NCBI RefSeq assembly: GCF_038502225.1
Contig: NW_027195240.1
Coordinates: forward strand, 172,501 to 236,500
Direction: 5' to 3'
DNA length: 64,000 nucleotides
Source: Cherax quadricarinatus
Lineage: Eukaryota; Arthropoda; Malacostraca; Decapoda; Parastacidae
The notes under the pieces: generated by a model
Database searches by the model: none
What the model was told of the DNA's origin: nothing
The model's input: only the letters and a program-made list of their open reading frames with translations
Shown: positions 1 to 64,000 of the stretch, one piece after another
Numbering within the stretch: the stretch's first letter is position 1
Layout of the letters: the number at the start of each line of letters is the position of its first letter
Translations under genes and position numbers: made by a program

Positions 1-405
1 AACACTAATTACTTCACTGATTACTGTACTAATTACTAAATTAATCACTATACTAATTACATTGTTCACTACACTAATTTCTGCTCTAATTACTTCACTA
101 ATTACTACAATAATTACTTTGCTAATTACTACACTAATTACTTAACTAATTACTGCACTAATTCCTCCGCTAATTTCTTCACTAATTCCTTCACTAATTA
201 CTTCTCTAATTACTTCACTAATTACTACAATAATTACTTTGCTAATTACTACACTAATTACTTAACTAATTACTGCACTAATTCCTCCGCTAATTTCTTC
301 ACTAATTCCTACACTAATTACTTCTCTAATTACTTCACTAATTACTACACTAATTACTTCACTAATTACTTCTCTACCATACTAATTTCTACACTAATTA
401 CTACA
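1..405. repeat. AT-rich ACTAATTACT tandem array, left part
   Basis: Imperfect short units built on ACTAATTACTnC run from the window edge. A higher-order repeat of 120 bp is visible: 91-210 and 211-330 are almost identical (each carries CTGCACTAATTCCTCCGCTA). The array stops abruptly where a LINE fragment begins, and the same motif resumes at about 8169, so this is probably one array split by an insertion. The left end lies outside the window. Confidence 0.9.
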
Positions 406-602
406 GAGAACAATCTGATGTGGAATGAAGACAAATTCCAACTAGTTTGTTATGGATAACTGGAGACTAATATGAAGGGAAAGGTAGTGTGAAGGACCTG
501 GGAGTGGTAATGTCTGAGGATCTCACCTTTAATGATCGTTACAGTGCCATTATCACACCTGCCAGGAAGATGTTATGATGGATAACTAGAACCTTCGAAA
601 CT
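406..602 (+). pseudogene. Non-LTR retrotransposon RT fragment, part 1 of 4
   Basis: The plus-strand translation from about 414 gives a WNEDKFQLVCYG-like stretch, and from 489 VKDLGVVMSEDLTFND, then ITPARKML, a stop, and WITRTFE. The pattern 'K-x-LGV-x(2)-s-x-DL' followed by a 'kmLgwI-RTFK' helix is typical of the region after the palm domain in Jockey/CR1-type LINE reverse transcriptases. There are in-frame stops, and the start at about 406 abuts the AT-rich array, as expected for a 5'-truncated LINE copy. The frame runs straight into the 29-bp array, whose unit encodes the ITRTFK segment. The next piece of the same protein resumes at 2342. Clade assignment is tentative. Confidence 0.72.
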
Positions 603-2341
603 AGAGATGGATAATGAGAACCTTCAAAACTATGGATGGATAATGAGAACCTTCAAAACTAGGGATGGATAATGAGAACCTTCAAAACTAGGGATGGATA
701 ATGAGAACCTTCAGAACTAGAGATGGATAATGAGAACCTTCAAAACTAGGGATGGACAATGAGAACCTTCAAAACTAGGGATGGATAATGAGAACCTTCA
801 AAACTAGGGATGGATAATGAGAACCTTCAGAACTAGAGATGGATAATGAGAACCTTCAAAACTAGGGATGGATAATGAGAACCTTCAGAACTAGAGATGG
901 ATAATGAGAACCTTCAAAACTAGAGATGGATAATGAGAACCTTCAGAACTAGAGATGGATAATGAGAACCTTCAAAACTAGGGGTGGATAATGAGAACCT
1001 TCAAAACTAGGGATGGATAATGAGAACTTTCAGAACTAGAGATGGATAATGAGAACCTTCAAAACTAGAGATGGATAATGAGAACCTTCAGAACTAGAGA
1101 TGGATAATGAGAACCTTCAAAACTAGGGATGGATAATGAGAACCTTCAGAACTAGAGATGGATAATGAGAACCTTCAGAACTAGAGATGGATAATGAGAA
1201 CCTACAGAACTAGAGATGGATAATGAGAACCTTCAAAACTAGAGATGGATAATGAGAACCTTCAAAACTAGAGATGGATAATGAGAACCTTCAGAACTAG
1301 AGATGGATAATGAGAACCTTCAAAACTAGGGATGGATAATGAGAACCTTCAGAACTAGAGATGGATAATGAGAACCTTCAGAACTAGAGATGGATAATGA
1401 GAACCTTCAAAACTAGAGATGGATAATGAGAACCTTCAGAACTAGAGATGGATAATGAGAACCTTCAGAACTAGAGATGGATAATGAGAACCTTCAAAAC
1501 TAGAGATGGATAATGAGAACCTTCAAAACTAGGGATGGATAATGAGAACCTTCAGAACTAGAGATGGATAATGAGAACCTTCAAAACTAGAGATGGATAA
1601 TGAGAACCTTCAGAACTAGAGATGGATAATGAGAACCTTCAAAACTAGGGGTGGATAATGAGAACCTTCAAAACTAGGGATGGATAATGAGAACTTTCAG
1701 AACTAGAGATGGATAATGAGAACCTTCAAAACTAGAGATGGATAATGAGAACCTTCAGAACTAGAGATGGATAATGAGAACCTTCAAAACTAGGGATGGA
1801 TAATGAGAACCTTCAGAACTAGAGATGGATAATGAGAACCTTCAGAACTAGAGATGGATAATGAGAACCTACAGAACTAGAGATGGATAATGAGAACCTT
1901 CAAAACTAGAGATGGATAATGAGAACCTTCAAAACTAGAGATGGATAATGAGAACCTTCAGAACTAGAGATGGATAATGAGAACCTTCAAAACTAGGGAT
2001 GGATAATGAGAACCTTCAGAACTAGAGATGGATAATGAGAACCTTCAGAACTAGAGATGGATAATGAGAACCTTCAAAACTAGAGATGGATAATGAGAAC
2101 CTTCAGAACTAGAGATGGATAATGAGAACCTTCAGAACTAGAGATGGATAATGAGAACCTTCAAAACTAAAGATTAATAATGAGAACCTTCAGAACTAGA
2201 GATGGATAATGAGAACCTTCAAAACTAGAGAAGGATAATGAGAACCTTCAAAACTAGAGAAGGATAACGAGAACCTTCAAAACTAGAGATGGATAATGAG
2301 AACCTTCAAAACTAGAGATGGATAATGAGAACCTTCAAAAC
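603..2341. repeat. 29-bp minisatellite, about 60 copies, grown inside a LINE RT frame
   Basis: The unit is GATGGATAATGAGAACCTTC followed by ARAACTAGR (29 bp). The main variable positions are AAAAC/AGAAC and CTAGA/CTAGG. Rare variants mark a 667-bp (23-unit) higher-order repeat: the GGGGTGG variant at 981 and 1648, and the CCTACAGAAC variant at 1201 and 1868. The unit is homologous to the LINE coding sequence on both flanks (TGGATAACTAGAACCTTCGA at 572-591), so the satellite was amplified from the element's own codons. A last few divergent units lie at 2165-2341. Confidence 0.95.
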
Positions 2342-2562
2342 ATGAGATGCCAGTGATGATCCTTATTAAATCACTTGTTGTGTCAAGGTTGTAATACTGG
2401 TGTACACTAACAGCTACATTCAACGCAGGTGAAGCTGCAGATCTAGAGACTGTACAGAGAACCTTTACTGCACATATAAGTTCTATCAAGTACCTTAACT
2501 ATTGGCAACACTTGGAAGCACTTGACTTGTACTCACTGGAGCATAGGCGAGACAGATACTAC
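2342..2562 (+). pseudogene. Non-LTR retrotransposon RT fragment, part 2 of 4
   Basis: The plus frame reads MPVMILIKSLVVSRL, one stop, then YWCTLTATFNAGEAADLETV, QRTFTAHISSIKYLNYWQHL and EALDLYSLEHRRDRYY. This is the LINE thumb/connection region: 'lyKSLV-SRLEYc-LWsP', 'iE-vQR-FT', and 'Y-eRL-L-LySLe-RR-RY'. It continues the piece ending at 602 in the correct protein order. The C-terminal RYYQ codons run directly into the TAC/CAC array, which suggests that array was seeded by the TACTACCAG codons here. It is a broken copy with no expected activity. Confidence 0.75.
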
Positions 2563-4150
2563 CAGCACTACCACTACCACTACTACCACCACCACTACCA
2601 CCACTACAACCAGCACTACCACCACTACAACCACCACTACCATCACTGCCACCACCACCACTACCACCACTACCACCACAACTGCTACCACTACCCCAAC
2701 TACCACCACCACAACTACCACCACCACTACCACCACTACCAACACCACTACTACCACCACCACTACCACCACCACTACCACCACCACTACCACCACCACC
2801 ACCACCATCACAACTACCACCACCACTACGACCACCACCATTACCACCAACACTACCACCACTACCACCACCACAACTACCACCAGCACTACCACCAGCA
2901 CTGCCACCACTACCACCACAACAACTACCACCACAACTACCATCACCACTACCACCACCACTACCACCACCACTACCACCACTACCACCACTACCACCAC
3001 TACCACCACTACCACCACTACCACTACCACAACTACCACCACCATTACCGCTACCACTACCACCATTACCACCACCACAACTACCACCATTACCACCACC
3101 ACTATCACCACCACCACTACCACCACTACCACCACCACAGCTACCACCACCACTTCCACATCTACCACCACTACCACCACCACAACTACCACCACCACTA
3201 CCACAACCACTACCACCACCACTACGACCACCACTACCACCACTACCACCACCACAACTACCACCACCACTACGACCACCACTACCACCACTACCACCAC
3301 CACAACTACCACCACCACTACCACCACCACTACCACCACTACCACCACTACCACCACCACAACTACCACCAGCACTTCCACCACCACTACTACCACCACT
3401 ACCACCACTTCCAACACTACCACCACCACAACTACCACCACCACTACCACCACCACTACCACCACAACTACCACCACTACCACCACCACCACAACTACCA
3501 CCACTACCACCACCACTACCACCACCACTACCACCACCACAACTACCACGACTACCACCACGACTACCACCACCACAACTACCACCACTACCACCACCAC
3601 TACCACCACCACTACCACCACCACTACCACCACCACTACCACCACTACCACCGCTACCACCACAACTACCACCACAGCTACCACCACCACTACCACCACT
3701 ACCACCACTACCACCACCACCACTACCTCCACTACCACCACCACCACCACCACTACCACCACCACCACCACCACCACCACCACCACCACTACCACTACCA
3801 TTACCACCACCACCACCACTACCACTACCATTACCACCACCACCACCACTACCACCACCACTACCACCACCACCACTACCACCACCACTACCACCACCAC
3901 CACCACTACCACTACCATTACCACCACCACCACTACCACCACTACCACCACTACCACCACCACTACCTCCACTACCACCACCACCACCACTACCACTACC
4001 ATTACCACCACCACCACTACCTCCACTACCACCACCACCACTACCACTACCATTACCACCACCACCACCACTACCACCATCTATTCATCACTGGGATGAC
4101 AAATAATCCCAGTGATCCACCACAATAACCACCATCTACCACCATCTACC
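2563..4150. repeat. TAC/CAC trinucleotide array, 1.6 kb
   Basis: Nearly pure (ACC)n(ACT)n with occasional ATT, GCT and CGA triplets. The plus strand has almost no G. All frames on the plus strand and the complementary Val-rich frame are stop-free (poly-Thr, His-Tyr, poly-Val), which follows from the triplet composition and is not evidence of a gene. It begins at the last codons of the upstream LINE fragment and fades into CCATCTACCACC units by about 4150. Confidence 0.95.
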
Positions 4151-4400
4151 ACCATCCACCACCACCATCAACATTCTAACAACCACTCTCTAATACCTCT
4201 AATTCTACGTCAAAATCGTCAACAAATCATCTTTTAGATGAGCAAATACCTGTCCTAACTCACCAACCTCTACTTAACTCATCATAAAATAATTGAACCT
4301 CTGGTTTAACCTGCTGGAGGTTCATAACTGCAGCAGCGGGGTTGTATCCCGGGCGCGGGTGGTACCTGGCTGTAAGTCAACTCACACTTGGTGGCATGCT
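4151..4400. other. Unassigned spacer inside the disrupted LINE
   Basis: Non-repetitive sequence of about 250 bp, AT-rich to about 4310 and then GC-rich (GTTGTATCCCGGGCGCGGGT). It separates the trinucleotide array from the next LINE piece. I recognise no coding or RNA signal. It may be degraded LINE sequence or a foreign insertion. Confidence 0.4.
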
Positions 4401-4608
4401 AATACCTTCTAGGGTAAAATCCTAGAGGGTCTGGTCCACCTAGCATTATCTAGAAATCACTCCCTATGAAAGCAACAGACCAGGAGATGCAATATTCCCT
4501 CAGTAAACAGCAGCGGCGCCACGAGTACACTGAGAGACAACACAGTAAGTGTCAGGGGCCCAAGACTGTTCAACTGCCTCCCAGTATACATAAGAGAGAT
4601 TACCAATA
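4401..4608 (+). pseudogene. Non-LTR retrotransposon RT fragment, part 3 of 4
   Basis: Pieces of the LINE C-terminus are readable across frameshifts: KILEGLVHLALS (near 4420), EITPYESNRPGDA, STLRDNTVSVRGPRLFNCLP and IREITNRPLAVFK. The ILEGLV and GPRLFN-LP signatures normally follow the SLERRRERY region, so order and orientation agree with the pieces at 406-602 and 2342-2562. The same peptide series, better preserved, occurs at 9463-9700. The last codons (PLAVFK) are the seed of the 19-bp array that follows. Confidence 0.75.
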
Positions 4609-7600
4609 GACCCCTGGCTGTCTTCAAGACCCCAAACTGTCTTCAAGACCCCTGGCTGTCTTCAAGACCCCTGGCTGTCTTCAAGACCCCTGGCTGTCTT
4701 CAAGACTTCTGGTTGTCTTCAAGACCCCTGGCTGTCTTCAAGACCCCTGGCTGTCTTCAAGACTTCTGGTTGTCTTCAAGACCCCTGGCTGTCTTCAAGA
4801 CTTTTGGTTGTCTTCAAGACTCCTGGTTGTCTTCAAGACCCCTGGTTATCTTCAAGACCCCTGGTTGTCTTCAAGACTTCTGGCTGTCTTCAAGACCCCT
4901 GGCTGTCTTCAAGACTCTTGGCTGTCTTCAAGACCCCTGGTTGTCTTCAAGACCCCTGGTTGTCTTCAAGACCCCTGGTTGTCTTCAAGACTCCTGGTTG
5001 TCTTCAAGACCCCTGGTTGTCTTCAAGACCCTTGGGTGTCTTCAAGACCCCTGGTTGTCTTCAAGACCCCTGGTTGTCTTCAAGACCCCTGGGTGTCTTC
5101 AAAAGACCCCTGGTTCTCTTCAAGACTTCTGGCTGTCTTCAAGACCCCGGTTCTCTTCAAGACCCCTGGTTGTCTTCAAGACCCCTGGGTGTCTTCAAGA
5201 CCCCTGGGTGTCTTCAAGACCCCTGGGTGTCTTCAAGACTCCTGGCTGTCTTCAAGACCCCTGGTTGTCTTCAAGACCCCTGGTTGTCTTCAAGACCCCT
5301 GGCTGTCTTCAAGACCCCTGGTTGTCTTCAAGACTCCTGGTTGTCTTCAAGACCCCTGGCTGTCTTCAAGACCCCTGGTTGTCTTCAAGACTCTTGGTTG
5401 TATTCAAGACCCCTGGTTGTGTTCAAGACCCCTGGTTGTCTTCAAGACCCCTGGTTGTCTTCAAGACCCCTGGTTGTCTTCAAGACCCCTGGTTGTCTTC
5501 AAGACTCCTGGTTGTCTTCAAGACCCCTGGTTGTCTTCAAGACTCCTGGTTGTCTTCAAGACCCCTGGTTGTTTTCAAGACCCCTAGTTGTCTTCAAGAC
5601 CCCTGGTTGTCTTCAAGACCCCTGGTTGTCTTCAAGACCCCTGGTTGTCTTCAAGACTCCTGGTTGTCTTCAAGACCCTTGGTTGTCTTCAAGACACCTG
5701 GTTGTCTTCAAGACCCCTGGTTGTCTTGAAGACTCCTGGTTGTCTTCAAGACCCCTGGTTGTCTTCAAGACCCCTGGTTGTTTTCAAGACCCCTGGCTGT
5801 CTTCAAGACCCCTGGTTGTCTTCAAGACTCCTGGTTGTCTTCAAGACCCCTGGTTGTTTTCAAGACCCCTGACTGTCTTAAAGACCCCTGGTTGTCTTCA
5901 AGACTCCTGGTTGTCTTCAAGACCCCTGGTTGTCTTCAAGACCCCTGGTTGTCTTCAAGACCCCTGGTTGTCTTCAAGACCCTTGGTTGTCTTGAAGACC
6001 CCTGGTTGTCTTCAAGACCCCTGGCTGTCTTCAAGACCCCTGGTTGTCTTCAAGACTCCTGGTTGTCTTCAAGACCCCTGGTTGTCTTCAAGACCATTGG
6101 CTGTCTTCAAGACCCCTGGCTGTCTTCAAGATCCCTGGTTGTCTTCAAGACTTCTGATTGTCTTCAAGACCCCTGGTTGTCTTCAAGACTCCTGATTGTC
6201 TTCAAGTCCCCTGGTTGTCTTCAAGTCTCCTGATTGTCTTCAAGACTCCTGGTTGTCTTCAAGACCCCTGGTTGTCTTCAAGACCCCTGGTTGTCTTCAA
6301 GACCCCTGGTTGTCTTCAAGACCCCTGGTTGTCTTCAAGACCCCTGGCTGTCTTCAAGACCCCTGGTTGTCTTCAAGACTCCTGATTGTCTTCAAGACCC
6401 CTGGTTGTCTTCAAGACTCCTGATTGTCTTCAAGACTCCTGGTTGTCTTCAAGACCCCTGGTTGTCTTCAAGACCCCTGGTTGTCTTCAAGAACCCTGGT
6501 TGTCTTCAAGACCCCTGGTTGTCTTCAAGACCCCTGGCTGTCTTCAAGACCCCTGGTTGTCTTCAAGACTCCTGATTGTCTTCAAGACCCCTGGTTGTCT
6601 TCAAGACTCCTGATTGTCTTCAAGACTCCTGATTGTCTTCAAGACTCCTGGTTGTCTTCAAGACCCCTGGTTGTCTTCAAGACCCCTGGTTGTCTTCAAG
6701 ACCCCTGGTTGTCTTCAAGACCCCTGGTTGTCTTCAAGACCCCTGGTTGTCTTCAAGACCCCTGGTTGTCTTCAAGACCCCTGGTTGTCTTCAAGACCCC
6801 TGGTTGTCTTCAAGACTCCTGGTTGTCTTCAAGACTCCTGGCTGTCTTCAAGACCCCTGGTTGTCTTCAAGACCCCTGGTTGTCTTCAAGACCCCTGGTT
6901 GTCTTCAAGACTCCTGGTTGTCTTCAAGACTCCTGGTTGTCTTCAAGACCCCTGGTTGTCTTCAAGACCCCTGGTTGTCTTCAAGACCCCTGGTTGTCTT
7001 CAAGACCCTTGGTTGTCTTCAAGACCCCTGGTTGTCTTCAAGACCCCTGGTTGTCTTCAAGACCCCTGGTTGTCTTCAAGACCCCTGGTTGTCTTCAAGA
7101 CCCCTGGCTGTCTTCAAGACCCCTGGTTGTCTTCAAGACCCCTGGGTGTCTTCAAGACCCCTGGGTGTCTTCAAGACCCCTGGGTGTCTTCAAGACCCCT
7201 GGCTGTCTTCAAGACCCCTGGGTGTCTTCAAGACCCCTGGGTGTCTTCAAGACCCCTGGCTGTCTTCAAGACCCATGGGTGTCTTCAAGACCCATGGCCG
7301 TCTTCAAGCCTGCTGGCTGCCTTCCCGACCCTGGCTGTCTTCAAGACTCCTGGGTGTCTTCAAGACCCCTGGTTGTCTTCAAGACCCCTGGTTGTCTTCA
7401 AGACCCCTGGTTGTCTTCAAGACCCCTGGTTGTCTTCAAGACCCCTGGCTGTCTTCAAGACCCCTGGTTGTCTTCAAGACCCCTGGTTGTCTTCAAGACC
7501 CCTGGTTGTCTTCAAGACCCTTGGTTGTCTTCAAGACCCCTGGTTGTCTTCAAGACCCCTGGTTGTCTTAAAGACCCCTGGTTGTCTTCAAAACCCCTGG

Positions 7601-7978
7601 TTGTCTTCAAGACCCCTGGCTGTCTTCAAGATCCTTGGCTGTCTTGAAGACCCCTGGTTGTCTTCAAGACCCCTGGCTGTCTTCAAGACCCCTGGGTGTC
7701 TTCATGATCCATGGTTGTCTTCAAGACCCCTGGGTATCATCAAGACCCTGGGTGTCTTCAAGACCCCTGGCTGTCTTCAAAACCCATGGATGTCTTCAAG
7801 ACCCCTGGCTGTCTTCAAGACTCCTGGGTGTCTTCAAGAGCCCTGGCTGTCTTCAAGATTCCTGGGTGTCTTCAAGACCCCTGGTTGTCTTCAAGACTCC
7901 TGGGTGTCTTCAAGACCCCTGGCTGTCTTCAAGACTCCTGGGTGTCTTCAAGACCCCTGGTTGTCTTCAAGACCCCAT
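4609..7978. repeat. 19-bp minisatellite, about 177 copies
   Basis: The unit is CCCTGGYTGTCTTCAAGAC. Variable positions include CCCC/CTCC/CTTC and GGTTG/GGCTG/GGGTG. Because 19 is not a multiple of three and the unit contains no stop, all three plus frames are open and read the same 19-residue cycle (PLVVFKTPGCLQDPWLSSR). Variants cluster locally (GGTTG dominates the middle, GGGTG near 7140-7280 and 7680-7960), as expected for local unequal exchange. The unit matches LINE codons for PLAAFK, and a four-copy version sits at 9618-9695. Confidence 0.95.
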
Positions 7979-8168
7979 CTTCAAGATGGAGATGGACAGA
8001 CACACAGTACTTGACCAGCCAGGCTGTGGTCCGTACGTTGGTTTACGTGTGGCCAGCAGTAGCAGCCTGGTTGATCAGGTTCTGATCCACCACCACGCCT
8101 GGTCATGGACTAGCTCGGGGGGGCGTTGACCCCCTGGAACTTCCTCCAGGTAGACTCTAGGCAGGTAG
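7979..8168 (+). pseudogene. Non-LTR retrotransposon C-terminus and 3' tail, part 4 of 4
   Basis: After the 19-bp array the frame resumes as FKMEMDRHTVLDQPGCGPYV, then GLRVASSSSLVDQVLIHHHA and WSW. It aligns with the copy at 9690-9844 (RELDRYLKSVPDQPGCG, then LVDQALIHREAWSW). The 3' tail (8095-8154, GGGGGCGTTGACCCC then CTCCAGGTAG) is shared with a SINE at 36442-36501. A short direct repeat CAGGTAGACT occurs at the very end, just before the AT-rich array resumes. Confidence 0.75.
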
Positions 8169-8312
8169 ACTAATTTCTGGACTAATTAGTACACTAATTA
8201 CTGCTAAAATGACTGTACTAATTACTACAATAGTTGCTTCACTAATTGCTGTATTAATTAGTACGATAATTACTAATTACTAAGCTAATTAGTACAGTTA
8301 CTTAACTAATTA
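8169..8312. repeat. AT-rich ACTAATTACT array, right part
   Basis: Units such as ACTAATTACTACAATAGTTG match the array at 1-405. It sits directly after the LINE 3' tail, so the LINE appears to have inserted into a pre-existing array. Confidence 0.8.
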
Positions 8313-8344
8313 TTACACACATTGTTTATTCTTATAACAAGGTG

Positions 8345-9204
<860 letters not shown>

Positions 9205-9345
9205 GAATTGGGAATTTACTCCCTAAGTGACTCACGAAATCGTAATGACACGATTGCAAACAAACTATGGGAGGGGATCGAACTCGCGATCAGAGAGTCA
9301 TAACACTCCAGACTGGTGTGCTAGCCACTGGGCCAGATGGCTACA
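9205..9345 (-). mobile_element. tRNA-derived SINE fragment, family C
   Basis: On the minus strand, from 9345 downward, the head reads GGCCCAGTGGCTAGCACACC (A-box-like), followed by TCTCTGATCGCGAGTTCGAT with a B-box-like GAGTTCGATCC. The body continues with TTTGTTTGCAATCGTGTCAT. A second fragment of the same head, on the plus strand, is at 9872-9952. Named family C here for reference only. Confidence 0.6.
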
Positions 9346-9376
9346 AGATTCGTCTAACTAGCTATATTGATACACC

Positions 9377-9870
9377 ATGACGAACTCTAGCTCAAGTCCC
9401 CTCAAAATTGTGTCTATGCTAACCTTGTGGTCCCTTGCAGTCCCAAATCTGCACACAGAAATCACTCCCTACGAAAGTAAAAGACTGGGCAGGCGATGCA
9501 AAATGCCGCCAATAAAAAGTAGGGGTGCCATTGGTACACTAAGAGAAAACACCATAAGTGTCCGGGGCCCAAGACTGTTCAACAGCCTCCCATCAAGCAT
9601 TAGGGGAATTGCCAATAAACCCCTGGCTGCCTTCAAGACCCCTGGCTGCCTTCAAGACCCCTGGCTGCCTTCAAGACCCCTGGCTGCCTTCAAGAGAGAG
9701 CTGGACAGATACCTAAAGTCGGTGCCGGATCAGCCGGGCTGTGGCTCGTACGTCGGACTGCGTGCGGCCAGCAGTAACAGCCTAGTTGATCAGGCCCTGA
9801 TCCATCGGGAGGCCTGGTCGTGGACCGGGGCGCGGGGGCGTTGATCCCCGGAATAACCTCCAGGTAAGTT
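9377..9870 (+). pseudogene. LINE 3' end with four 19-bp units (ancestral state of the 177-copy array)
   Basis: An open frame over 9377-9844 (155 residues) carries EITPYESKRLGRRCKMPP, TLRENTISVRGPRLFNSLP, PLAAFK, RELDRYLKSVPDQPGCG and LVDQALIHREAWSW. This is the C-terminus of a LINE reverse transcriptase protein without the RT domain itself, so it is a 5'-truncated copy. Four tandem copies of CCCTGGCTGCCTTCAAGAC occupy 9618-9695. The three extra units add 57 bp (19 codons) and so preserve the frame into RELDRYLK. The 3' tail (9808-9866) is shared with the LINE at 8095 and a SINE at 36442. It lies between two family C SINE fragments. Confidence 0.75.
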
Positions 9871-9871
9871 G

Positions 9872-9952
9872 GACCAATCTTGATGTAGCTAACGGGCCCA
9901 GAGTTTTATAACTCTCTGATCGCGGGTTCTAACCCCACCCATGGCATTTTTT
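9872..9952 (+). mobile_element. tRNA-derived SINE head fragment, family C
   Basis: GTAGCTAACGGGCCCAGAG, then TATAACTCTCTGATCGCGGG and TTCTAACCCC (degenerate B box), ending in a T9 run. The segment TAACTCTCTGATCGCG matches the minus-strand fragment at 9205-9345. It is short and truncated. Confidence 0.5.
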
Positions 9953-10016
9953 TTTACTGCGAAAGAACTGTGATTGGAGTGGGTGGAGTGTTATGGAGTG
10001 GTGAGGGAGTGTGATA

Positions 10017-10332
10017 AGATAAGATAAGATAAGATAAGATTTCGTTCGGATTTTTAACCCCGGAGGGTTAGCCACCCAGGATAAGCCAAGAAAGTCAGTG
10101 CGTCATCGAGGACTGTCTAACTTATTTCCATTGTGGTCCTTAATCTTGTCCCCCAGGATGCGACCCACACCAGTCGACTAACACCCAGGTACCTATTTGC
10201 TGCTAGGTGAACAGGACAACAGGTGTAAGGAAACGTGTCGAAATGTTTCCACCCGCCGGGAATCGAACCCGGGCCCTCCGTGTGTGAAGCGGGAGCTTTA
10301 GCCACCAGGCCACCGGGCCACCGGCCACCGGA
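10017..10332 (-). mobile_element. tRNA-derived SINE, family A, full-length-like
   Basis: Read on the minus strand from 10332: a GGTGGCCCGGTGGCCTGGTG head (A-box region), a GGGTTCGATTCCCGGCGGG B box, a central block TACCTGGGTGTTAGTCGACT, a body ending TTAAAAATCCGAACGAAATC, and a (TTATC)n tail (10017-10040). A second copy on the plus strand is at 37853-38182. The tRNA-like head and short A/T-rich tandem tail are classic SINE features. It has no coding capacity. The (GGTGGCCC) duplication at the head is present in both copies. Confidence 0.85.
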
Positions 10333-10424
10333 AGGGTAGGCCTGTGAGAGAAGTAGGCCTATGGAGCAAATGGTTTGTTTGGTTAATAATTAGAATGATG
10401 GTAAATGAGGTGTGCGACTTAGTA

Positions 10425-11230
10425 TGTATGAGGCAGTGTATGAGGCAGTGTATGAGGCAGTGTATGAGGCAGTGTATGAGGCAGTGTATGAGGCAGTGTA
10501 TGAGCCAGTGTATGAGGCAGTGTATGAGCCAGTGTATGAGCCAGTGTATGAGGCAGTGTATGAGGCAGTGTATGAGGCAGTGTATGAGCCAGTGTATGAG
10601 GCAGTGTATGAGCCAGTGTATGAGGCAGTGTATGAGGCAGTGTATGAGGCAGTGTATGAGGCAGTGTATGAGGCAGTGTATGAGGCAGTGTATGAGCCAG
10701 TGTATGAGGCAGTGTATGAGCCAGTGTATGAGCCAGTGTATGAGGCAGTGTATGAGGCAGTGTATGAGGCAGTGTATGAGGCAGTGTATGAGGCAGTGTA
10801 TGAGCCAGTGTATGAGCCAGTGTATGAGCCAGTGTATGAGGCAGTGTATGAGGCAGTGTATGAGGCAGTGTATGAGCCAGTGTATGAGGCAGTGTATGAG
10901 GCAGTGTATGAGGCAGTGTATGAGGCAGTGTATGAGCCAGTGTATGAGGCAGTGTATGAGCCAGTGTATGAGCCAGTGTATGAGGCAGTGTATGAGGCAG
11001 TGTATGAGCCAGTGTATGAGGCAGTGTATGAGCCAGTGTATGAGGCAGTGTATGAGGCAGTGTATGAGCCAGTGTATGAGCCAGTGTATGAAGCAGTGTA
11101 TGAGATAGTGTATGAGGCAGTGTATGAGGCAGTGTATGAGGCAGTGTATAAGGCAGTGTATGAGCCAGTGTATGAGGCAGTGTATGAGCCAGTGTATGAG
11201 CCAGTGCGCGAGGCAGTGTATGAGGCAGTG
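10425..11230. repeat. 12-bp array, homogeneous left part
   Basis: About 67 copies of TATGAGSCAGTG, with one binary site (GAGGCAG or GAGCCAG). The order of the two variants shows a partial 16-unit (192-bp) higher-order period near the left edge. The 12-bp unit is four codons, so stop-free frames on both strands are expected artefacts. Confidence 0.95.
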
Positions 11231-14200
11231 CAGAGGCGGTGTAGCAGGGCGGTGTGAGCCGGTGAGGCGGTGGCAGGCCGGTGTGAGCCGGTGTAGCAGG
11301 AGGCGGTGGCAGCAGGGCGGTGGCCTTGAGGCGGTGGCGGCTGAGCCGGGGCGGTGGCAGCGGGGCGGTGCGCCGAGGCGGTGTGAGCAGTGTGAGCGGT
11401 GGCAGGGCGGTGGCAGGCCGGTGTGAGGCGGTGAGCCAGTGTTGCCCAGGCAGGTAGCGAGGCGTTGAGCCAGTGCAGGCCGGTGTAGAGGCGGTGTAGC
11501 AGGGCGGTGTATGAGGGCAGTGTAGCAGGCCAGTGTAGCGAGGCAGTGTAGCCAGGCCAGTGTAGCAGGGCGGTGCAGCAGGCAGTGTAGGCAGTGAGGC
11601 GGTGCTTGCAGGCCAGTGTATGAGGCGGTGGCAGAGGCAGTGTAGCAGGCCAGTGTATGAGGCGGTGTGGCAGAGGCGGTGTATGGGCGGTGTAGCAGGC
11701 GGTGCGAGCCAGTGTAGGCCAGTGTGAGCCGGTGGCGCGGTGTAGGGGCGGTGTGTGAGGCGGTGTAGCCAGGCGGTGAGCCCAGTGTAGCGAGGCGGTG
11801 TGGGGCGTTCAGCGGGGCAGTGTAGGGCAGTGTATGAGGCAGTGTATAAGGCAGTGTATGAGCGTTGAGCCGGTGTAGCAGGCCGGTGCTTGTGAGCCAG
11901 TGTAGCAGGAGCGGTGTAGCAGAGCGGTGCCCAGGCAGTGTATGAGCCAGTGGCAGCAGGCCAGTGCTTGTGAGGCCGGTGTGAGGCGGTGTAGCGAGGG
12001 CAGTGTATGAGCCAGTGTAGCAGGCCCGGTGTAGCGAGGCGGTGTGAGCCGGTGTAGCGGGCGGTGTAGGGTAGTGTATGAGGCCGGTGTAGCAGGCGGT
12101 GTAGAGGCAGTGTAGAGGCAGTGTATAAGCCAGTGCAGAGGCGGTGGCCGGGCAGTGTGGCGGGACGTGTATGAGGCAGTGAGGTGATGTGAGGCAGTGT
12201 ATGAGGCAGTGCAGAGGCAGTGTAGCAGAGCGGTGCATGAGCCAGTGTAGCAGAAGAGGCAGTGTATGAGCCCGGTGTACTGAGACCCAGTGCTTGGCAG
12301 GGGCGGTGAATGGGGCAGTGTAGCAGGCCAGTGTAGCAGAGGCGGTGTAGCAGGCAGTGCCTTGAGCCAGTGTGGCAAAGGCAGTGTAGCAGGCCAGTGT
12401 GCAGGCCGGTGCTTAGCAGGCCAGTGTAGCAGAGGCGGTGTGGCAGCGAGGCAGTGTGTGAGGCAGTGTATGAGCCAGTGTAGCAGGCCAGTGCTTGAGC
12501 AGTGTAGCAGGCCAGTGTATGAGGCAGTGAGCCGGTGAGCCAGTGCTTGAGCCAGTGCAAGGGCAGTGCAGGCCAGTGCAGGCCAGTGCGCCCAGGCCGG
12601 TGTGGCAGGCCGGTGGCAGGCCGGTGTCGCGGGGCAGTGCTTAGCAGGCCAGTGTAGCCAGGCAAGTGTAGCAGGCCGGTGCAGAGGCAGTGAGCCAGTG
12701 TGAGCAGTGAGCCAGTGTATGAGGCGGTGTAGCAGGCCAGTGTATGAGCCGGTGTAGCAGGGCGGTGTAGCGAGGCAGTGAGGCAGTGAGCAGTGTATGA
12801 GGCGGTGCGCGAGCCAGTGTATGAGCCAGTGTGGGGGCGGTGCTTGCCAGGCCAGTGTGAGGCAGTGTATGAGCAGTGTATGGGCCAGTGTAGGCCAGTG
12901 GCAGCGGGGCGGTGTAGCCAGGGCAGTGCTTGAGCCAGTGTAGCAGGCTGATGTGCAGGCCAGTGCGCCAGGCCCGGTGCTGTGGGGGCAGTGCTTGCAG
13001 GCCAGTGAGGCGGTGTAGCCCAGGCCAGTGTAGAGCCGGTGCGAGGCGGTGTGGGGCGGTGTATCGGGAGGCGGTGCAGGCGGTGTGGGGCGAGGCCTTG
13101 AGCCAGTGTATGAGCCAGTGTATGAGCCAGTGTAGCGAGGCAGTGTAGCAGGCCAGTGCAGAGGCAGTGTAGCAGGCCAGTGCAGGCAGTGAGGCAGTGT
13201 ATGAGGCAGTGGGAGCGGTGCTTGTGAGCAGTGCCTTGAGCCAGTGTGAGGCGGTGTAGCAGGCCAGTGTGAGGCAGTGCTTGAGCGATGAGCCAGTGAG
13301 GCGGTGTAGCAGGCTGGTGTGAGGCGGTGTAGCAGAGGCAGTGGTGATGTATGAGGCAGTGTAGAGCCAGTGTATGAGCCAGTGTATGAAGCAGTGTAGC
13401 AGGCCAGTGGCAGAGGCGGTGTGGAGGGCAGTGAGGCGGTGTATAGGCAGTGAGCCAGTGTATGAGGCAGTGTATGAGCCAGTGTGAGCCGGTGTAGCAG
13501 GCAGTGTAGAGGCAGTGCCGCGGAAAAACCAGTGTAGTGAGGCAGTGTGGGGGCAGTGTGAGGCAGTGGATGAGGCAGTGTATGAGCAGTGTAGCAAGGC
13601 CAGTGTAGCAGGCCCGGTGTAGGCCGGTGTGTGAGGCAGGTGTAGCGAGGCGGTGTGGCAGGGCAGTGCGTGAGCCAGTGCTTGTGGGCCCGGTGTGCAA
13701 GGCAGTGTGAGGCAGTGTGAGCCAGTGCAGGCCAGTGTGTGAGGCAGTGTACCAGGCCAGTGTATGAGGCGGTGTATGAGCCATTGAGCAGTGTAGGCCA
13801 GTGTAGCAGGGGCAGTGAGCCAGTGCGAGGCACTGTGAGGCCAGTGCGCAGGCAGTGCCCAGGCCCAGTGGCATGAGGCGGTGTGGCAGAGGCAGTGAGG
13901 CGGAGGAGGAGGTGTGGCAGAAGAGAAAGGGAGGGAGGCAGTGTAGCAGGCCAGTGTGAGCCAGTGTAGCAGAGGCAGTGCAGGCCAGTGTATGGGGCAG
14001 TGCAGGCCAGTGCTTGCAGGCCAGTGCGAGGCAGTGTGTGGGCAGTGTATGGGCCAGTCTACATGAGGCGGTGTAGCAGGCAGTGAGCCAGTGGCAGGCC
14101 AGTGTGAGGCAGTGCTTAGGCCAGTGTAGAGGCAGTGCAGGCCAGTGTGTAGGCCAGTGTGAGGCGGTGTAGCAGGAGCGGTGTATGAGGCAGTGTGAAG

Positions 14201-17200
14201 CGATGTGTGAGCCAGTGTGTAGGCCAATTGTAGCAGGGCAGGTGTGAGCCAGTGTAGCAGGGCGGTGTATGGGCAGTGTAGCAGGCCGGTGTGGCAGGGG
14301 CGTGAGCCCAGTGTAGCATGGGCAGTGTGGCAGAGGCAGTGCCCTTGAGCAGTGTAGAGGCGGTGGCCAGCAGGCCAGTGCAGGCCAGTGTGTGAGCAGT
14401 GTAGATCCGGTGCTTGTGAGGCGGTGGCAGAGGCGGTGGGCAGTGTATAAGGCAGTGTATGAGCCAGTGTATGAGGCAGTGCAGGCAGTGTAGCAGGCAG
14501 TGTGAGGCGGTGTATGAGGCGGTGTGAGGCGGTGTGGGGCAGTGAGGCGGTGTGAGGCGGTGTATGAGCCAGTGTAGCAGGCCAGTGTAGCAAGGCGGTG
14601 CCAGAGGCGGTGCTTAGCAGGCAGTGTGAGCCGGTGAGCCGGTGAGGCGGTGGCCATGAGCCATTGTGAGCCGGTGGCAGGCGGTGGCAGGGCGGTGTGA
14701 GCCAGTGTGAGCCAGTGTAGCCAGAAGCAGTGTGAGGCAGTGCTTGAGGCGGTGTGAGGCGGTGTAGCCAGGCCAGTGTATGAGCCAGTGTAGAGCCGGT
14801 GTGTGAGCCAGTGCTGGAAAGCCAGTGAGGCGGTGTAGAGGCGGTGTGCAGGCGGTGCTTGCAGGCCCGGTGTAGCCAGGTCAGTGTAGCGAGTCCCGGT
14901 GTATGGCAGGCCAGTGGCCAGCAGGCCGGTGTAGCAGGCCCGGTGCTTGGCAGGCCGGTGTAGCAGGCAGTGTGGCCCAGGCCAGTGCTTGAGCCAGTGC
15001 AGGCCGGTGTAGCAGAGGCGGTGCTTGCAGGCCAGTGTGGCAGGGCGGTGCAGGCCAGTGTAGCAGGCCAGTGCTTTATGGGGCGGTGAGCCCGGTGGCA
15101 GAGGGCGGTGTGGCGAGGCGGTGCCAGGCCAGTGTAGGGAGGCGGTGTAGCAGGCCAGTGCAGGCCCAGTGTGTAGGCGGTGTGAGATGAGTGAGGCGGT
15201 GTAGAGGCGGTGTGAGGCGGTGTATAAGGCAGTGCAACTGCAGGCCAGTGTGAGGCGGTGCTTGTAGGCAGTGCAGGCCAGTGTATGAGGCGGTGTAGAG
15301 GCAGTGTAGGCCAGTGTAGCAGAGGCAGTGTGGCAGGGCAGTGAGGCGGTGTATGAGGCGGTGTATGAGCCAGTGTAGCAGGCCAGTGAGCCCGTGAGCC
15401 AGTGTGAGGCAGTGTGAGGCGGCAGGGCGGTGTAGCAGGCCAGTGTATGAGCCAGTGTAGCAGGCCGGTGTATGGGCGGTGGCAGCAGGGCGGTGCAGGC
15501 CAGTGTAGCAGGCCGGTGTAGAGGCAGTGTAGGCCGTTGTATGAGCCAGTGGCATGAGCCAGTGTATGAGGCGGTGCTTGGGCCAGTGTGAGGCGGTGTA
15601 GGGCGTGGCAGAGCGGTGCAGCAGGCGGTGTGGCAGCAGGTCAGTGTATGGGCCAGTGTAGCAAGGCAGTGTGAGCCAGTGCTTGAGCCGGTGTGGCAGG
15701 CAGTGTAGCGAGCCAGTGCTTGAGCCCGGTGTATGAGGGGCGGTGTATGAGCCGGTGAGGCGGTGTGAGCGGTGTAGCAGGCAGTGCCAGCAGGCCGGTG
15801 TAGCAGGGCGGTGTAGCAGAGTCAGTGAGCCAGTGTGGCGAGCCAGTGAGGCAGTGTGCAGAGGCAGTGCTTATGAGCCAGTGTATGAGCCAGTGCCTTG
15901 AGCAGTGTAGAGGCCAGTGTGAGGCAGTGTGTGAGGCAGTGTAGCAGGCCAGTGTAGCAGAGGCAGTGTAGCAGGAGCCAGTGTAGGCCCGGTGTAGAAG
16001 CAGTGTGGGGTGGTGTGAGGCAGTGCCAGCAGAGGCGGTGTGAGGCGGTGGGCCGGTGCAGGCAGTGGCCAGCGAGGCAGTGTAGCAGGCGGTGCAGGCC
16101 GGTGAGGCGGTGTATGAGGCGGTGTAGCAGGCCAGTGTGAGGCAGTGTAGCAGGGGGCGGTGGGCGGTGAGGCAGTGCAGGCCAGTGCAGGCAGTGCTTA
16201 GCCCAGGCCAGTGTGAGGCGGTGTGAGGCGGTGTAGCAGGGCAGTGTATGGGCCAGTGCAGCAGGCCAGTGCAGGCCAGTGTATAAGGCAGTGAGGCAGT
16301 GAGCAGTATAGCAGGCCAGTGCAGAGGCGGTGTATGAGCCATTGAGCCAGTGCAGGCCAGTGTATGAGGCAGTGAGCCAGTGTAGCAGAGGCAGTGTATG
16401 AGCCAGTGTAGCAGAGGCGGTGTATGAGCCAGTGTATGATCCAGTGCTTATGAGCCAGTGCTTATGGCCAGTGGGCGGTGTATGAAAGCCCGGTGTATGA
16501 GCAGTGTGAGCCAGTGTAGCAGGCCAGTGTAGCAGGCCAGTGAGGCGGTGCAGGCCGGTGTATGGGGCAGTGCTTGGGCCGGTGTAGCAGGCCCAGTGTA
16601 TGAGCAGTGTGGCAGGGCGGTGTAGGTCGGTGCCAGCAGGCGGTGAGCCGGTGTATGAGGCAGTGAGGCGGTGTAGCAGGCCAGTGTATGAGCCCGGTGT
16701 ATGAGCCAGTGTATAAGGCGGTGAGGCGGTGTATTAGCCAGTGTAGCAGGCCGGTGTATGAGGCGGTAGATGAGCCCAGTGTATGAGGCAGTGTAGCGAG
16801 CCATTTATGAGCCGGTGAGCCAGTGAGGCAGTGAGCCAGTGAACCCGTGAAGCAGTGTATGAGGCGGTGTATGAGGCAGTGAGGCAGTCATGTAGGCAGT
16901 GTAGCCCAGGCCCAGTGTGGCCGAGGCCAGTGTGAGCCGGTGTATGGTGAGGTGGCCTTGAGGCGGTGTAGCCCGGTGTGGCAGGGCAGTGTAGCAGGCC
17001 CGGTGTGGCAGGTCAGTGCTTGGCAGGCCAGTGCAGGCCAGTGTGGCGCAGGCCGGTGCGCGGGCCCGGTGCAGGCCAGGTGTGGCAGGCCCGGTGTGAG
17101 CCAGTGTATGAGCCAGTGTGAGGCGGTGTGAGGCGGTGCAGCAGAGGCGTGAGCCAGTGTGTGAGCCAGTGTATGAGCCAGTGTATGAGGCAGTGTGAGT

Positions 17201-20200
17201 CAGTGTATGAGCCAGTGTGAGCCGGTGTAGAGGCAGTGTATGGGGGGCAGTGTGTAGGCCAGTGCTTGCAGGCAGTGTAGCAGGCCGGTGTGAGGCAGTG
17301 AGCCAGTGTATGAGCCGGTGTAGCAGGAGCCCAGTGAGCAGTGTATGAGGCGGTGTATGAGGCGGTGAGGCGGTGTGAGTCAGTGTAGCAGGCCGGTGAG
17401 CCAGTGTAGCAGCAGACGGTGCGCAGGCCAGTGTAGCCAGGCGGTGAGGCCGGTGTAGCAGGCCGGTGGCAGCAGGACGGTGTAGCAGGCCGGTGTGTAG
17501 GCCGGTGCTTAGCCAGGCCAGTGTAGGCGGTGTAGCAGGCCAGTGTGTCGGCGGTGCAGGCCAGTGTGAGCCAGTGAGCAGTGTATGAGCGGTGATGAGG
17601 CAGTGTAGCAGGCCAGTGTGAGGAGGCAGTGAGCCAGTGTAGAGGCAGTGAGGCGGTGCAGGCCAGTGTTGTGAGCGGTGTAGCAGAGGCGGAGTGAGCC
17701 AGTGTAGTAGAGGCGGTGCTTATGAGCCAGTGCTTGAGCCAGTGTATGAAGCAGTGGTCAGTGTATGAGGCGGTGAGGCAGTGTAGCGAGGCAGTGTAAG
17801 GCAGTGTATGAGCCAGTGTAGAGGCGGTGCAGGCCAGTGAGCCAGTGTATGAGGCGGTGTAGCCAGGGCCAGTGGGCAGTGAGGCAGTGTATGAGGCGAG
17901 TGTATGAGGCAGTGCATGAGCCAGTGTAGCAGGCCAGTGTATGAGCCCGGTGCTTGGGCCGCTGCTTATGAGGCAGTGTATGAGGCAGTGTATGAGGCCC
18001 AGTGTATGAGCCAGTGTATGAGCAGTGTAGCAGGCCAGTCAACCTTAAGGCCAGTGAGGCGGTGAGCCAGTGTATGGGCAGTGTGGCAGGGCGGTGTGAG
18101 CCCGGTGTGGGGCGGTGTGAGCCATGCAGCAGGCCAGTGTAGCAGGCCAGTGTATGAGGCAGTGAGCCAGTGTAGAGCCAGTGCAAGCAGTGTGAGGCAG
18201 TGTGAGGCAGTGTATGAGGCAGTGCTTATGAGCCAGTGCAGGCGATGTGGCAGGCCCAGTGTAGCAGGCCAGTGTAGCAGGCCAGTGGCAGCGGGGCGGT
18301 GGGCCAGTGTGAGGCAGTGGGCCAGTGCAGGTCAGTAGCCTTGAGCAGTGTGAGCCAGTGTAGCAGGCAGTGTAGCAGGCCCGGTGAGCCCGGTGTGAGC
18401 CAGTGTAGGCCAGTGCTTCATGAGCCCGGTGCAGCAGAGGCAGTGCTTGGCAGGCCAGTGTAGCAGCAGAGGCAGTGAGCAGTGTAGCAGGCCAGTGTAG
18501 CATGAGGCAGTGAGCCAGTGTGAGGCGGTGTGGCGGGGGGCAGTGTAGCAGGCCAGTGTGTAAGGGCGGTGAGCCAGTGTATGAGCCAGTGTATGAAGCA
18601 GTGAGATAGTGTAGCAGGCAGTGTAAGAGGCGTGTAGCAGGCAGTGTATAAAAGGCAGTGTAGCAGGCCAGTGCAGAGCCGGTGGAGGCAGTGTATGAGC
18701 CAGTGAGGCGGTGTAGCGGGGCTGGTGGCCATGGGCCAGTGTGAGGCAGTGTATGAGGCAGTGAGGCAGTGCTTGAGCCCGGTGTACTTAGGCCAGTGTA
18801 GGCCAGTGTGAGCCGGTGTAGAGGCGGTGGCAGCAGGAGCCAGGTGTGAGCCGGTGTGAGCAGTGTAGCAGGCAGTGTATAAGGCAGTGTAGCAAGGCAG
18901 TGTACTTGAGCCAGTGCCAGGCAGTGTAGCGGGGCAGTGCTTATGAGCCATTGTAGCCCAGGCTTCCCGGTGTAGGCCAGTGTATGAGGCAGTGTATGAG
19001 CGGTGTAGTGAGGCGTGTATGAGCCGGTGTAGAGGCGAGTGTAGGCCGGGTGGCAGGTCGGTGTGAGCCGGTGAAGGCGGTGCTTGAGCCGGTGTAGCAG
19101 GCCGGTGTGAGGCGGTGTAGCAGGCGGTGTGCAGGCCGGTGTAGCAGAGGCGGTGTAGGCCAGTGTATGAGGCGGTGTAGCAGGCCAGTGTATGGGCCAG
19201 TGTAGCAGAGCAGTGTATGAGGCAGTGCGCAGGTCAGTGTAGCAGGCCAGTGCGCCAGGCCAGTGTAGCAGGGCAGTGTATGAGGCGGTGTGTGAGCCCG
19301 GTGCTTGAGCCAGTGTAGCCCAGAGGCAGTGCTTGTGAGCCGGTGTGAGGCAGTGTGGCGGGCAGTGTAGCAGGCCAGTGAGGCAGTGCTTGAGCCAGTG
19401 CTTGTGAGCCCAGTGTGAAGCGGTGTGAGATGAGTGTATGAGGCGGTGGCGAGGCAGTGTATGGGGCAGTGTAAGGCAGTGAGCCAGTGTAGTGAGGCGG
19501 TGTAGCAGGCGGTGTAGCAGGCCAATGTGGCAGAGGCAGTGAGGCGGTGAGCCAGTGTAGAGGCGGTGCTTGTGAGGCGTGCAGGAGGCGGTGTATGAGG
19601 CAGTGAGCCAGTGCCCTTGAGCCAGTGAATGAGGCGGTGTATGAGGCAGGCGTGCAGAGGCGGTAGATGAGCCAGTGTAGCAGGCCAGTGTAGCAGGCCA
19701 GTGTATGGGCGGTGTATGAGGCAGTGTGCTGAGCCCGAGTGTAGGCCCGGTGTAGCAGGCCATTGTGACCAGTGTATGAGCCAGTGTATGAGGCGGTGAG
19801 CCAGTGTATGAGGCGGTGTATGGCCAGTAGCCAGGGCGGTGTGAGCCAGTGTGAGTCGATTAGCAGGCCAGTGTATGAGCCAGTGTAGCAGGCAGTGTAT
19901 GGCCAGTGTAGCAGGCAGTGTGAGCCAGTGTAGGCCAGTGCTTGTGAGCCAGTGAATGGGGCAGTGTGAGCCAGTGGGGCGGTGTATGGGCCAGTGCAGG
20001 CCGGTGTAGCAGGCCGGTGGGGTGGTGTAGCAGGTCGGTGTATGGGCCAGTGTGGGCCATTTGGCAGGCGGTGAGGCAGTGTATGAGCCAGTGCAGACAG
20101 TGTATGAGCCAGTGTATAAGGCAGTGTAGCAGAGGCAGTGTATGGGCAGTGTGAGCCAGTGAGGCAGTGTAGCAAGGCCAGTGTAGAGGCAGTGTATGAG

Positions 20201-20668
20201 CCATTGTGAGCCAGTGTATGAGCAGGTAGCAGGCAGTGTATGACCAGTGTGAACCAGTGAAGCAGTGTAGAGGCGGTGTAGAGGCAGTGTATGAGGCGGT
20301 GTAGCAGGCCAGTGAGCCAGTGTGAGCCGGTGCTTGCAGGCCAGTGTATGGGTAGTGAGGCGGTGTAGCAGGCCGGTGTAGTGGGGCGGTGTGAGCCAGT
20401 GTGGCGATTGGTGTAGCAGGCCAGTGTAGCAGGCCAGTGTAGCAGGCCAGGTGTGAGCCGGTGTATGAGCCCGGTGTGAGCCAGTGCCTTCAGGCCAGTG
20501 AGCCGTGAGCAGTGTATGCAGGCAGTGTATGAGCCAGTGTAGAGGCCAGTGTGAGGCCAGTGTAGAGGCCAGTGAGCCAGTGTGAGCCAGTGCAGGCGGT
20601 GTATAGGCGGTGAGGCCGCCAGTGTATGAGCCAGTGTATGAGCCAGTGTATGAGACAGTTTATACAGC
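11231..20668. repeat. Degenerate G-rich array derived from the 12-bp unit, 9.4 kb
   Basis: Variable-length modules of the form GTGTAGCAGGCCA, GTGTGAGGCG, GTGTATGAGCCA and GTGCTTGAGCCA are shuffled over more than 9 kb. They all share the GTG..AG.C[CG]..GTG frame of the neighbouring 12-bp unit. Clean 12-bp units return at 20622-20660. The plus strand is strongly G over C. No unique sequence, SINE or coding fragment was recognised inside it. Leu/His/Thr-rich minus-strand frames are artefacts. Confidence 0.9.
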
Positions 20669-21190
20669 AAGTGTAAAATAAATAGGCTTAAACCTGGACT
20701 GTTTCAATCCTGACGTCACATTAAATAATTATATTACATATATATATAAATATACATAAAATAGGCAATATTATCCATTCATACCTATATATACAAAGTA
20801 TACATAGCCTGGTATTCCCAGTACTATCCAGGATAATTATCCAGGATAGAGTCTTCTTATCCTTCACAGATAAAAGTTATCCCTGTCACTCTTATTGCCT
20901 CAGAAATCGACCCCAGAGATTACTTCCCAGAGATCATTTCTCACAGTATTACGTCTATATCTGGGCCGGTATGGAAATATTCTTGGAAAAGTAATCTCTG
21001 CGGGGTGATAGAGGAGTGTCGGTGTTGCAATCAACTGATTGCAACAACTTTGGGTTGACGGGAGTTAAATTACAAATTGATTTCTTTGGGTGTGTCATGT
21101 GTCGAGGTGAATTTAAGGCTGTGTCGTGCTCTTAGGTAGTCAGTGCGCGTTGAGCGGCTCGGCTGACGAATGGCGAAACTTGTTTCTTGA
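20669..21190. other. Unique AT-rich spacer
   Basis: About 520 bp with an AT-rich left half (TATATATATAAATATACATA at 20740-20760) and a mixed right half. It contains an imperfect inverted repeat (AGAGATTACTTCC near 20914 and GGAAAAGTAATCTCT near 20986) and a perfect short palindrome listed separately. No gene recognised. Confidence 0.5.
21024..21045. repeat. Perfect 10-bp inverted repeat
   Basis: GTTGCAATCA at 21024-21033 and TGATTGCAAC at 21036-21045, with a 2-bp centre. It could form a hairpin or bind a dimeric protein. No functional evidence. Confidence 0.8.
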
Positions 21191-22140
21191 CCGTCACGCA
21201 GAGTTTGAGGGATGGGTTCACAGTCAGAGGGAAGTGGGTTCGATTGCTGGGTTTGTCTCCTGTTGGTGCTGTTGTTGCTGTGGATTGTCATGCAGAGTTT
21301 GAGGGATGGGTTCACAGTCAGAGGGAAGTGGGTTCGATTGCTGGGTTTCTCTCCTGTTGGTGCTGTTGTTGCTGTGGATTGTCATGCAGGGTTTGAGGGA
21401 TGGGTTCACAGTCAGAGGGAAGTGGGTTCGATTGCTGGGTTTGTCTCCTGTTGGTGCTGTTGTTGCTGTGGATTGTCATGCAGAGTTTGAGGGATGGGTT
21501 CACAGTCAGAGGGAAGTGGGTTCGATTGTTGGGTTTGTCTCCTGTTGGTGCTGTTGTTGCTGTGGATTGTCATGCAGAGTTTGAGGGATGGGTTCACAGT
21601 CAGAGGGAAGTGGGTTCGATTGTTGGGTTTGTCTCCTGTTGGTGCTGTTGTTGCTGTGGATTGTCAGGCAGAGTTTGAGGGATGGGTTCACAGTCAGAGG
21701 GAAGTGGGTTCGATTGTTGGGTTTGTCTCCTGTTGGTACTGTTGTTGCTGTGGATTGTCATGCAGGGTTTGAGGGATGGGTTCACAGTCACAGGGAAGTG
21801 GGTTCGATTGCTGGGTTTCTCTCCTGTTGGTGCTGTTGTTACTGTGGATTGTCATGCAGGGTTTGAGGGATGGGTTCACAGTCACAGGGAAGTGGGTTCG
21901 ATTGCTGGGTTTGTCTCCTGTTGGTGCTGTTGTTGCTGTGGATTGTCATGCAGGGTTTGAGGGATGGGTTCACAGTCAGAGGGAAGTGGGTTCGATTGCT
22001 GGGTTTCTCTCCTGTTGGTGCTGTTGTTGCTGTGGATTGTCATGTAGGGTTCGAGAGATGGGTTCACAGTCAGAGGGAAGTGGGTTCGATTGCTGGGTTT
22101 GTCTCCTGTTGTTGCTGTGGATTGTCAGGCAGAGTTTGAG
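21191..22140. repeat. 94-bp tandem array, about 10 copies
   Basis: Unit period is 94 bp, set by GAGGGATGGGTTCACAGTCA recurring at exactly 94-bp steps. Each unit contains GTGGGTTCGATTGCTGGG, which resembles a tRNA B box (GGTTCGANTCC), and ends in a TGCTGTTGTTGCTGTGG stretch. Changes between units are few (CATGCAG/CAGGCAG, TTTGTC/TTTCTC). The last unit near 22105 is shortened by loss of TTGGTGC. It passes through a short divergent segment into the CTG/TTG array. Confidence 0.93.
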
Positions 22141-22204
22141 GTATTGGTTAACAATCAGAGGGAACTGGGTTCGATTACTGGGAGGGAGAGAGAGGTGGAT
22201 ATGT

Positions 22205-22402
22205 CTCCTGTTGCTGCTGCTACTGTTGTTGTTGCTGCTGCTGTTACTGTTGTTGCTGCTACTGTTGTTGCTGTTACTGTTGTTGCTACTACTGTTGTTG
22301 CTGCTACTGTTGTTGTTGCTGCTGCTGTTACTGTTGTTGCTGCTACTGTTGTTGCTGCTACTGTTGTTGCTGTTGCTGTTGTTGCTGTTGTTGTTGTTGA
22401 CT
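22205..22402. repeat. CTG/TTG/TAC trinucleotide array
   Basis: About 200 bp of CTGTTGTTGCTGCTACTG-type sequence. The same TGCTGTTGTTGCTG string occurs inside every 94-bp unit just upstream, so the array was probably seeded from that stretch. Confidence 0.9.
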
Positions 22403-22461
22403 AACAGTGTGTAGGAGCGTCAGAGTTAGTTGATGTGTTTGTTGTTCTTCTTCGAGATCAC

Positions 22462-22850
22462 CACCTCCACAACCAGTACTACCAGTACCACCAGTACTAC
22501 CAGTACTACCAGTACTACCACCACTACTATGTCTTCACTACCACCTCCACCACCAGTACTACCAGTACCACCAGTACTACCAGTACCACCAGTACTACCA
22601 GTACTACCAGTACTACCAGTACTACCACCACTACTATGTCTTCACTACCACCTCCACCACCAGTACTACCACCACCACCAGTACTACCAGTACCACCAGT
22701 ACCACCAGTACTACCAGTACTACCAGTACCACCACCACTACTATGTCTTCACTACCACCTCCACCACCAGTACTACCAGTACTACCAGTACTACCAGTAC
22801 CACCACCACTACTATGTCTTCACTACCACCTCCACCACCAGTACTACCAC
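22462..22850. repeat. Composite ACC/ACT array, left higher-order block
   Basis: Several copies of a composite unit carrying TATGTCTTCACTACCACCTC followed by variable numbers of AGTAC[CT]ACC. It is the same composite that forms 71-, 80- and 89-bp units at 26622-27270. Confidence 0.85.
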
Positions 22851-25800
22851 CACCACCAGTACTACCAGTACCACCAGTACCACCAGTACTACCAGTACTA
22901 CCAGTACCACCAGTACCACCAGTACCACCAGTACCACCAGTACCACCAGTACCACCAGTACTACCAGTACCACCAGTACCACCAGTACTACCAGTACTAC
23001 CAGTACCACCAGTACCACCAGTACCACCAGTACCACCAGTACCACCAGTACCACCAGTACTACCAGTACCACCAGTACCACCAGTACCACCAGTACCACC
23101 AGTACTACCAGTACCACCAGTACTACCAGTACCACCAGTACCACCAGTACCACCAGTACTACCAGTACCACCAGTACCACCAGTACTACCAGTACTACCA
23201 GTACTACCAGTACTACCAGTACCACCAGTACCACCAGTACCACCAGTACCACCAGTACCACCAGTACTACCAGTACCACCAGTACCACCAGTACCACCAG
23301 TACCACCAGTACCACCAGTACTACCAGTACCACCAGTACCACCAGTACTACCAGTACTACCAGTACCACCAGTACCACCAGTACCACCAGTACCACCAGT
23401 ACCACCAGTACTACCAGTACCACCAGTACTACCAGTACCACCAGTACTACCAGTACCACCAGTACCACCAGTACCACCAGTACTACCAGTACCACCAGTA
23501 CCACCAGTACTACCAGTACTACCAGTACTACCAGTACCACCAGTACTACCAGTACCACCAGTACCACCAGTACCACCAGTACCACCAGTACCACCAGTAC
23601 CACCAGTACCACCAGTACCACCAGTACCACCAGTACTACCAGTACCACCAGTACCACCAGTACCACCAGTACCACCAGTACCACCAGTACCACCAGTACT
23701 ACCAGTACCACCAGTACTACCAGTACCACCAGTACTACCAGTACTACCAGTACTACCAGTACCACCAGTACTACCAGTACTACCAGTACTACCAGTACTA
23801 CCAGTACCACCAGTACTACCAGTACTACCAGTACCACCAGTACCACCAGTACCACCAGTACCACCAGTACCACCAGTACTACCAGTACCACCAGTACTAC
23901 CAGTACTACCAGTACCACCAGTACCACCAGTACCACCAGTACCACCAGTACTACCAGTACCACCAGTACTACCAGTACTACCAGTACTACCAGTACTACC
24001 AGTACTACCAGTACTACCAGTACTACCAGTACTACCAGTACTACCAGTACCACCAGTACTACCAGTACTACCAGTACTACCAGTACTACCAGTACCACCA
24101 GTACTACCAGTACTACCAGTACTACCAGTACTACCAGTACCACCAGTACTACCAGTACTACCAGTACCACCAGTACTACCAGTACTACCAGTACTACCAG
24201 TACCACCAGTACCACCAGTACTACCAGTACTACCAGTACCACCAGTACTACCAGTACTACCAGTACTACCAGTACCACCAGTACCACCAGTACTACCAGT
24301 ACTACCAGTACCACCAGTACTACCAGTACTACCAGTACTACCAGTACCACCAGTACCACCAGTACTACCAGTACTACCAGTACCACCAGTACTACCAGTA
24401 CTACCAGTACTACCAGTACCACCAGTACCACCAGTACTACCAGTACTACCAGTACTACCAGTACTACCAGTACCACCAGTACTACCAGTACTACCAGTAC
24501 CACCAGTACTACCAGTACTACCAGTACTACCAGTACCACCAGTACCACCAGTACTACCAGTACTACCAGTACCACCAGTACTACCAGTACTACCAGTACT
24601 ACCAGTACCACCAGTACCACCAGTACTACCAGTACTACCAGTACCACCAGTACTACCAGTACTACCAGTACCACCAGTACTACCAGTACTACCAGTACTA
24701 CCAGTACTACCAGTACCACCAGTACTACCAGTACTACCAGTACCACCAGTACTACCAGTACTACCAGTACTACCACCACCACCAGTACTACCAGTACTAC
24801 CAGTACTACCAGTACTACCACCACCACCAGTACTACCAGTACTACCAGTACCACCAGTACTACCAGTACTACCACCACCACCAGTACTACCAGTACTACC
24901 ACCACCAGTACTACCAGTACTACCAGTACTACCAGTACCACCAGTACTACCAGTACTACCAGTACTACCAGTACTACCACCACCACCAGTACTACCAGTA
25001 CTACCACCACCACCAGTACTACCAGTACTACCACCACCACCAGTACTACCAGTACTACCAGTACTACCAGTACCACCAGTACTACCAGTACTACCAGTAC
25101 TACCAGTACTACCACCACCACCAGTACTACCAGTACTACCAGTACCACCAGTACTACCACCACCACCAGTACTACCAGTACTACCACCACCACCAGTACT
25201 ACCAGTACTACCACCACCACCAGTACCACCAGTACTACCAGTACTACCAGTACCACCAGTACTACCAGTACTACCAGTACTACCAGTACTACCACCACCA
25301 CCAGTACTACCAGTACTACCAGTACTACCAGTACTACCACCACCACCAGTACTACCAGTACCACCAGTACTACCAGTACTACCAGTACTACCAGTACTAC
25401 CACCACCACCAGTACTACCAGTACTACCAGTACCACCAGTACTACCAGTACTACCACCACCACCAGTACTACCAGTACTACCACCACCACCAGTACTACC
25501 AGTACCACCAGTACTACCAGTACTACCACCACCACCAGTACTACCAGTACTACCAGTACCACCAGTACTACCAGTACTACCACCATCACCAGTACTACCA
25601 GTACTACCACCACCACCAGTACTACCAGTACTACCAGTACTACCAGTACTACCACCACCACCAGTACTACCAGTACTACCAGTACCACCAGTACTACCAG
25701 TACTACCACCACCACCAGTACTACCAGTACTACCACCACCACCAGTACTACCAGTACTACCAGTACTACCAGTACTACCACCACCACCAGTACTACCAGT

Positions 25801-26621
25801 ACTACCACCACCACCAGTACTACCAGTACTACCAGTACTACCAGTACTACCAGTACCACCAGTACTACCAGTACCACCAGTACTACCAGTACTACCACCA
25901 CCACCAGTACTACCAGTACTACCAGTACTACCAGTACTACCACCACCACCAGTACTACCAGTACCACCAGTACTACCAGTACTACCACCACCACCAGTAC
26001 TACCAGTACTACCAGTACCACCAGTACTACCAGTACTACCACCACCACCAGTACTACCAGTACTACCACCACCACCAGTACTACCAGTACTACCAGTACT
26101 ACCAGTACTACCAGTACTACCAGTACCACCAGTACTACCAGTACCACCAGTACTACCAGTACTACCAGTACCACCAGTACTACCAGTACCACCAGTACCA
26201 CCAGTACTACCAGTACCACCAGTACTACCAGTACTACCAGTACTACCACCACCACCAGTACTACCAGTACTACCACCACCACCAGTACTACCAGTACTAC
26301 CAGTACTACCAGTACTACCACCACCACCAGTACTACCAGTACTACCACCACCACCAGTACTACCAGTACTACCAGTACTACCAGTACCACCAGTACTACC
26401 AGTACTACCAGTACTACCAGTACCACCAGTACTACCAGTACCACCAGTACTACCAGTACTACCAGTACCACCAGTACTACCAGTACTACCAGTACCACCA
26501 GTACTACCAGTACCACCAGTACCACCAGTACTACCAGTACCACCAGTACTACCAGTACTACCAGTACCACCAGTACTACCAGTACTACCAGTACCACCAG
26601 TACTACCAGTACCACCAGTAC
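22851..26621. repeat. 9-bp AGTAC[CT]ACC array, about 420 copies
   Basis: A run of AGTACCACC and AGTACTACC units. From about 24770 the units are regularly interrupted by ACCACCACC insertions, giving mixed higher-order patterns. All plus frames and one minus frame are stop-free (Pro-Val-Leu, Ser-Thr-Thr, Gln-Tyr, Val-Leu polymers). It contains no start, domain or composition typical of a gene. Confidence 0.95.
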
Positions 26622-27270
26622 CACCACCACTACTATGTCTTCACTACCACCTCCACCACCAGTACTACCAGTACTACCAGTACTACCAGTACCACCAGTA
26701 CCACCACCACTACTATGTCTTCACTACCACCTCCACCACCAGTACTACCAGTACTACCAGTACTACCAGTACCACCAGTACCACCACCACTACTATGTCT
26801 TCACTACCACCTCCACCACCAGTACCACCAGTACTACCAGTACCACCAGTACCACCACCACTACTATGTCTTCACTACCACCTCCACCACCAGTACTACC
26901 AGTACCACCAGTACTACCAGTACCACCACCACTACTATGTCTTCACTACCACCTCCACCACCAGTACTACCAGTACCACCAGTACTACCAGTACCACCAC
27001 CACTACTATGTCTTCACTACCACCTCCACCACCAGTACTACCAGTACCACCAGTACTACCAGTACCACCACCACTACTATGTCTTCACTACCACCTCCAC
27101 CACCAGTACTACCAGTACCACCAGTACTACCAGTACCACCACCACTACTATGTCTTCACTACCACCACCACCACCAGTACTACCAGTACCACCAGTACTA
27201 CCAGTACCACCAGTACTACCAGTACCACCACCACTACTATGTCTTCACTACCACCACCACCACCAGTACT
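26622..27270. repeat. 71-bp higher-order repeat block
   Basis: ATGTCTTCACTACCACC recurs at about 26635, 26715, 26795, 26866, 26937, 27008, 27079, 27150 and 27239. The steps are 80, 80, 71, 71, 71, 71, 71 and 89 bp, so the base period is 71 bp with 9-bp additions. 71 is not a multiple of three, so each unit changes reading frame, which explains the switching of peptide composition along this stretch. Confidence 0.9.
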
Positions 27271-28504
27271 ACATCCACTACTATGTCATCGCCTGCACCA
27301 CCATTACTACCACCACTACTGTCTTCACCACCACAACCAGTACTACCATTACTATCACCACTACTGTCTTCACTACCACCACCAGTACTACCACCACTAC
27401 TGTCTTCACTACCACCACCAGTACTACCACCACTACTGTCTTCACTACCACCACCAGTACTACCAGTACTACCACCACTACTGTCTTCACCACCACAACC
27501 AGTACTACCACCACTACTGTCTTCACTACCACCACCAGTACTACCAGTACTACCACCACTTCTATGTCTTCACCACCACCACCAGTACTACCAGTTTTAC
27601 CACCACTTCCACCACTACCAGTACTACCACTACAACCACCACTGCTACTACCACTACTACCAGTACTACCTCCACCACTACTACCACCACCAATATTACC
27701 ACCAGTACCACTTCTACCACCTCTACCACCACCAGTACTGCCACTACTACTACCACCACCATCAGTACTACCACCAATACCACTACTACCACCAACGTCA
27801 GTACTACCACCACCAACAGTACTACCACCACCACCATTATCAGTACTACCACCAGTACCACCACCACCAGTGCTACCATCACTACTACCACCATCAGTAG
27901 TACCACAATTACCACCACCGTCAGTACTACCACCAGTACCACCACCAACAGTACTACCACCACCACCATTATCAGTACTATCACCAGTACCACCACCACC
28001 AGTGCTACCATCACTACTACCACCATCAGTAGTACCACAATTACCACCACCGTCAGTACTACCACCAGTACCACCACCAACAGTACTACCACCACCACCA
28101 TTATCAGTACTATCACCAGTACCACCACCACCAGTGCTACCACCACTACCACCATCAATAGTACTACCACCACTACCACAATCAACAGTACTACCACCAC
28201 TACCACTACTACCACCGCTTCCACCACCACCAGTACTACCACTACTACCGCCACCACTAATACCTCTACCACCAATACTACCACCACCATTACTATCACC
28301 ACCAGTACTACCACCATTACCATCACAACCACTACTACCACCATTTCAACTTCTACCATCACTACCACCACCATTACTACCACCACCGTCAATACTACCA
28401 CTACTACCACCACTACCACCACCAACAGTACTACCACCACCAACAGTACTACCACCACTACCACCACCAACAGTACTACCACCACTAACACCACCATCAC
28501 CACC
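27271..28504. repeat. Diverged ACC/ACT array up to the LTR element
   Basis: A less regular continuation of the array, with CACTACTGTCTTCACTACCA units at 27300-27560 and a longer period near 27830-28140 (CAGTACTATCACCAGTACCA-type blocks repeated). The last five bases, CCACC at 28500-28504, are the left target duplication of the LTR retrotransposon. Confidence 0.9.
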
Positions 28505-28928
28505 TATTACAACCTAGGATTTCAAATGGCCTGTTATCCCAGGTGTAATGGGAGCAAATAAACACAGTAGAAAAAGTTTAGACTTATATTATCCTTCACC
28601 AATTATAACAGCAATATGTACACTATGTACAGTGATAAATATAGTGCACTCCACGGTAAGCAAGGCAGAAATAGAAGCCACAAGATAGCAGACCGTGCTT
28701 CAACCAGCTCTAGAGTGGGAATGACAAGGGCAGACAGGAGAGCGGTATCCACATAACCTCTGCGATTGTCAATCCCACCTTCTTATTGGCTAGAACCTGG
28801 TCACTAGTTGAACGATGGGGCCCCATCATCAACTCTTAGCAACCTGGTTCGCTGGTTGGGGGAGATAGCCTGTAAATGAGGGTGTGTCCATGCGCCGAAT
28901 AAAGGTTACGTACTCTTTGCATGCCACA
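28505..28928 (-). repeat. 3' LTR of the Gmr1-like element
   Basis: 424 bp. On the element strand it starts TGTGGCATGCAAAGAG and ends CCTAGGTTGTAATA, so it does not end in the usual CA. It appears identical to 34164-34587. An AT-rich ATAATATAAG stretch could serve as a core promoter. I did not find AATAAA on the element strand within the LTR. Confidence 0.93.
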
Positions 28929-28940
28929 CCCCCACCCCCG
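28929..28940 (-). promoter_or_regulatory. Polypurine tract
   Basis: On the element strand CGGGGGTGGGGG lies immediately upstream of the TGTGGCATGC start of the 3' LTR, the expected site for plus-strand DNA priming. One T interrupts it. The degenerate relative at 35042-38486 has a comparable G-rich stretch just before its 3' LTR. Confidence 0.8.
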
Positions 28941-29244
28941 AGAAGGCTCAGGATTAGGCTGCCACCTCCCAGTGGTAACCGTGCCGCCATGGCACAAAAT
29001 AATGGGACCGCCTATCCTCTCCACCATCCAACTCTTAGATAGAGCTCAGCTTTCCTAGTGCCTGAAAGCCAAACCCTAAACTCAGAGTGAGACAGCAGTC
29101 AGATAAGCCAACATAGGTCCAAGATACAAGCGGACGGTAGCCCGTATCCCCTCACTAAAAAAAAACCCCCACATCAGGGGATAAAAAAAAGAGCTTGAAA
29201 GGGGGGTTACCACAAATACATCCTAACCTAAATAAAATATTAAA

Positions 29245-32200
29245 CTAGACTCTTGACAAAGAGTCTGCCAACACATTTTCTTTGCCGGCAATGTAACGAA
29301 TTTTGAAGTTATAGGGCTGCAGCCTGAGCGTCCAACGCATAAGCCTTGTGTTGTGATTCTTCATGGCTTGGAGATAGACTAACGGGTTGTGATCACTGTA
29401 GACTGTGACCACCTGCGATGTCTGGCCCACATAAACATCGAAATGCTCCAAAGCCATTACCAGCGCGAGGGCTTCTTTTTCAATGGTAGAGTAAGCTCTC
29501 TGATGTGGCTGGAACTTAGCTGAAAAGTATGCTACAGGCTGCAACTCCTTGTTCCCGATTTGTAATAGTACCGCCCCAACCCCAGACTCACAAGCATCAA
29601 CCTGTAATGAAAAAGGTTTGGAGAAGTCTGGAGACAGGAGAATGGGTGCAGAGCACAATAATCTTTTTGCTTTATTAAAAGCAGTGTTACAATCTGACGT
29701 CCAATTAAAGGGAACTTTATGACTGGTAAGAGAGGTAAGAGGGGCTACAATATCTGAGAAATTCTTACAGAATCTTCTGTAAAATCCTATCATGCCTAGG
29801 AAACGTTGAAGAGATTTCCTATCATGAGGAACTGGATAATCTTTAATCGAAAGAACTTTAGCAAGTTTAGGTGCAACATTACCACTACCTACTTCATGGC
29901 CTAGAAAAGTGATAGTGGCCTGGCCAAAGGAAGATTTAGATAAATTAACTGTTAATTGGGAATTCTTAAAGGTCTCAAACAGAGCTTTAAGTCTAAGTAG
30001 GTGTTGATCCCAAGTATCAGACACCACAACAATATCATCTAGGTATGCTGCCGTGCCTTCAAGTCCTTTAATAGCCTGATGGATGAGTTTCTGGAATGAA
30101 GAGGGGGAATTTTTCATTCCGAAGGGGGTAACTGTATACTGATAATGACCTCCTGGAATTACGAAGGCAGAGATTTCCTTCGCCTTATCTGTCAAAGGTA
30201 CCTGATAGTAACCTTTAAGGAGATCTAATTTGGACACAAAAGTAGCCTTACCCACAAAGTCAATTACGTCATCCAGACGAGGAAGAGGGTAAGCATCTGT
30301 AATTGTGACCTCGTTCACTTTACGGTAGTCTGTGCACATACGAAACCCTCCATCAGCCTTCTTTACTAGGATGCACGGTGAAGCCCATGGACTAGATGAC
30401 TCCTCCACTAAACCATGTTCTAACAAGAAGTCTACTTCCTGCTGAAGTAACCTTTGCTTTTCAGGATTAGCTCTGTAGGGGGAGAGTTTAATTGGTTTAG
30501 ATTTTCCCACATCTACATCATGGTAACCTAACGTACATTTTTTCGGCACATCCGAAAAAATATTAGGATATGACTGTAGAAGCTCAGTTAAATTGGTTGC
30601 TTGTATTTCAGATAATCCATCCATTAACGGGCTAGGATCCTTGAGGAGGACAGAATTTGAAAGTTTAGTATTAATTTCAGAGATAGAGTGCAAAGAGTCA
30701 GAGTCGTCCTCAGAGGTAGAGGACAGAGTCATTACTGGGACTTTATCTGGTGTATGAAAGGCCTTGATTTGATTTATGTGGTAAGTTTTTGTTTTTGAGG
30801 TCTTATCGATGGGAGCTACCACATAATTTAAATCAGATAATCTACTTACTATCTGCATAGGTCCCGTAAATCTAGCTTTCAAGGTGTGGCCAGGTATAGG
30901 TTCCTGCACCAACACCTTGTCTCCTGGATGGAAGGAGCGGAATTGTGCACTTTTGTCATACCTCTGTTTCATCTTACTTTGAGCTATCTTTAGGTTAGCC
31001 GTGGCTAACTCACGTGCCACCTGCAACCTTGAAGACGGGTTGTAGAGTGCTGAGCTTACGTCTTCTCCCATCCATCCTTCTTTGAGCACCCGAAGAGGAC
31101 CTCGTACATTGTGCCCAAAGATCAGCTCAAACGGACTATACCCTGTAGACTCTTGCACCGTCTCTCGTACTGAGAATAGCAACAACGGTAGAGATTCATC
31201 CCAATCTGTTGGAAAGTGCATGCAAAAACTTCTCATCATTGTTTTTAATGTTTGGTGGAATCTTTCCAAGGCGCCTTGGGACTGAGGGTGATAGGCAGTG
31301 GATAAGTTGTGAATTATCCCTAACCTAGTTAATACTTCCCTAAATGCTTTGGCAGTGAAGTTAGTACCTTGATCACTTTGTATAGTTTTAGGAATGCCAA
31401 AACAAGAAATGAATTTTGTTAAAGCTTTGAGAATAGCTTTAGTATTGATACTACGCATTGGGATCGCTTCAGGATATCTGGTTACTTTATCCATAATTGT
31501 AAATAAATACTGATTTCCAGACTTTGACTTAGGTAGTGGACCTACACAATCTATAATTAAATCTGCAAAAGGTTCTCCATCAGCAGGTATGGGTTGGAGA
31601 GGTGCAGGTTTAATAGAATGTCCAGGTTTTCCAACTTGCTGACATTCTCGGCAACACCTAATATGATTCTTCACATCTTTCTTTAATGTTGGCCAATAAA
31701 ATTCTTTTGTGATTCTATACAAGGTTTTTGTAATTCCTAAGTGACCTCCTGATGACGTATTATGAGCTATATTTAATATCTGAGGTCTATACTTGGTTGG
31801 AACCACTAACCTGTCGTATAATTGCCGGCCCTCTGTCTCCTTACCAGTCTCAGTGCATACCAAATAATCATTTTTAACTTCATACTTGACTGGATGACCC
31901 AAAGAGGATTTACCCATGGCTGCCTCAAAAGTGAATTTTAACGAAGGGTCCTTACGTTGTTCCTCCCGGAAGGACAGTCCCTCGGGCATGGAAACAGAGA
32001 CATCTGGCAATCCTGCAACCTGGGAATAGGAAGGCTTGATCGGGGTCTGTTCACTTGATTTACGAGACTCCGGCCGGTGTGTCTCATAAAACAACGTGGC
32101 TATTCCGAGATCGGAGTCTTCCAAGGATAGGTCAACATTCTCCCCAGACAACCCTTGGGATGTTGCCCGAGTTATGGCCAACACTGGAGAAGCATTAATC

Positions 32201-33843
32201 ATTATAGGTTCAGGACACGAAGTAACAGTAGTAATGTTATTACCCAGTAATAACATGGCATTTTTCATGGGAAATCCTTTTGAGATACCTACAGTCAAGT
32301 ACCCAGTGTAATATTTGCACTGTACATAAATTTTATGCAAAGGAACTGAATATATAGCTCCTCCGTAAGCTTCCAATAAAACTGAGGAATTCAAGGAAGT
32401 ATTCTCTGAAAGGGGTAATATTCCTTCTCTGACAAGTGAGCAATATGCTCCAGTATCTCTAAAGGTATTTACTTTAGTTGGTTCTGAGTTTTCCTGAAGG
32501 GAAATAAGACTTTCGCAATAATAAGGGGCCATACCTTTTTCTACTTCTCTAGGGGACATGTTACTAGGGATATTAGAGATTTTCCCGATGGGTTGAGGTT
32601 TTTGGGGGCAGTTGGAACTGATATGACCTACTTTATTACACCTGAAGCAGACGACAGGCTTGCCCTTTACTCCCTGATGACGTTGCAAGTGGTGTCGTTC
32701 TGGCTGGTGCCTCTCTGGATATTGTTGTCGAGATGCTCCATAAGTAGTTTGCCTCTCCGCAGGGGGACCATATGTTGAGAAGCGTGGCTCACCAGGTGAC
32801 TTGGTTGGATGTCGTAGACGCTCTCCCTCCGGCTGGCACTTCATTCTCCAATGTTGTCGATCTCTGCTCACGCCAGACTGTTGAAAAGAGAGACGGGACC
32901 GCTCGGACAAGGAGCGGTTCGTTTCGAAGGTATCAGCCAACCTGGCCGCCTCCAATGCAGTGGTTAAGTCACGATCCTGCAGAAAGACACGAACCTCTGG
33001 TCCCACAGACTCCAGCAGGTTATCAATCAGAATAAGCTGCACCAGCTCCTCAAAGTTAGAGACACCACTCGCTTTATACCAGCTGGTAAAAGCTTTGGTT
33101 TGCTGTCTCACAAAGTCCACCAGGGATTGACCAAGCTGCCGCCTGTTCAATTTGAAGGTCTTACGATATTTAGCTGGGATACATGTATATGCTCCCAACA
33201 CTGTGGTCTTCACTACTTGATAATCAGAGAATTCAGCGTCAGTTAATACCGACGTAAATTCCTGTGCCTTACCCAATAATGCTGTATGAACCAACGCTGC
33301 CCAGTGCTGTTCCGGCCACCTCAAGGCTCGAGCCTGATTTTCGAAGCTTTCGAAAAATTGCTCTGGTTCGGCCTCATTGAAGCGGGGAACAAGCTGTACT
33401 GCTTTTTGTAAACTGAAATCGTTTACAGAATGCGAAAACTGCCTCCTTTCTCTTTCCCTATCAAATTCTTCCCTTGCGAATGCTCTCTGTTCCCTAGTTT
33501 GCTCAAGATTGATTTTTGCCAGCTGAAGTGCCAACGACGCTGATTCACCCTGAGACAACCCATGTGCACTATACTGACCATTTTGCTCCGTAGGTGTATC
33601 ATCTTCCTCCTGCGAGAACATAGTAGTTTTTGCCCTAGCTCCCGTAGAGGGAGGAGTCTGATGTGCCATCTCTTCTTCAATAAGTATGTCAGCAATAAGT
33701 GAACGCAGTTGCGCAGCTGTAAGAGTGCGTTTATAGGGAATGCCAATGGAACGAGCAATTTGCCAACAACGCTGTAGGGACAATTTAGGTAGGTTATGCA
33801 AAGTATATGCCGACACCAGGCGTCTGACTCGTCTAGGTGGCAT
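29245..33843 (-). CDS. Gag-Pol polyprotein, Gmr1-like (gag-PR-IN-RT-RH)
   Basis: 1532 residues from ATG at 33843. Residues 1-60 look like a SAP-type helix pair, and 104-136 like a charged coiled coil. 140-310 is a capsid with a SCAN-like C-terminal half (FEELVQLILIDNLL near 264-277). A CCHC knuckle lies at C399, C402, H407 and C412. Protease: DTGA at 463-466 and an LLGNN motif at 532-536. Integrase: H694/H701/C731/C734 zinc site and D765, D824, E860 (35 residues between the last two), then a GPM-type GPY/F module near 995. Reverse transcriptase (about 1120-1300) has SKLDL with D1207 and YLDD at 1267-1270. RNase H has D1416, E1457 and D1484. Gag and Pol are in one frame with no shift. Integrase before RT is seen directly; assignment to the Gmr1 group rests on that order and the SCAN-like gag. 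Confidence 0.95.
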   Translation of the reverse strand: MPPRRVRRLVSAYTLHNLPKLSLQRCWQIARSIGIPYKRTLTAAQLRSLIADILIEEEMAHQTPPSTGARAKTTMFSQEEDDTPTEQNGQYSAHGLSQGESASLALQLAKINLEQTREQRAFAREEFDRERERRQFSHSVNDFSLQKAVQLVPRFNEAEPEQFFESFENQARALRWPEQHWAALVHTALLGKAQEFTSVLTDAEFSDYQVVKTTVLGAYTCIPAKYRKTFKLNRRQLGQSLVDFVRQQTKAFTSWYKASGVSNFEELVQLILIDNLLESVGPEVRVFLQDRDLTTALEAARLADTFETNRSLSERSRLSFQQSGVSRDRQHWRMKCQPEGERLRHPTKSPGEPRFSTYGPPAERQTTYGASRQQYPERHQPERHHLQRHQGVKGKPVVCFRCNKVGHISSNCPQKPQPIGKISNIPSNMSPREVEKGMAPYYCESLISLQENSEPTKVNTFRDTGAYCSLVREGILPLSENTSLNSSVLLEAYGGAIYSVPLHKIYVQCKYYTGYLTVGISKGFPMKNAMLLLGNNITTVTSCPEPIMINASPVLAITRATSQGLSGENVDLSLEDSDLGIATLFYETHRPESRKSSEQTPIKPSYSQVAGLPDVSVSMPEGLSFREEQRKDPSLKFTFEAAMGKSSLGHPVKYEVKNDYLVCTETGKETEGRQLYDRLVVPTKYRPQILNIAHNTSSGGHLGITKTLYRITKEFYWPTLKKDVKNHIRCCRECQQVGKPGHSIKPAPLQPIPADGEPFADLIIDCVGPLPKSKSGNQYLFTIMDKVTRYPEAIPMRSINTKAILKALTKFISCFGIPKTIQSDQGTNFTAKAFREVLTRLGIIHNLSTAYHPQSQGALERFHQTLKTMMRSFCMHFPTDWDESLPLLLFSVRETVQESTGYSPFELIFGHNVRGPLRVLKEGWMGEDVSSALYNPSSRLQVARELATANLKIAQSKMKQRYDKSAQFRSFHPGDKVLVQEPIPGHTLKARFTGPMQIVSRLSDLNYVVAPIDKTSKTKTYHINQIKAFHTPDKVPVMTLSSTSEDDSDSLHSISEINTKLSNSVLLKDPSPLMDGLSEIQATNLTELLQSYPNIFSDVPKKCTLGYHDVDVGKSKPIKLSPYRANPEKQRLLQQEVDFLLEHGLVEESSSPWASPCILVKKADGGFRMCTDYRKVNEVTITDAYPLPRLDDVIDFVGKATFVSKLDLLKGYYQVPLTDKAKEISAFVIPGGHYQYTVTPFGMKNSPSSFQKLIHQAIKGLEGTAAYLDDIVVVSDTWDQHLLRLKALFETFKNSQLTVNLSKSSFGQATITFLGHEVGSGNVAPKLAKVLSIKDYPVPHDRKSLQRFLGMIGFYRRFCKNFSDIVAPLTSLTSHKVPFNWTSDCNTAFNKAKRLLCSAPILLSPDFSKPFSLQVDACESGVGAVLLQIGNKELQPVAYFSAKFQPHQRAYSTIEKEALALVMALEHFDVYVGQTSQVVTVYSDHNPLVYLQAMKNHNTRLMRWTLRLQPYNFKIRYIAGKENVLADSLSRV

Positions 33844-34145
33844 AAGTTATTCGCTATGCACAGTACGAATACCCCAACGTAACACGTTAATTTGCAGAAC
33901 ACGCTTAGCTATGCACAGTACGATTGCAGAATACGCATACAAGCAAAGCCGACTGCACACAAGACTGACCGTAGCGAAGCGAGCACACTGAACAAGCTAG
34001 TAGCGAGCTGCTGAACGATCACACAATAGCAAGGCTGATCATAAGCAACTGACACGCAAAATTTGTAAAGCGAAGCGAAACAGCAAGCTACACAATGTTC
34101 CTGCTACAAGCTTCACCCTAAGCTCAACCGTTTCTCTAAGTCCAG
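33844..34145 (-). other. 5' leader of the Gmr1-like element
   Basis: About 300 bp between the primer binding site and the Gag-Pol ATG. Short overlapping open stretches exist but none resembles a known protein. The leader should contain packaging and translation signals, which I cannot identify. Confidence 0.6.
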
Positions 34146-34163
34146 CTCCCGGACAGGCCCCCA
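34146..34163 (-). promoter_or_regulatory. tRNA primer binding site
   Basis: On the element strand TGGGGGCCTGTCCGGGAG follows the 5' LTR directly. It matches 15 of 18 bases of the tRNA-Pro-type site used by some retroviruses (TGGGGGCTCGTCCGGGAT, from memory), differing at positions 8, 9 and 18. It begins with the TGG expected from a CCA tRNA end. The true primer tRNA is not proven. Confidence 0.8.
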
Positions 34164-34587
34164 TATTACAACCTAGGATTTCAAATGGCCTGTTATCCCA
34201 GGTGTAATGGGAGCAAATAAACACAGTAGAAAAAGTTTAGACTTATATTATCCTTCACCAATTATAACAGCAATATGTACACTATGTACAGTGATAAATA
34301 TAGTGCACTCCACGGTAAGCAAGGCAGAAATAGAAGCCACAAGATAGCAGACCGTGCTTCAACCAGCTCTAGAGTGGGAATGACAAGGGCAGACAGGAGA
34401 GCGGTATCCACATAACCTCTGCGATTGTCAATCCCACCTTCTTATTGGCTAGAACCTGGTCACTAGTTGAACGATGGGGCCCCATCATCAACTCTTAGCA
34501 ACCTGGTTCGCTGGTTGGGGGAGATAGCCTGTAAATGAGGGTGTGTCCATGCGCCGAATAAAGGTTACGTACTCTTTGCATGCCACA
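34164..34587 (-). repeat. 5' LTR of the Gmr1-like element
   Basis: 424 bp, visually identical over its whole length to the 3' LTR at 28505-28928. It should drive transcription of the Gag-Pol frame toward lower coordinates. Its first bases (TGTGGCATGCnAAGAGTA) are conserved with the LTRs of the old element at 35042-38486. Confidence 0.93.
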
Positions 34588-35041
34588 CCACCATTATCAA
34601 TACTACCACCAGTACCACCAACACTAGTGCTACCACCACTACCACTACCATCAGTACTACCACTACTACCACCACTGTCAGTACTACCACCATCAACAGT
34701 ACTACCACCACTACAACTACCACCATTATGAGTACTACCACCAGTACCACCACCAGTGCTACCACCACTATCTCCAACAGTACTGCCACCACTAGCACTA
34801 CTACCACCACTACCACCATCATCAGTACTACCACCAATATCAGTACTACCACCACCACCACCACCACCAGTGCTACCACCACTACCACCACCACCACCAC
34901 CACGACTACCACCACCACCAGTACCACAACTACCACCACCACCAATATTAAGACTACCATCATCCCTGCTACCACCATCTATAACACCTCTACCACTATT
35001 ACCAGTACTACCACTACTACCACAACTACCAGTACTACCAC
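34588..35041. repeat. ACC/ACT array between the two LTR elements
   Basis: Continuation of the array that ends at 28504, with CAGTACTACCACCA-type units. It starts with the right-hand CCACC target duplication and ends at the 5' LTR of the older element. Confidence 0.93.
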
Positions 35042-35478
35042 TGTCTCACGCTAAGAGTACGTTACAATATATTCGAGGTGCGTCACACTCCCATATAGAC
35101 GTGCCCTCCCGACCAGTAAACCAGCTGTTAACAGTATAACAGAGGATCCCACCTGTTATACTAACAGCTTGGTTGAACCAGCCAATCACGAGAAACTTCA
35201 CCAAAGTTGTGAAGCTGTGTCTGGAACTCGTACAACAACACTGGTAGACTTACCTTCAAGTCTGGTCGTACATGGATCTCACAGTGACTCGTTTGTAAAC
35301 TGTTGTATTGTACATATTCTTTGTAAATATTGTACGTATTCTTTGTAAATATTGTACGTTATTGCACATATAAAGAGCATTTACTCATCGGTGTATTTTT
35401 CTCGTCCCTACACTGGTTATCATGGTAACTCAGTACAAACAGGTGTACAGGCCACCAGACTGTACCTGTGTTGTAATA
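35042..35478 (+). repeat. 5' LTR of the degenerate Gmr1-like element
   Basis: 437 bp. It starts TGTCTCACGCTAAGAGTACG (compare TGTGGCATGCTAAGAGTATG at 37248) and ends CCTGTGTTGTAATA. A plausible TATA box, CATATAAAG, lies near 35367. TTCTTTGTAAATATTGTACG is tandemly duplicated at about 35319-35357. Confidence 0.82.
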
Positions 35479-35496
35479 TGCGGACCTGTCTTGAAG
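35479..35496 (+). promoter_or_regulatory. Primer binding site remnant
   Basis: TGCGGACCTGTCTTGAAG follows the LTR end TTGTAATA, exactly where the intact element has TGGGGGCCTGTCCGGGAG. 13 of 18 positions agree, including the unusual CCTGTC core. Confidence 0.7.
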
Positions 35497-35934
35497 CCAT
35501 TGTCTCTGTATTGTCTCACTAGCTTCCTTATGTTCCACAGCAAACCTGTTAAGTTATAGTGTTGCAAACCTGCTGATTTGTTGTGGGCTGCTGTTGCATG
35601 TTGTATTGAGCGTGTTGGAATAGATAGAGTTTTGTTATAGTGTTGCTGGGTTATGTTAGGTGGCTGGTAGCTGAATATATTCTGTAATACTTTCCCAGAC
35701 TATCACTACAACGTTGCTGGCGTATTGTTCCTTCTGTTGGTATAAAGTATCATAGAGTTTATATACTATAAATTAAGATCTGACTTGTGTAACATGACGT
35801 TCTGACGTGAGATTTCAGCTGTGACGGGAACTATTAATTGCGGACTCCCGCTGCTGTACTTTCATAATGGAGGACGAACTCCGGAGCTACAAGACAACTA
35901 TCTACCTGGGGAAACAGGTGGTGAATCAGGGTTG

Positions 35935-36590
35935 TCTGAGGGAGGAGTCAGCTTCGCTAGTGCTTGAGTTAGCTCAGTGTTGAGTACACCGGGGAACAAC
36001 GTGCATTTGCTAAGGAAGAATCTGATAGAGAAGGAAAGTAGACAGTTTTGGCGTACTATGGATGATAATTTCAGTGTACAGAAATCTGTGTCCCTAGTAC
36101 ATTTGATTTTCTGAATCTGAACAGATTTTCGAATCTTTTGAAAATCTGCCTCGAGCTTTGCGATGGCTACTGGGCAGCACTGGTTAATACAGTATTATAT
36201 GGTGAAATGGAGGAATTCACTACTGATTTGAATGAAGAACATTTCTATGACTACAGCGGGGCTCTGGTGGCCTGGTGGTTAACGCTCTGGCTTCACACGG
36301 TGAGGGCCTGGGTTCGATTCCCAGCCAGAGTAGAAACATTGGACGTGTTTCTTTCAACCTGTTGTCTATGTTCCCCATCAGTAAAATGGGTACCTGGGTG
36401 TTAGTCGACTGGTGTGGGTCGCATCCTGGGACACTGACCTAAGGAGGCCTGGTCACAGACCGGGCCGCGGGGGCGTTGACCCCCGGAACTCTCTCCAGGT
36501 AAACAGCGTCGGGGAAGTAACTGTGGGCTGTACATACCAGTGTAGTTCCAGCAGTTGTTGTCGTGAGTTTAAGAGACACGTAAGTTTATT
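35935..36590 (+). pseudogene. Broken gag of the degenerate Gmr1-like element
   Basis: Short stretches align with residues about 97-230 of the intact Gag: ESASLVLELAQ, EQRAFAKEE, an ESFEN-x(2)-RALRW motif at 36122-36166, and WAALVNTVLYG up to FYDY at 36252. The match resumes after a SINE with a stretch ending REFKRH near 36580. Frameshifts and stops separate the blocks. Only the capsid N-terminal part remains. It is not functional. Confidence 0.78.
36253..36508 (+). mobile_element. tRNA-derived SINE, family B, inserted in gag remnant
   Basis: The head begins about 36259 (GGCCTGGTGGTTAACGCTCT), with a CTGGGTTCGATTCCCAG B-box arm that forms a perfect T-stem. The central block TACCTGGGTGTTAGTCGACT is shared with family A. 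The 3' tail (36442-36501) matches LINE 3' ends at 9808-9866 and 8095-8154. ACAGCG at 36253-36258 and 36503-36508 is a likely 6-bp target duplication, and gag-like coding resumes directly after it. The head is not a tRNA gene because its anticodon arm is not tRNA-like. Confidence 0.85.
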
Positions 36591-36740
36591 CGTTTTTTAA
36601 TGACATACTCGTTTTCCCACTATAATCTACGCTTTCCAAAATTACTCAGATGTCTCAACTCAGACTTCTGCAACACAATTGTCCTCAAAGATTTGTTAAG
36701 TTATACCTTGAAGATTGAGACACTTATGCAGCATATGGGA

Positions 36741-36796
36741 ATCTTTATTCAGGAAACGTTTCGCCACACAGTGGCTTCATCAGTCCAATACAAAGA
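36741..36796 (-). ncRNA. Candidate hammerhead ribozyme, left arm
   Basis: On the minus strand: GGA, then core CTGATGA (36783-36777), one unpaired A, stem II GCCAC-TGT-GTGGC, core GAAA (36762-36759), CGTT, then TCC pairing with GGA to start stem I. This fits a type I hammerhead with a 2-bp stem III (AC/GU) and a GUU cleavage triplet. Such short stem III forms are expected to work as dimers, and GAAACGTTTC is palindromic. The extra A before stem II is a caveat. Confidence 0.6.
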
Positions 36797-36930
36797 GGAA
36801 GGCGTAAGGAGAGGAGGAGTATGAGGTAATCAGTCCCTCAGCCTGGAGTCGATGTGTTCAGTCCATCAATCTGAACACATCGACTCCAGGTTGAGGGACT
36901 GATTACCTCATACTCCTCTCCTTACGCCTT

Positions 36931-36988
36931 CCTCTTTGTATTGGACTGATGAAGCCACTGTGTGGTGAAACGTTTCCTGAATAAAGAT
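36931..36988 (+). ncRNA. Candidate hammerhead ribozyme, right arm
   Basis: Mirror copy on the plus strand: CTGATGA at 36946-36952, stem II GCCAC-TGT-GTGGT (closing G-T wobble), GAAA at 36967-36970, CGTT, then TCC. Flanking CTTTGTATT and AATAAAG can pair partly to extend stem I with an internal loop. Confidence 0.55.
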
Positions 36989-37056
36989 TCCCATATGCTG
37001 CATAAGTGTCTCAATCTTCAACATGTCGGTTTTTCAAACCATTCACCACAACTTAT

Positions 37057-37230
37057 ACCTTGAATTAAGGAAAGATCCTGGACTTCACCTTACAAGACAG
37101 ACAAAGCAAATGTGATAATAATTATGGACTAGGTAGATTATAGTGGAAAAATGAACATATTATCAGAAGACAGGGGTACTTATGTGCCCCTTCAGGTCAT
37201 AATGGCTCACTACACATTAAGGTATTAGAG
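37057..37230 (+). pseudogene. Pre-integrase remnant of the degenerate element
   Basis: LRKDPGLHLT and, in another frame, a VPLQVIMAHYT stretch correspond to the segment just before and at the integrase zinc site of the intact element (RKDPSLKFTF and the region near residue 690). Several stops and frameshifts. It is followed by a G-rich stretch (GTGGGATGAGGG) directly before the 3' LTR, consistent with a polypurine tract and a large internal deletion. Confidence 0.55.
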
Positions 37231-37247
37231 GGCTTGTGGGATGAGGG

Positions 37248-37490
37248 TGTGGCATGCTAAGAGTATGTTATAATTCCAGGTATGTCACACATCCATATAG
37301 ACGTGCCCTTCTGACCAGTGAATCAGCTGTAACAGAGGAGCCCACTTGTTATACTAACACCTTGGGACTCGTGCAGCAACACTGGTAGACTTACATTCAA
37401 GTCTGGTCGTACATGGAGCTCACAGTGTCTCGTTTGTAAACTGCTGTATTGCACATATTTGTAAATATTGTACAGTAAAATGGACCTATA
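37248..37490 (+). repeat. 3' LTR of the degenerate element, first part
   Basis: It starts TGTGGCATGCTAAGAGTATG and follows the 5' LTR sequence (CATATAGACGTGCCC, TCAAGTCTGGTCGTACATGG) to about 37490, then is interrupted by unrelated sequence and a SINE. It continues at 38312. Confidence 0.75.
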
Positions 37491-37600
37491 ATACTTCAGA
37501 CTCTGGGGGACTGTTACAGTGTATCACTATCCACACTGCCATCTAGTGGGCCACTGTAAGGCTACAGATTTCCTGGGGTCTGACTGTTTTTAGTTTCTAC

Positions 37601-37695
37601 TCCTGGTAGAATTTACCTTACCTGGTGCGGGTTGAAGTCTGGGAAGTGTCTTCACCTCCAGTCTTCTCCTGATCAGGTAAGGTGATCTACCAGGA
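37601..37695. repeat. Imperfect inverted repeat, MITE-like hairpin
   Basis: TCCTGGTAGAATTTACCTTA at 37601 pairs with TAAGGTGATCTACCAGGA ending at 37695. The arms are about 25 bp with a 45-bp loop. It lies in the sequence that interrupts the 3' LTR and may be part of a small transposable element. No target duplication identified. Confidence 0.5.
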
Positions 37696-37852
37696 ATATT
37701 GTTTCAGTAATTTTATATTTGTCCTGGTTACCAGTAATGTCAATGGAGTGTAATTACTACTGTTTGTTTGTCTTCAATGTTATACTTAATAACCATCTTG
37801 TAGCCAGTGTTTTTATTATCAGCTGCTGGCCTGGTTATCCATGGTAGACGCT

Positions 37853-38182
37853 ACCGGTGGCCCGGTGGCCCGGTGGCCCGGTGACCTGGAGGCATGGCGG
37901 CTGAAGCTCCCGCTTTACACACGGAGGATCCGGGTTCGATTCCCTGCGGGTGGAAACATTTCGACACGTTTCCTTACACCTGTTGTCCTGTTCACCTAGC
38001 AGCAAATAGGTACCTGGGTGTTAGTCGACTGGTGTGGGTCGCATCCTGGGAAACAAGATTGAGGACCCCAATGGAAATAAGTTAGACAGTCCTCGATGAC
38101 ACACTGACTTTCTTGGGATATCCTGGGTGGCTAACCCTCCAGGGTTAAAAATCCGTACGAAATCTTATCTTACAACCCAAGC
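37853..38182 (+). mobile_element. tRNA-derived SINE, family A, second copy
   Basis: The head has GGTGGCCC repeated three times, a GGCATGGCGGCTGAAGCTCC A-box region, and a GGGTTCGATTCCCTGCGGG B box. The central block TACCTGGGTGTTAGTCGACT and the 3' end AAATCTTATCTTA follow. It matches the minus-strand copy at 10017-10332 over its whole length with scattered differences. It interrupts the 3' LTR of the degenerate element, so it postdates that element. Confidence 0.85.
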
Positions 38183-38311
38183 GACGGGATGTAGTGGGTC
38201 ATAGCGGCTCGTCATCTCTCCTTTGTTATCTGGAGTGAGATGCTGCGGACTGGTACTGACAGGACCTACATCTTCTACCCAACCTAACACCAACACCGCC
38301 TGAGATACACG

Positions 38312-38486
38312 TCTTACTGCACATATTCTCTGGAATTATTGTACATAATTGCACACACATTTTAGTAAAGGAATGTATGTAATGTATATACTCTTGGCTG
38401 CCATTTTCTCGTTCCTACACTGGTTATCATGTTGACTCAGTACAAACAGGTGTGCAGGCCACCAGACTGTACCTGTGTTTGTAATA
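38312..38486 (+). repeat. 3' LTR of the degenerate element, second part
   Basis: From about 38317 the sequence again follows the 5' LTR (CACTGGTTATCATG, GACTCAGTACAAACAGGTGT, GCCACCAGACTGTACCTGTG) and ends TTTGTAATA at 38486. ACC/ACT repeat resumes within a few bases. Confidence 0.78.
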
Positions 38487-39056
38487 ATCGCCACTAATAC
38501 CACCAATACCACTACTACCACACCTCTACTACCATAGTTACCACTATTATTACTACTACCAGTACTACCAAAACCACTACGACCACAACTACTAGCACCA
38601 CCATCACTACATCCCCTACCACCACCACTAACACCCCTACGACCACCGCTACATCCCCTACCACCACCACTAACACCACTACAACCACCACTACATCGCC
38701 TACTATCACCACTAACACCACTACAACCACCACTTCATCGCCTACTATCACCACTAACACCACTACAACCACCACTACCACCACTACATCCCCTACCACC
38801 GCCACTAACACCACTACAACCACCACCACCACCACTACATCCCCTACCACCGCCACTAACACCACTACAACCACCACCACTACATCACCTACTATCACCA
38901 CTAACACCACTACAACCACCACCACCACCACTACATCACCTACTATCACCACTAACACCACTACAACCACCACCACCACCACTACATTCCCTACCATCAC
39001 CACTAACACCACTACAACCACCACCACTACATCCCCTACCACCGCCACTAGTCAAG
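38487..39056. repeat. ACC/ACT array right of the degenerate element, about 50-bp higher-order units
   Basis: Composite units such as ACTACATCCCCTACCACC followed by GCCACTAACACC, or ACTATCACCACTAACACC, recur about ten times with variable ACC copy number. It is the right-hand continuation of the array that starts at 22462. Confidence 0.9.
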
Positions 39057-39067
39057 GGACTAGTGGC
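39044..39067. repeat. Perfect 10-bp hairpin at the array edge
   Basis: GCCACTAGTC at 39044-39053 and GACTAGTGGC at 39058-39067 with loop AAGG. It lies at the transition from the ACC/ACT array to the next array. Confidence 0.85.
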
Positions 39068-39127
39068 TAATACCAGCCACTATGGTCCAGCTCCAGTAAC
39101 TAATGTCTCACACCAGAACATCAACAC

Positions 39128-39348
39128 CTCTGTGAGTACACTGAGCGGTGTACGTCACAGAGTGTATACACTGAGAGGTGTACATCTCAGTGTGAGTACA
39201 CTGACAGGTGTATATCTCAGTGTGAGTACACTGACAGGTGTACATCTCAGTGTGAGTACACTGACAGGTGTATATCTCAGTGTGAGTACACTGACAGGTG
39301 TACATCTCAGTGTGAGTACACTGACAGGTGTACATCTCAGAGTGAATG
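39128..39348. repeat. 30-bp tandem array, about 7 copies
   Basis: The unit contains GTGAGTACACTGACAGGTGT then ACATCTCAGT. Later units alternate TACATC and TATATC, which gives a 60-bp higher-order period. The first two units are more diverged. Confidence 0.93.
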
Positions 39349-42192
39349 TGTTGGAGCAGTGGAGGAGCAGTTAGAGCAGTGGTAAAGTAGGTTCACCAAT
39401 GTTGGAGTAGTTTTAGCAGTGTTGGAGCAGGATGAGCAGTGTTGGAGCAGCGTTGGAGCAGTGCTGGAGTAGTGTTGGAGTAGCTTGAGCAGTGCTGGAG
39501 TAGTTTGAGCATTGTTGGAGCAGGGTTGGAGCAGGTTGAGCAGTGTTGGAGCAGTGTTGGAGCAGTGTTGGAGCAGTGTTGGAGTAGTGTTGCAGTAGTG
39601 TTGAAGTAGTGTTGGAGTAGTGTTGGAGCAGAGTTGGAGTAGTGTTAGAGAAGTGTTGGAGTAGTTTGAGCAGTGCTGGAGTAGTTTGAGCATTGTTGGA
39701 GCAGGGTTGGAGCAGGTTGAGCAGTGTTGGAGCAGTGTTGGAGTAGTGTTGGAGTAGTGTTGGAGTAGTTTGAGCAGTGCTGGAGTAGTTTGAGCATTGT
39801 TGGAGCAGGGTTGGAGCAGGTTGAGCAGTGTTGGAGAAGTGTTGGAGTAGTGTTGGAGTAGTGTTGGAGTAGTGTTGGAGTAGTTTGAGCAGTGCTGGAG
39901 TAGTTTGAGCATTGTTGGAGCAGGGTTGGAGCAGGTTGAGCAGTGTTGGAGCAGGTTGAGCAGTGTTGGAGCAGTGTTGCAGCAGTGTCGGAGCAGTGTT
40001 GGAGTAGTGTTGCAGTAGTGTTGGAGCGGTGTTGGAGTAGTGTTGGAGCAGAGTTGGAGTAGAGTTAGAGAAGTGTTGGAGTAGTGATAGAGCAATGTTG
40101 GAGTAGTGTTGGAGTAGTGTTGGAGTAGTGTTGGAGCAGTGTTGGAGTAGTGTTGGAGTAGTGTTGGAGTAGTGTTAGAGAAGTGTTGGAGCAGTGTTGG
40201 AGTAGTGTTTGAAAAGTGTTGGAGTAGTGTTGGAGCAGTGTTGGAGTAGTGTTGAGTAGTGTTGGAGTAGTGTTGGAGTAGTGTTGGAGCAGTGTTGGAG
40301 TAGTGTTGGAGTGGTGCTGGAGCAGTGTTGGAGCAGTGTTGGAGTAGTGTTGGAGAAGTGTTGGAGCAGAGTTGGAGTAGTGTTAGAGAAGTGTTGGAGC
40401 AGTGTTGGAGTAGTGTTGGAGAAGTGTTGGAGTAGTGCTGGAAAAGTGTTGGAGTAGTGTTGGAGCAGTGTTGGAGTAGTGTTGGAGCAGTGTTGGAGTA
40501 GTGTTGGAAAAGTGTTGGAGTAGTGTTGGAGCAGTGTTGGAGTAGTGTTGAGTAGTGTTGGAGTAGTGTTGGAGTAGTGTTGGAGCAGTGTTGGAGTAGT
40601 GTTGGAGCAGTGTTGGAGTAGTGATAGAGCAATGTTGGAATAGTGTTGGAGTAGTGTTGGAGTAGTGTTGGAGCAGTGTTGGAGTAGTGTTGGAACAGTG
40701 TTGGAGTAGTGATGAAGTAGTGTTGGACCAGTGTTGGAGTAGTGTTGGAGTAGTGTTGGAGTAGTGTTGGAGTGGTGTTGGAGCAGTGTTGGAGCAGCGT
40801 TGGAGTAGTGTTGGAGAAGTGTTGGAGCAGAGTTGGAGTATTGTTGGAGCAGTGTTGGATCAGTTGGAGCAGTGTTGGAGTAGTGTTGGAGCAGAGTTGG
40901 AGTAGTGTTGGAGCACTGTTGGAGTAGTGTTGGAGCAGTGTTAGAGTAGTGTTGGAGTAGTGTTGGAGTAGTGTTGGAGCAGTGTTGGAGTAGTGTTGGA
41001 GTAGTGTTGGAGCAGTGTTGGAGCAGTGTTGGAGTAGTGTTGGAGCAGTCCTGAAGTTGTGTTGGAGTAGTGTTGGAGCAGTGTTGGAGTAGTGTTGGAG
41101 TAGTGTTGGAGCAAATTTGGAGTAGTGTTGGAGCAGTGTTGGAGTAGAGTTGGAGTAGTGTTGGAGCAGTGTTGGAATATTATTGGAGCAGTGTTGGAGT
41201 AGCGTTGGAGCAGCGTTGGAGTAGAGTTGGAGCAGTGTTGGAGCAGTGTTGGAGTAGAGTTGGAGCAGTGTTGGAGCAGTGTTGGAGCAGTGTTGGAGCA
41301 GTGTTGGAGCAGTGTTGGAGTAGTGTTGGAGCAGTGTTGGAGCAGTGTTGGAGCAGTGTTGGAGCAGCGTTGGAGCAGTGTTGGAGTAGTGTTGGAGCAG
41401 CGTTGGAGTAGAGTTGGAGCAGTGTTGGAGCAGTGTTGGAGTAGAGTTGGAGCAGTGTTGGAGCAGTGTTGGAGCAGTGTTGGAGCAGTGTTGGAGCAGT
41501 GTTGGAGAAGTGTTGGAGTAGTGTTGGAGTAGTGTTGGAGCAGTGTTGGAGCAGTGTTGGAGCAGCGTTGGAGTAGAGTTGGAGCAGTGTTGGAGCAGTG
41601 TTGGAGTAGAGTTGGAGCAGTGTTGGAGCAGTGTTGGAGTAGAGTTGGAGCAGTGTTGGAGCAGTGTTGGAGCAGTGTTGGAGCAGTGTTGGAGCAGTGT
41701 TGGAGAAGTGTTGGAGTAGTGTTGGAATATTATTGGAGCAGTGTTGGAGTAGCGTTGGAGCAGCGTTGGAGTAGAGTTGGAGCAGTGTTGGAGCAGTGTT
41801 GGAGTAGAGTTGGAGCAGTGTTGGAGCAGTGTTGGAGCAGTGTTGGAGCAGTGTTGGAGCAGTGTTGGAGAAGTGTTGGAGTAGTGTTGGAGTAGTGTTG
41901 GAGCAGTGTTGGAGCAGTGTTAGAGCAGTGTTAGAGCAGTGTTGGAGCAGTGTTGGAGCAGTGTTGGAGCAGTGTTAGAGCAGTGTTGGAGCAGTGTTGG
42001 AGCAGTGTTGGAGCAGTGTTGGAGCAGTGTTGGAGCAGTGTTGGAGTAGTGTTGGAGCAGTGTTGGAGCAGTGTTGGAGTAGTGTTGGAGCAGTGTTGGA
42101 GCAGTGTTGGAGCAGTGTTGGAGCAGTGTTGGAGTAGTGTTGGAGCAGTGTTGGAGCAGTGTTGGAGCAGTGTTGGAGCAGTGTTGGAGCAG
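39349..42192. repeat. 11-bp TGTTGGAG[CT]AG array, about 260 copies
   Basis: Units TGTTGGAGCAG and TGTTGGAGTAG. A composite block with GTAGTTTGAGCAGTGCTGGA and TTTGAGCATTGTTGGAGCAG recurs several times at 39480-39960. A 550-bp (50-unit) duplication is marked by GTTGGAATATTATTGG at 41171 and 41721. The 11-bp unit cycles frames, so long stop-free stretches (VGAVLEQCWSS) are artefacts. Confidence 0.95.
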
Positions 42193-42246
42193 TGATAAAC
42201 AATCACTTGCTTCAACTCTGTTTATATAACAAATACTTCCCACGCT

Positions 42247-42270
42247 ACTACCACCACTGATGGTGGTAGT
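42247..42270. repeat. Perfect inverted repeat at array start
   Basis: ACTACCACCA at 42247-42256, CTGA, then TGGTGGTAGT at 42261-42270. The strand polarity of the trinucleotide repeat flips here, from ACC to GGT. Confidence 0.85.
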
Positions 42271-44805
42271 TGTGGTAGTGGTGGTGGTAGTAGTGGTAGT
42301 GATGGTGGTAGTGGTGGTAGTGATGATGGTAGTGATGGTGGTGGTGGTGGTGGTGGTGGTAGTGATGGTGGTAGTGATGGTGGTAGTAGTGGTAGTGATT
42401 GTGGTAGTGATGGTGGTAGTTGTGGTAGTAGTGGTAGTGATGGTGGTAGTAGTGGTAGTGATGGTGGTAGTTGTGGTAGTGATGGTGGTAGTGATGGTGG
42501 TAGTAGTGGTAGTGATGGTGGTAGTAGTGGTGGTAGTAGTGGTAGTGATGGTGGTAGTAGTGGTAGTGATGGTGGTAGTGATGGTGGTAGTGGTGGTAGT
42601 GATGGTGGTAGTGATGGTGGTAGTGGTGGTAGTGATGGTGGTAGTGATGGTGGTAGTAGTAGTAGTGATGGTGGTAGTGATGGTGGTAGTGGTGGTAGTG
42701 ATGGTGGTAGTGATGGTGGTAGTAGTGGTAGTGATGGTGGTAGTAGTGGTAGTGATGGTGGTAGTAGTGGTAGTGATGGTGGTAGTGATGGTGGTAGTAG
42801 TGGTAGTGATGGTGATAGTAGTGGTAGTGATGGTGGTAGTGATGGTGGTAGTAGTGGTAGTGATGGTGGTAGTAGTGGTAATGATGGTGGTAGTGATGGT
42901 GGTAGTAGTGGTAGTGATGGTGGTAGTAGTGGTAGTGATGGTGGTAGTAGTGGTAGTGATGGTGGTAGTAGTGGTAGTGATGGTGGTAGTAGTGGTAGTG
43001 ATGGTGATAGTAGTGGTAGTGATGGTGGTAGTGATGGTGGTAGTAGTGGTAGTGATGGTGGTAGTAGTGGTAATGATGGTGGTAGTGATGGTGGTAGTAG
43101 TGGTAGTGATGGTGATAGTAGTGGTAGTGATGGTGGTAGTGATGGTGGTAGTAGTGGTAGTGATGGTGGTAGTAGTGGTAATGATGGTGGTAGTGATGGT
43201 GGTAGTAGTGGTAGTGATGGTGGTAGTAGTGGTAGTGATGGTGGTAGTAGTGGTGGTAGTAGTGGTAGTGATGGTGGTAGTGGTGGTAGTGATGGTGGTA
43301 GTAGTGGTAGTGATGGTGGTAGTGATGGTGGTAGTGATGGTGGTAGTGATGGTGGTAGTAGTGGTAGTGATGGTGGTAGTAGAGGTAGTGATGGTGGTAG
43401 TAGTGGTAGTGATGGTGGTAGTAGTGGTAGTGATGGTGGTAGTGATGGTGGTAGTGATGGTGGTGGTGGTGGTAGTGATGGTGGTGGTGGTGGTAGTGAT
43501 GGTGGTAGTGATGGTGGTGATGGTGGTGGTGGTGGTAGTGATGGTGGTGGTAGTGGTAGTGATGGTGGTAGTGATGGTGGTAGTAGTGGTAGTGATGGTG
43601 GTAGTGATGGTGGTGATGGTGGTGGTGGTAGTGATGGTGGTGGTGGTAGTGATGGTGGTAGTGATGGTGGTAGTGATGGTGATAGTGATGGTGGTAGTAG
43701 TGGTAGTGATGGTGGTGGTGGTGTTGGTGGTGGTGGTGGTGGTGGTGGTGGTAGTGATGGTGGTGGTGGTGGTGGTAGTGGTAGTGATGGTGGTAGTGAT
43801 GGTGGTAGTAGTGGATGGTGGTAGTGATGGTGGTGATGGTGGTGGTGGTAGTGATGGTGGTGGTGGTGGTAGTGATGGTGGTAGTGGTGGTAGTGGTGGT
43901 AATGATGGTGGTGGTGGTGGTAGTGATGGTGGTGGTGGTGGTAGTGATAATAGTGGTGGTAGTGTTGGTGGTAGTGATGGTGGTGATGGTGGAGGTGGTG
44001 GTAGTGATGGTGGTGGTAGTGATGGTGGTAGTGGTGGTGGTAGTGGTGGTAATGATGTGGTGGTGGTGGTGGTAGCGATGGTGGTGGTGGTAGTGATGGA
44101 GGTGGTGGTGGTAGTGATGGTTTTAGTGGTGGTAGTGATGGTGGTAGTGGTGGTGGTAGTGATGGTGGTGGTGGTAGTGATGGTGGTAGTGATGGTGATA
44201 GTGGTGGTAGTGGTGGTGGTAGTGATGGTGGTAGTGCAGTGGTGGTAGTGGTGGTAGTAGTGATGGTGGTAATGGTGGTGGTGGTAGTGATGGTGGTAGT
44301 GATAGTGGTGGTGGTGGTAGTTATGGTGGTAGTGTAGTGGTGGTAGCGATGGTGGTGGTGGTTGTCGTAGGATGGCGGTGGTGGTGGTAGTGATGGCGGT
44401 AGTGATGGTGGTAGTGGTGGTAGTGATAGTGTTGGTGATGGTGGTAATGGTGGTAGTGGTGGTGGTAGTGATGGTCGTAGTGATAGTGGTAATGGTGGTA
44501 GTGATTGTCGTAGTGATGGTGGTAATGGTGGTAGTGGCGGTGGTAGTGATGGTGAAAGTGGTGGTGGTAGCGGAGGTGGTGGTAGTGATAGCGGTAGTGG
44601 TGGTGGCAGTGATGGTGGTAGTGATGGTAGTGATTGTCGTAGTGATGGTGGTAATGGTGGTAGTGGTGGTGGTAGGGGTGGTGGTGGTAGTGATGGTGGT
44701 GGTGGTGGTGGTAGTGATGGTGGTAGTGATTGTGGTAGTGGTGGTGATAATAGTGGTAGTGGTGGTAGTAATGGTGGTAGTGATGGTGGTAGTTATAAGT
44801 TACTT
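42261..44805. repeat. GGT/AGT/GAT trinucleotide array, 2.5 kb
   Basis: GGTGGTAGTGATGGTGGTAG-type sequence with short (GGT)n runs. Blocks containing GATGGTGATAGTAGTGG and AGTGGTAATGATGG recur (42810-43180), a sign of higher-order duplication. Poly-Val and Gly/Ser/Asp frames are artefacts. Confidence 0.95.
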
Positions 44806-44824
44806 ACAGTGATGAACCTCCAGC

Positions 44825-47800
44825 ATGAGTCTACTGGCAGGGCTGCAACTGTCTTTGTTGCAACCTCCAGCAGGAGTCTACTGGCAGGGCTGCAACTGTC
44901 TTTGTTGCAACCTCCAGCAGGAGTCTACTGGTAGGGCTGCAACTGCTCTTGTTGCAACCTCCAGCAGGAGTCTACTGGCAGGGCTGCAACTGTCTTTGTT
45001 GCAACCTCCAGCAGGAGTCTACTGGCAGGGCTGCAACTGTCTTTGTTGCAACCTCCAGCAGGAGTCTACTGGCAGGGCTGCAACTGCCTTTGTTGCAACC
45101 TCCAGCAGGAGTCTACTGGCAGGGCTGCAACTGCTCTTGTTGCAACCTCCAGCAGGAGTCTACTGGCAGGGCTGCAACTGCCTTTGTTGCAACCTCCAGC
45201 AGGAGTCTACTGGCAGGGCTGCAACTGTCTTTGCTGCAACCTCCAGCAGGAGTCTACTGGTAGGGCTGCAACTGTCTTTGTTGCAACCTCCAGCAGGAGT
45301 CTACTGGCAGGGCTGCAACTGTCTTTGTTGCAACCTCCAGCAGGAGTCTACTGGCAGGGCTGCAACTGCTCTTGTTGCAACCTCCAGCAGGAGTCTACTG
45401 GCAGGGCTGCAACTGCCTTTGTTGCAACCTCCAGCAGGAGTCTACTGGCAGGGCTGCAACTGCTCTTGTTGCAACCTCCAGCAGGAGTCTACTGGCAGGG
45501 CTGCAACTGCCTTTGTTGCAACCTCCAGCAGGAGTCTACTGGCAGGGCTGCAACTGTCTTTGTTGCAACCTCCAGCAGGAGTCTACTGGCAGGGCTGCAA
45601 CTGTCTTTGTTGCAACCTCCAGCAGGAGTCTACTGGCAGGGCTGCAACTGCCTTTGTTGCAACCTCCAGCAGGAGTCTACTGGCAGGGCTGCAACTGCTC
45701 TTGTTGCAACCTCCAGCAGGAGTCTACTGGCAGGGCTGCAACTGCCTTTGTTGCAACCTCCAGCAGGAGTCTACTGGCAGGGCTGCAACTGCTCTTGTTG
45801 CAACCTCCAGCAGGAGTCTACTGGCAGGGCTGCAACTGTCTTTGTTGCAATCTCCAGCAGGAGTCTACTGGCAGGGCTGCAACTGTCTTTGTTGCAACCT
45901 CCAGCAGGAGTCTACTGGCAGGGCTGCAACTGCCTTTGTTGCAACCTCCAGCAGGAGTCTACTGGCAGGGCTGCAACTACCTTTGTTGCAACCTCCAGCG
46001 GGAGTCTACTGGCAGGGCTGCAACTGTCTTTGTTGCAACCTCCAGCAGGAGTCTACTGGCAGGGCTGCAACTGTCTTTGTTGCAACCTCCAGCAGGAGTC
46101 TACTGGCAGGGCTGCAACTGTCTTTGTTGCAACCTCCAGCAGGAGTCTACTGGCAGGGCTGCAACTGCCTTTGTTGCAACCTCCAGCAGGAGTCTACTGG
46201 CAGGGCTGCAACTGCCTTTGTTGCAACCTCCAGCAGGAGTCTACTGGCAGGGCTGCAACTGCCTTTGTTGCAACCTCCAGCAGGAGTCTACTGGCAGGGC
46301 TGCAACTGCCTTTGTTGCAACCTCCAGCAGGAGTCTACTGGCAGGGCTGCAACTGCCTTTGTTGCAATCTCCAGCAGGAGTCTACTGGCAGGGCTGCAAC
46401 TGCCTTTGTTGCAACCTCCAGCAGGAGTCTACTGGCAGGGCTGCAACTGCCTTTGTTGCAACCTCCAGCAGGAGTCTACTGGCAGGGCTGCAACTGCCTT
46501 TGTTGCAACCTCCAGCAGGAGTCTACTGGCAGGGCTGCAACTGCCTTTGTTGCAACCTCCAGCAGGAGTCTACTGGCAGGGCTGCAACTGCCTTTGTTGC
46601 AACCTCCAGCAGGAGTCTACTGGCAGGGCTGCAACTGCTCTTGTTGCAACCTCCAGCAGGAGTCTACTGGCAGGGCTGCAACTGCTCTTGTTGCAACCTC
46701 CAGCAGGAGTCTACTGGCAGGGCTGCAACTGCTCTTGTTGCAACCTCCAGCAGGAGTCTACTGGCAGGGCTGCAACTGCCTTTGTTGCAACCTCCAGCAG
46801 CACTGGCAGCTCCAACTGCTCTGGCAGGGTCTACTTGCAACTGCCTTTGTTGCAACCTCCAGCAGGAGTCTACTGGCAGGGCTGCAACTGCTCTTGTTGC
46901 AACCTCCAGCAGGAGTCTACTGGCAGGGCTGCAACTGCCTTTGTTGCAACCTCCAGCAGGAGTCTACTGGCAGGGCTGCAACTGCCTTTGTTGCAACCTC
47001 CAGCAGGAGTCTACTGGCAGGGCTGCAACTGCCTTTGTTGCAACCTCCAGCAGGAGTCTACTGGCAGGGCTGCAACTGTCTTTGTTGCAACCTCCAGCAG
47101 GAGTCTACTGGCAGGGCTGCAACTGCCTTTGTTGCAACCTCCAGCAGGAGTCTACTGGCAGGGCTGCAACTGCCTTTGTTGCAACCTCCAGCAGGAGTCT
47201 ACTGGCAGGGCTGCAACTGCCTTTGTTGCAACCTCCAGCAGGAGTCTACTGGCAGGGCTGCAACTGCCTTTGTTGCAACCTCCAGCAGGAGTCTACTGGC
47301 AGGGCTGCAACTGCTCTTGTTGCAACCTCCAGCAGGAGTCTACTGGCAGGGCTGCAACTGCCTTTCCAGCAGGAGTCTTCTTGCAACCTCCAGCAGGAGT
47401 CTACTGGCAGGGCTGCAACTGCTGCTTTTGTTGCAGCCTCCAGCAGGAGTCTACTGGCAGGGCTGCAACTGCCTTTGTTGCAACCTCCAGCAGGAGTCTA
47501 CTGGCAGGGCTGCAACTGCTCTTGTTGCAACCTCCAGCAGGAGTCTACTGGCAGGGCTGCAACTGCCCTTGTTGCAACCTCCAGCAGGAGTCTCTACTGG
47601 CAGGGCTGCAACTGCCTTTGTTGCAACCTCCAGCAGGAGTCTACTGGCAGGGCTGCAACTGCCTTTGTTGCAACCTCCAGCAGGAATCTTCTGGCAGGGC
47701 TGCAACTGTCTTTGTTGCAACCTCCAGCAGGAGTCTACTGGCAGGGCTGCAACTGCCTTTGTTGCAACCTCCAGCAGGAGTCTACTGGCAGGGCTGCAAC

Positions 47801-48812
47801 TGCTCTTGTTGCAACCTCCAGCAGGAGTCTACTGGCAGGGCTGCAACTGCCTTTGTTGCAACCTCCAGCAGGAGTCTACTGGCAGGGCTGCAACTGCCTT
47901 TGTTGCAACCTCCAGCAGGAGTCTACTGGCAGGGCTGCAACTGCTTTTGTTGCAACCACCAGCAGGAGTCTACTGGCAGGGGTGCAACTGCTTTTGTTGC
48001 AACCTCCAGCAAGAGTCTATTGGCAGGGCTGCAACTGCTTTTGTTGCAGCCTCCAGCACAAGTCTAATGGCAGGGCTGCAACTGCTTTTGTTGCAGCCTC
48101 CAGCCGGAGTCTACTGGCAGGGCTGCAAGTGCTTTTGTTGCAGCCTCCAGCAGGAGACTACTGGCAAGGCTGCATCTGCCTTTGTTGCAGCCTCCAGCAG
48201 GAGTCTACTGGCAGGGCTGCAACTGCTTTTGTTGCAGCCTCCAGCAGGAGTCTACTGGCAGGGCTGCAACTGCTTTTGTTGCAACCTCCAGCAGGAGTCT
48301 ACTGGCAGGGCTGCAACTGTCTTTGTTGCAACCTCCAGCAGGAGTCTACTGGCAGGGCTGCAACTGCTTTTGTTGCAGCCTCCAGCAGGAGTCTACTGGC
48401 AGGGCTGCAACTGCTTTTGTTGCAACCTCCAGCAGGAGTCTACTGGCAGGGCTGCAACTGCTTTTGTTGCAACCTCCAGCAGGAGTCTACTGGCAGGGCT
48501 GCAACTGCTTTTGTTGCAGCCTCCAGCAGGAGTCTACTGGCAGGGCTGCAACTGCCTTTGTTGCAACCTCCAGCAGGAGTCTACTGGCAGGGTTGCAACT
48601 ACTCTTGTTGCAACCTCCAGCAGGAGTCTACTGGCAGGGCTGCAACTGCCTTTGTTACAACCTCCCAGAGGAGTCTACTGGCAGGGCTGCAAGTGCCCTT
48701 GTTGCAGTCTCCAGGTGGTGTCTACTGGCAGGGCTGCAACTGTCCTTGTTGCAACCTCCAGCAGGAGTCTACTGGCAGAGCTGCAACTGCCCTTGTTGCA
48801 ACCTCCCTAATT
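44825..48812. repeat. 47-bp tandem array, about 85 copies
   Basis: The unit contains CTACTGGCAGGGCTGCAACT and CTTTGTTGCAACCTCCAGCA. The main variable site is ACTGTC/ACTGCC/ACTGCT before TTTGTTG. The left 3 kb is very homogeneous, while the right end (47940-48812) accumulates changes such as GCAGCC for GCAACC. Irregular units lie near 46800 and 47365-47440. Since 47 is not a multiple of three and the unit is stop-free on the plus strand, all three plus frames are open for up to 3.8 kb. Confidence 0.95.
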
Positions 48813-49570
48813 AAGAACTATTTCAACTGGCCTGTAGTGACCCCTAAGGGTCGTTGAGACTATCGGAAGGATTGAGAAATGGCTGGGGGGTCATAAGAGG
48901 GTAAGTAAAATGTTGGACGTTCAAAGGAGGGGGGTTGGGGTTAGTAAATGTTCTGGGACGTACTTTGTGTTATGTATCTCTGACCTTCCACCTTCCCTTT
49001 GTCTCTCTCATCTCTTCTGTACATGTACGTACATGTAGTATTCCTGTTTACTTCCAGTACTGAACGTATTCCCTCACCTCAGAGTCTGTTGAACAGCCAG
49101 TACATTCTCGTCACCCACAGAACCAGGAGCTTAACCCTTCTCCAGGCTGAGGGACTGACCACCTCATATCTCCGACATCCCTAGCAATAGGAGTGGTGCC
49201 AAGTTATTGCTATTTATTTACCATAAACTCACCATTGCAACACCCAAAATGGCAGCTGGTGATGCCAAGAAGTGCCAATAGCATTCACATGACTTTTACT
49301 AATGATGTCTTGAAGACTACAACCTTGAAATGGTTCACTCTAAGACCTTGATTTTAAGACTCTGAAACAAATTCCAAAGTAACGAGATTTGAAGATAATT
49401 TTCAGAGCAGCTGTCAATGTTAGTATTAAGGGAGGACTGAAGACATCACGCAACACCTCCCCCACCATAGAAAAGAATGCTGACTCACTAGACACCAACC
49501 AGATATCAGTGTTCTTGGAGGTAAATGGTATAAAATGCGGACACCATGGGAAAACAAACACATGCAGCAT
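48813..49570. other. Unassigned unique sequence
   Basis: About 760 bp without tandem repetition. Small open stretches on both strands overlap 49340-49610 (for example a plus frame with TSPTIEKNADSLDTNQ), but none matches a family I recognise. The right end leads into an AATAAAG/GAAACGTT module on the minus strand, so part of it may be the body of a hammerhead-bearing retroelement. Confidence 0.45.
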
Positions 49571-49574
49571 TATG

Positions 49575-49610
49575 TGGTGCTTTATTCACAACGTTTCGCC
49601 CACACAGTAG
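49575..49610 (-). ncRNA. Truncated hammerhead-like remnant, left edge of the 48-bp array
   Basis: On the minus strand: CTACTGTGTGGGCGAAACGT then TGTGAATAAAGC. GAAA (49597-49594), the stem II loop and the AATAAAG tail correspond to the modules at 36741 and 36931. The CTGATGA half is missing because the 48-bp satellite begins within stem II at about 49608. Confidence 0.5.
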
Positions 49611-52600
49611 GATCTGAGACGAACCTGGGAGGGACGGGGGAAAATGTTGGGAAGTTTGAATCTGAGACGAACCAGCGAGGGACGGGGGAGAATGTTGGGT
49701 AGGTTGGATCTGAGACGAACCTGGGAGGGACGGGGCAGAATGTTGGGTAGGTTGGATCTGAGACGAACCTGCGAGGGACGGGGCAGAATGTTGCGTAGGT
49801 TGGATCTGAGACGAACCTGGGAGGGACGGGGGAGAATGTTGTGTAGGTTGGATCTGAGACGAACCTGGGAGGGACGGGGGAGAATGTTGGGTAGGTTGGA
49901 GCTTAGACGAACCTGGGAGGGACGGGGAAGAATGTTGGGTAGGTTGGATCTGAGACGAACCTGGGAGGGACGGGGGAGAATGTTGGATAGGTTGGATCTG
50001 AGACAAACCTGCGAGGGACGGGGCAGAATGTTGGGTAGGTTGGATCTGAGACGAACCTGCGAGGGACGGGGCAGAATGTTGGGTAGGTTGGATCTGAGAC
50101 GAACCTGCGAGGGACGGGGCAGAATGTTGGGTAGGTTGGATCTGAGACGAACCTGCGAGGGACGGGGCAGAATGTTGGAAAGGTTGAATATGAGACGAAC
50201 CCGCGAGGGACGGGGCAGAATGTTGGGAAGGTTGGATCTGACACGAACCTACGAGGGACGGGGCAGAATGTTGGGTAGGTTGGATCTGAGACGAACCTGG
50301 GAGGGACGGGGGAGAATGTTGGGTAGGTTGGATCTGAGACGAACCTGCGAGGGACGGGGCAGAATGTTAGTAGATTGGATCTAAGACGAACCTGGGAGGG
50401 ACGGGGGAGAATGTTGGGTAGGTTGGATCTGTGACGAACCTGCGAGGGACGGGGCAGAATGTTGGAAGGTTGGATCTGAGACGAACCTGCGAGGGACGGG
50501 GCAGAATGTTGGGTAGGTTGTATCTGAGACGAACCTGCGAGGGACGGGGCAGAATGTTGGGTAGGTTGGATCTGAGATGAACCTGCGAGGGACGGGGCAG
50601 AATGTTGGTAGATTGGATCTGAGACGAACCTGGGAGGGACGGGGCAGAATGTTGGGTAGGTTGGATCCGAGACGAACCTGGGAGGGACGGGGGAGAATGT
50701 TGGGTAGGTTGGATCTGAGACGAACCTGGGAGGGACGGGGGAGAATGTTGGGTAGGTTGGATCTGAGACGAACCTGGGAGGGACGGGGGAGAATGTTGGG
50801 TAGGTTGGATCTGAGACGAACCTGCGAGGGACGGGGCAGAATGTTAGTAGAGGACGAACTGGGGGGACGGGGCAGAATGTTGGGTAGGTTGGATCTGAGA
50901 CAAACCTGCGAGGGACGGGGCAGAATGTTAGGTAGGTTGGATCTGAGACGAACCTGCGAGGGACGGGGCAGAATGTTAGGTAGGTTGGATCTGAGACAAA
51001 CCTGCGAGGGACGGGGCAGAATGTTAGGTAGGTTGGATCTGAGACGAACCTGGGAGGGACGGGGCAAAATGTTGGGTAGGTTGGATCTGAGACGAACCTG
51101 CGAGGGACGGGGCAGAATGTTGGGTAGGTTGGATCTGAGACGAACCTGGGAGGGACGGGGGAGAATGTTGGGTACGTTGGAGCTGAGACAAACCTGGGAG
51201 GGACGGGGGAGAATGTTGGGTAGAATGGATCTGAGACGAACCTGGGAGGGACGGGGGAGAATGTTGGGTAGGTTGGATCTGAGACGAACCTGGGAGGGAC
51301 GGGGCAGAATGTTGGGTAGGTTGGATCTGAGACGAACCTGGGAGGGACGGGGGAGAATGTTGGGTAGGTTGGATCTGAGACGAACGAACCTAGGAGGGAC
51401 GGGGCAGAATGTTGGGTAGGTTGGATCTGAGACGAACCTGGGAGGGACGGGGCAGAATGTTGGGTAGGTTGGATCTGAGACGAACCTGCGAGGGACGGGG
51501 CAGAATGTTGGGTAGGTTGGATCTGAGACGAACCTGGGAGGGACGGGGGAGAATGTTGTGTAGGTTGGATCTGAGACGAACCTGGGAGGGACGGGGGAGA
51601 ATGTTGGGTAGGTTGGAGCTTAGACGAACCTGGGAGGGACGGGGAAGACTGTTGGGTAGGTTGGATCTGAGACGATCCTGGGAGGGACGGGGGAGAATGT
51701 TGGGTAGGTTGGATCTGAGACAAACCTGCGAGGGACGGGGCAGAATGTTAGGTAGGTTGGATCTGAGACGAACCTGCGAGGGACGGGGCAGAATGTTGGG
51801 TAGGTTGGATCTGAGACGAACCTGCGAGGGACGGGGCAGAATGTTGGGTAGGTTGGATCTGAGACGAACCTGCGAGGGACGGGGCAGAATGTTGCGTAGG
51901 TTGGATCTGAGACGAACCTGCGAGGGACGGGGCAGAATGTTGGAAAGGTTGAATATGAGACGAACCTGCGAGGGACGGGGCAGAATGTTGGGAAGGTTGG
52001 ATCTGAGACGAACCCGCGAGGGACGGGGCAGAATGTTGGGTAGGTTGGATCTGAGACGAACCTACGAGGGACGGGGCAGAATGTTGGGAAGGTTGGATCT
52101 GAGACGAACCCGCGAGGGACGGGGCAGAATGTTGGGAAGGTTGGATCTGAGACGAACCTGCGAGGGACGGGGCAGAATGTTGGGAAGGTTGGATCTGAGA
52201 CGAACCCGCGAGGGACGGGGCAGAATGTTGGGTAGGTTGGATCTGAGACGAACCTACGAGGGACGGGGCAGAATGTTGGTAGGTTGGATCTGAGACGAAC
52301 CTGCGAGGGACGGGGCAGAATGTTAGTAGATTGGATCTAAGACGAACCTGGGAGGGACGGGGGAGAATGTTGGGTAGGTTGGATCTGTGACGAACCTGCG
52401 AGGGACGGGGCAGAATGTTGGAAGGTTGGATCTGAGACGAACCTGCGAGGGACGGGGCAGAATGTTGGGTAGGTTGTATCTGAGACGAACCTGCGAGGGA
52501 CGGGGCAGAATGTTGGGTAGGTTGGATCTGAGACGAACCTGCGAGGGACGGGGCAGAATGTTGGTAGATTGGATCTGAGACGAACCTGGGAGGGACGGGG

Positions 52601-54473
52601 GAGAATGTTGGGTAGGTTGGATCTGAGACGAACCTGGGAGGGACGGGGGAGAATGTTGGGTAGGTTGGAGCTGAGACAAACCTGGGAGGGACGGGGGAGA
52701 ATGTTGGGTAGAATGGATCTGAGACGAACCTGGGAGGGACGGGGGAGAATGTTGGGTAGGTTGGATCTGAGACGAACCTGGGAGGGACGGGGCAGAATGT
52801 TGGGTAGGTTGGATCTGAGACGAACCTGGGAGGGACGGGGGAGAATGTTGGGTAGGTTGGATCTGAGACGAACCTGGGAGGGACGGGGCAGAATGTTGGG
52901 TAGGTTGGATCTGAGACGAACCTGGGAGGGACGGGGCAGAATGTTGGGTAGGTTGGATCTGAGACGAACCTGCGAGGGACGGGGCAGAATGTTGCGTAGG
53001 TTGGATCTGAGACGAACCTGGGAGGGACGGGGGAGAATGTTGTGTAGGTTGGATCTGAGACGAACCTGGGAGGGACGGGGGAGAATGTTGGGTAGGTTGG
53101 AGCTGAGACGAACCTGGAAGGGATGGGGGAGAATGTTGGGTAGGTTGGATCTGAGACGAACCTGGGAGGGACGGGGGAGAATGTTGGGTAGGTTGGAGCT
53201 GAGACGAACCTGCGAGGGACGGGGGAGAATGTTGGGTAGGTTGGATCTGAGACGAACCTGGGAGGGACGGGGGAGAATGTTGGGTAGGTTGGATCTGAGA
53301 CGAACCTGGGAGGGACGGGGGAGAATGTTGGGTAGGTTGGATCTGAGACGAACCATGGAGGGACGGGGGAGAATGTTGGGTAGGTTGGAGCTGAGACGAA
53401 CCTTGGAGGGACGGGGGAGAATGTTGGGTAGGTTGGATCTGAGACGAACCTGGGAGGGACGGGGGAGAATGTTGGGTAGGTTGGATCTGAGACGAACCAG
53501 GGAGGGACGGGGCAGAATGTTGGGTAGGTTGGATCTGAGACGAACCTGGGAGGGACGGGGCAGAATGTTGGGTAGGTTGGATCTGAGACGAACCTGGGAG
53601 GGACGGGGGAGAATGTTGGGTAGGTTGGATCTGAGACGAACCAGGGAGGGACGGGGCAGAATGTTGGGTAGGTTGGATCTGAGACGAACCTGGGAGGGAC
53701 GGGGCAGAATGTTGGGTAGGTTGGATCTGAGACGAACCCGCGAGGGACGGGGGAGAATGTTGGGTAGGTTGGATCTGAGACGAACCTGCGAGGGACGGGG
53801 CAGAATGTTGGGTAGGTTGGATCTGAGACGAACCAGCGATGGAAGGGGCAGAATGTTGGGTAGGTTGGATCTGAGACGAACCTGCGAGGGACGGGGGAGA
53901 ATGTTGGGTAGGTTGGATCTGAGACGAACCTGGGAGGGACGGGGCAGAATGTTGGGTAGGTTGGATCTGAGACGAACCTGGGAGGGACGGGGGAGAATGT
54001 TGGGTAGGTTGGATCCGAGACGAACCTGCGAGGGACGGGGCAGAATGTTGGGTAGGCTGGATCTGAGACGAACCTGGGAGGGACGGGGCAGAATGTTGGG
54101 TAGGTTGGATCTGAGACGAACCTGGGAGGGACGGGGCAGAATGTTGGGTAGGTTGGATCTGAGACGAACCTGGGAGGGACGGGGGAGAATGTTGGGTAGG
54201 TTGGATCTGAGACGAACCTGGGAGGGACGGGGCAGAATGTTGGGTAGGTTGGATCTGAGACGAACCTGGGAGGGACGGGGGAGAATGTTGGGTAGGTTGG
54301 ATCTGAGATGAACCTGGGAGGGACGGGGCAGAATGTTGGGTAGGTTGGATCTGAGACGAACCTGCGAGGGACGGGGGAGAATGTTGAGTAGGTTGGATCT
54401 GAGACGAACCTGGGAGGGACGGGGGAGAATGTTGGGTAGGTTGGATCTGAGACGAACCTGGGAGAATCAACAA
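49611..54473. repeat. 48-bp tandem array, about 100 copies, G-rich
   Basis: The unit contains GTTGGATCTGAGACGAACCT and GGGAGGGACGGGGGAGAATG. Main variants are CTGGGAG/CTGCGAG and GGGGGAG/GGGGCAG. 48 bp is 16 codons (MLGRLDLRRTWEGRGR on plus), and the minus strand is open in all three frames, which is a compositional artefact. A large duplicated block is visible: the rare GGATCTGTGACGAACC variant occurs at 50425 and 52381 with the same neighbours. Confidence 0.95.
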
Positions 54474-54535
54474 GCCGTGACGGCTTGACAAGGCTCCTGG
54501 AGGGCGAAACGTTGCCACAATAAAATGTCACATTA
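54474..54535 (+). ncRNA. Degenerate hammerhead-like module, right edge of the 48-bp array
   Basis: CGGCTTGACAAGGCTCCTGG, AGGGCGAAACGTTGCC, then ACAATAAAATG. GGC/GCC can pair as stem I, GCTC/GGGC as stem II (with wobble), and GAAACGTT is intact. The CTGATGA core is replaced by a TTGACAA-type sequence, so activity is unlikely. It faces outward from the 48-bp array. Confidence 0.45.
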
Positions 54536-54631
54536 GTTACATTTATGTTCTTTGACTTAATTAATTGCCATCTTGAGGCGCTAAAGCGCATTTAAGGCGC
54601 TAAAGCTCACTTATGGAGCAAAGCTTGACTC

Positions 54632-57600
54632 TGTGTGATGTTGTAGTAGCCAGGCTTAGGCTTGGTTACAAGTACTTCTGACAGTGTGATGTTGTAGTAG
54701 CCTGGCTTAGGCTTGGTTACAAGTACTTCTGACAGTGTGATGTTGTAGTAGCCTGGCTTAGGCTTGGTTACAAGTACTTCTGGCAGTGTGATGTTGTAGT
54801 AGCCTGGCTTAGGCTTGGTTACAAGTACTTCTGACAGTGTGATGTTGTAGTAGCCTGGCTTAGGCTTGGTTACAAGTACTTCTGACAGTGTGATGTTGTA
54901 GTAGCCTGGCTTAGGCTTGGTTACAAGTACTTCTGGCAGTGTGATGTTGTAGTAGCCTGGCTTAGGCTTGGTTACAAGTACTTCTGGCAGTGTGATGTTG
55001 TAGTAGCCTGGCTTAGGCTTGGTTACAAGTACTTCTGACAGTGTGATGTTGTAGTAGCCTGGCTTAGGCTTGGTTACAAGTACTTCTGACAGTGTGATGT
55101 TGTAGTAGCCTGGCTTAGGCTTGGTTACAAGTACTTCTGGCAGTGTGATGTTGTAGTAGCCTGGCTTAGGCTTGGTTACAAGTACTTCTGACAGTGTGAT
55201 GTTGTAGTAGGCAGGCTTAGGCTTGGTTACAAGTACTTCTGACAGTGTGATGTTGTAGTAGCCTGGCTTAGGCTTGGTTACAAGTGCTTCTGACAGTGTG
55301 ATGTTGTAGTAGCCAGGCTTAGGCTTGGTTACAAGTACTTCTGACAGTGTGATGTTGTAGTAGCCTGGCTTAGTCTTGGTTACAAGTACTTCTGACAGTG
55401 TGATGTTGTAGTAGCCTGGCTTAGTCTTGGTTACAAGTACTTCTAACAGTGTGATGTTGTAGTAGCCTGGCTTAGGCTTGGTTACAAGTACTTCTGGCAG
55501 TGTGATGTTGTAGTAGCCTGGCTTAGGCTTGGTTACAAGTACTTCTGACAGTGTGATGTTGTAGTAGCCTGGCTTAGGCTTGGTTACAAGTACTTCTGGC
55601 AGTGTGATGTTGTAGTAGCCAGGCTTAGGCTTGGTTACAAGTACTTCTGACAGTGTGATGTTGTAGTAGCCTGGCTTAGGCTTGGTTACAAGTGCTTCTG
55701 ACAGTGTGATGTTGTAGTAGCCAGGCTTAGGCTTGGTTACAAGTACTTCTGACAGTGTGATGTTGTAGTAGCCTGGCTTAGTCTTGGTTACAAGTACTTC
55801 TGACAGTGTGATGTTGTAGTAGCCTGGCTTAGGCTTGGTTACAAGTACTTCTGACAGTGTGATGTTGTAGTAGCCTGGCTTAGGCTTGGTTACAAGTACT
55901 TCTGACAGTGTGATGTTGTAGTAGCCTGGCTTAGTCTTGGTTACAAGTACTTCTGACAGTGTGATGTTGTAGTAGCCTTTCTTAGGCTTGGTTACAAGTA
56001 TTTCTGACAGTGTGATGTTGTAGTAGCCTGGCTTAGGCTTGGTTACAAGTACTTCTGACAGTGTGATGTTGTAGTAGCCAGGCTTAGGCTTGGTTACAAG
56101 TACTTCTGACAGTGTGATGTTGTAGTAGCCTGGCTTAGTCTTGGTTATAAGTGCTTCTGACAGTATGATGTTGTAGTAGCCTGGCTTAGGCTTGGTTACA
56201 AGTACTTCTGACAGTGGGATGTTGCAGTATCCTGGCTTAGGCTTGGTTACAAGTACTTCTGACAGTGTGATGTTGTAGTAGCCTGGCTTAGGCTTGGTTA
56301 CAAGTACTTCTGACAGTGTGATGTTGTGGTAGCCTGGCTTAGGCTTGGTTACAAGTACTTCTGACAGTGTGATGTTGTAGTAGCCTGGCTTAGGCTTGGT
56401 TACAAGTACTTCTGACAGTGTGATGTTGTAGTAGCCTGGCTTAGTCTTGGTTACAAGTACTTCTGACAGTGTGATGTTGTGGTAGCCTGGCATAGGCTTG
56501 GTTACAAGTACTTCTGACAGTGTGATGTTGTAGTAGCCTGGCTTAGGCTTGGTTACAAGTACTTCTGACATTGTGATGTTGTAGTAGCCTGGCTTAGGCT
56601 TGGTTACAAGTACTTCTGACAGTGTGATGTTGTAGTAGCCTGGCTTAGGCTTGGTTACAAGTACTTCTGACAGTGTGATGTTGTAGTAGCCTGGCTTAGT
56701 CTTGGTTATAAGTACTTCTGACAGTGTGATGTTGTGGTAGCCTGGCTTAGGCTTGGTTACAAGTACTTCTGACAGTGTGATGTTGTAGTAGCCTGGCTTA
56801 GTCTTGGTTACAAGTACTTCTGACAGTGTGATGTTGTAGTAGCCTGGCTTAGGCTTGGTTACAAGTACTTCTGACAGTGTGATGTTGTGGTAGCCTGGCT
56901 TAGTCTTGGTTACAAGTACTTCTGACAGTGTGATGTTGTAGTAGCCTGGCTTAGGCTTGGTTACTAGTGTTTCTGACATTGTGATGTTGTAGTAGCCTGG
57001 CTTAGGCTTTGTTACAAGTACTTCTGACAGTGTGATGTTGTAGTAGCCTGGCTTAGGCTTGGTTACAAGTACTTCTGACAGTGTGATGTTGTAGTAGCCT
57101 GGCTTAGGCTTGGTTACAAGTACTTCTGACAGTGTGATGTTGTAGTAGCCAGGCTTAGGCTTGGTTACAAGTACTTCTGACAGTATGATGTTGTAGTAGC
57201 CTGGCTTAGGCTTGGTTACAAGTACTTCTGACAGTGTGATGTTGTAGTAGCCTGGCTTAGGCTTGGTTACAAGTACTTCTGACAGTGTGATGTTGTGGTA
57301 GCCTGGCTTAGGCTTGGTTACAAGTACTTCTGACAGTGTGATGTTGTAGTAGCCAGGCTTAGGCTTGGTTACAAGTACTTCTGACAGTGTGATATTGTAG
57401 TAGCCTGGCTTAGACCTGGTTACAAGTACCTCTGACAGTGTGATGTTGTAGTAGCCTGGCTTAGGCTTGGTTACAAGTACTTCTGACAGTATGATGTTGT
57501 AGTAGCCTGGCTTAGGCTTGGTTACAAGTACTTCTGACAGTGTGATGTTGTAGTAGCCTGGCTTAGGCTTAGTTACAAGTACTTCTGACAGTATGATGTT

Positions 57601-60395
57601 GCAGTAGCCTGGCTTAGGCTTGGTTACAAGTACTTCTGACAGTGGGATGTTGCAGTAGCCTGGTTTAGGCTTGGTTACAAGTACTTCTGACAGTGTGATG
57701 TTGTAGTAGCCTGGCTTAGGCTTGGTTACAAGTACTTCTGACAGTGGGATGTTGTAGTAGCCTGGCTTAGTCTTGGTTACAAGTGCTTCTGACAGTGTGA
57801 TGTTGTAGTAGCCTGGCTTAGGCTTGGTTACAAGTACTTCTGACAGTGGGATGTTGTAGTAGCCTGGCTTAGGCTTGGTTACAAGTACTTCTGACAGTGT
57901 GATGTTGTAGTAGCCAGGCTTAGGCTTGGTTACAAGTACTTCTGACAGTGTGATGTTGTAGTAGCCTGGCTTAGACTTGGTTACAAGTACTTCTGACAGT
58001 GTGATGTTGTAGTAGCCTGGCTTAGACTTGGTTACAAGTACTTCTGACAGTGTGATGTTTTAGTAGCCTGGCTTAGGCTTGGCTACAAGTACCTCTGACA
58101 GTGTGATGTTGTAGTAGCCTGGCTTAGACTTGGTTACAAGTACTTCTGACAGTGTGATGTTGTAGTAGCCTGGCTTAGGCTTGGTTACAAGTACTTCTGA
58201 CAGTGTGATGTTGTAGTAGCCTGGCTTAGGCTTGGTTACAAGTACTTCTGACAGTGTGATGTTGTAGTAGCCTGGCTTAGGCTTGGTTACAAGTACTTCT
58301 GACAGTGTGATGTTGTAGTAGCCTGGCTTAGGCTTGGTTACAAGTACTTCTGACAGTGGGATGTTGCAGTAGCCTGGTTTAGGCTTGGTTACAAGTACTT
58401 CTGAGAGTGTGATGTTGTAGTAGCCTGGCTTAGGCTTAGTTACAAGTACTTCTGACAGTATGATGTTGTAGTAGCCTGGCTTAGTCTTGGTTACAAGTAC
58501 TTCTGACAGTGTGATGTTGTAGTAGCCAGGCTTAGGCTTGGTTACAAGTACTTCTGACAGTGTGATGTTGTAGTAGCCTGGCTTAGGCTTGGTTACAAGT
58601 ACTTCTGACTGTGGGATGTTGTAGTAGCCTGGCTTAGGCTTGGTTACAAGTACTTCAGACAGTGTGATGTTGTAGTAGCCTGGCTTAGGCTTGGTTACAA
58701 GTACTTCTGACAGTGTGATGTTGTAGTAGCCTGGCTTAGGCTTGGTTACAAGTACTTCTGACAGTGTGATGTTGTAGTAGCCTGGCTTAGGCTTGGTTAC
58801 AAGTACTTCTGACAGTGTGATGTTGTAGTAGCCTGGCTTAGGCTTGGTTACAAGTACTTCTGACAGTGTGATGTTGTAGTAGCCAGGCTTAGGCTTGGTT
58901 ACAAGTACTTCTGACAGTGGGATGTTGTGGTAGCCTGGCTTAGGCTTGGTTACAAGTACTTCTGACAGTGTGATGTTGTAGTAGCCTGGCATAGGCTTGG
59001 TTACAAGTACTTCTGACAGTGTGATGTTGTAGTAGCCAGGCTTAGGCTTGGTTACAAGTACTTCTGACAGTGTGATGTTGTAGTAGCCAGGCTTAGTCTT
59101 GGTTACAAGTACTTCTGACAGTGTGATGTTGTAGTAGCCAGGCTTAGGCTTGGTTACAAGTACTTCTGACAGTGTGATGTTGTAGTAGCCAGGCTTAGGC
59201 TTGGTTACAAGTACTTCTGACAGTGTGATGTTGTAGTAGCCTGGCTTAGGCTTGGTTACAAGTACTTCTGACAGTGTGATGTTGTAGTAGCCTGGCTTAG
59301 GCTTGGTTACAAGTACTTCTGACAGTGTGATGTTGTAGTAGCCTGGCTTAGGCTTGGTTACAAGTACTTCTGACAGTGTGATGTTGTAGTAGCCTGGCTT
59401 AGGCTTGGTTACAAGTACTTCTGACAGTGTGATGTTGTAGTAGCCTGGCTTAGGCTTGGTTACAAGTACTTCTGACAGTGTGATGTTGTAGTAGCCTGGC
59501 TTAGGCTTGGTTACAAGTACTTCTGACAGTGTGATGTTGTAGTAGCCTGGCTTAGGCTTGGTTACAAGTACTTCTGACAGTGTGATGTTGTAGTAGCCTG
59601 GCTTAGTCTTGGTTACAAGTACTTCTGACAGTGTGATGTTGTAGTAGCCTGGCTTAGGCTTGGTTACAAGTACTTCTGACAGTGTGATGTTGTAGTAGCC
59701 TGGCTTAGGCTTGGTTACAAGTACTTCTGACAGTGTGATGTTGTAGTAGCCTGGCTTAGTCTTGGTTACAAGTACTTCTGACAGTGTGATGTTGTAGTAG
59801 CCTGGCTTAGGCTTGGTTACAAGTACTTCTGACAGTGTGATGTTGTAGTAGCCTGGCTTAGGCTTGGTTACAAGTACTTCTGACAGTGTGATGTTGTAGT
59901 AGCCAGGCTTAGTCTTGGTTACAAGTACTTCTGACAGTGTGATGTTGTAGTAGCCAGGCTTAGTCTTGGTTACAAGTACTTCTGACAGTGTGATGTTGTA
60001 GTAGCCTGGCTTAGTCTTGGTTACAAGTACTTCTGACAGTGTGATGTTGTAGTAGCCTGGCTTAGTCTTGGTTACAAGTACTTCTGACAGTGTGATGTTG
60101 TAGTAGCCAGGCTTAGGCTTGGTTACAAGTACTTCTGACAGTGTGATGTTGTAGTAGCCTGGCTTAGGCTTGGTTACAAGTACTTCTGACAGTGTGATGT
60201 TGTAGTAGCCTGGCTTAGGCTTGGTTACAAGTACTTCTGACAGTGTGATGTTGTAGTAGCCTGGCTTAGGCTTGGTTACAAGTACTTCTGACAGTGTGAT
60301 GTTGTAGTAGCCTGGCTTAGGCTTGGTTACAAGTACTTCTGACAGTGTGATGTTGTAGTAGCCTGGCTTAGGCTTGGTTACAAGTACTTCAGACA
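54632..60395. repeat. 51-bp tandem array, about 113 copies
   Basis: The unit contains GTGATGTTGTAGTAGCCTGG and CTTAGGCTTGGTTACAAGTA then CTTCTGACA. 51 bp is 17 codons, and the minus strand reads LSEVLVTKPKPGYYNIT repeated from 60423 to 54607. There is one interrupting TAA at 58060-58062; at the upper end the frame opens with TTG, not ATG. Recurrent variants are mostly amino-acid changing on that strand (P/T, S/P, Y/H, V/A, T/P, T/I) with only one common synonymous site, which argues against purifying selection. No signal peptide, flanking domain, promoter or splice context was seen, so I treat it as a satellite and not a gene. Confidence 0.9.
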
Positions 60396-60771
60396 ATCTG
60401 ACAGACACACAGACGATAATCAAACCATAAAGTACATAGCCAGGACTCTGGTAACTATCTTACACACTATGTACTTAGCTCTCCACGTACTGAGGAATAT
60501 GAAGATAGATATCTTATTAAAGATAGTTAGATAGTAGATATATTAAGCAAATTCAATAAATTTCCCTGTAACCGATAAATAAACTGTAAATATAAATCCA
60601 GATGCACTCCTGTGAACCCTTTAGAAGCCTAGTTCCTAGGCCTATTGCTCTGCCCTCCACAGGATGGATTTGCAAATTTTGGAGATTTATTTCCCAATTT
60701 TTTTTTTTTCAGAATTTAAGTTTTTTAAATAAATTTCATTAAACTGTTTTTATATATAATTTTAACTGGTG
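60396..60771. other. Unique AT-rich spacer
   Basis: About 375 bp including a T12 run near 60697. Nothing recognisable as a gene or mobile element. Confidence 0.5.
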
Positions 60772-60862
60772 CTGAAATATTAATAGGCCTTAATTAATGT
60801 TATTAATAGGCCTAATTAATGAAATTAATAGGCCTTAATTAATGAAATTAATAGGCTTAATG
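60772..60862. repeat. AT-rich repeat, about 24 bp, four copies
   Basis: ATTAATAGGCCTTAATTAAT-type units with small differences. Confidence 0.85.
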
Positions 60863-60884
60863 AAGCAATAAACTGACACTCTGG

Positions 60885-61340
60885 ATATTATTGTTACTGT
60901 TGTTACTGTTACTGTTGTTACTGTTACCGTTGTTACTGTTGCTGCTGTTATTATTACTGTTGTTACTGTTAGTGTTACTGCTGTTACTATTACTGTTACT
61001 GTTGAAGCTCTTACTGTTGTTACTATTGTTACTGTTACCGTTGTTACTGTTGCTGTTGTTTCTATTACTGTTGTTACTGTTGCTGTTGTTACTATTACTG
61101 TTGTTACTATTAGTGTTACTGTTACTATTACTGTTACTGTTGATGCTTTTACTGTTGTTACTGTTACTGTTGATACTCTTACTGTTAATACTTATACTGT
61201 TGCTACTCTTTCTGTTGTTACTGTTACTCTTGTTAATATTACTGTTGTTACTGTTGTTACTATTACTGTTGTTACTATTACTGTTACTGTTGATGCTCTT
61301 ACTGTTGTTACTGTTACTGTTGTTACTGTTACTGGTGTTA
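60885..61340. repeat. TTACTG-based array, irregular
   Basis: GTTACTGTTACTGTTGTTAC-type sequence mixing GTTACT, GTTGTT, GATGCT and ATTACT triplets. It grades into the 15-bp array to the right. Confidence 0.92.
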
Positions 61341-64000
61341 CTGTTACTGTTACTGCTGTTACTGCTACTGGTGTTACTGTTATTGGTGTTACTGTTACTG
61401 GTGCTACTGTTACTGGTGCTACTGTTACTGGTGCTACTGTTACTGGTGCTACTGTTACTGGTGCTACTGTTACTGGTGCTACTGTTACTGGTGCTACTGT
61501 TATTGGTGCTACTGTTACTGGTGCTACTGTTACTGGTGCTACTGTTACTGGTGCTACTGTTACTGGTGCTACTGTTACTGGTGCTACTGTTACTTGGGCT
61601 ACTGTTATTGGTTCTACTGTTATTGGTGTTACTGTTACTGGTGCTACTGTTACTGGTGCTACTGTTACTGGTGCTACTGTTACTGGTGCTACTGTTACTG
61701 GTGCTACTGTTACTGGTGCTACTGTTACTGGTGCTACCGTTACTGGTGCTACTGTTACTGGTTCTACTGTTATTGGTGTTACTGTTACTGGTGCTACTGT
61801 TACTGGTGTTACTGTTACTGGTGTTACTGGTACTGGTGTTACTGTTACTGGTGTTACTGGTACTGGTGTTACTGTTACTGGTGTTACTGTTACTGGTGTT
61901 ACTGGTACTGGTGTTACTGTTACTGGTGTTACTGTTACTGGTACTACTGTTACTGGTGGTACAGTTACTGGTACTACTGTTACTGGTGCTACTGTTACTG
62001 GTATTACTGGTACTGGTGTTACTGTTACTGGTGTTACTGGTACTGGTGTTACTGTTACTGGTGTTACTGTTACTGGTGCTACTGTTACTGGTATTACTGT
62101 TACTGGTGTTACTGGTACTGGTGTTACTGTTACTGGTGCTACTGTTACTGGTGTTACTGTTACTGGTGTTACTGGTACTGGTGTTACTGGTACTGGTGTT
62201 ACTGTTACTGGTGTTACTGGTACTGGTGTTACTGTTACTGGTGCTACTGTTACTGGTGTTACTGTTACTGGTGTTACTGGTACTGGTGTTCCTTATACTG
62301 GTGTTACTGGTACTGGTGTTACTGGTACTGGTGTTACTGTTACTGGTGTTACTGGTACTGGTGTTACTGTTACTGGTGTTACTGGTACTGGTGTTACTGT
62401 TACTGGTGTTACTGGTACTGGTGTTACTGTTACTGGTGCTACTGTTACTGGTGTTACTGTTACTGGTGTTACTGGTACTGGTGTTACTGTTACTGGTGCT
62501 ACTGTTACTGGTGTTACTGTTACTGGTGTTACTGTTACTGGTGTTACTGGTACTGGTGTTACTGTTACTGGTGCTACTGTTACTGGTGTTACTGTTACTG
62601 GTGTTACTGGTACTGGTGTTACTGTTACTGGTGCTACTGTTACTGGTGTTACTGTTACTGGTGTTACTGGTACTGGTGTTACTGGTACTGGTGTTACTGT
62701 TACTGGTGTTACTGGTACTGGTGTTACTGTTACTGGTGCTACTGTTACTGGTGTTACTGTTACTGGTGTTACTGGTACTGGTGTTACTGGTACTGGTGTT
62801 ACTGGTACTGGTGTTACTGGTACTGGTGTTACTGTTACTGGTGTTACTGGTACTGGTGTTACTGTTACTGGTGTTACTGGTACTGGTGTTACTGTTACTG
62901 GTGCTACTGTTACTGGTGTTACTGTTACTGGTGTTACTGGTACTGGTGTTACTGGTACTGGTGTTACTGGTACTGGTGTTACTGGTACTGGTGTTACTGT
63001 TACTGGTGTTACTGTTACTGGTGTTACTGTTACTGGTGTTACTGTTACTGGTGTTACTGGTACTGGTGTTACTGGTACTGGTGTTACTGGTACTGGTGTT
63101 ACTGGTACTGGTGTTACTGTTACTGGTGTTACTGTTACTGGTGTTACTGGTACTGGTGTTACTGTTACTGGTGCTACTGTTACTGGTGTTACTGTTACTG
63201 GTGTTACTGGTACTGGTGTTACTGTTACTGGTGTTACTGGTACTGGTGTTACTGTTACTGGTGTTACTGGTACTGGTGTTACTGTTACTGGTGCTACTGT
63301 TACTGGTGTTACTGTTACTGGTGTTACTGGTACTGGTGTTACTGGTACTGGTGTTACTGGTACTGGTGTTACTGTTACTGGTGTTACTGTTACTGGTGTT
63401 ACTGTTACTGGTGTTACTGTTACTGGTGTTACTGGTACTGGTGTTACTGGTACTGGTGTTACTGGTACTGGTGTTACTGTTACTGGTGTTACTGTTACTG
63501 GTGTTACTGTTACTGGTGTTACTGGTACTGGTGTTACTTGTACTGGTGTTACTGGTACTGTGTTACTGGTACTGGTGTTACTGGTACTGGTGTTACTGTT
63601 ACTGGTGTTACTGTTACTGGTGTTACTGTTACTGGTGTTACTGGTACTGGTGTTACTGTTACTGGTGTTACTGGTACTGGTGTTACTGTTACTGGTGTTA
63701 CTGGTACTGGTGTTACTGTTACTGGTGTTACTGGTACTGGTGTTACTGTTACTGGTGTTACTGTTACTGGTGTTACTGTTACTGGTGTTACTGTTACTGG
63801 TGTTACTGGTACTGGTGTTACTGTTACTGGTGTTACTGGTACTGGTGTTACTGTTACTGGTGTTACTGGTACTGGTGTTACTGTTACTGGTGTTACTGGT
63901 ACTGGTGTTACTGTTACTGGTGTTACTGGTACTGGTGTTACTGGTACTGGTGTTACTGGTACTGGTGTTACTGTTACTGGTGTTACTGGTACTGGTGTTA
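61341..64000. repeat. 15-bp GGTGYTACTGTTACT array, continues past the window
   Basis: Early units are GGTGCTACTGTTACT; from about 61800 GGTGTTACTGTTACT and GGTGTTACTGGTACT mix in blocks. A single-base deletion near 63560 shifts the register. The array is cut by the window end. Confidence 0.95.

Follow-up and report, generated by a model that had tools for sequence, protein, structure and literature searches.

Two minisatellites that probably arose from coding segments of one dead LINE copy in Cherax quadricarinatus

The start of a minisatellite is hard to study because its unexpanded ancestor is usually lost. In a stretch of 64,000 nucleotides from the crayfish Cherax quadricarinatus (the window, to which all coordinates refer), a LINE piece at 402–8152 is broken by tandem arrays into four parts, F1–F4, which raises the question whether arrays can be traced to the very codons between which they now lie. 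Here the parent element, its flanks, unexpanded relatives and arrays of different stage at the same site (4 versus ~177 units) are at hand. The explanation that fits best as a whole, and one that we hold to be quite likely, is a dead LINE insertion in which two coding segments were tandemly duplicated and the arrays then grew; the middle interruption would not be LINE-born, and a neighbouring second copy, C2, would be a separate case.

The fragments were located by tblastn of P0006 and P0007, two reverse-transcriptase proteins of Cherax quadricarinatus, against the window. All four lie on the + strand, ordered as in the protein, and they tile the C-terminal part of both proteins nearly without gap or overlap. 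F1 (402..606, +) reads from ENN through VKDLGVVMSEDLTF to WITRTFETRD and contains stops; its start at ~402, where the element is truncated on the 5′ side, was set by eye. P0006 residues 13–62 match at 459–608, and the fragment can be traced further back, weakly, to P0007 residue 103 at 406 (tblastn E 0.014; also by eye). F2 (2345..2559, +; MPVMILIKSLVVSRL ... LEHRRDRY) belongs to a match of P0006 residues 53–134 at 2290–2559 (tblastn E 4e-34), of which residues 53–62 fall inside the last unit of a 29-bp array and residues 65–134 make up F2 proper. F3 (4397..4626, +) runs from KILEGLV via EITPYES and VRGPRLFNCLP to ITNRPLAVFK and ends in the first unit of a 19-bp array; it spans P0006 from residue 141 to FK at 211–212, with tblastn matches to P0006 and P0007 from 4416 onwards and the stretch 4397–4415 assigned by eye. 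F4 (7977..8152, +) starts with FKMEMDRHTVLDQPGCGPYVGLRVASSSSLVDQ, corresponds to P0006 residues 211–261 and P0007 residues 331–382 (tblastn), and reads on to GGR and a stop; it is followed by the LINE 3′ end (...CCTCCAGGTA), which is common to positions 9866 and 36501. For a protein search the fragments, each read in its frame (three frames in all), were joined into a single query; the top two matches were P0006 (62% identity, E 6.8e-93) and P0007 (61%, E 5.5e-90), each over 93% of the query. P0007 carries the PF00078 RVT_1 domain (51.5 bits; cut-off 29.6) and P0006 gives no Pfam match; by the reverse transcriptase domain in P0007 the family would be classed as a non-LTR retrotransposon. The part bearing RVT_1 is absent from the window copy, in which the C-terminal part alone is present, and a Pfam scan of C2, F1 and F2 returned no domain. 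With its stops and frame shifts the window copy can be read as a dead 5′-truncated piece. A first-pass annotation of this DNA had described a single LINE reading frame inflated from about 800 bp to about 7.8 kb. The sizes are correct, an increase of about tenfold, and so is the assignment to one LINE copy; ‘single reading frame’ is loose wording for a copy with stops and frame shifts.

An AT-rich 12-bp satellite (CACTAATTACTT-like) fills the left flank at 1..401 (TRF 3–376) and would be the target of the LINE piece; the same satellite resumes in the right flank at 8166..8320 (TRF 8169–8274). Allowing at most 1 mismatch, we counted 31 CTAATTA[CG]T motifs (CTAATTACT) on the left, within 405 bp, and 9 on the right, within 176 bp; five other non-array stretches, 293–5231 bp long, had 0 or 1 each. 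As the fragments tile in order and the same AT-rich satellite lies outside both ends, F1–F4 are best taken as one single 5′-truncated insertion. Its 5′ truncation at ~402 is visible, and any target-site duplication is masked by the repetitive target. The order and common strand of the fragments had already been noticed from the letters alone and were borne out by tblastn: when fragments of the same lengths were placed at random, 15 of 20,000,000 draws put all of them on one given strand and left gaps between -2 and +6 residues at the junctions, a range that equals the observed one and was picked after the fact.

The first junction (P0006 62/65) is occupied by a 29-bp minisatellite at 577..2349 on the + strand (TRF, 61.1 copies), placed at the matching LINE position. 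Its unit, GATGGATAATGAGAACCTTCAAAACTAGA, corresponds to the LINE codons WIMRTFKTRD: the consensus codes for this peptide and agrees in 10 of 10 residues with P0006 53–62 (blastx E 4e-4, set of 15 proteins). Both named Cherax relatives that cover the site, P0006 and P0007, read straight through it and are unexpanded. In the LINE the unit equals the spacing between two GATG tetramers, as read by eye; this homology is 4 bp long, and at least 4 matching bases at a spacing of 29 occur in 2.2% of random positions in the non-array DNA of the window. Split in register, the array yields 61 monomers of 14 types; the first and the last monomers are types that occur once each, and the last unit has full length. 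At unit position 22 the LINE-state A (AAA, K) is found slightly closer to the array ends (p 0.035), a weak edge effect. The array further contains an exact 672-bp repeat (831–1502 = 1498–2169) at a spacing of 23 monomers. This corresponds to a run of 22 monomers that recurs, compared with at most 7 in 500 shuffles, and an exact repeat of this length in excess of the shuffles shows that a block duplication took place in the array.

At the third junction (P0006 212/211), again at the matching LINE position, lies the 19-bp minisatellite (4608..7976, +; TRF, 177.4 copies). Its unit, AGACCCCTGG[C/T]TGTCTTCA, corresponds to the LINE codons RPLAVFK as found in P0007, and its opening monomer consists of the LINE’s own RPLAVFK codons. 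The segment is single in all three named Cherax relatives (P0006, P0007 and P0015). An array that grows from a LINE seed by unequal exchange or slippage would keep the LINE-state base at its edges, and this is what is seen: C, the LINE state at unit position 11, is found in 37 of 178 monomers and lies closer to the ends (mean 30.6 versus 44.1 monomers in shuffles, p 0.0001); T, the commonest state (121/178), lies closer to the centre. The closing unit is short (14 bp), as expected by the slipped-strand model given in PMC3389668, although a later deletion would give the same. Internal block repeats in this array did not go beyond chance (7 monomers, with shuffles reaching up to 11). The unit lies between two AGA triplets, a homology of 3 bp (length by eye) that is met in 7.5% of random positions. 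Neither unit length, 19 or 29, is divisible by three, so selection for a protein is unlikely to account for the arrays.

The same LINE site is repeated a second time in the window. C2, a second copy of the family at 9440..9866 (+), is 5′-truncated and has an open C-terminal frame (tblastn E 2e-64); with the gain described below left out, its protein is 95.7% identical to P0006. At the LINE site KPLAAFK, the same site as that of the large array, it carries four 19-bp units (CCCCTGGCTGCCTTCAAGA) at 9617..9695 on the + strand (TRF 9619–9695), an in-frame gain of 57 bp or 19 residues. The first-pass annotation had passed over both C2 with its four-copy array and the AT-rich satellite on the two sides of the large copy. 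In the alignment, from which P0014 was left out, 8 of 8 database relatives show 19 or 20 gapped columns at the gain. A search with the C2 protein found five distant proteins of 35–41% identity, and none of the five, once aligned, has the gain. It is also missing from P0015, a model that joins fructose-bisphosphatase to LINE sequence. A query made of a portion of F3 together with array, scored against the 8,000 candidates with the most shared words, returned two proteins, neither with the gain, and no relatives were confirmed in viral contigs (searched by protein and by a DNA pattern of the 19-bp dimer) or in genome contigs. The starting homology in C2 is ~1 bp (length by eye), as met in 46% of random positions.

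How, then, did two neighbouring copies come to repeat one segment? The source elements of this LINE family might already have carried a short 19-bp repeat, so that retrotransposition passed it on to the copies and only the later growth was local. Both window LINE copies that cover the site do have the repeat, and the C2 gain, being a multiple of three, keeps the frame open; an in-frame count, however, is obtained by chance one time in three. The three named Cherax relatives are all single-copy, and each array has its own base at a diagnostic position, so we regard inheritance as unlikely, though as the strongest of the competing accounts. The base in question is that at unit position 14, which is C in 4 of 4 C2 monomers and T in 176 of 178 monomers of the large array, in agreement with LAAF of P0006 for C2 and with LAVF of P0007 and P0015 for the large array. 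Because the arrays differ at this base, the site was probably expanded twice, independently. This conclusion is drawn from one diagnostic base together with mixed family markers: in 19 diagnostic columns the fragmented copy agrees with the P0007 type in 11, with the P0006 type in 4 and with neither in 4, and a tree built from 7 rows gave no resolution.

The second junction is of a different kind. The TAC/CAC microsatellite-type array at 2557..4079 (TRF, 12-bp unit, 127.7 copies) is followed by ~317 bp (4080..4396) that are neither LINE nor clean array and reach up to F3. The first-pass annotation had this array, too, grow from the LINE, with a unit matching the codons of RYYQ. It does begin right at the RY codon, and at most ~six LINE residues are missing around it. 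The relatives P0006, P0007 and P0008 read RERYxIIYTWKI at this site, and the window reads DRY and then TACCAGCACTACCAC; the LINE share of the junction is the TAC of the Y codon alone, and ‘YQ’ is already array. One matching codon is weak evidence. Compared by blastx with the Cherax LINE proteins P0006, P0007 and P0015, the array had no match better than E 5, and for 4080–4396, which separates the array from F3, none was better than E 2.7 against the same three proteins. Similar TAC/CAC repeats occur in four other places of the window, at 22.5–28.5, 34.6–35.0, 38.6–39.0 and, on the other strand, 42.3–44.8 kb. A LINE origin of this array therefore seems improbable to us, and we read the array with its ~317 bp as a generic microsatellite, or an insertion carrying one, which shows no LINE-derived unit. 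The ~317 bp have just short matches within the window, to TAC/CAC-type arrays and to a motif of 13–19 bp. We had considered a single element made of this stretch and the sequence before a 47-bp array (44.8 kb), and dropped it: the two have just 13–19 bp in common, and by eye their order with respect to the TAC/CAC-type arrays is not the same. The units of 11 other arrays of the window were compared with the 15 found proteins; the best E was 0.30, and none looks LINE-derived. The earlier claim of three satellites, each with a unit taken from the codons at its junction, thus holds for two. For the 29-bp and 19-bp arrays the codons agree, and the birth from LINE coding segments is carried by the unexpanded relatives and the insertion boundaries; the third is a generic motif that shares a single codon.

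Array lengths were taken from one assembly, and the lengths, or part of the arrays, could be artefacts of assembly or base calling. The exact 672-bp repeat inside the 29-bp array would be in keeping with this, as would the stretch at 11.2–20.6 kb, which resembles a corrupted version of the adjoining clean 12-bp array. Against it, the monomer variation is structured, with edges unlike the centre, the LINE fragments match relatives, and arrays are present at these sites whatever their exact copy number; we give an artefact little weight. That the four fragments are separate LINE insertions, brought into order by accident among satellites, is very improbable, for although such neighbours are expected in an assembly with 42.6% LINEs and 22.6% tandem repeats (PMC10106460), the order, the strand, the near-zero gaps and overlaps, the same satellite beyond both ends and two arrays built of the codons at their own junctions all speak against it.

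The preferred reading, birth of two arrays within one dead insertion, can be put as a series of events. A LINE piece of ~800 bp, 5′-truncated as is usual for LINE insertions, would have landed in an AT-rich satellite of the crayfish genome. After the death of the LINE, two short coding segments would each have been duplicated in tandem, 29 bp between GATG and 19 bp between AGA, and slipped-strand mispairing or a repair slip may have provided this first step. With two or more copies present, unequal exchange or slippage could have brought the arrays to their 1.8 and 3.4 kb. A block of ~23 monomers would then have been duplicated in one array and the middle homogenised, so that LINE-state or odd monomers would remain at the edges, and the same 19-bp segment would have been duplicated separately in the neighbouring C2. 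Such growth may well be neutral in a dead element, and we propose no function for it. In the Haber–Louis model, as given in PMC3389668, the unit lies between direct repeats of 5–10 bp; the starting direct repeats found here (4, 3 and ~1 bp) fall below that range.

Minisatellites derived from transposable elements (TEs) are already well described, those from LINE ORF2 included, and the present locus is a clear example of them. For the human genome PMC3389668 reports 7,276 cases of TE-derived tandem repeats, of which 6,817 have neither starting sign, most of these consisting of two units, and states that only 6% of the human cases may be accounted for by the two established models; it also cites Jurka and Gentles for Alu minisatellites. 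As in the human repeats of that paper, the units here are cut from a TE copy, the start is marked by short direct repeats or by a last unit of reduced length, and initiation took place at or after an individual insertion. Unlike most of the human cases, the arrays have 61 and ~177 units, two of them sit in one copy and the starting repeats measure just 3–4 bp. Satellites derived from LINE ORF2 are listed in PMC9659126: PROsat of Phodopus roborovskii, Pvc20 of the harbour seal and HinfI/SCR1 of chicken CR1. Their monomers, like ours, match part of a LINE reading frame. They are, however, presented there as satellites with a region similar to ORF2, whereas the 19- and 29-bp units of this locus are still at their birthplace in the parent copy. 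The LTR-retrotransposon repeats of Lathyrus sativus (PMC7004042) are likewise short arrays in dispersed elements that occasionally lengthen, there growing into satellites. Those arrays lie within genome-dispersed LTR-retrotransposons, whereas here the host is a dead LINE piece and the 19-bp array is absent in 3 of 3 named Cherax relatives. Closest in organism are the satellitomes of freshwater crayfish, C. quadricarinatus included, in which PMC13130569 gives 54–622 satellite families per species, with minisatellites below 100 bp as the largest part; they share with our case the freshwater crayfish and the minisatellites, and among the matches listed in that paper none describes the birth of a minisatellite inside a LINE. 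In open-licence PMC papers, among the matches listed, we found no earlier description of a LINE copy with two arrays beside a second copy in which one of those sites has started again.

In the C. quadricarinatus genome, where tandem repeats make up 22.6% by TRF and LINEs 42.6% (PMC10106460), this high content of both leads one to expect that arrays nested in LINEs should be common. A wider possibility, which we put forward tentatively, is that arrays are born repeatedly at the 19-bp RPLAVFK segment: throughout the Cherax genome, many copies might independently have begun to repeat it. The LINE family would then serve as a seed bank for satellites dispersed over the genome, and minisatellite-rich crayfish genomes might be explained in part by how abundant it is. 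Given a LINE family with many copies, the frequency with which a segment begins to repeat could be measured, as could the places and the copies in which it does so.

The large copy also bears on when such repetition begins. The 29-bp consensus shows 0 of 10 residue changes relative to P0006, and the flanking LINE matches are only 62–69% identical. By a simple estimate, a consensus born late from decayed sequence would be unchanged in this way with a chance of 0.8–2.4%. As the consensus is unchanged though its flanks have diverged, the comparison weakly suggests an early birth of the array with later homogenisation, which fits better than a late birth.

A second copy of the LINE family, C2 (window 9440–9866), carries four 19-bp units at the site where the main LINE copy has its 3.4-kb array. 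At window 36261–36501 a tRNA-like head (36261–36332, Rfam RF00005) precedes a tail of ∼60 bp matching the LINE family at its 3′ end, with 85% identity to C2; the element looks like a SINE whose tail is common to the LINE family. Furthermore, ∼140–160 residues at the start of the C. quadricarinatus gene model P0015, named fructose-1,6-bisphosphatase 1-like isoform X1, derive from the LINE family, which probably represents either an exonised LINE or an annotation artefact.

A TAC/CAC-type array contains an insertion at window 28505–34582. Two 419-bp direct repeats, identical to each other, flank 5.2 kb in which the minus strand has a long open frame. Two pieces were scanned and yielded integrase zinc-binding and CCHC domains as well as a SCAN match under its cut-off. 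The element is read as a young LTR-type retrotransposon.

A 48-bp array (101.5 copies, window 49589–54514) is bordered on its two sides by CAACGTTTCGCCC in opposite orientations. When the flanks were compared for 13 arrays, no inverted match was longer except a 14-bp one consisting of simple repeat; this satellite was possibly expanded within an element with inverted ends. A clean 12-bp array of the unit TGTATGAGGCAG (window 10425–11243) continues for more than 9 kb (11233–20650) with the same motif in an irregular and GC-richer form, a stretch that looks like consensus or base-calling error in a long array. The window also holds a nearly perfect 314-bp palindrome at 36708–37021 (95% self-complementary).
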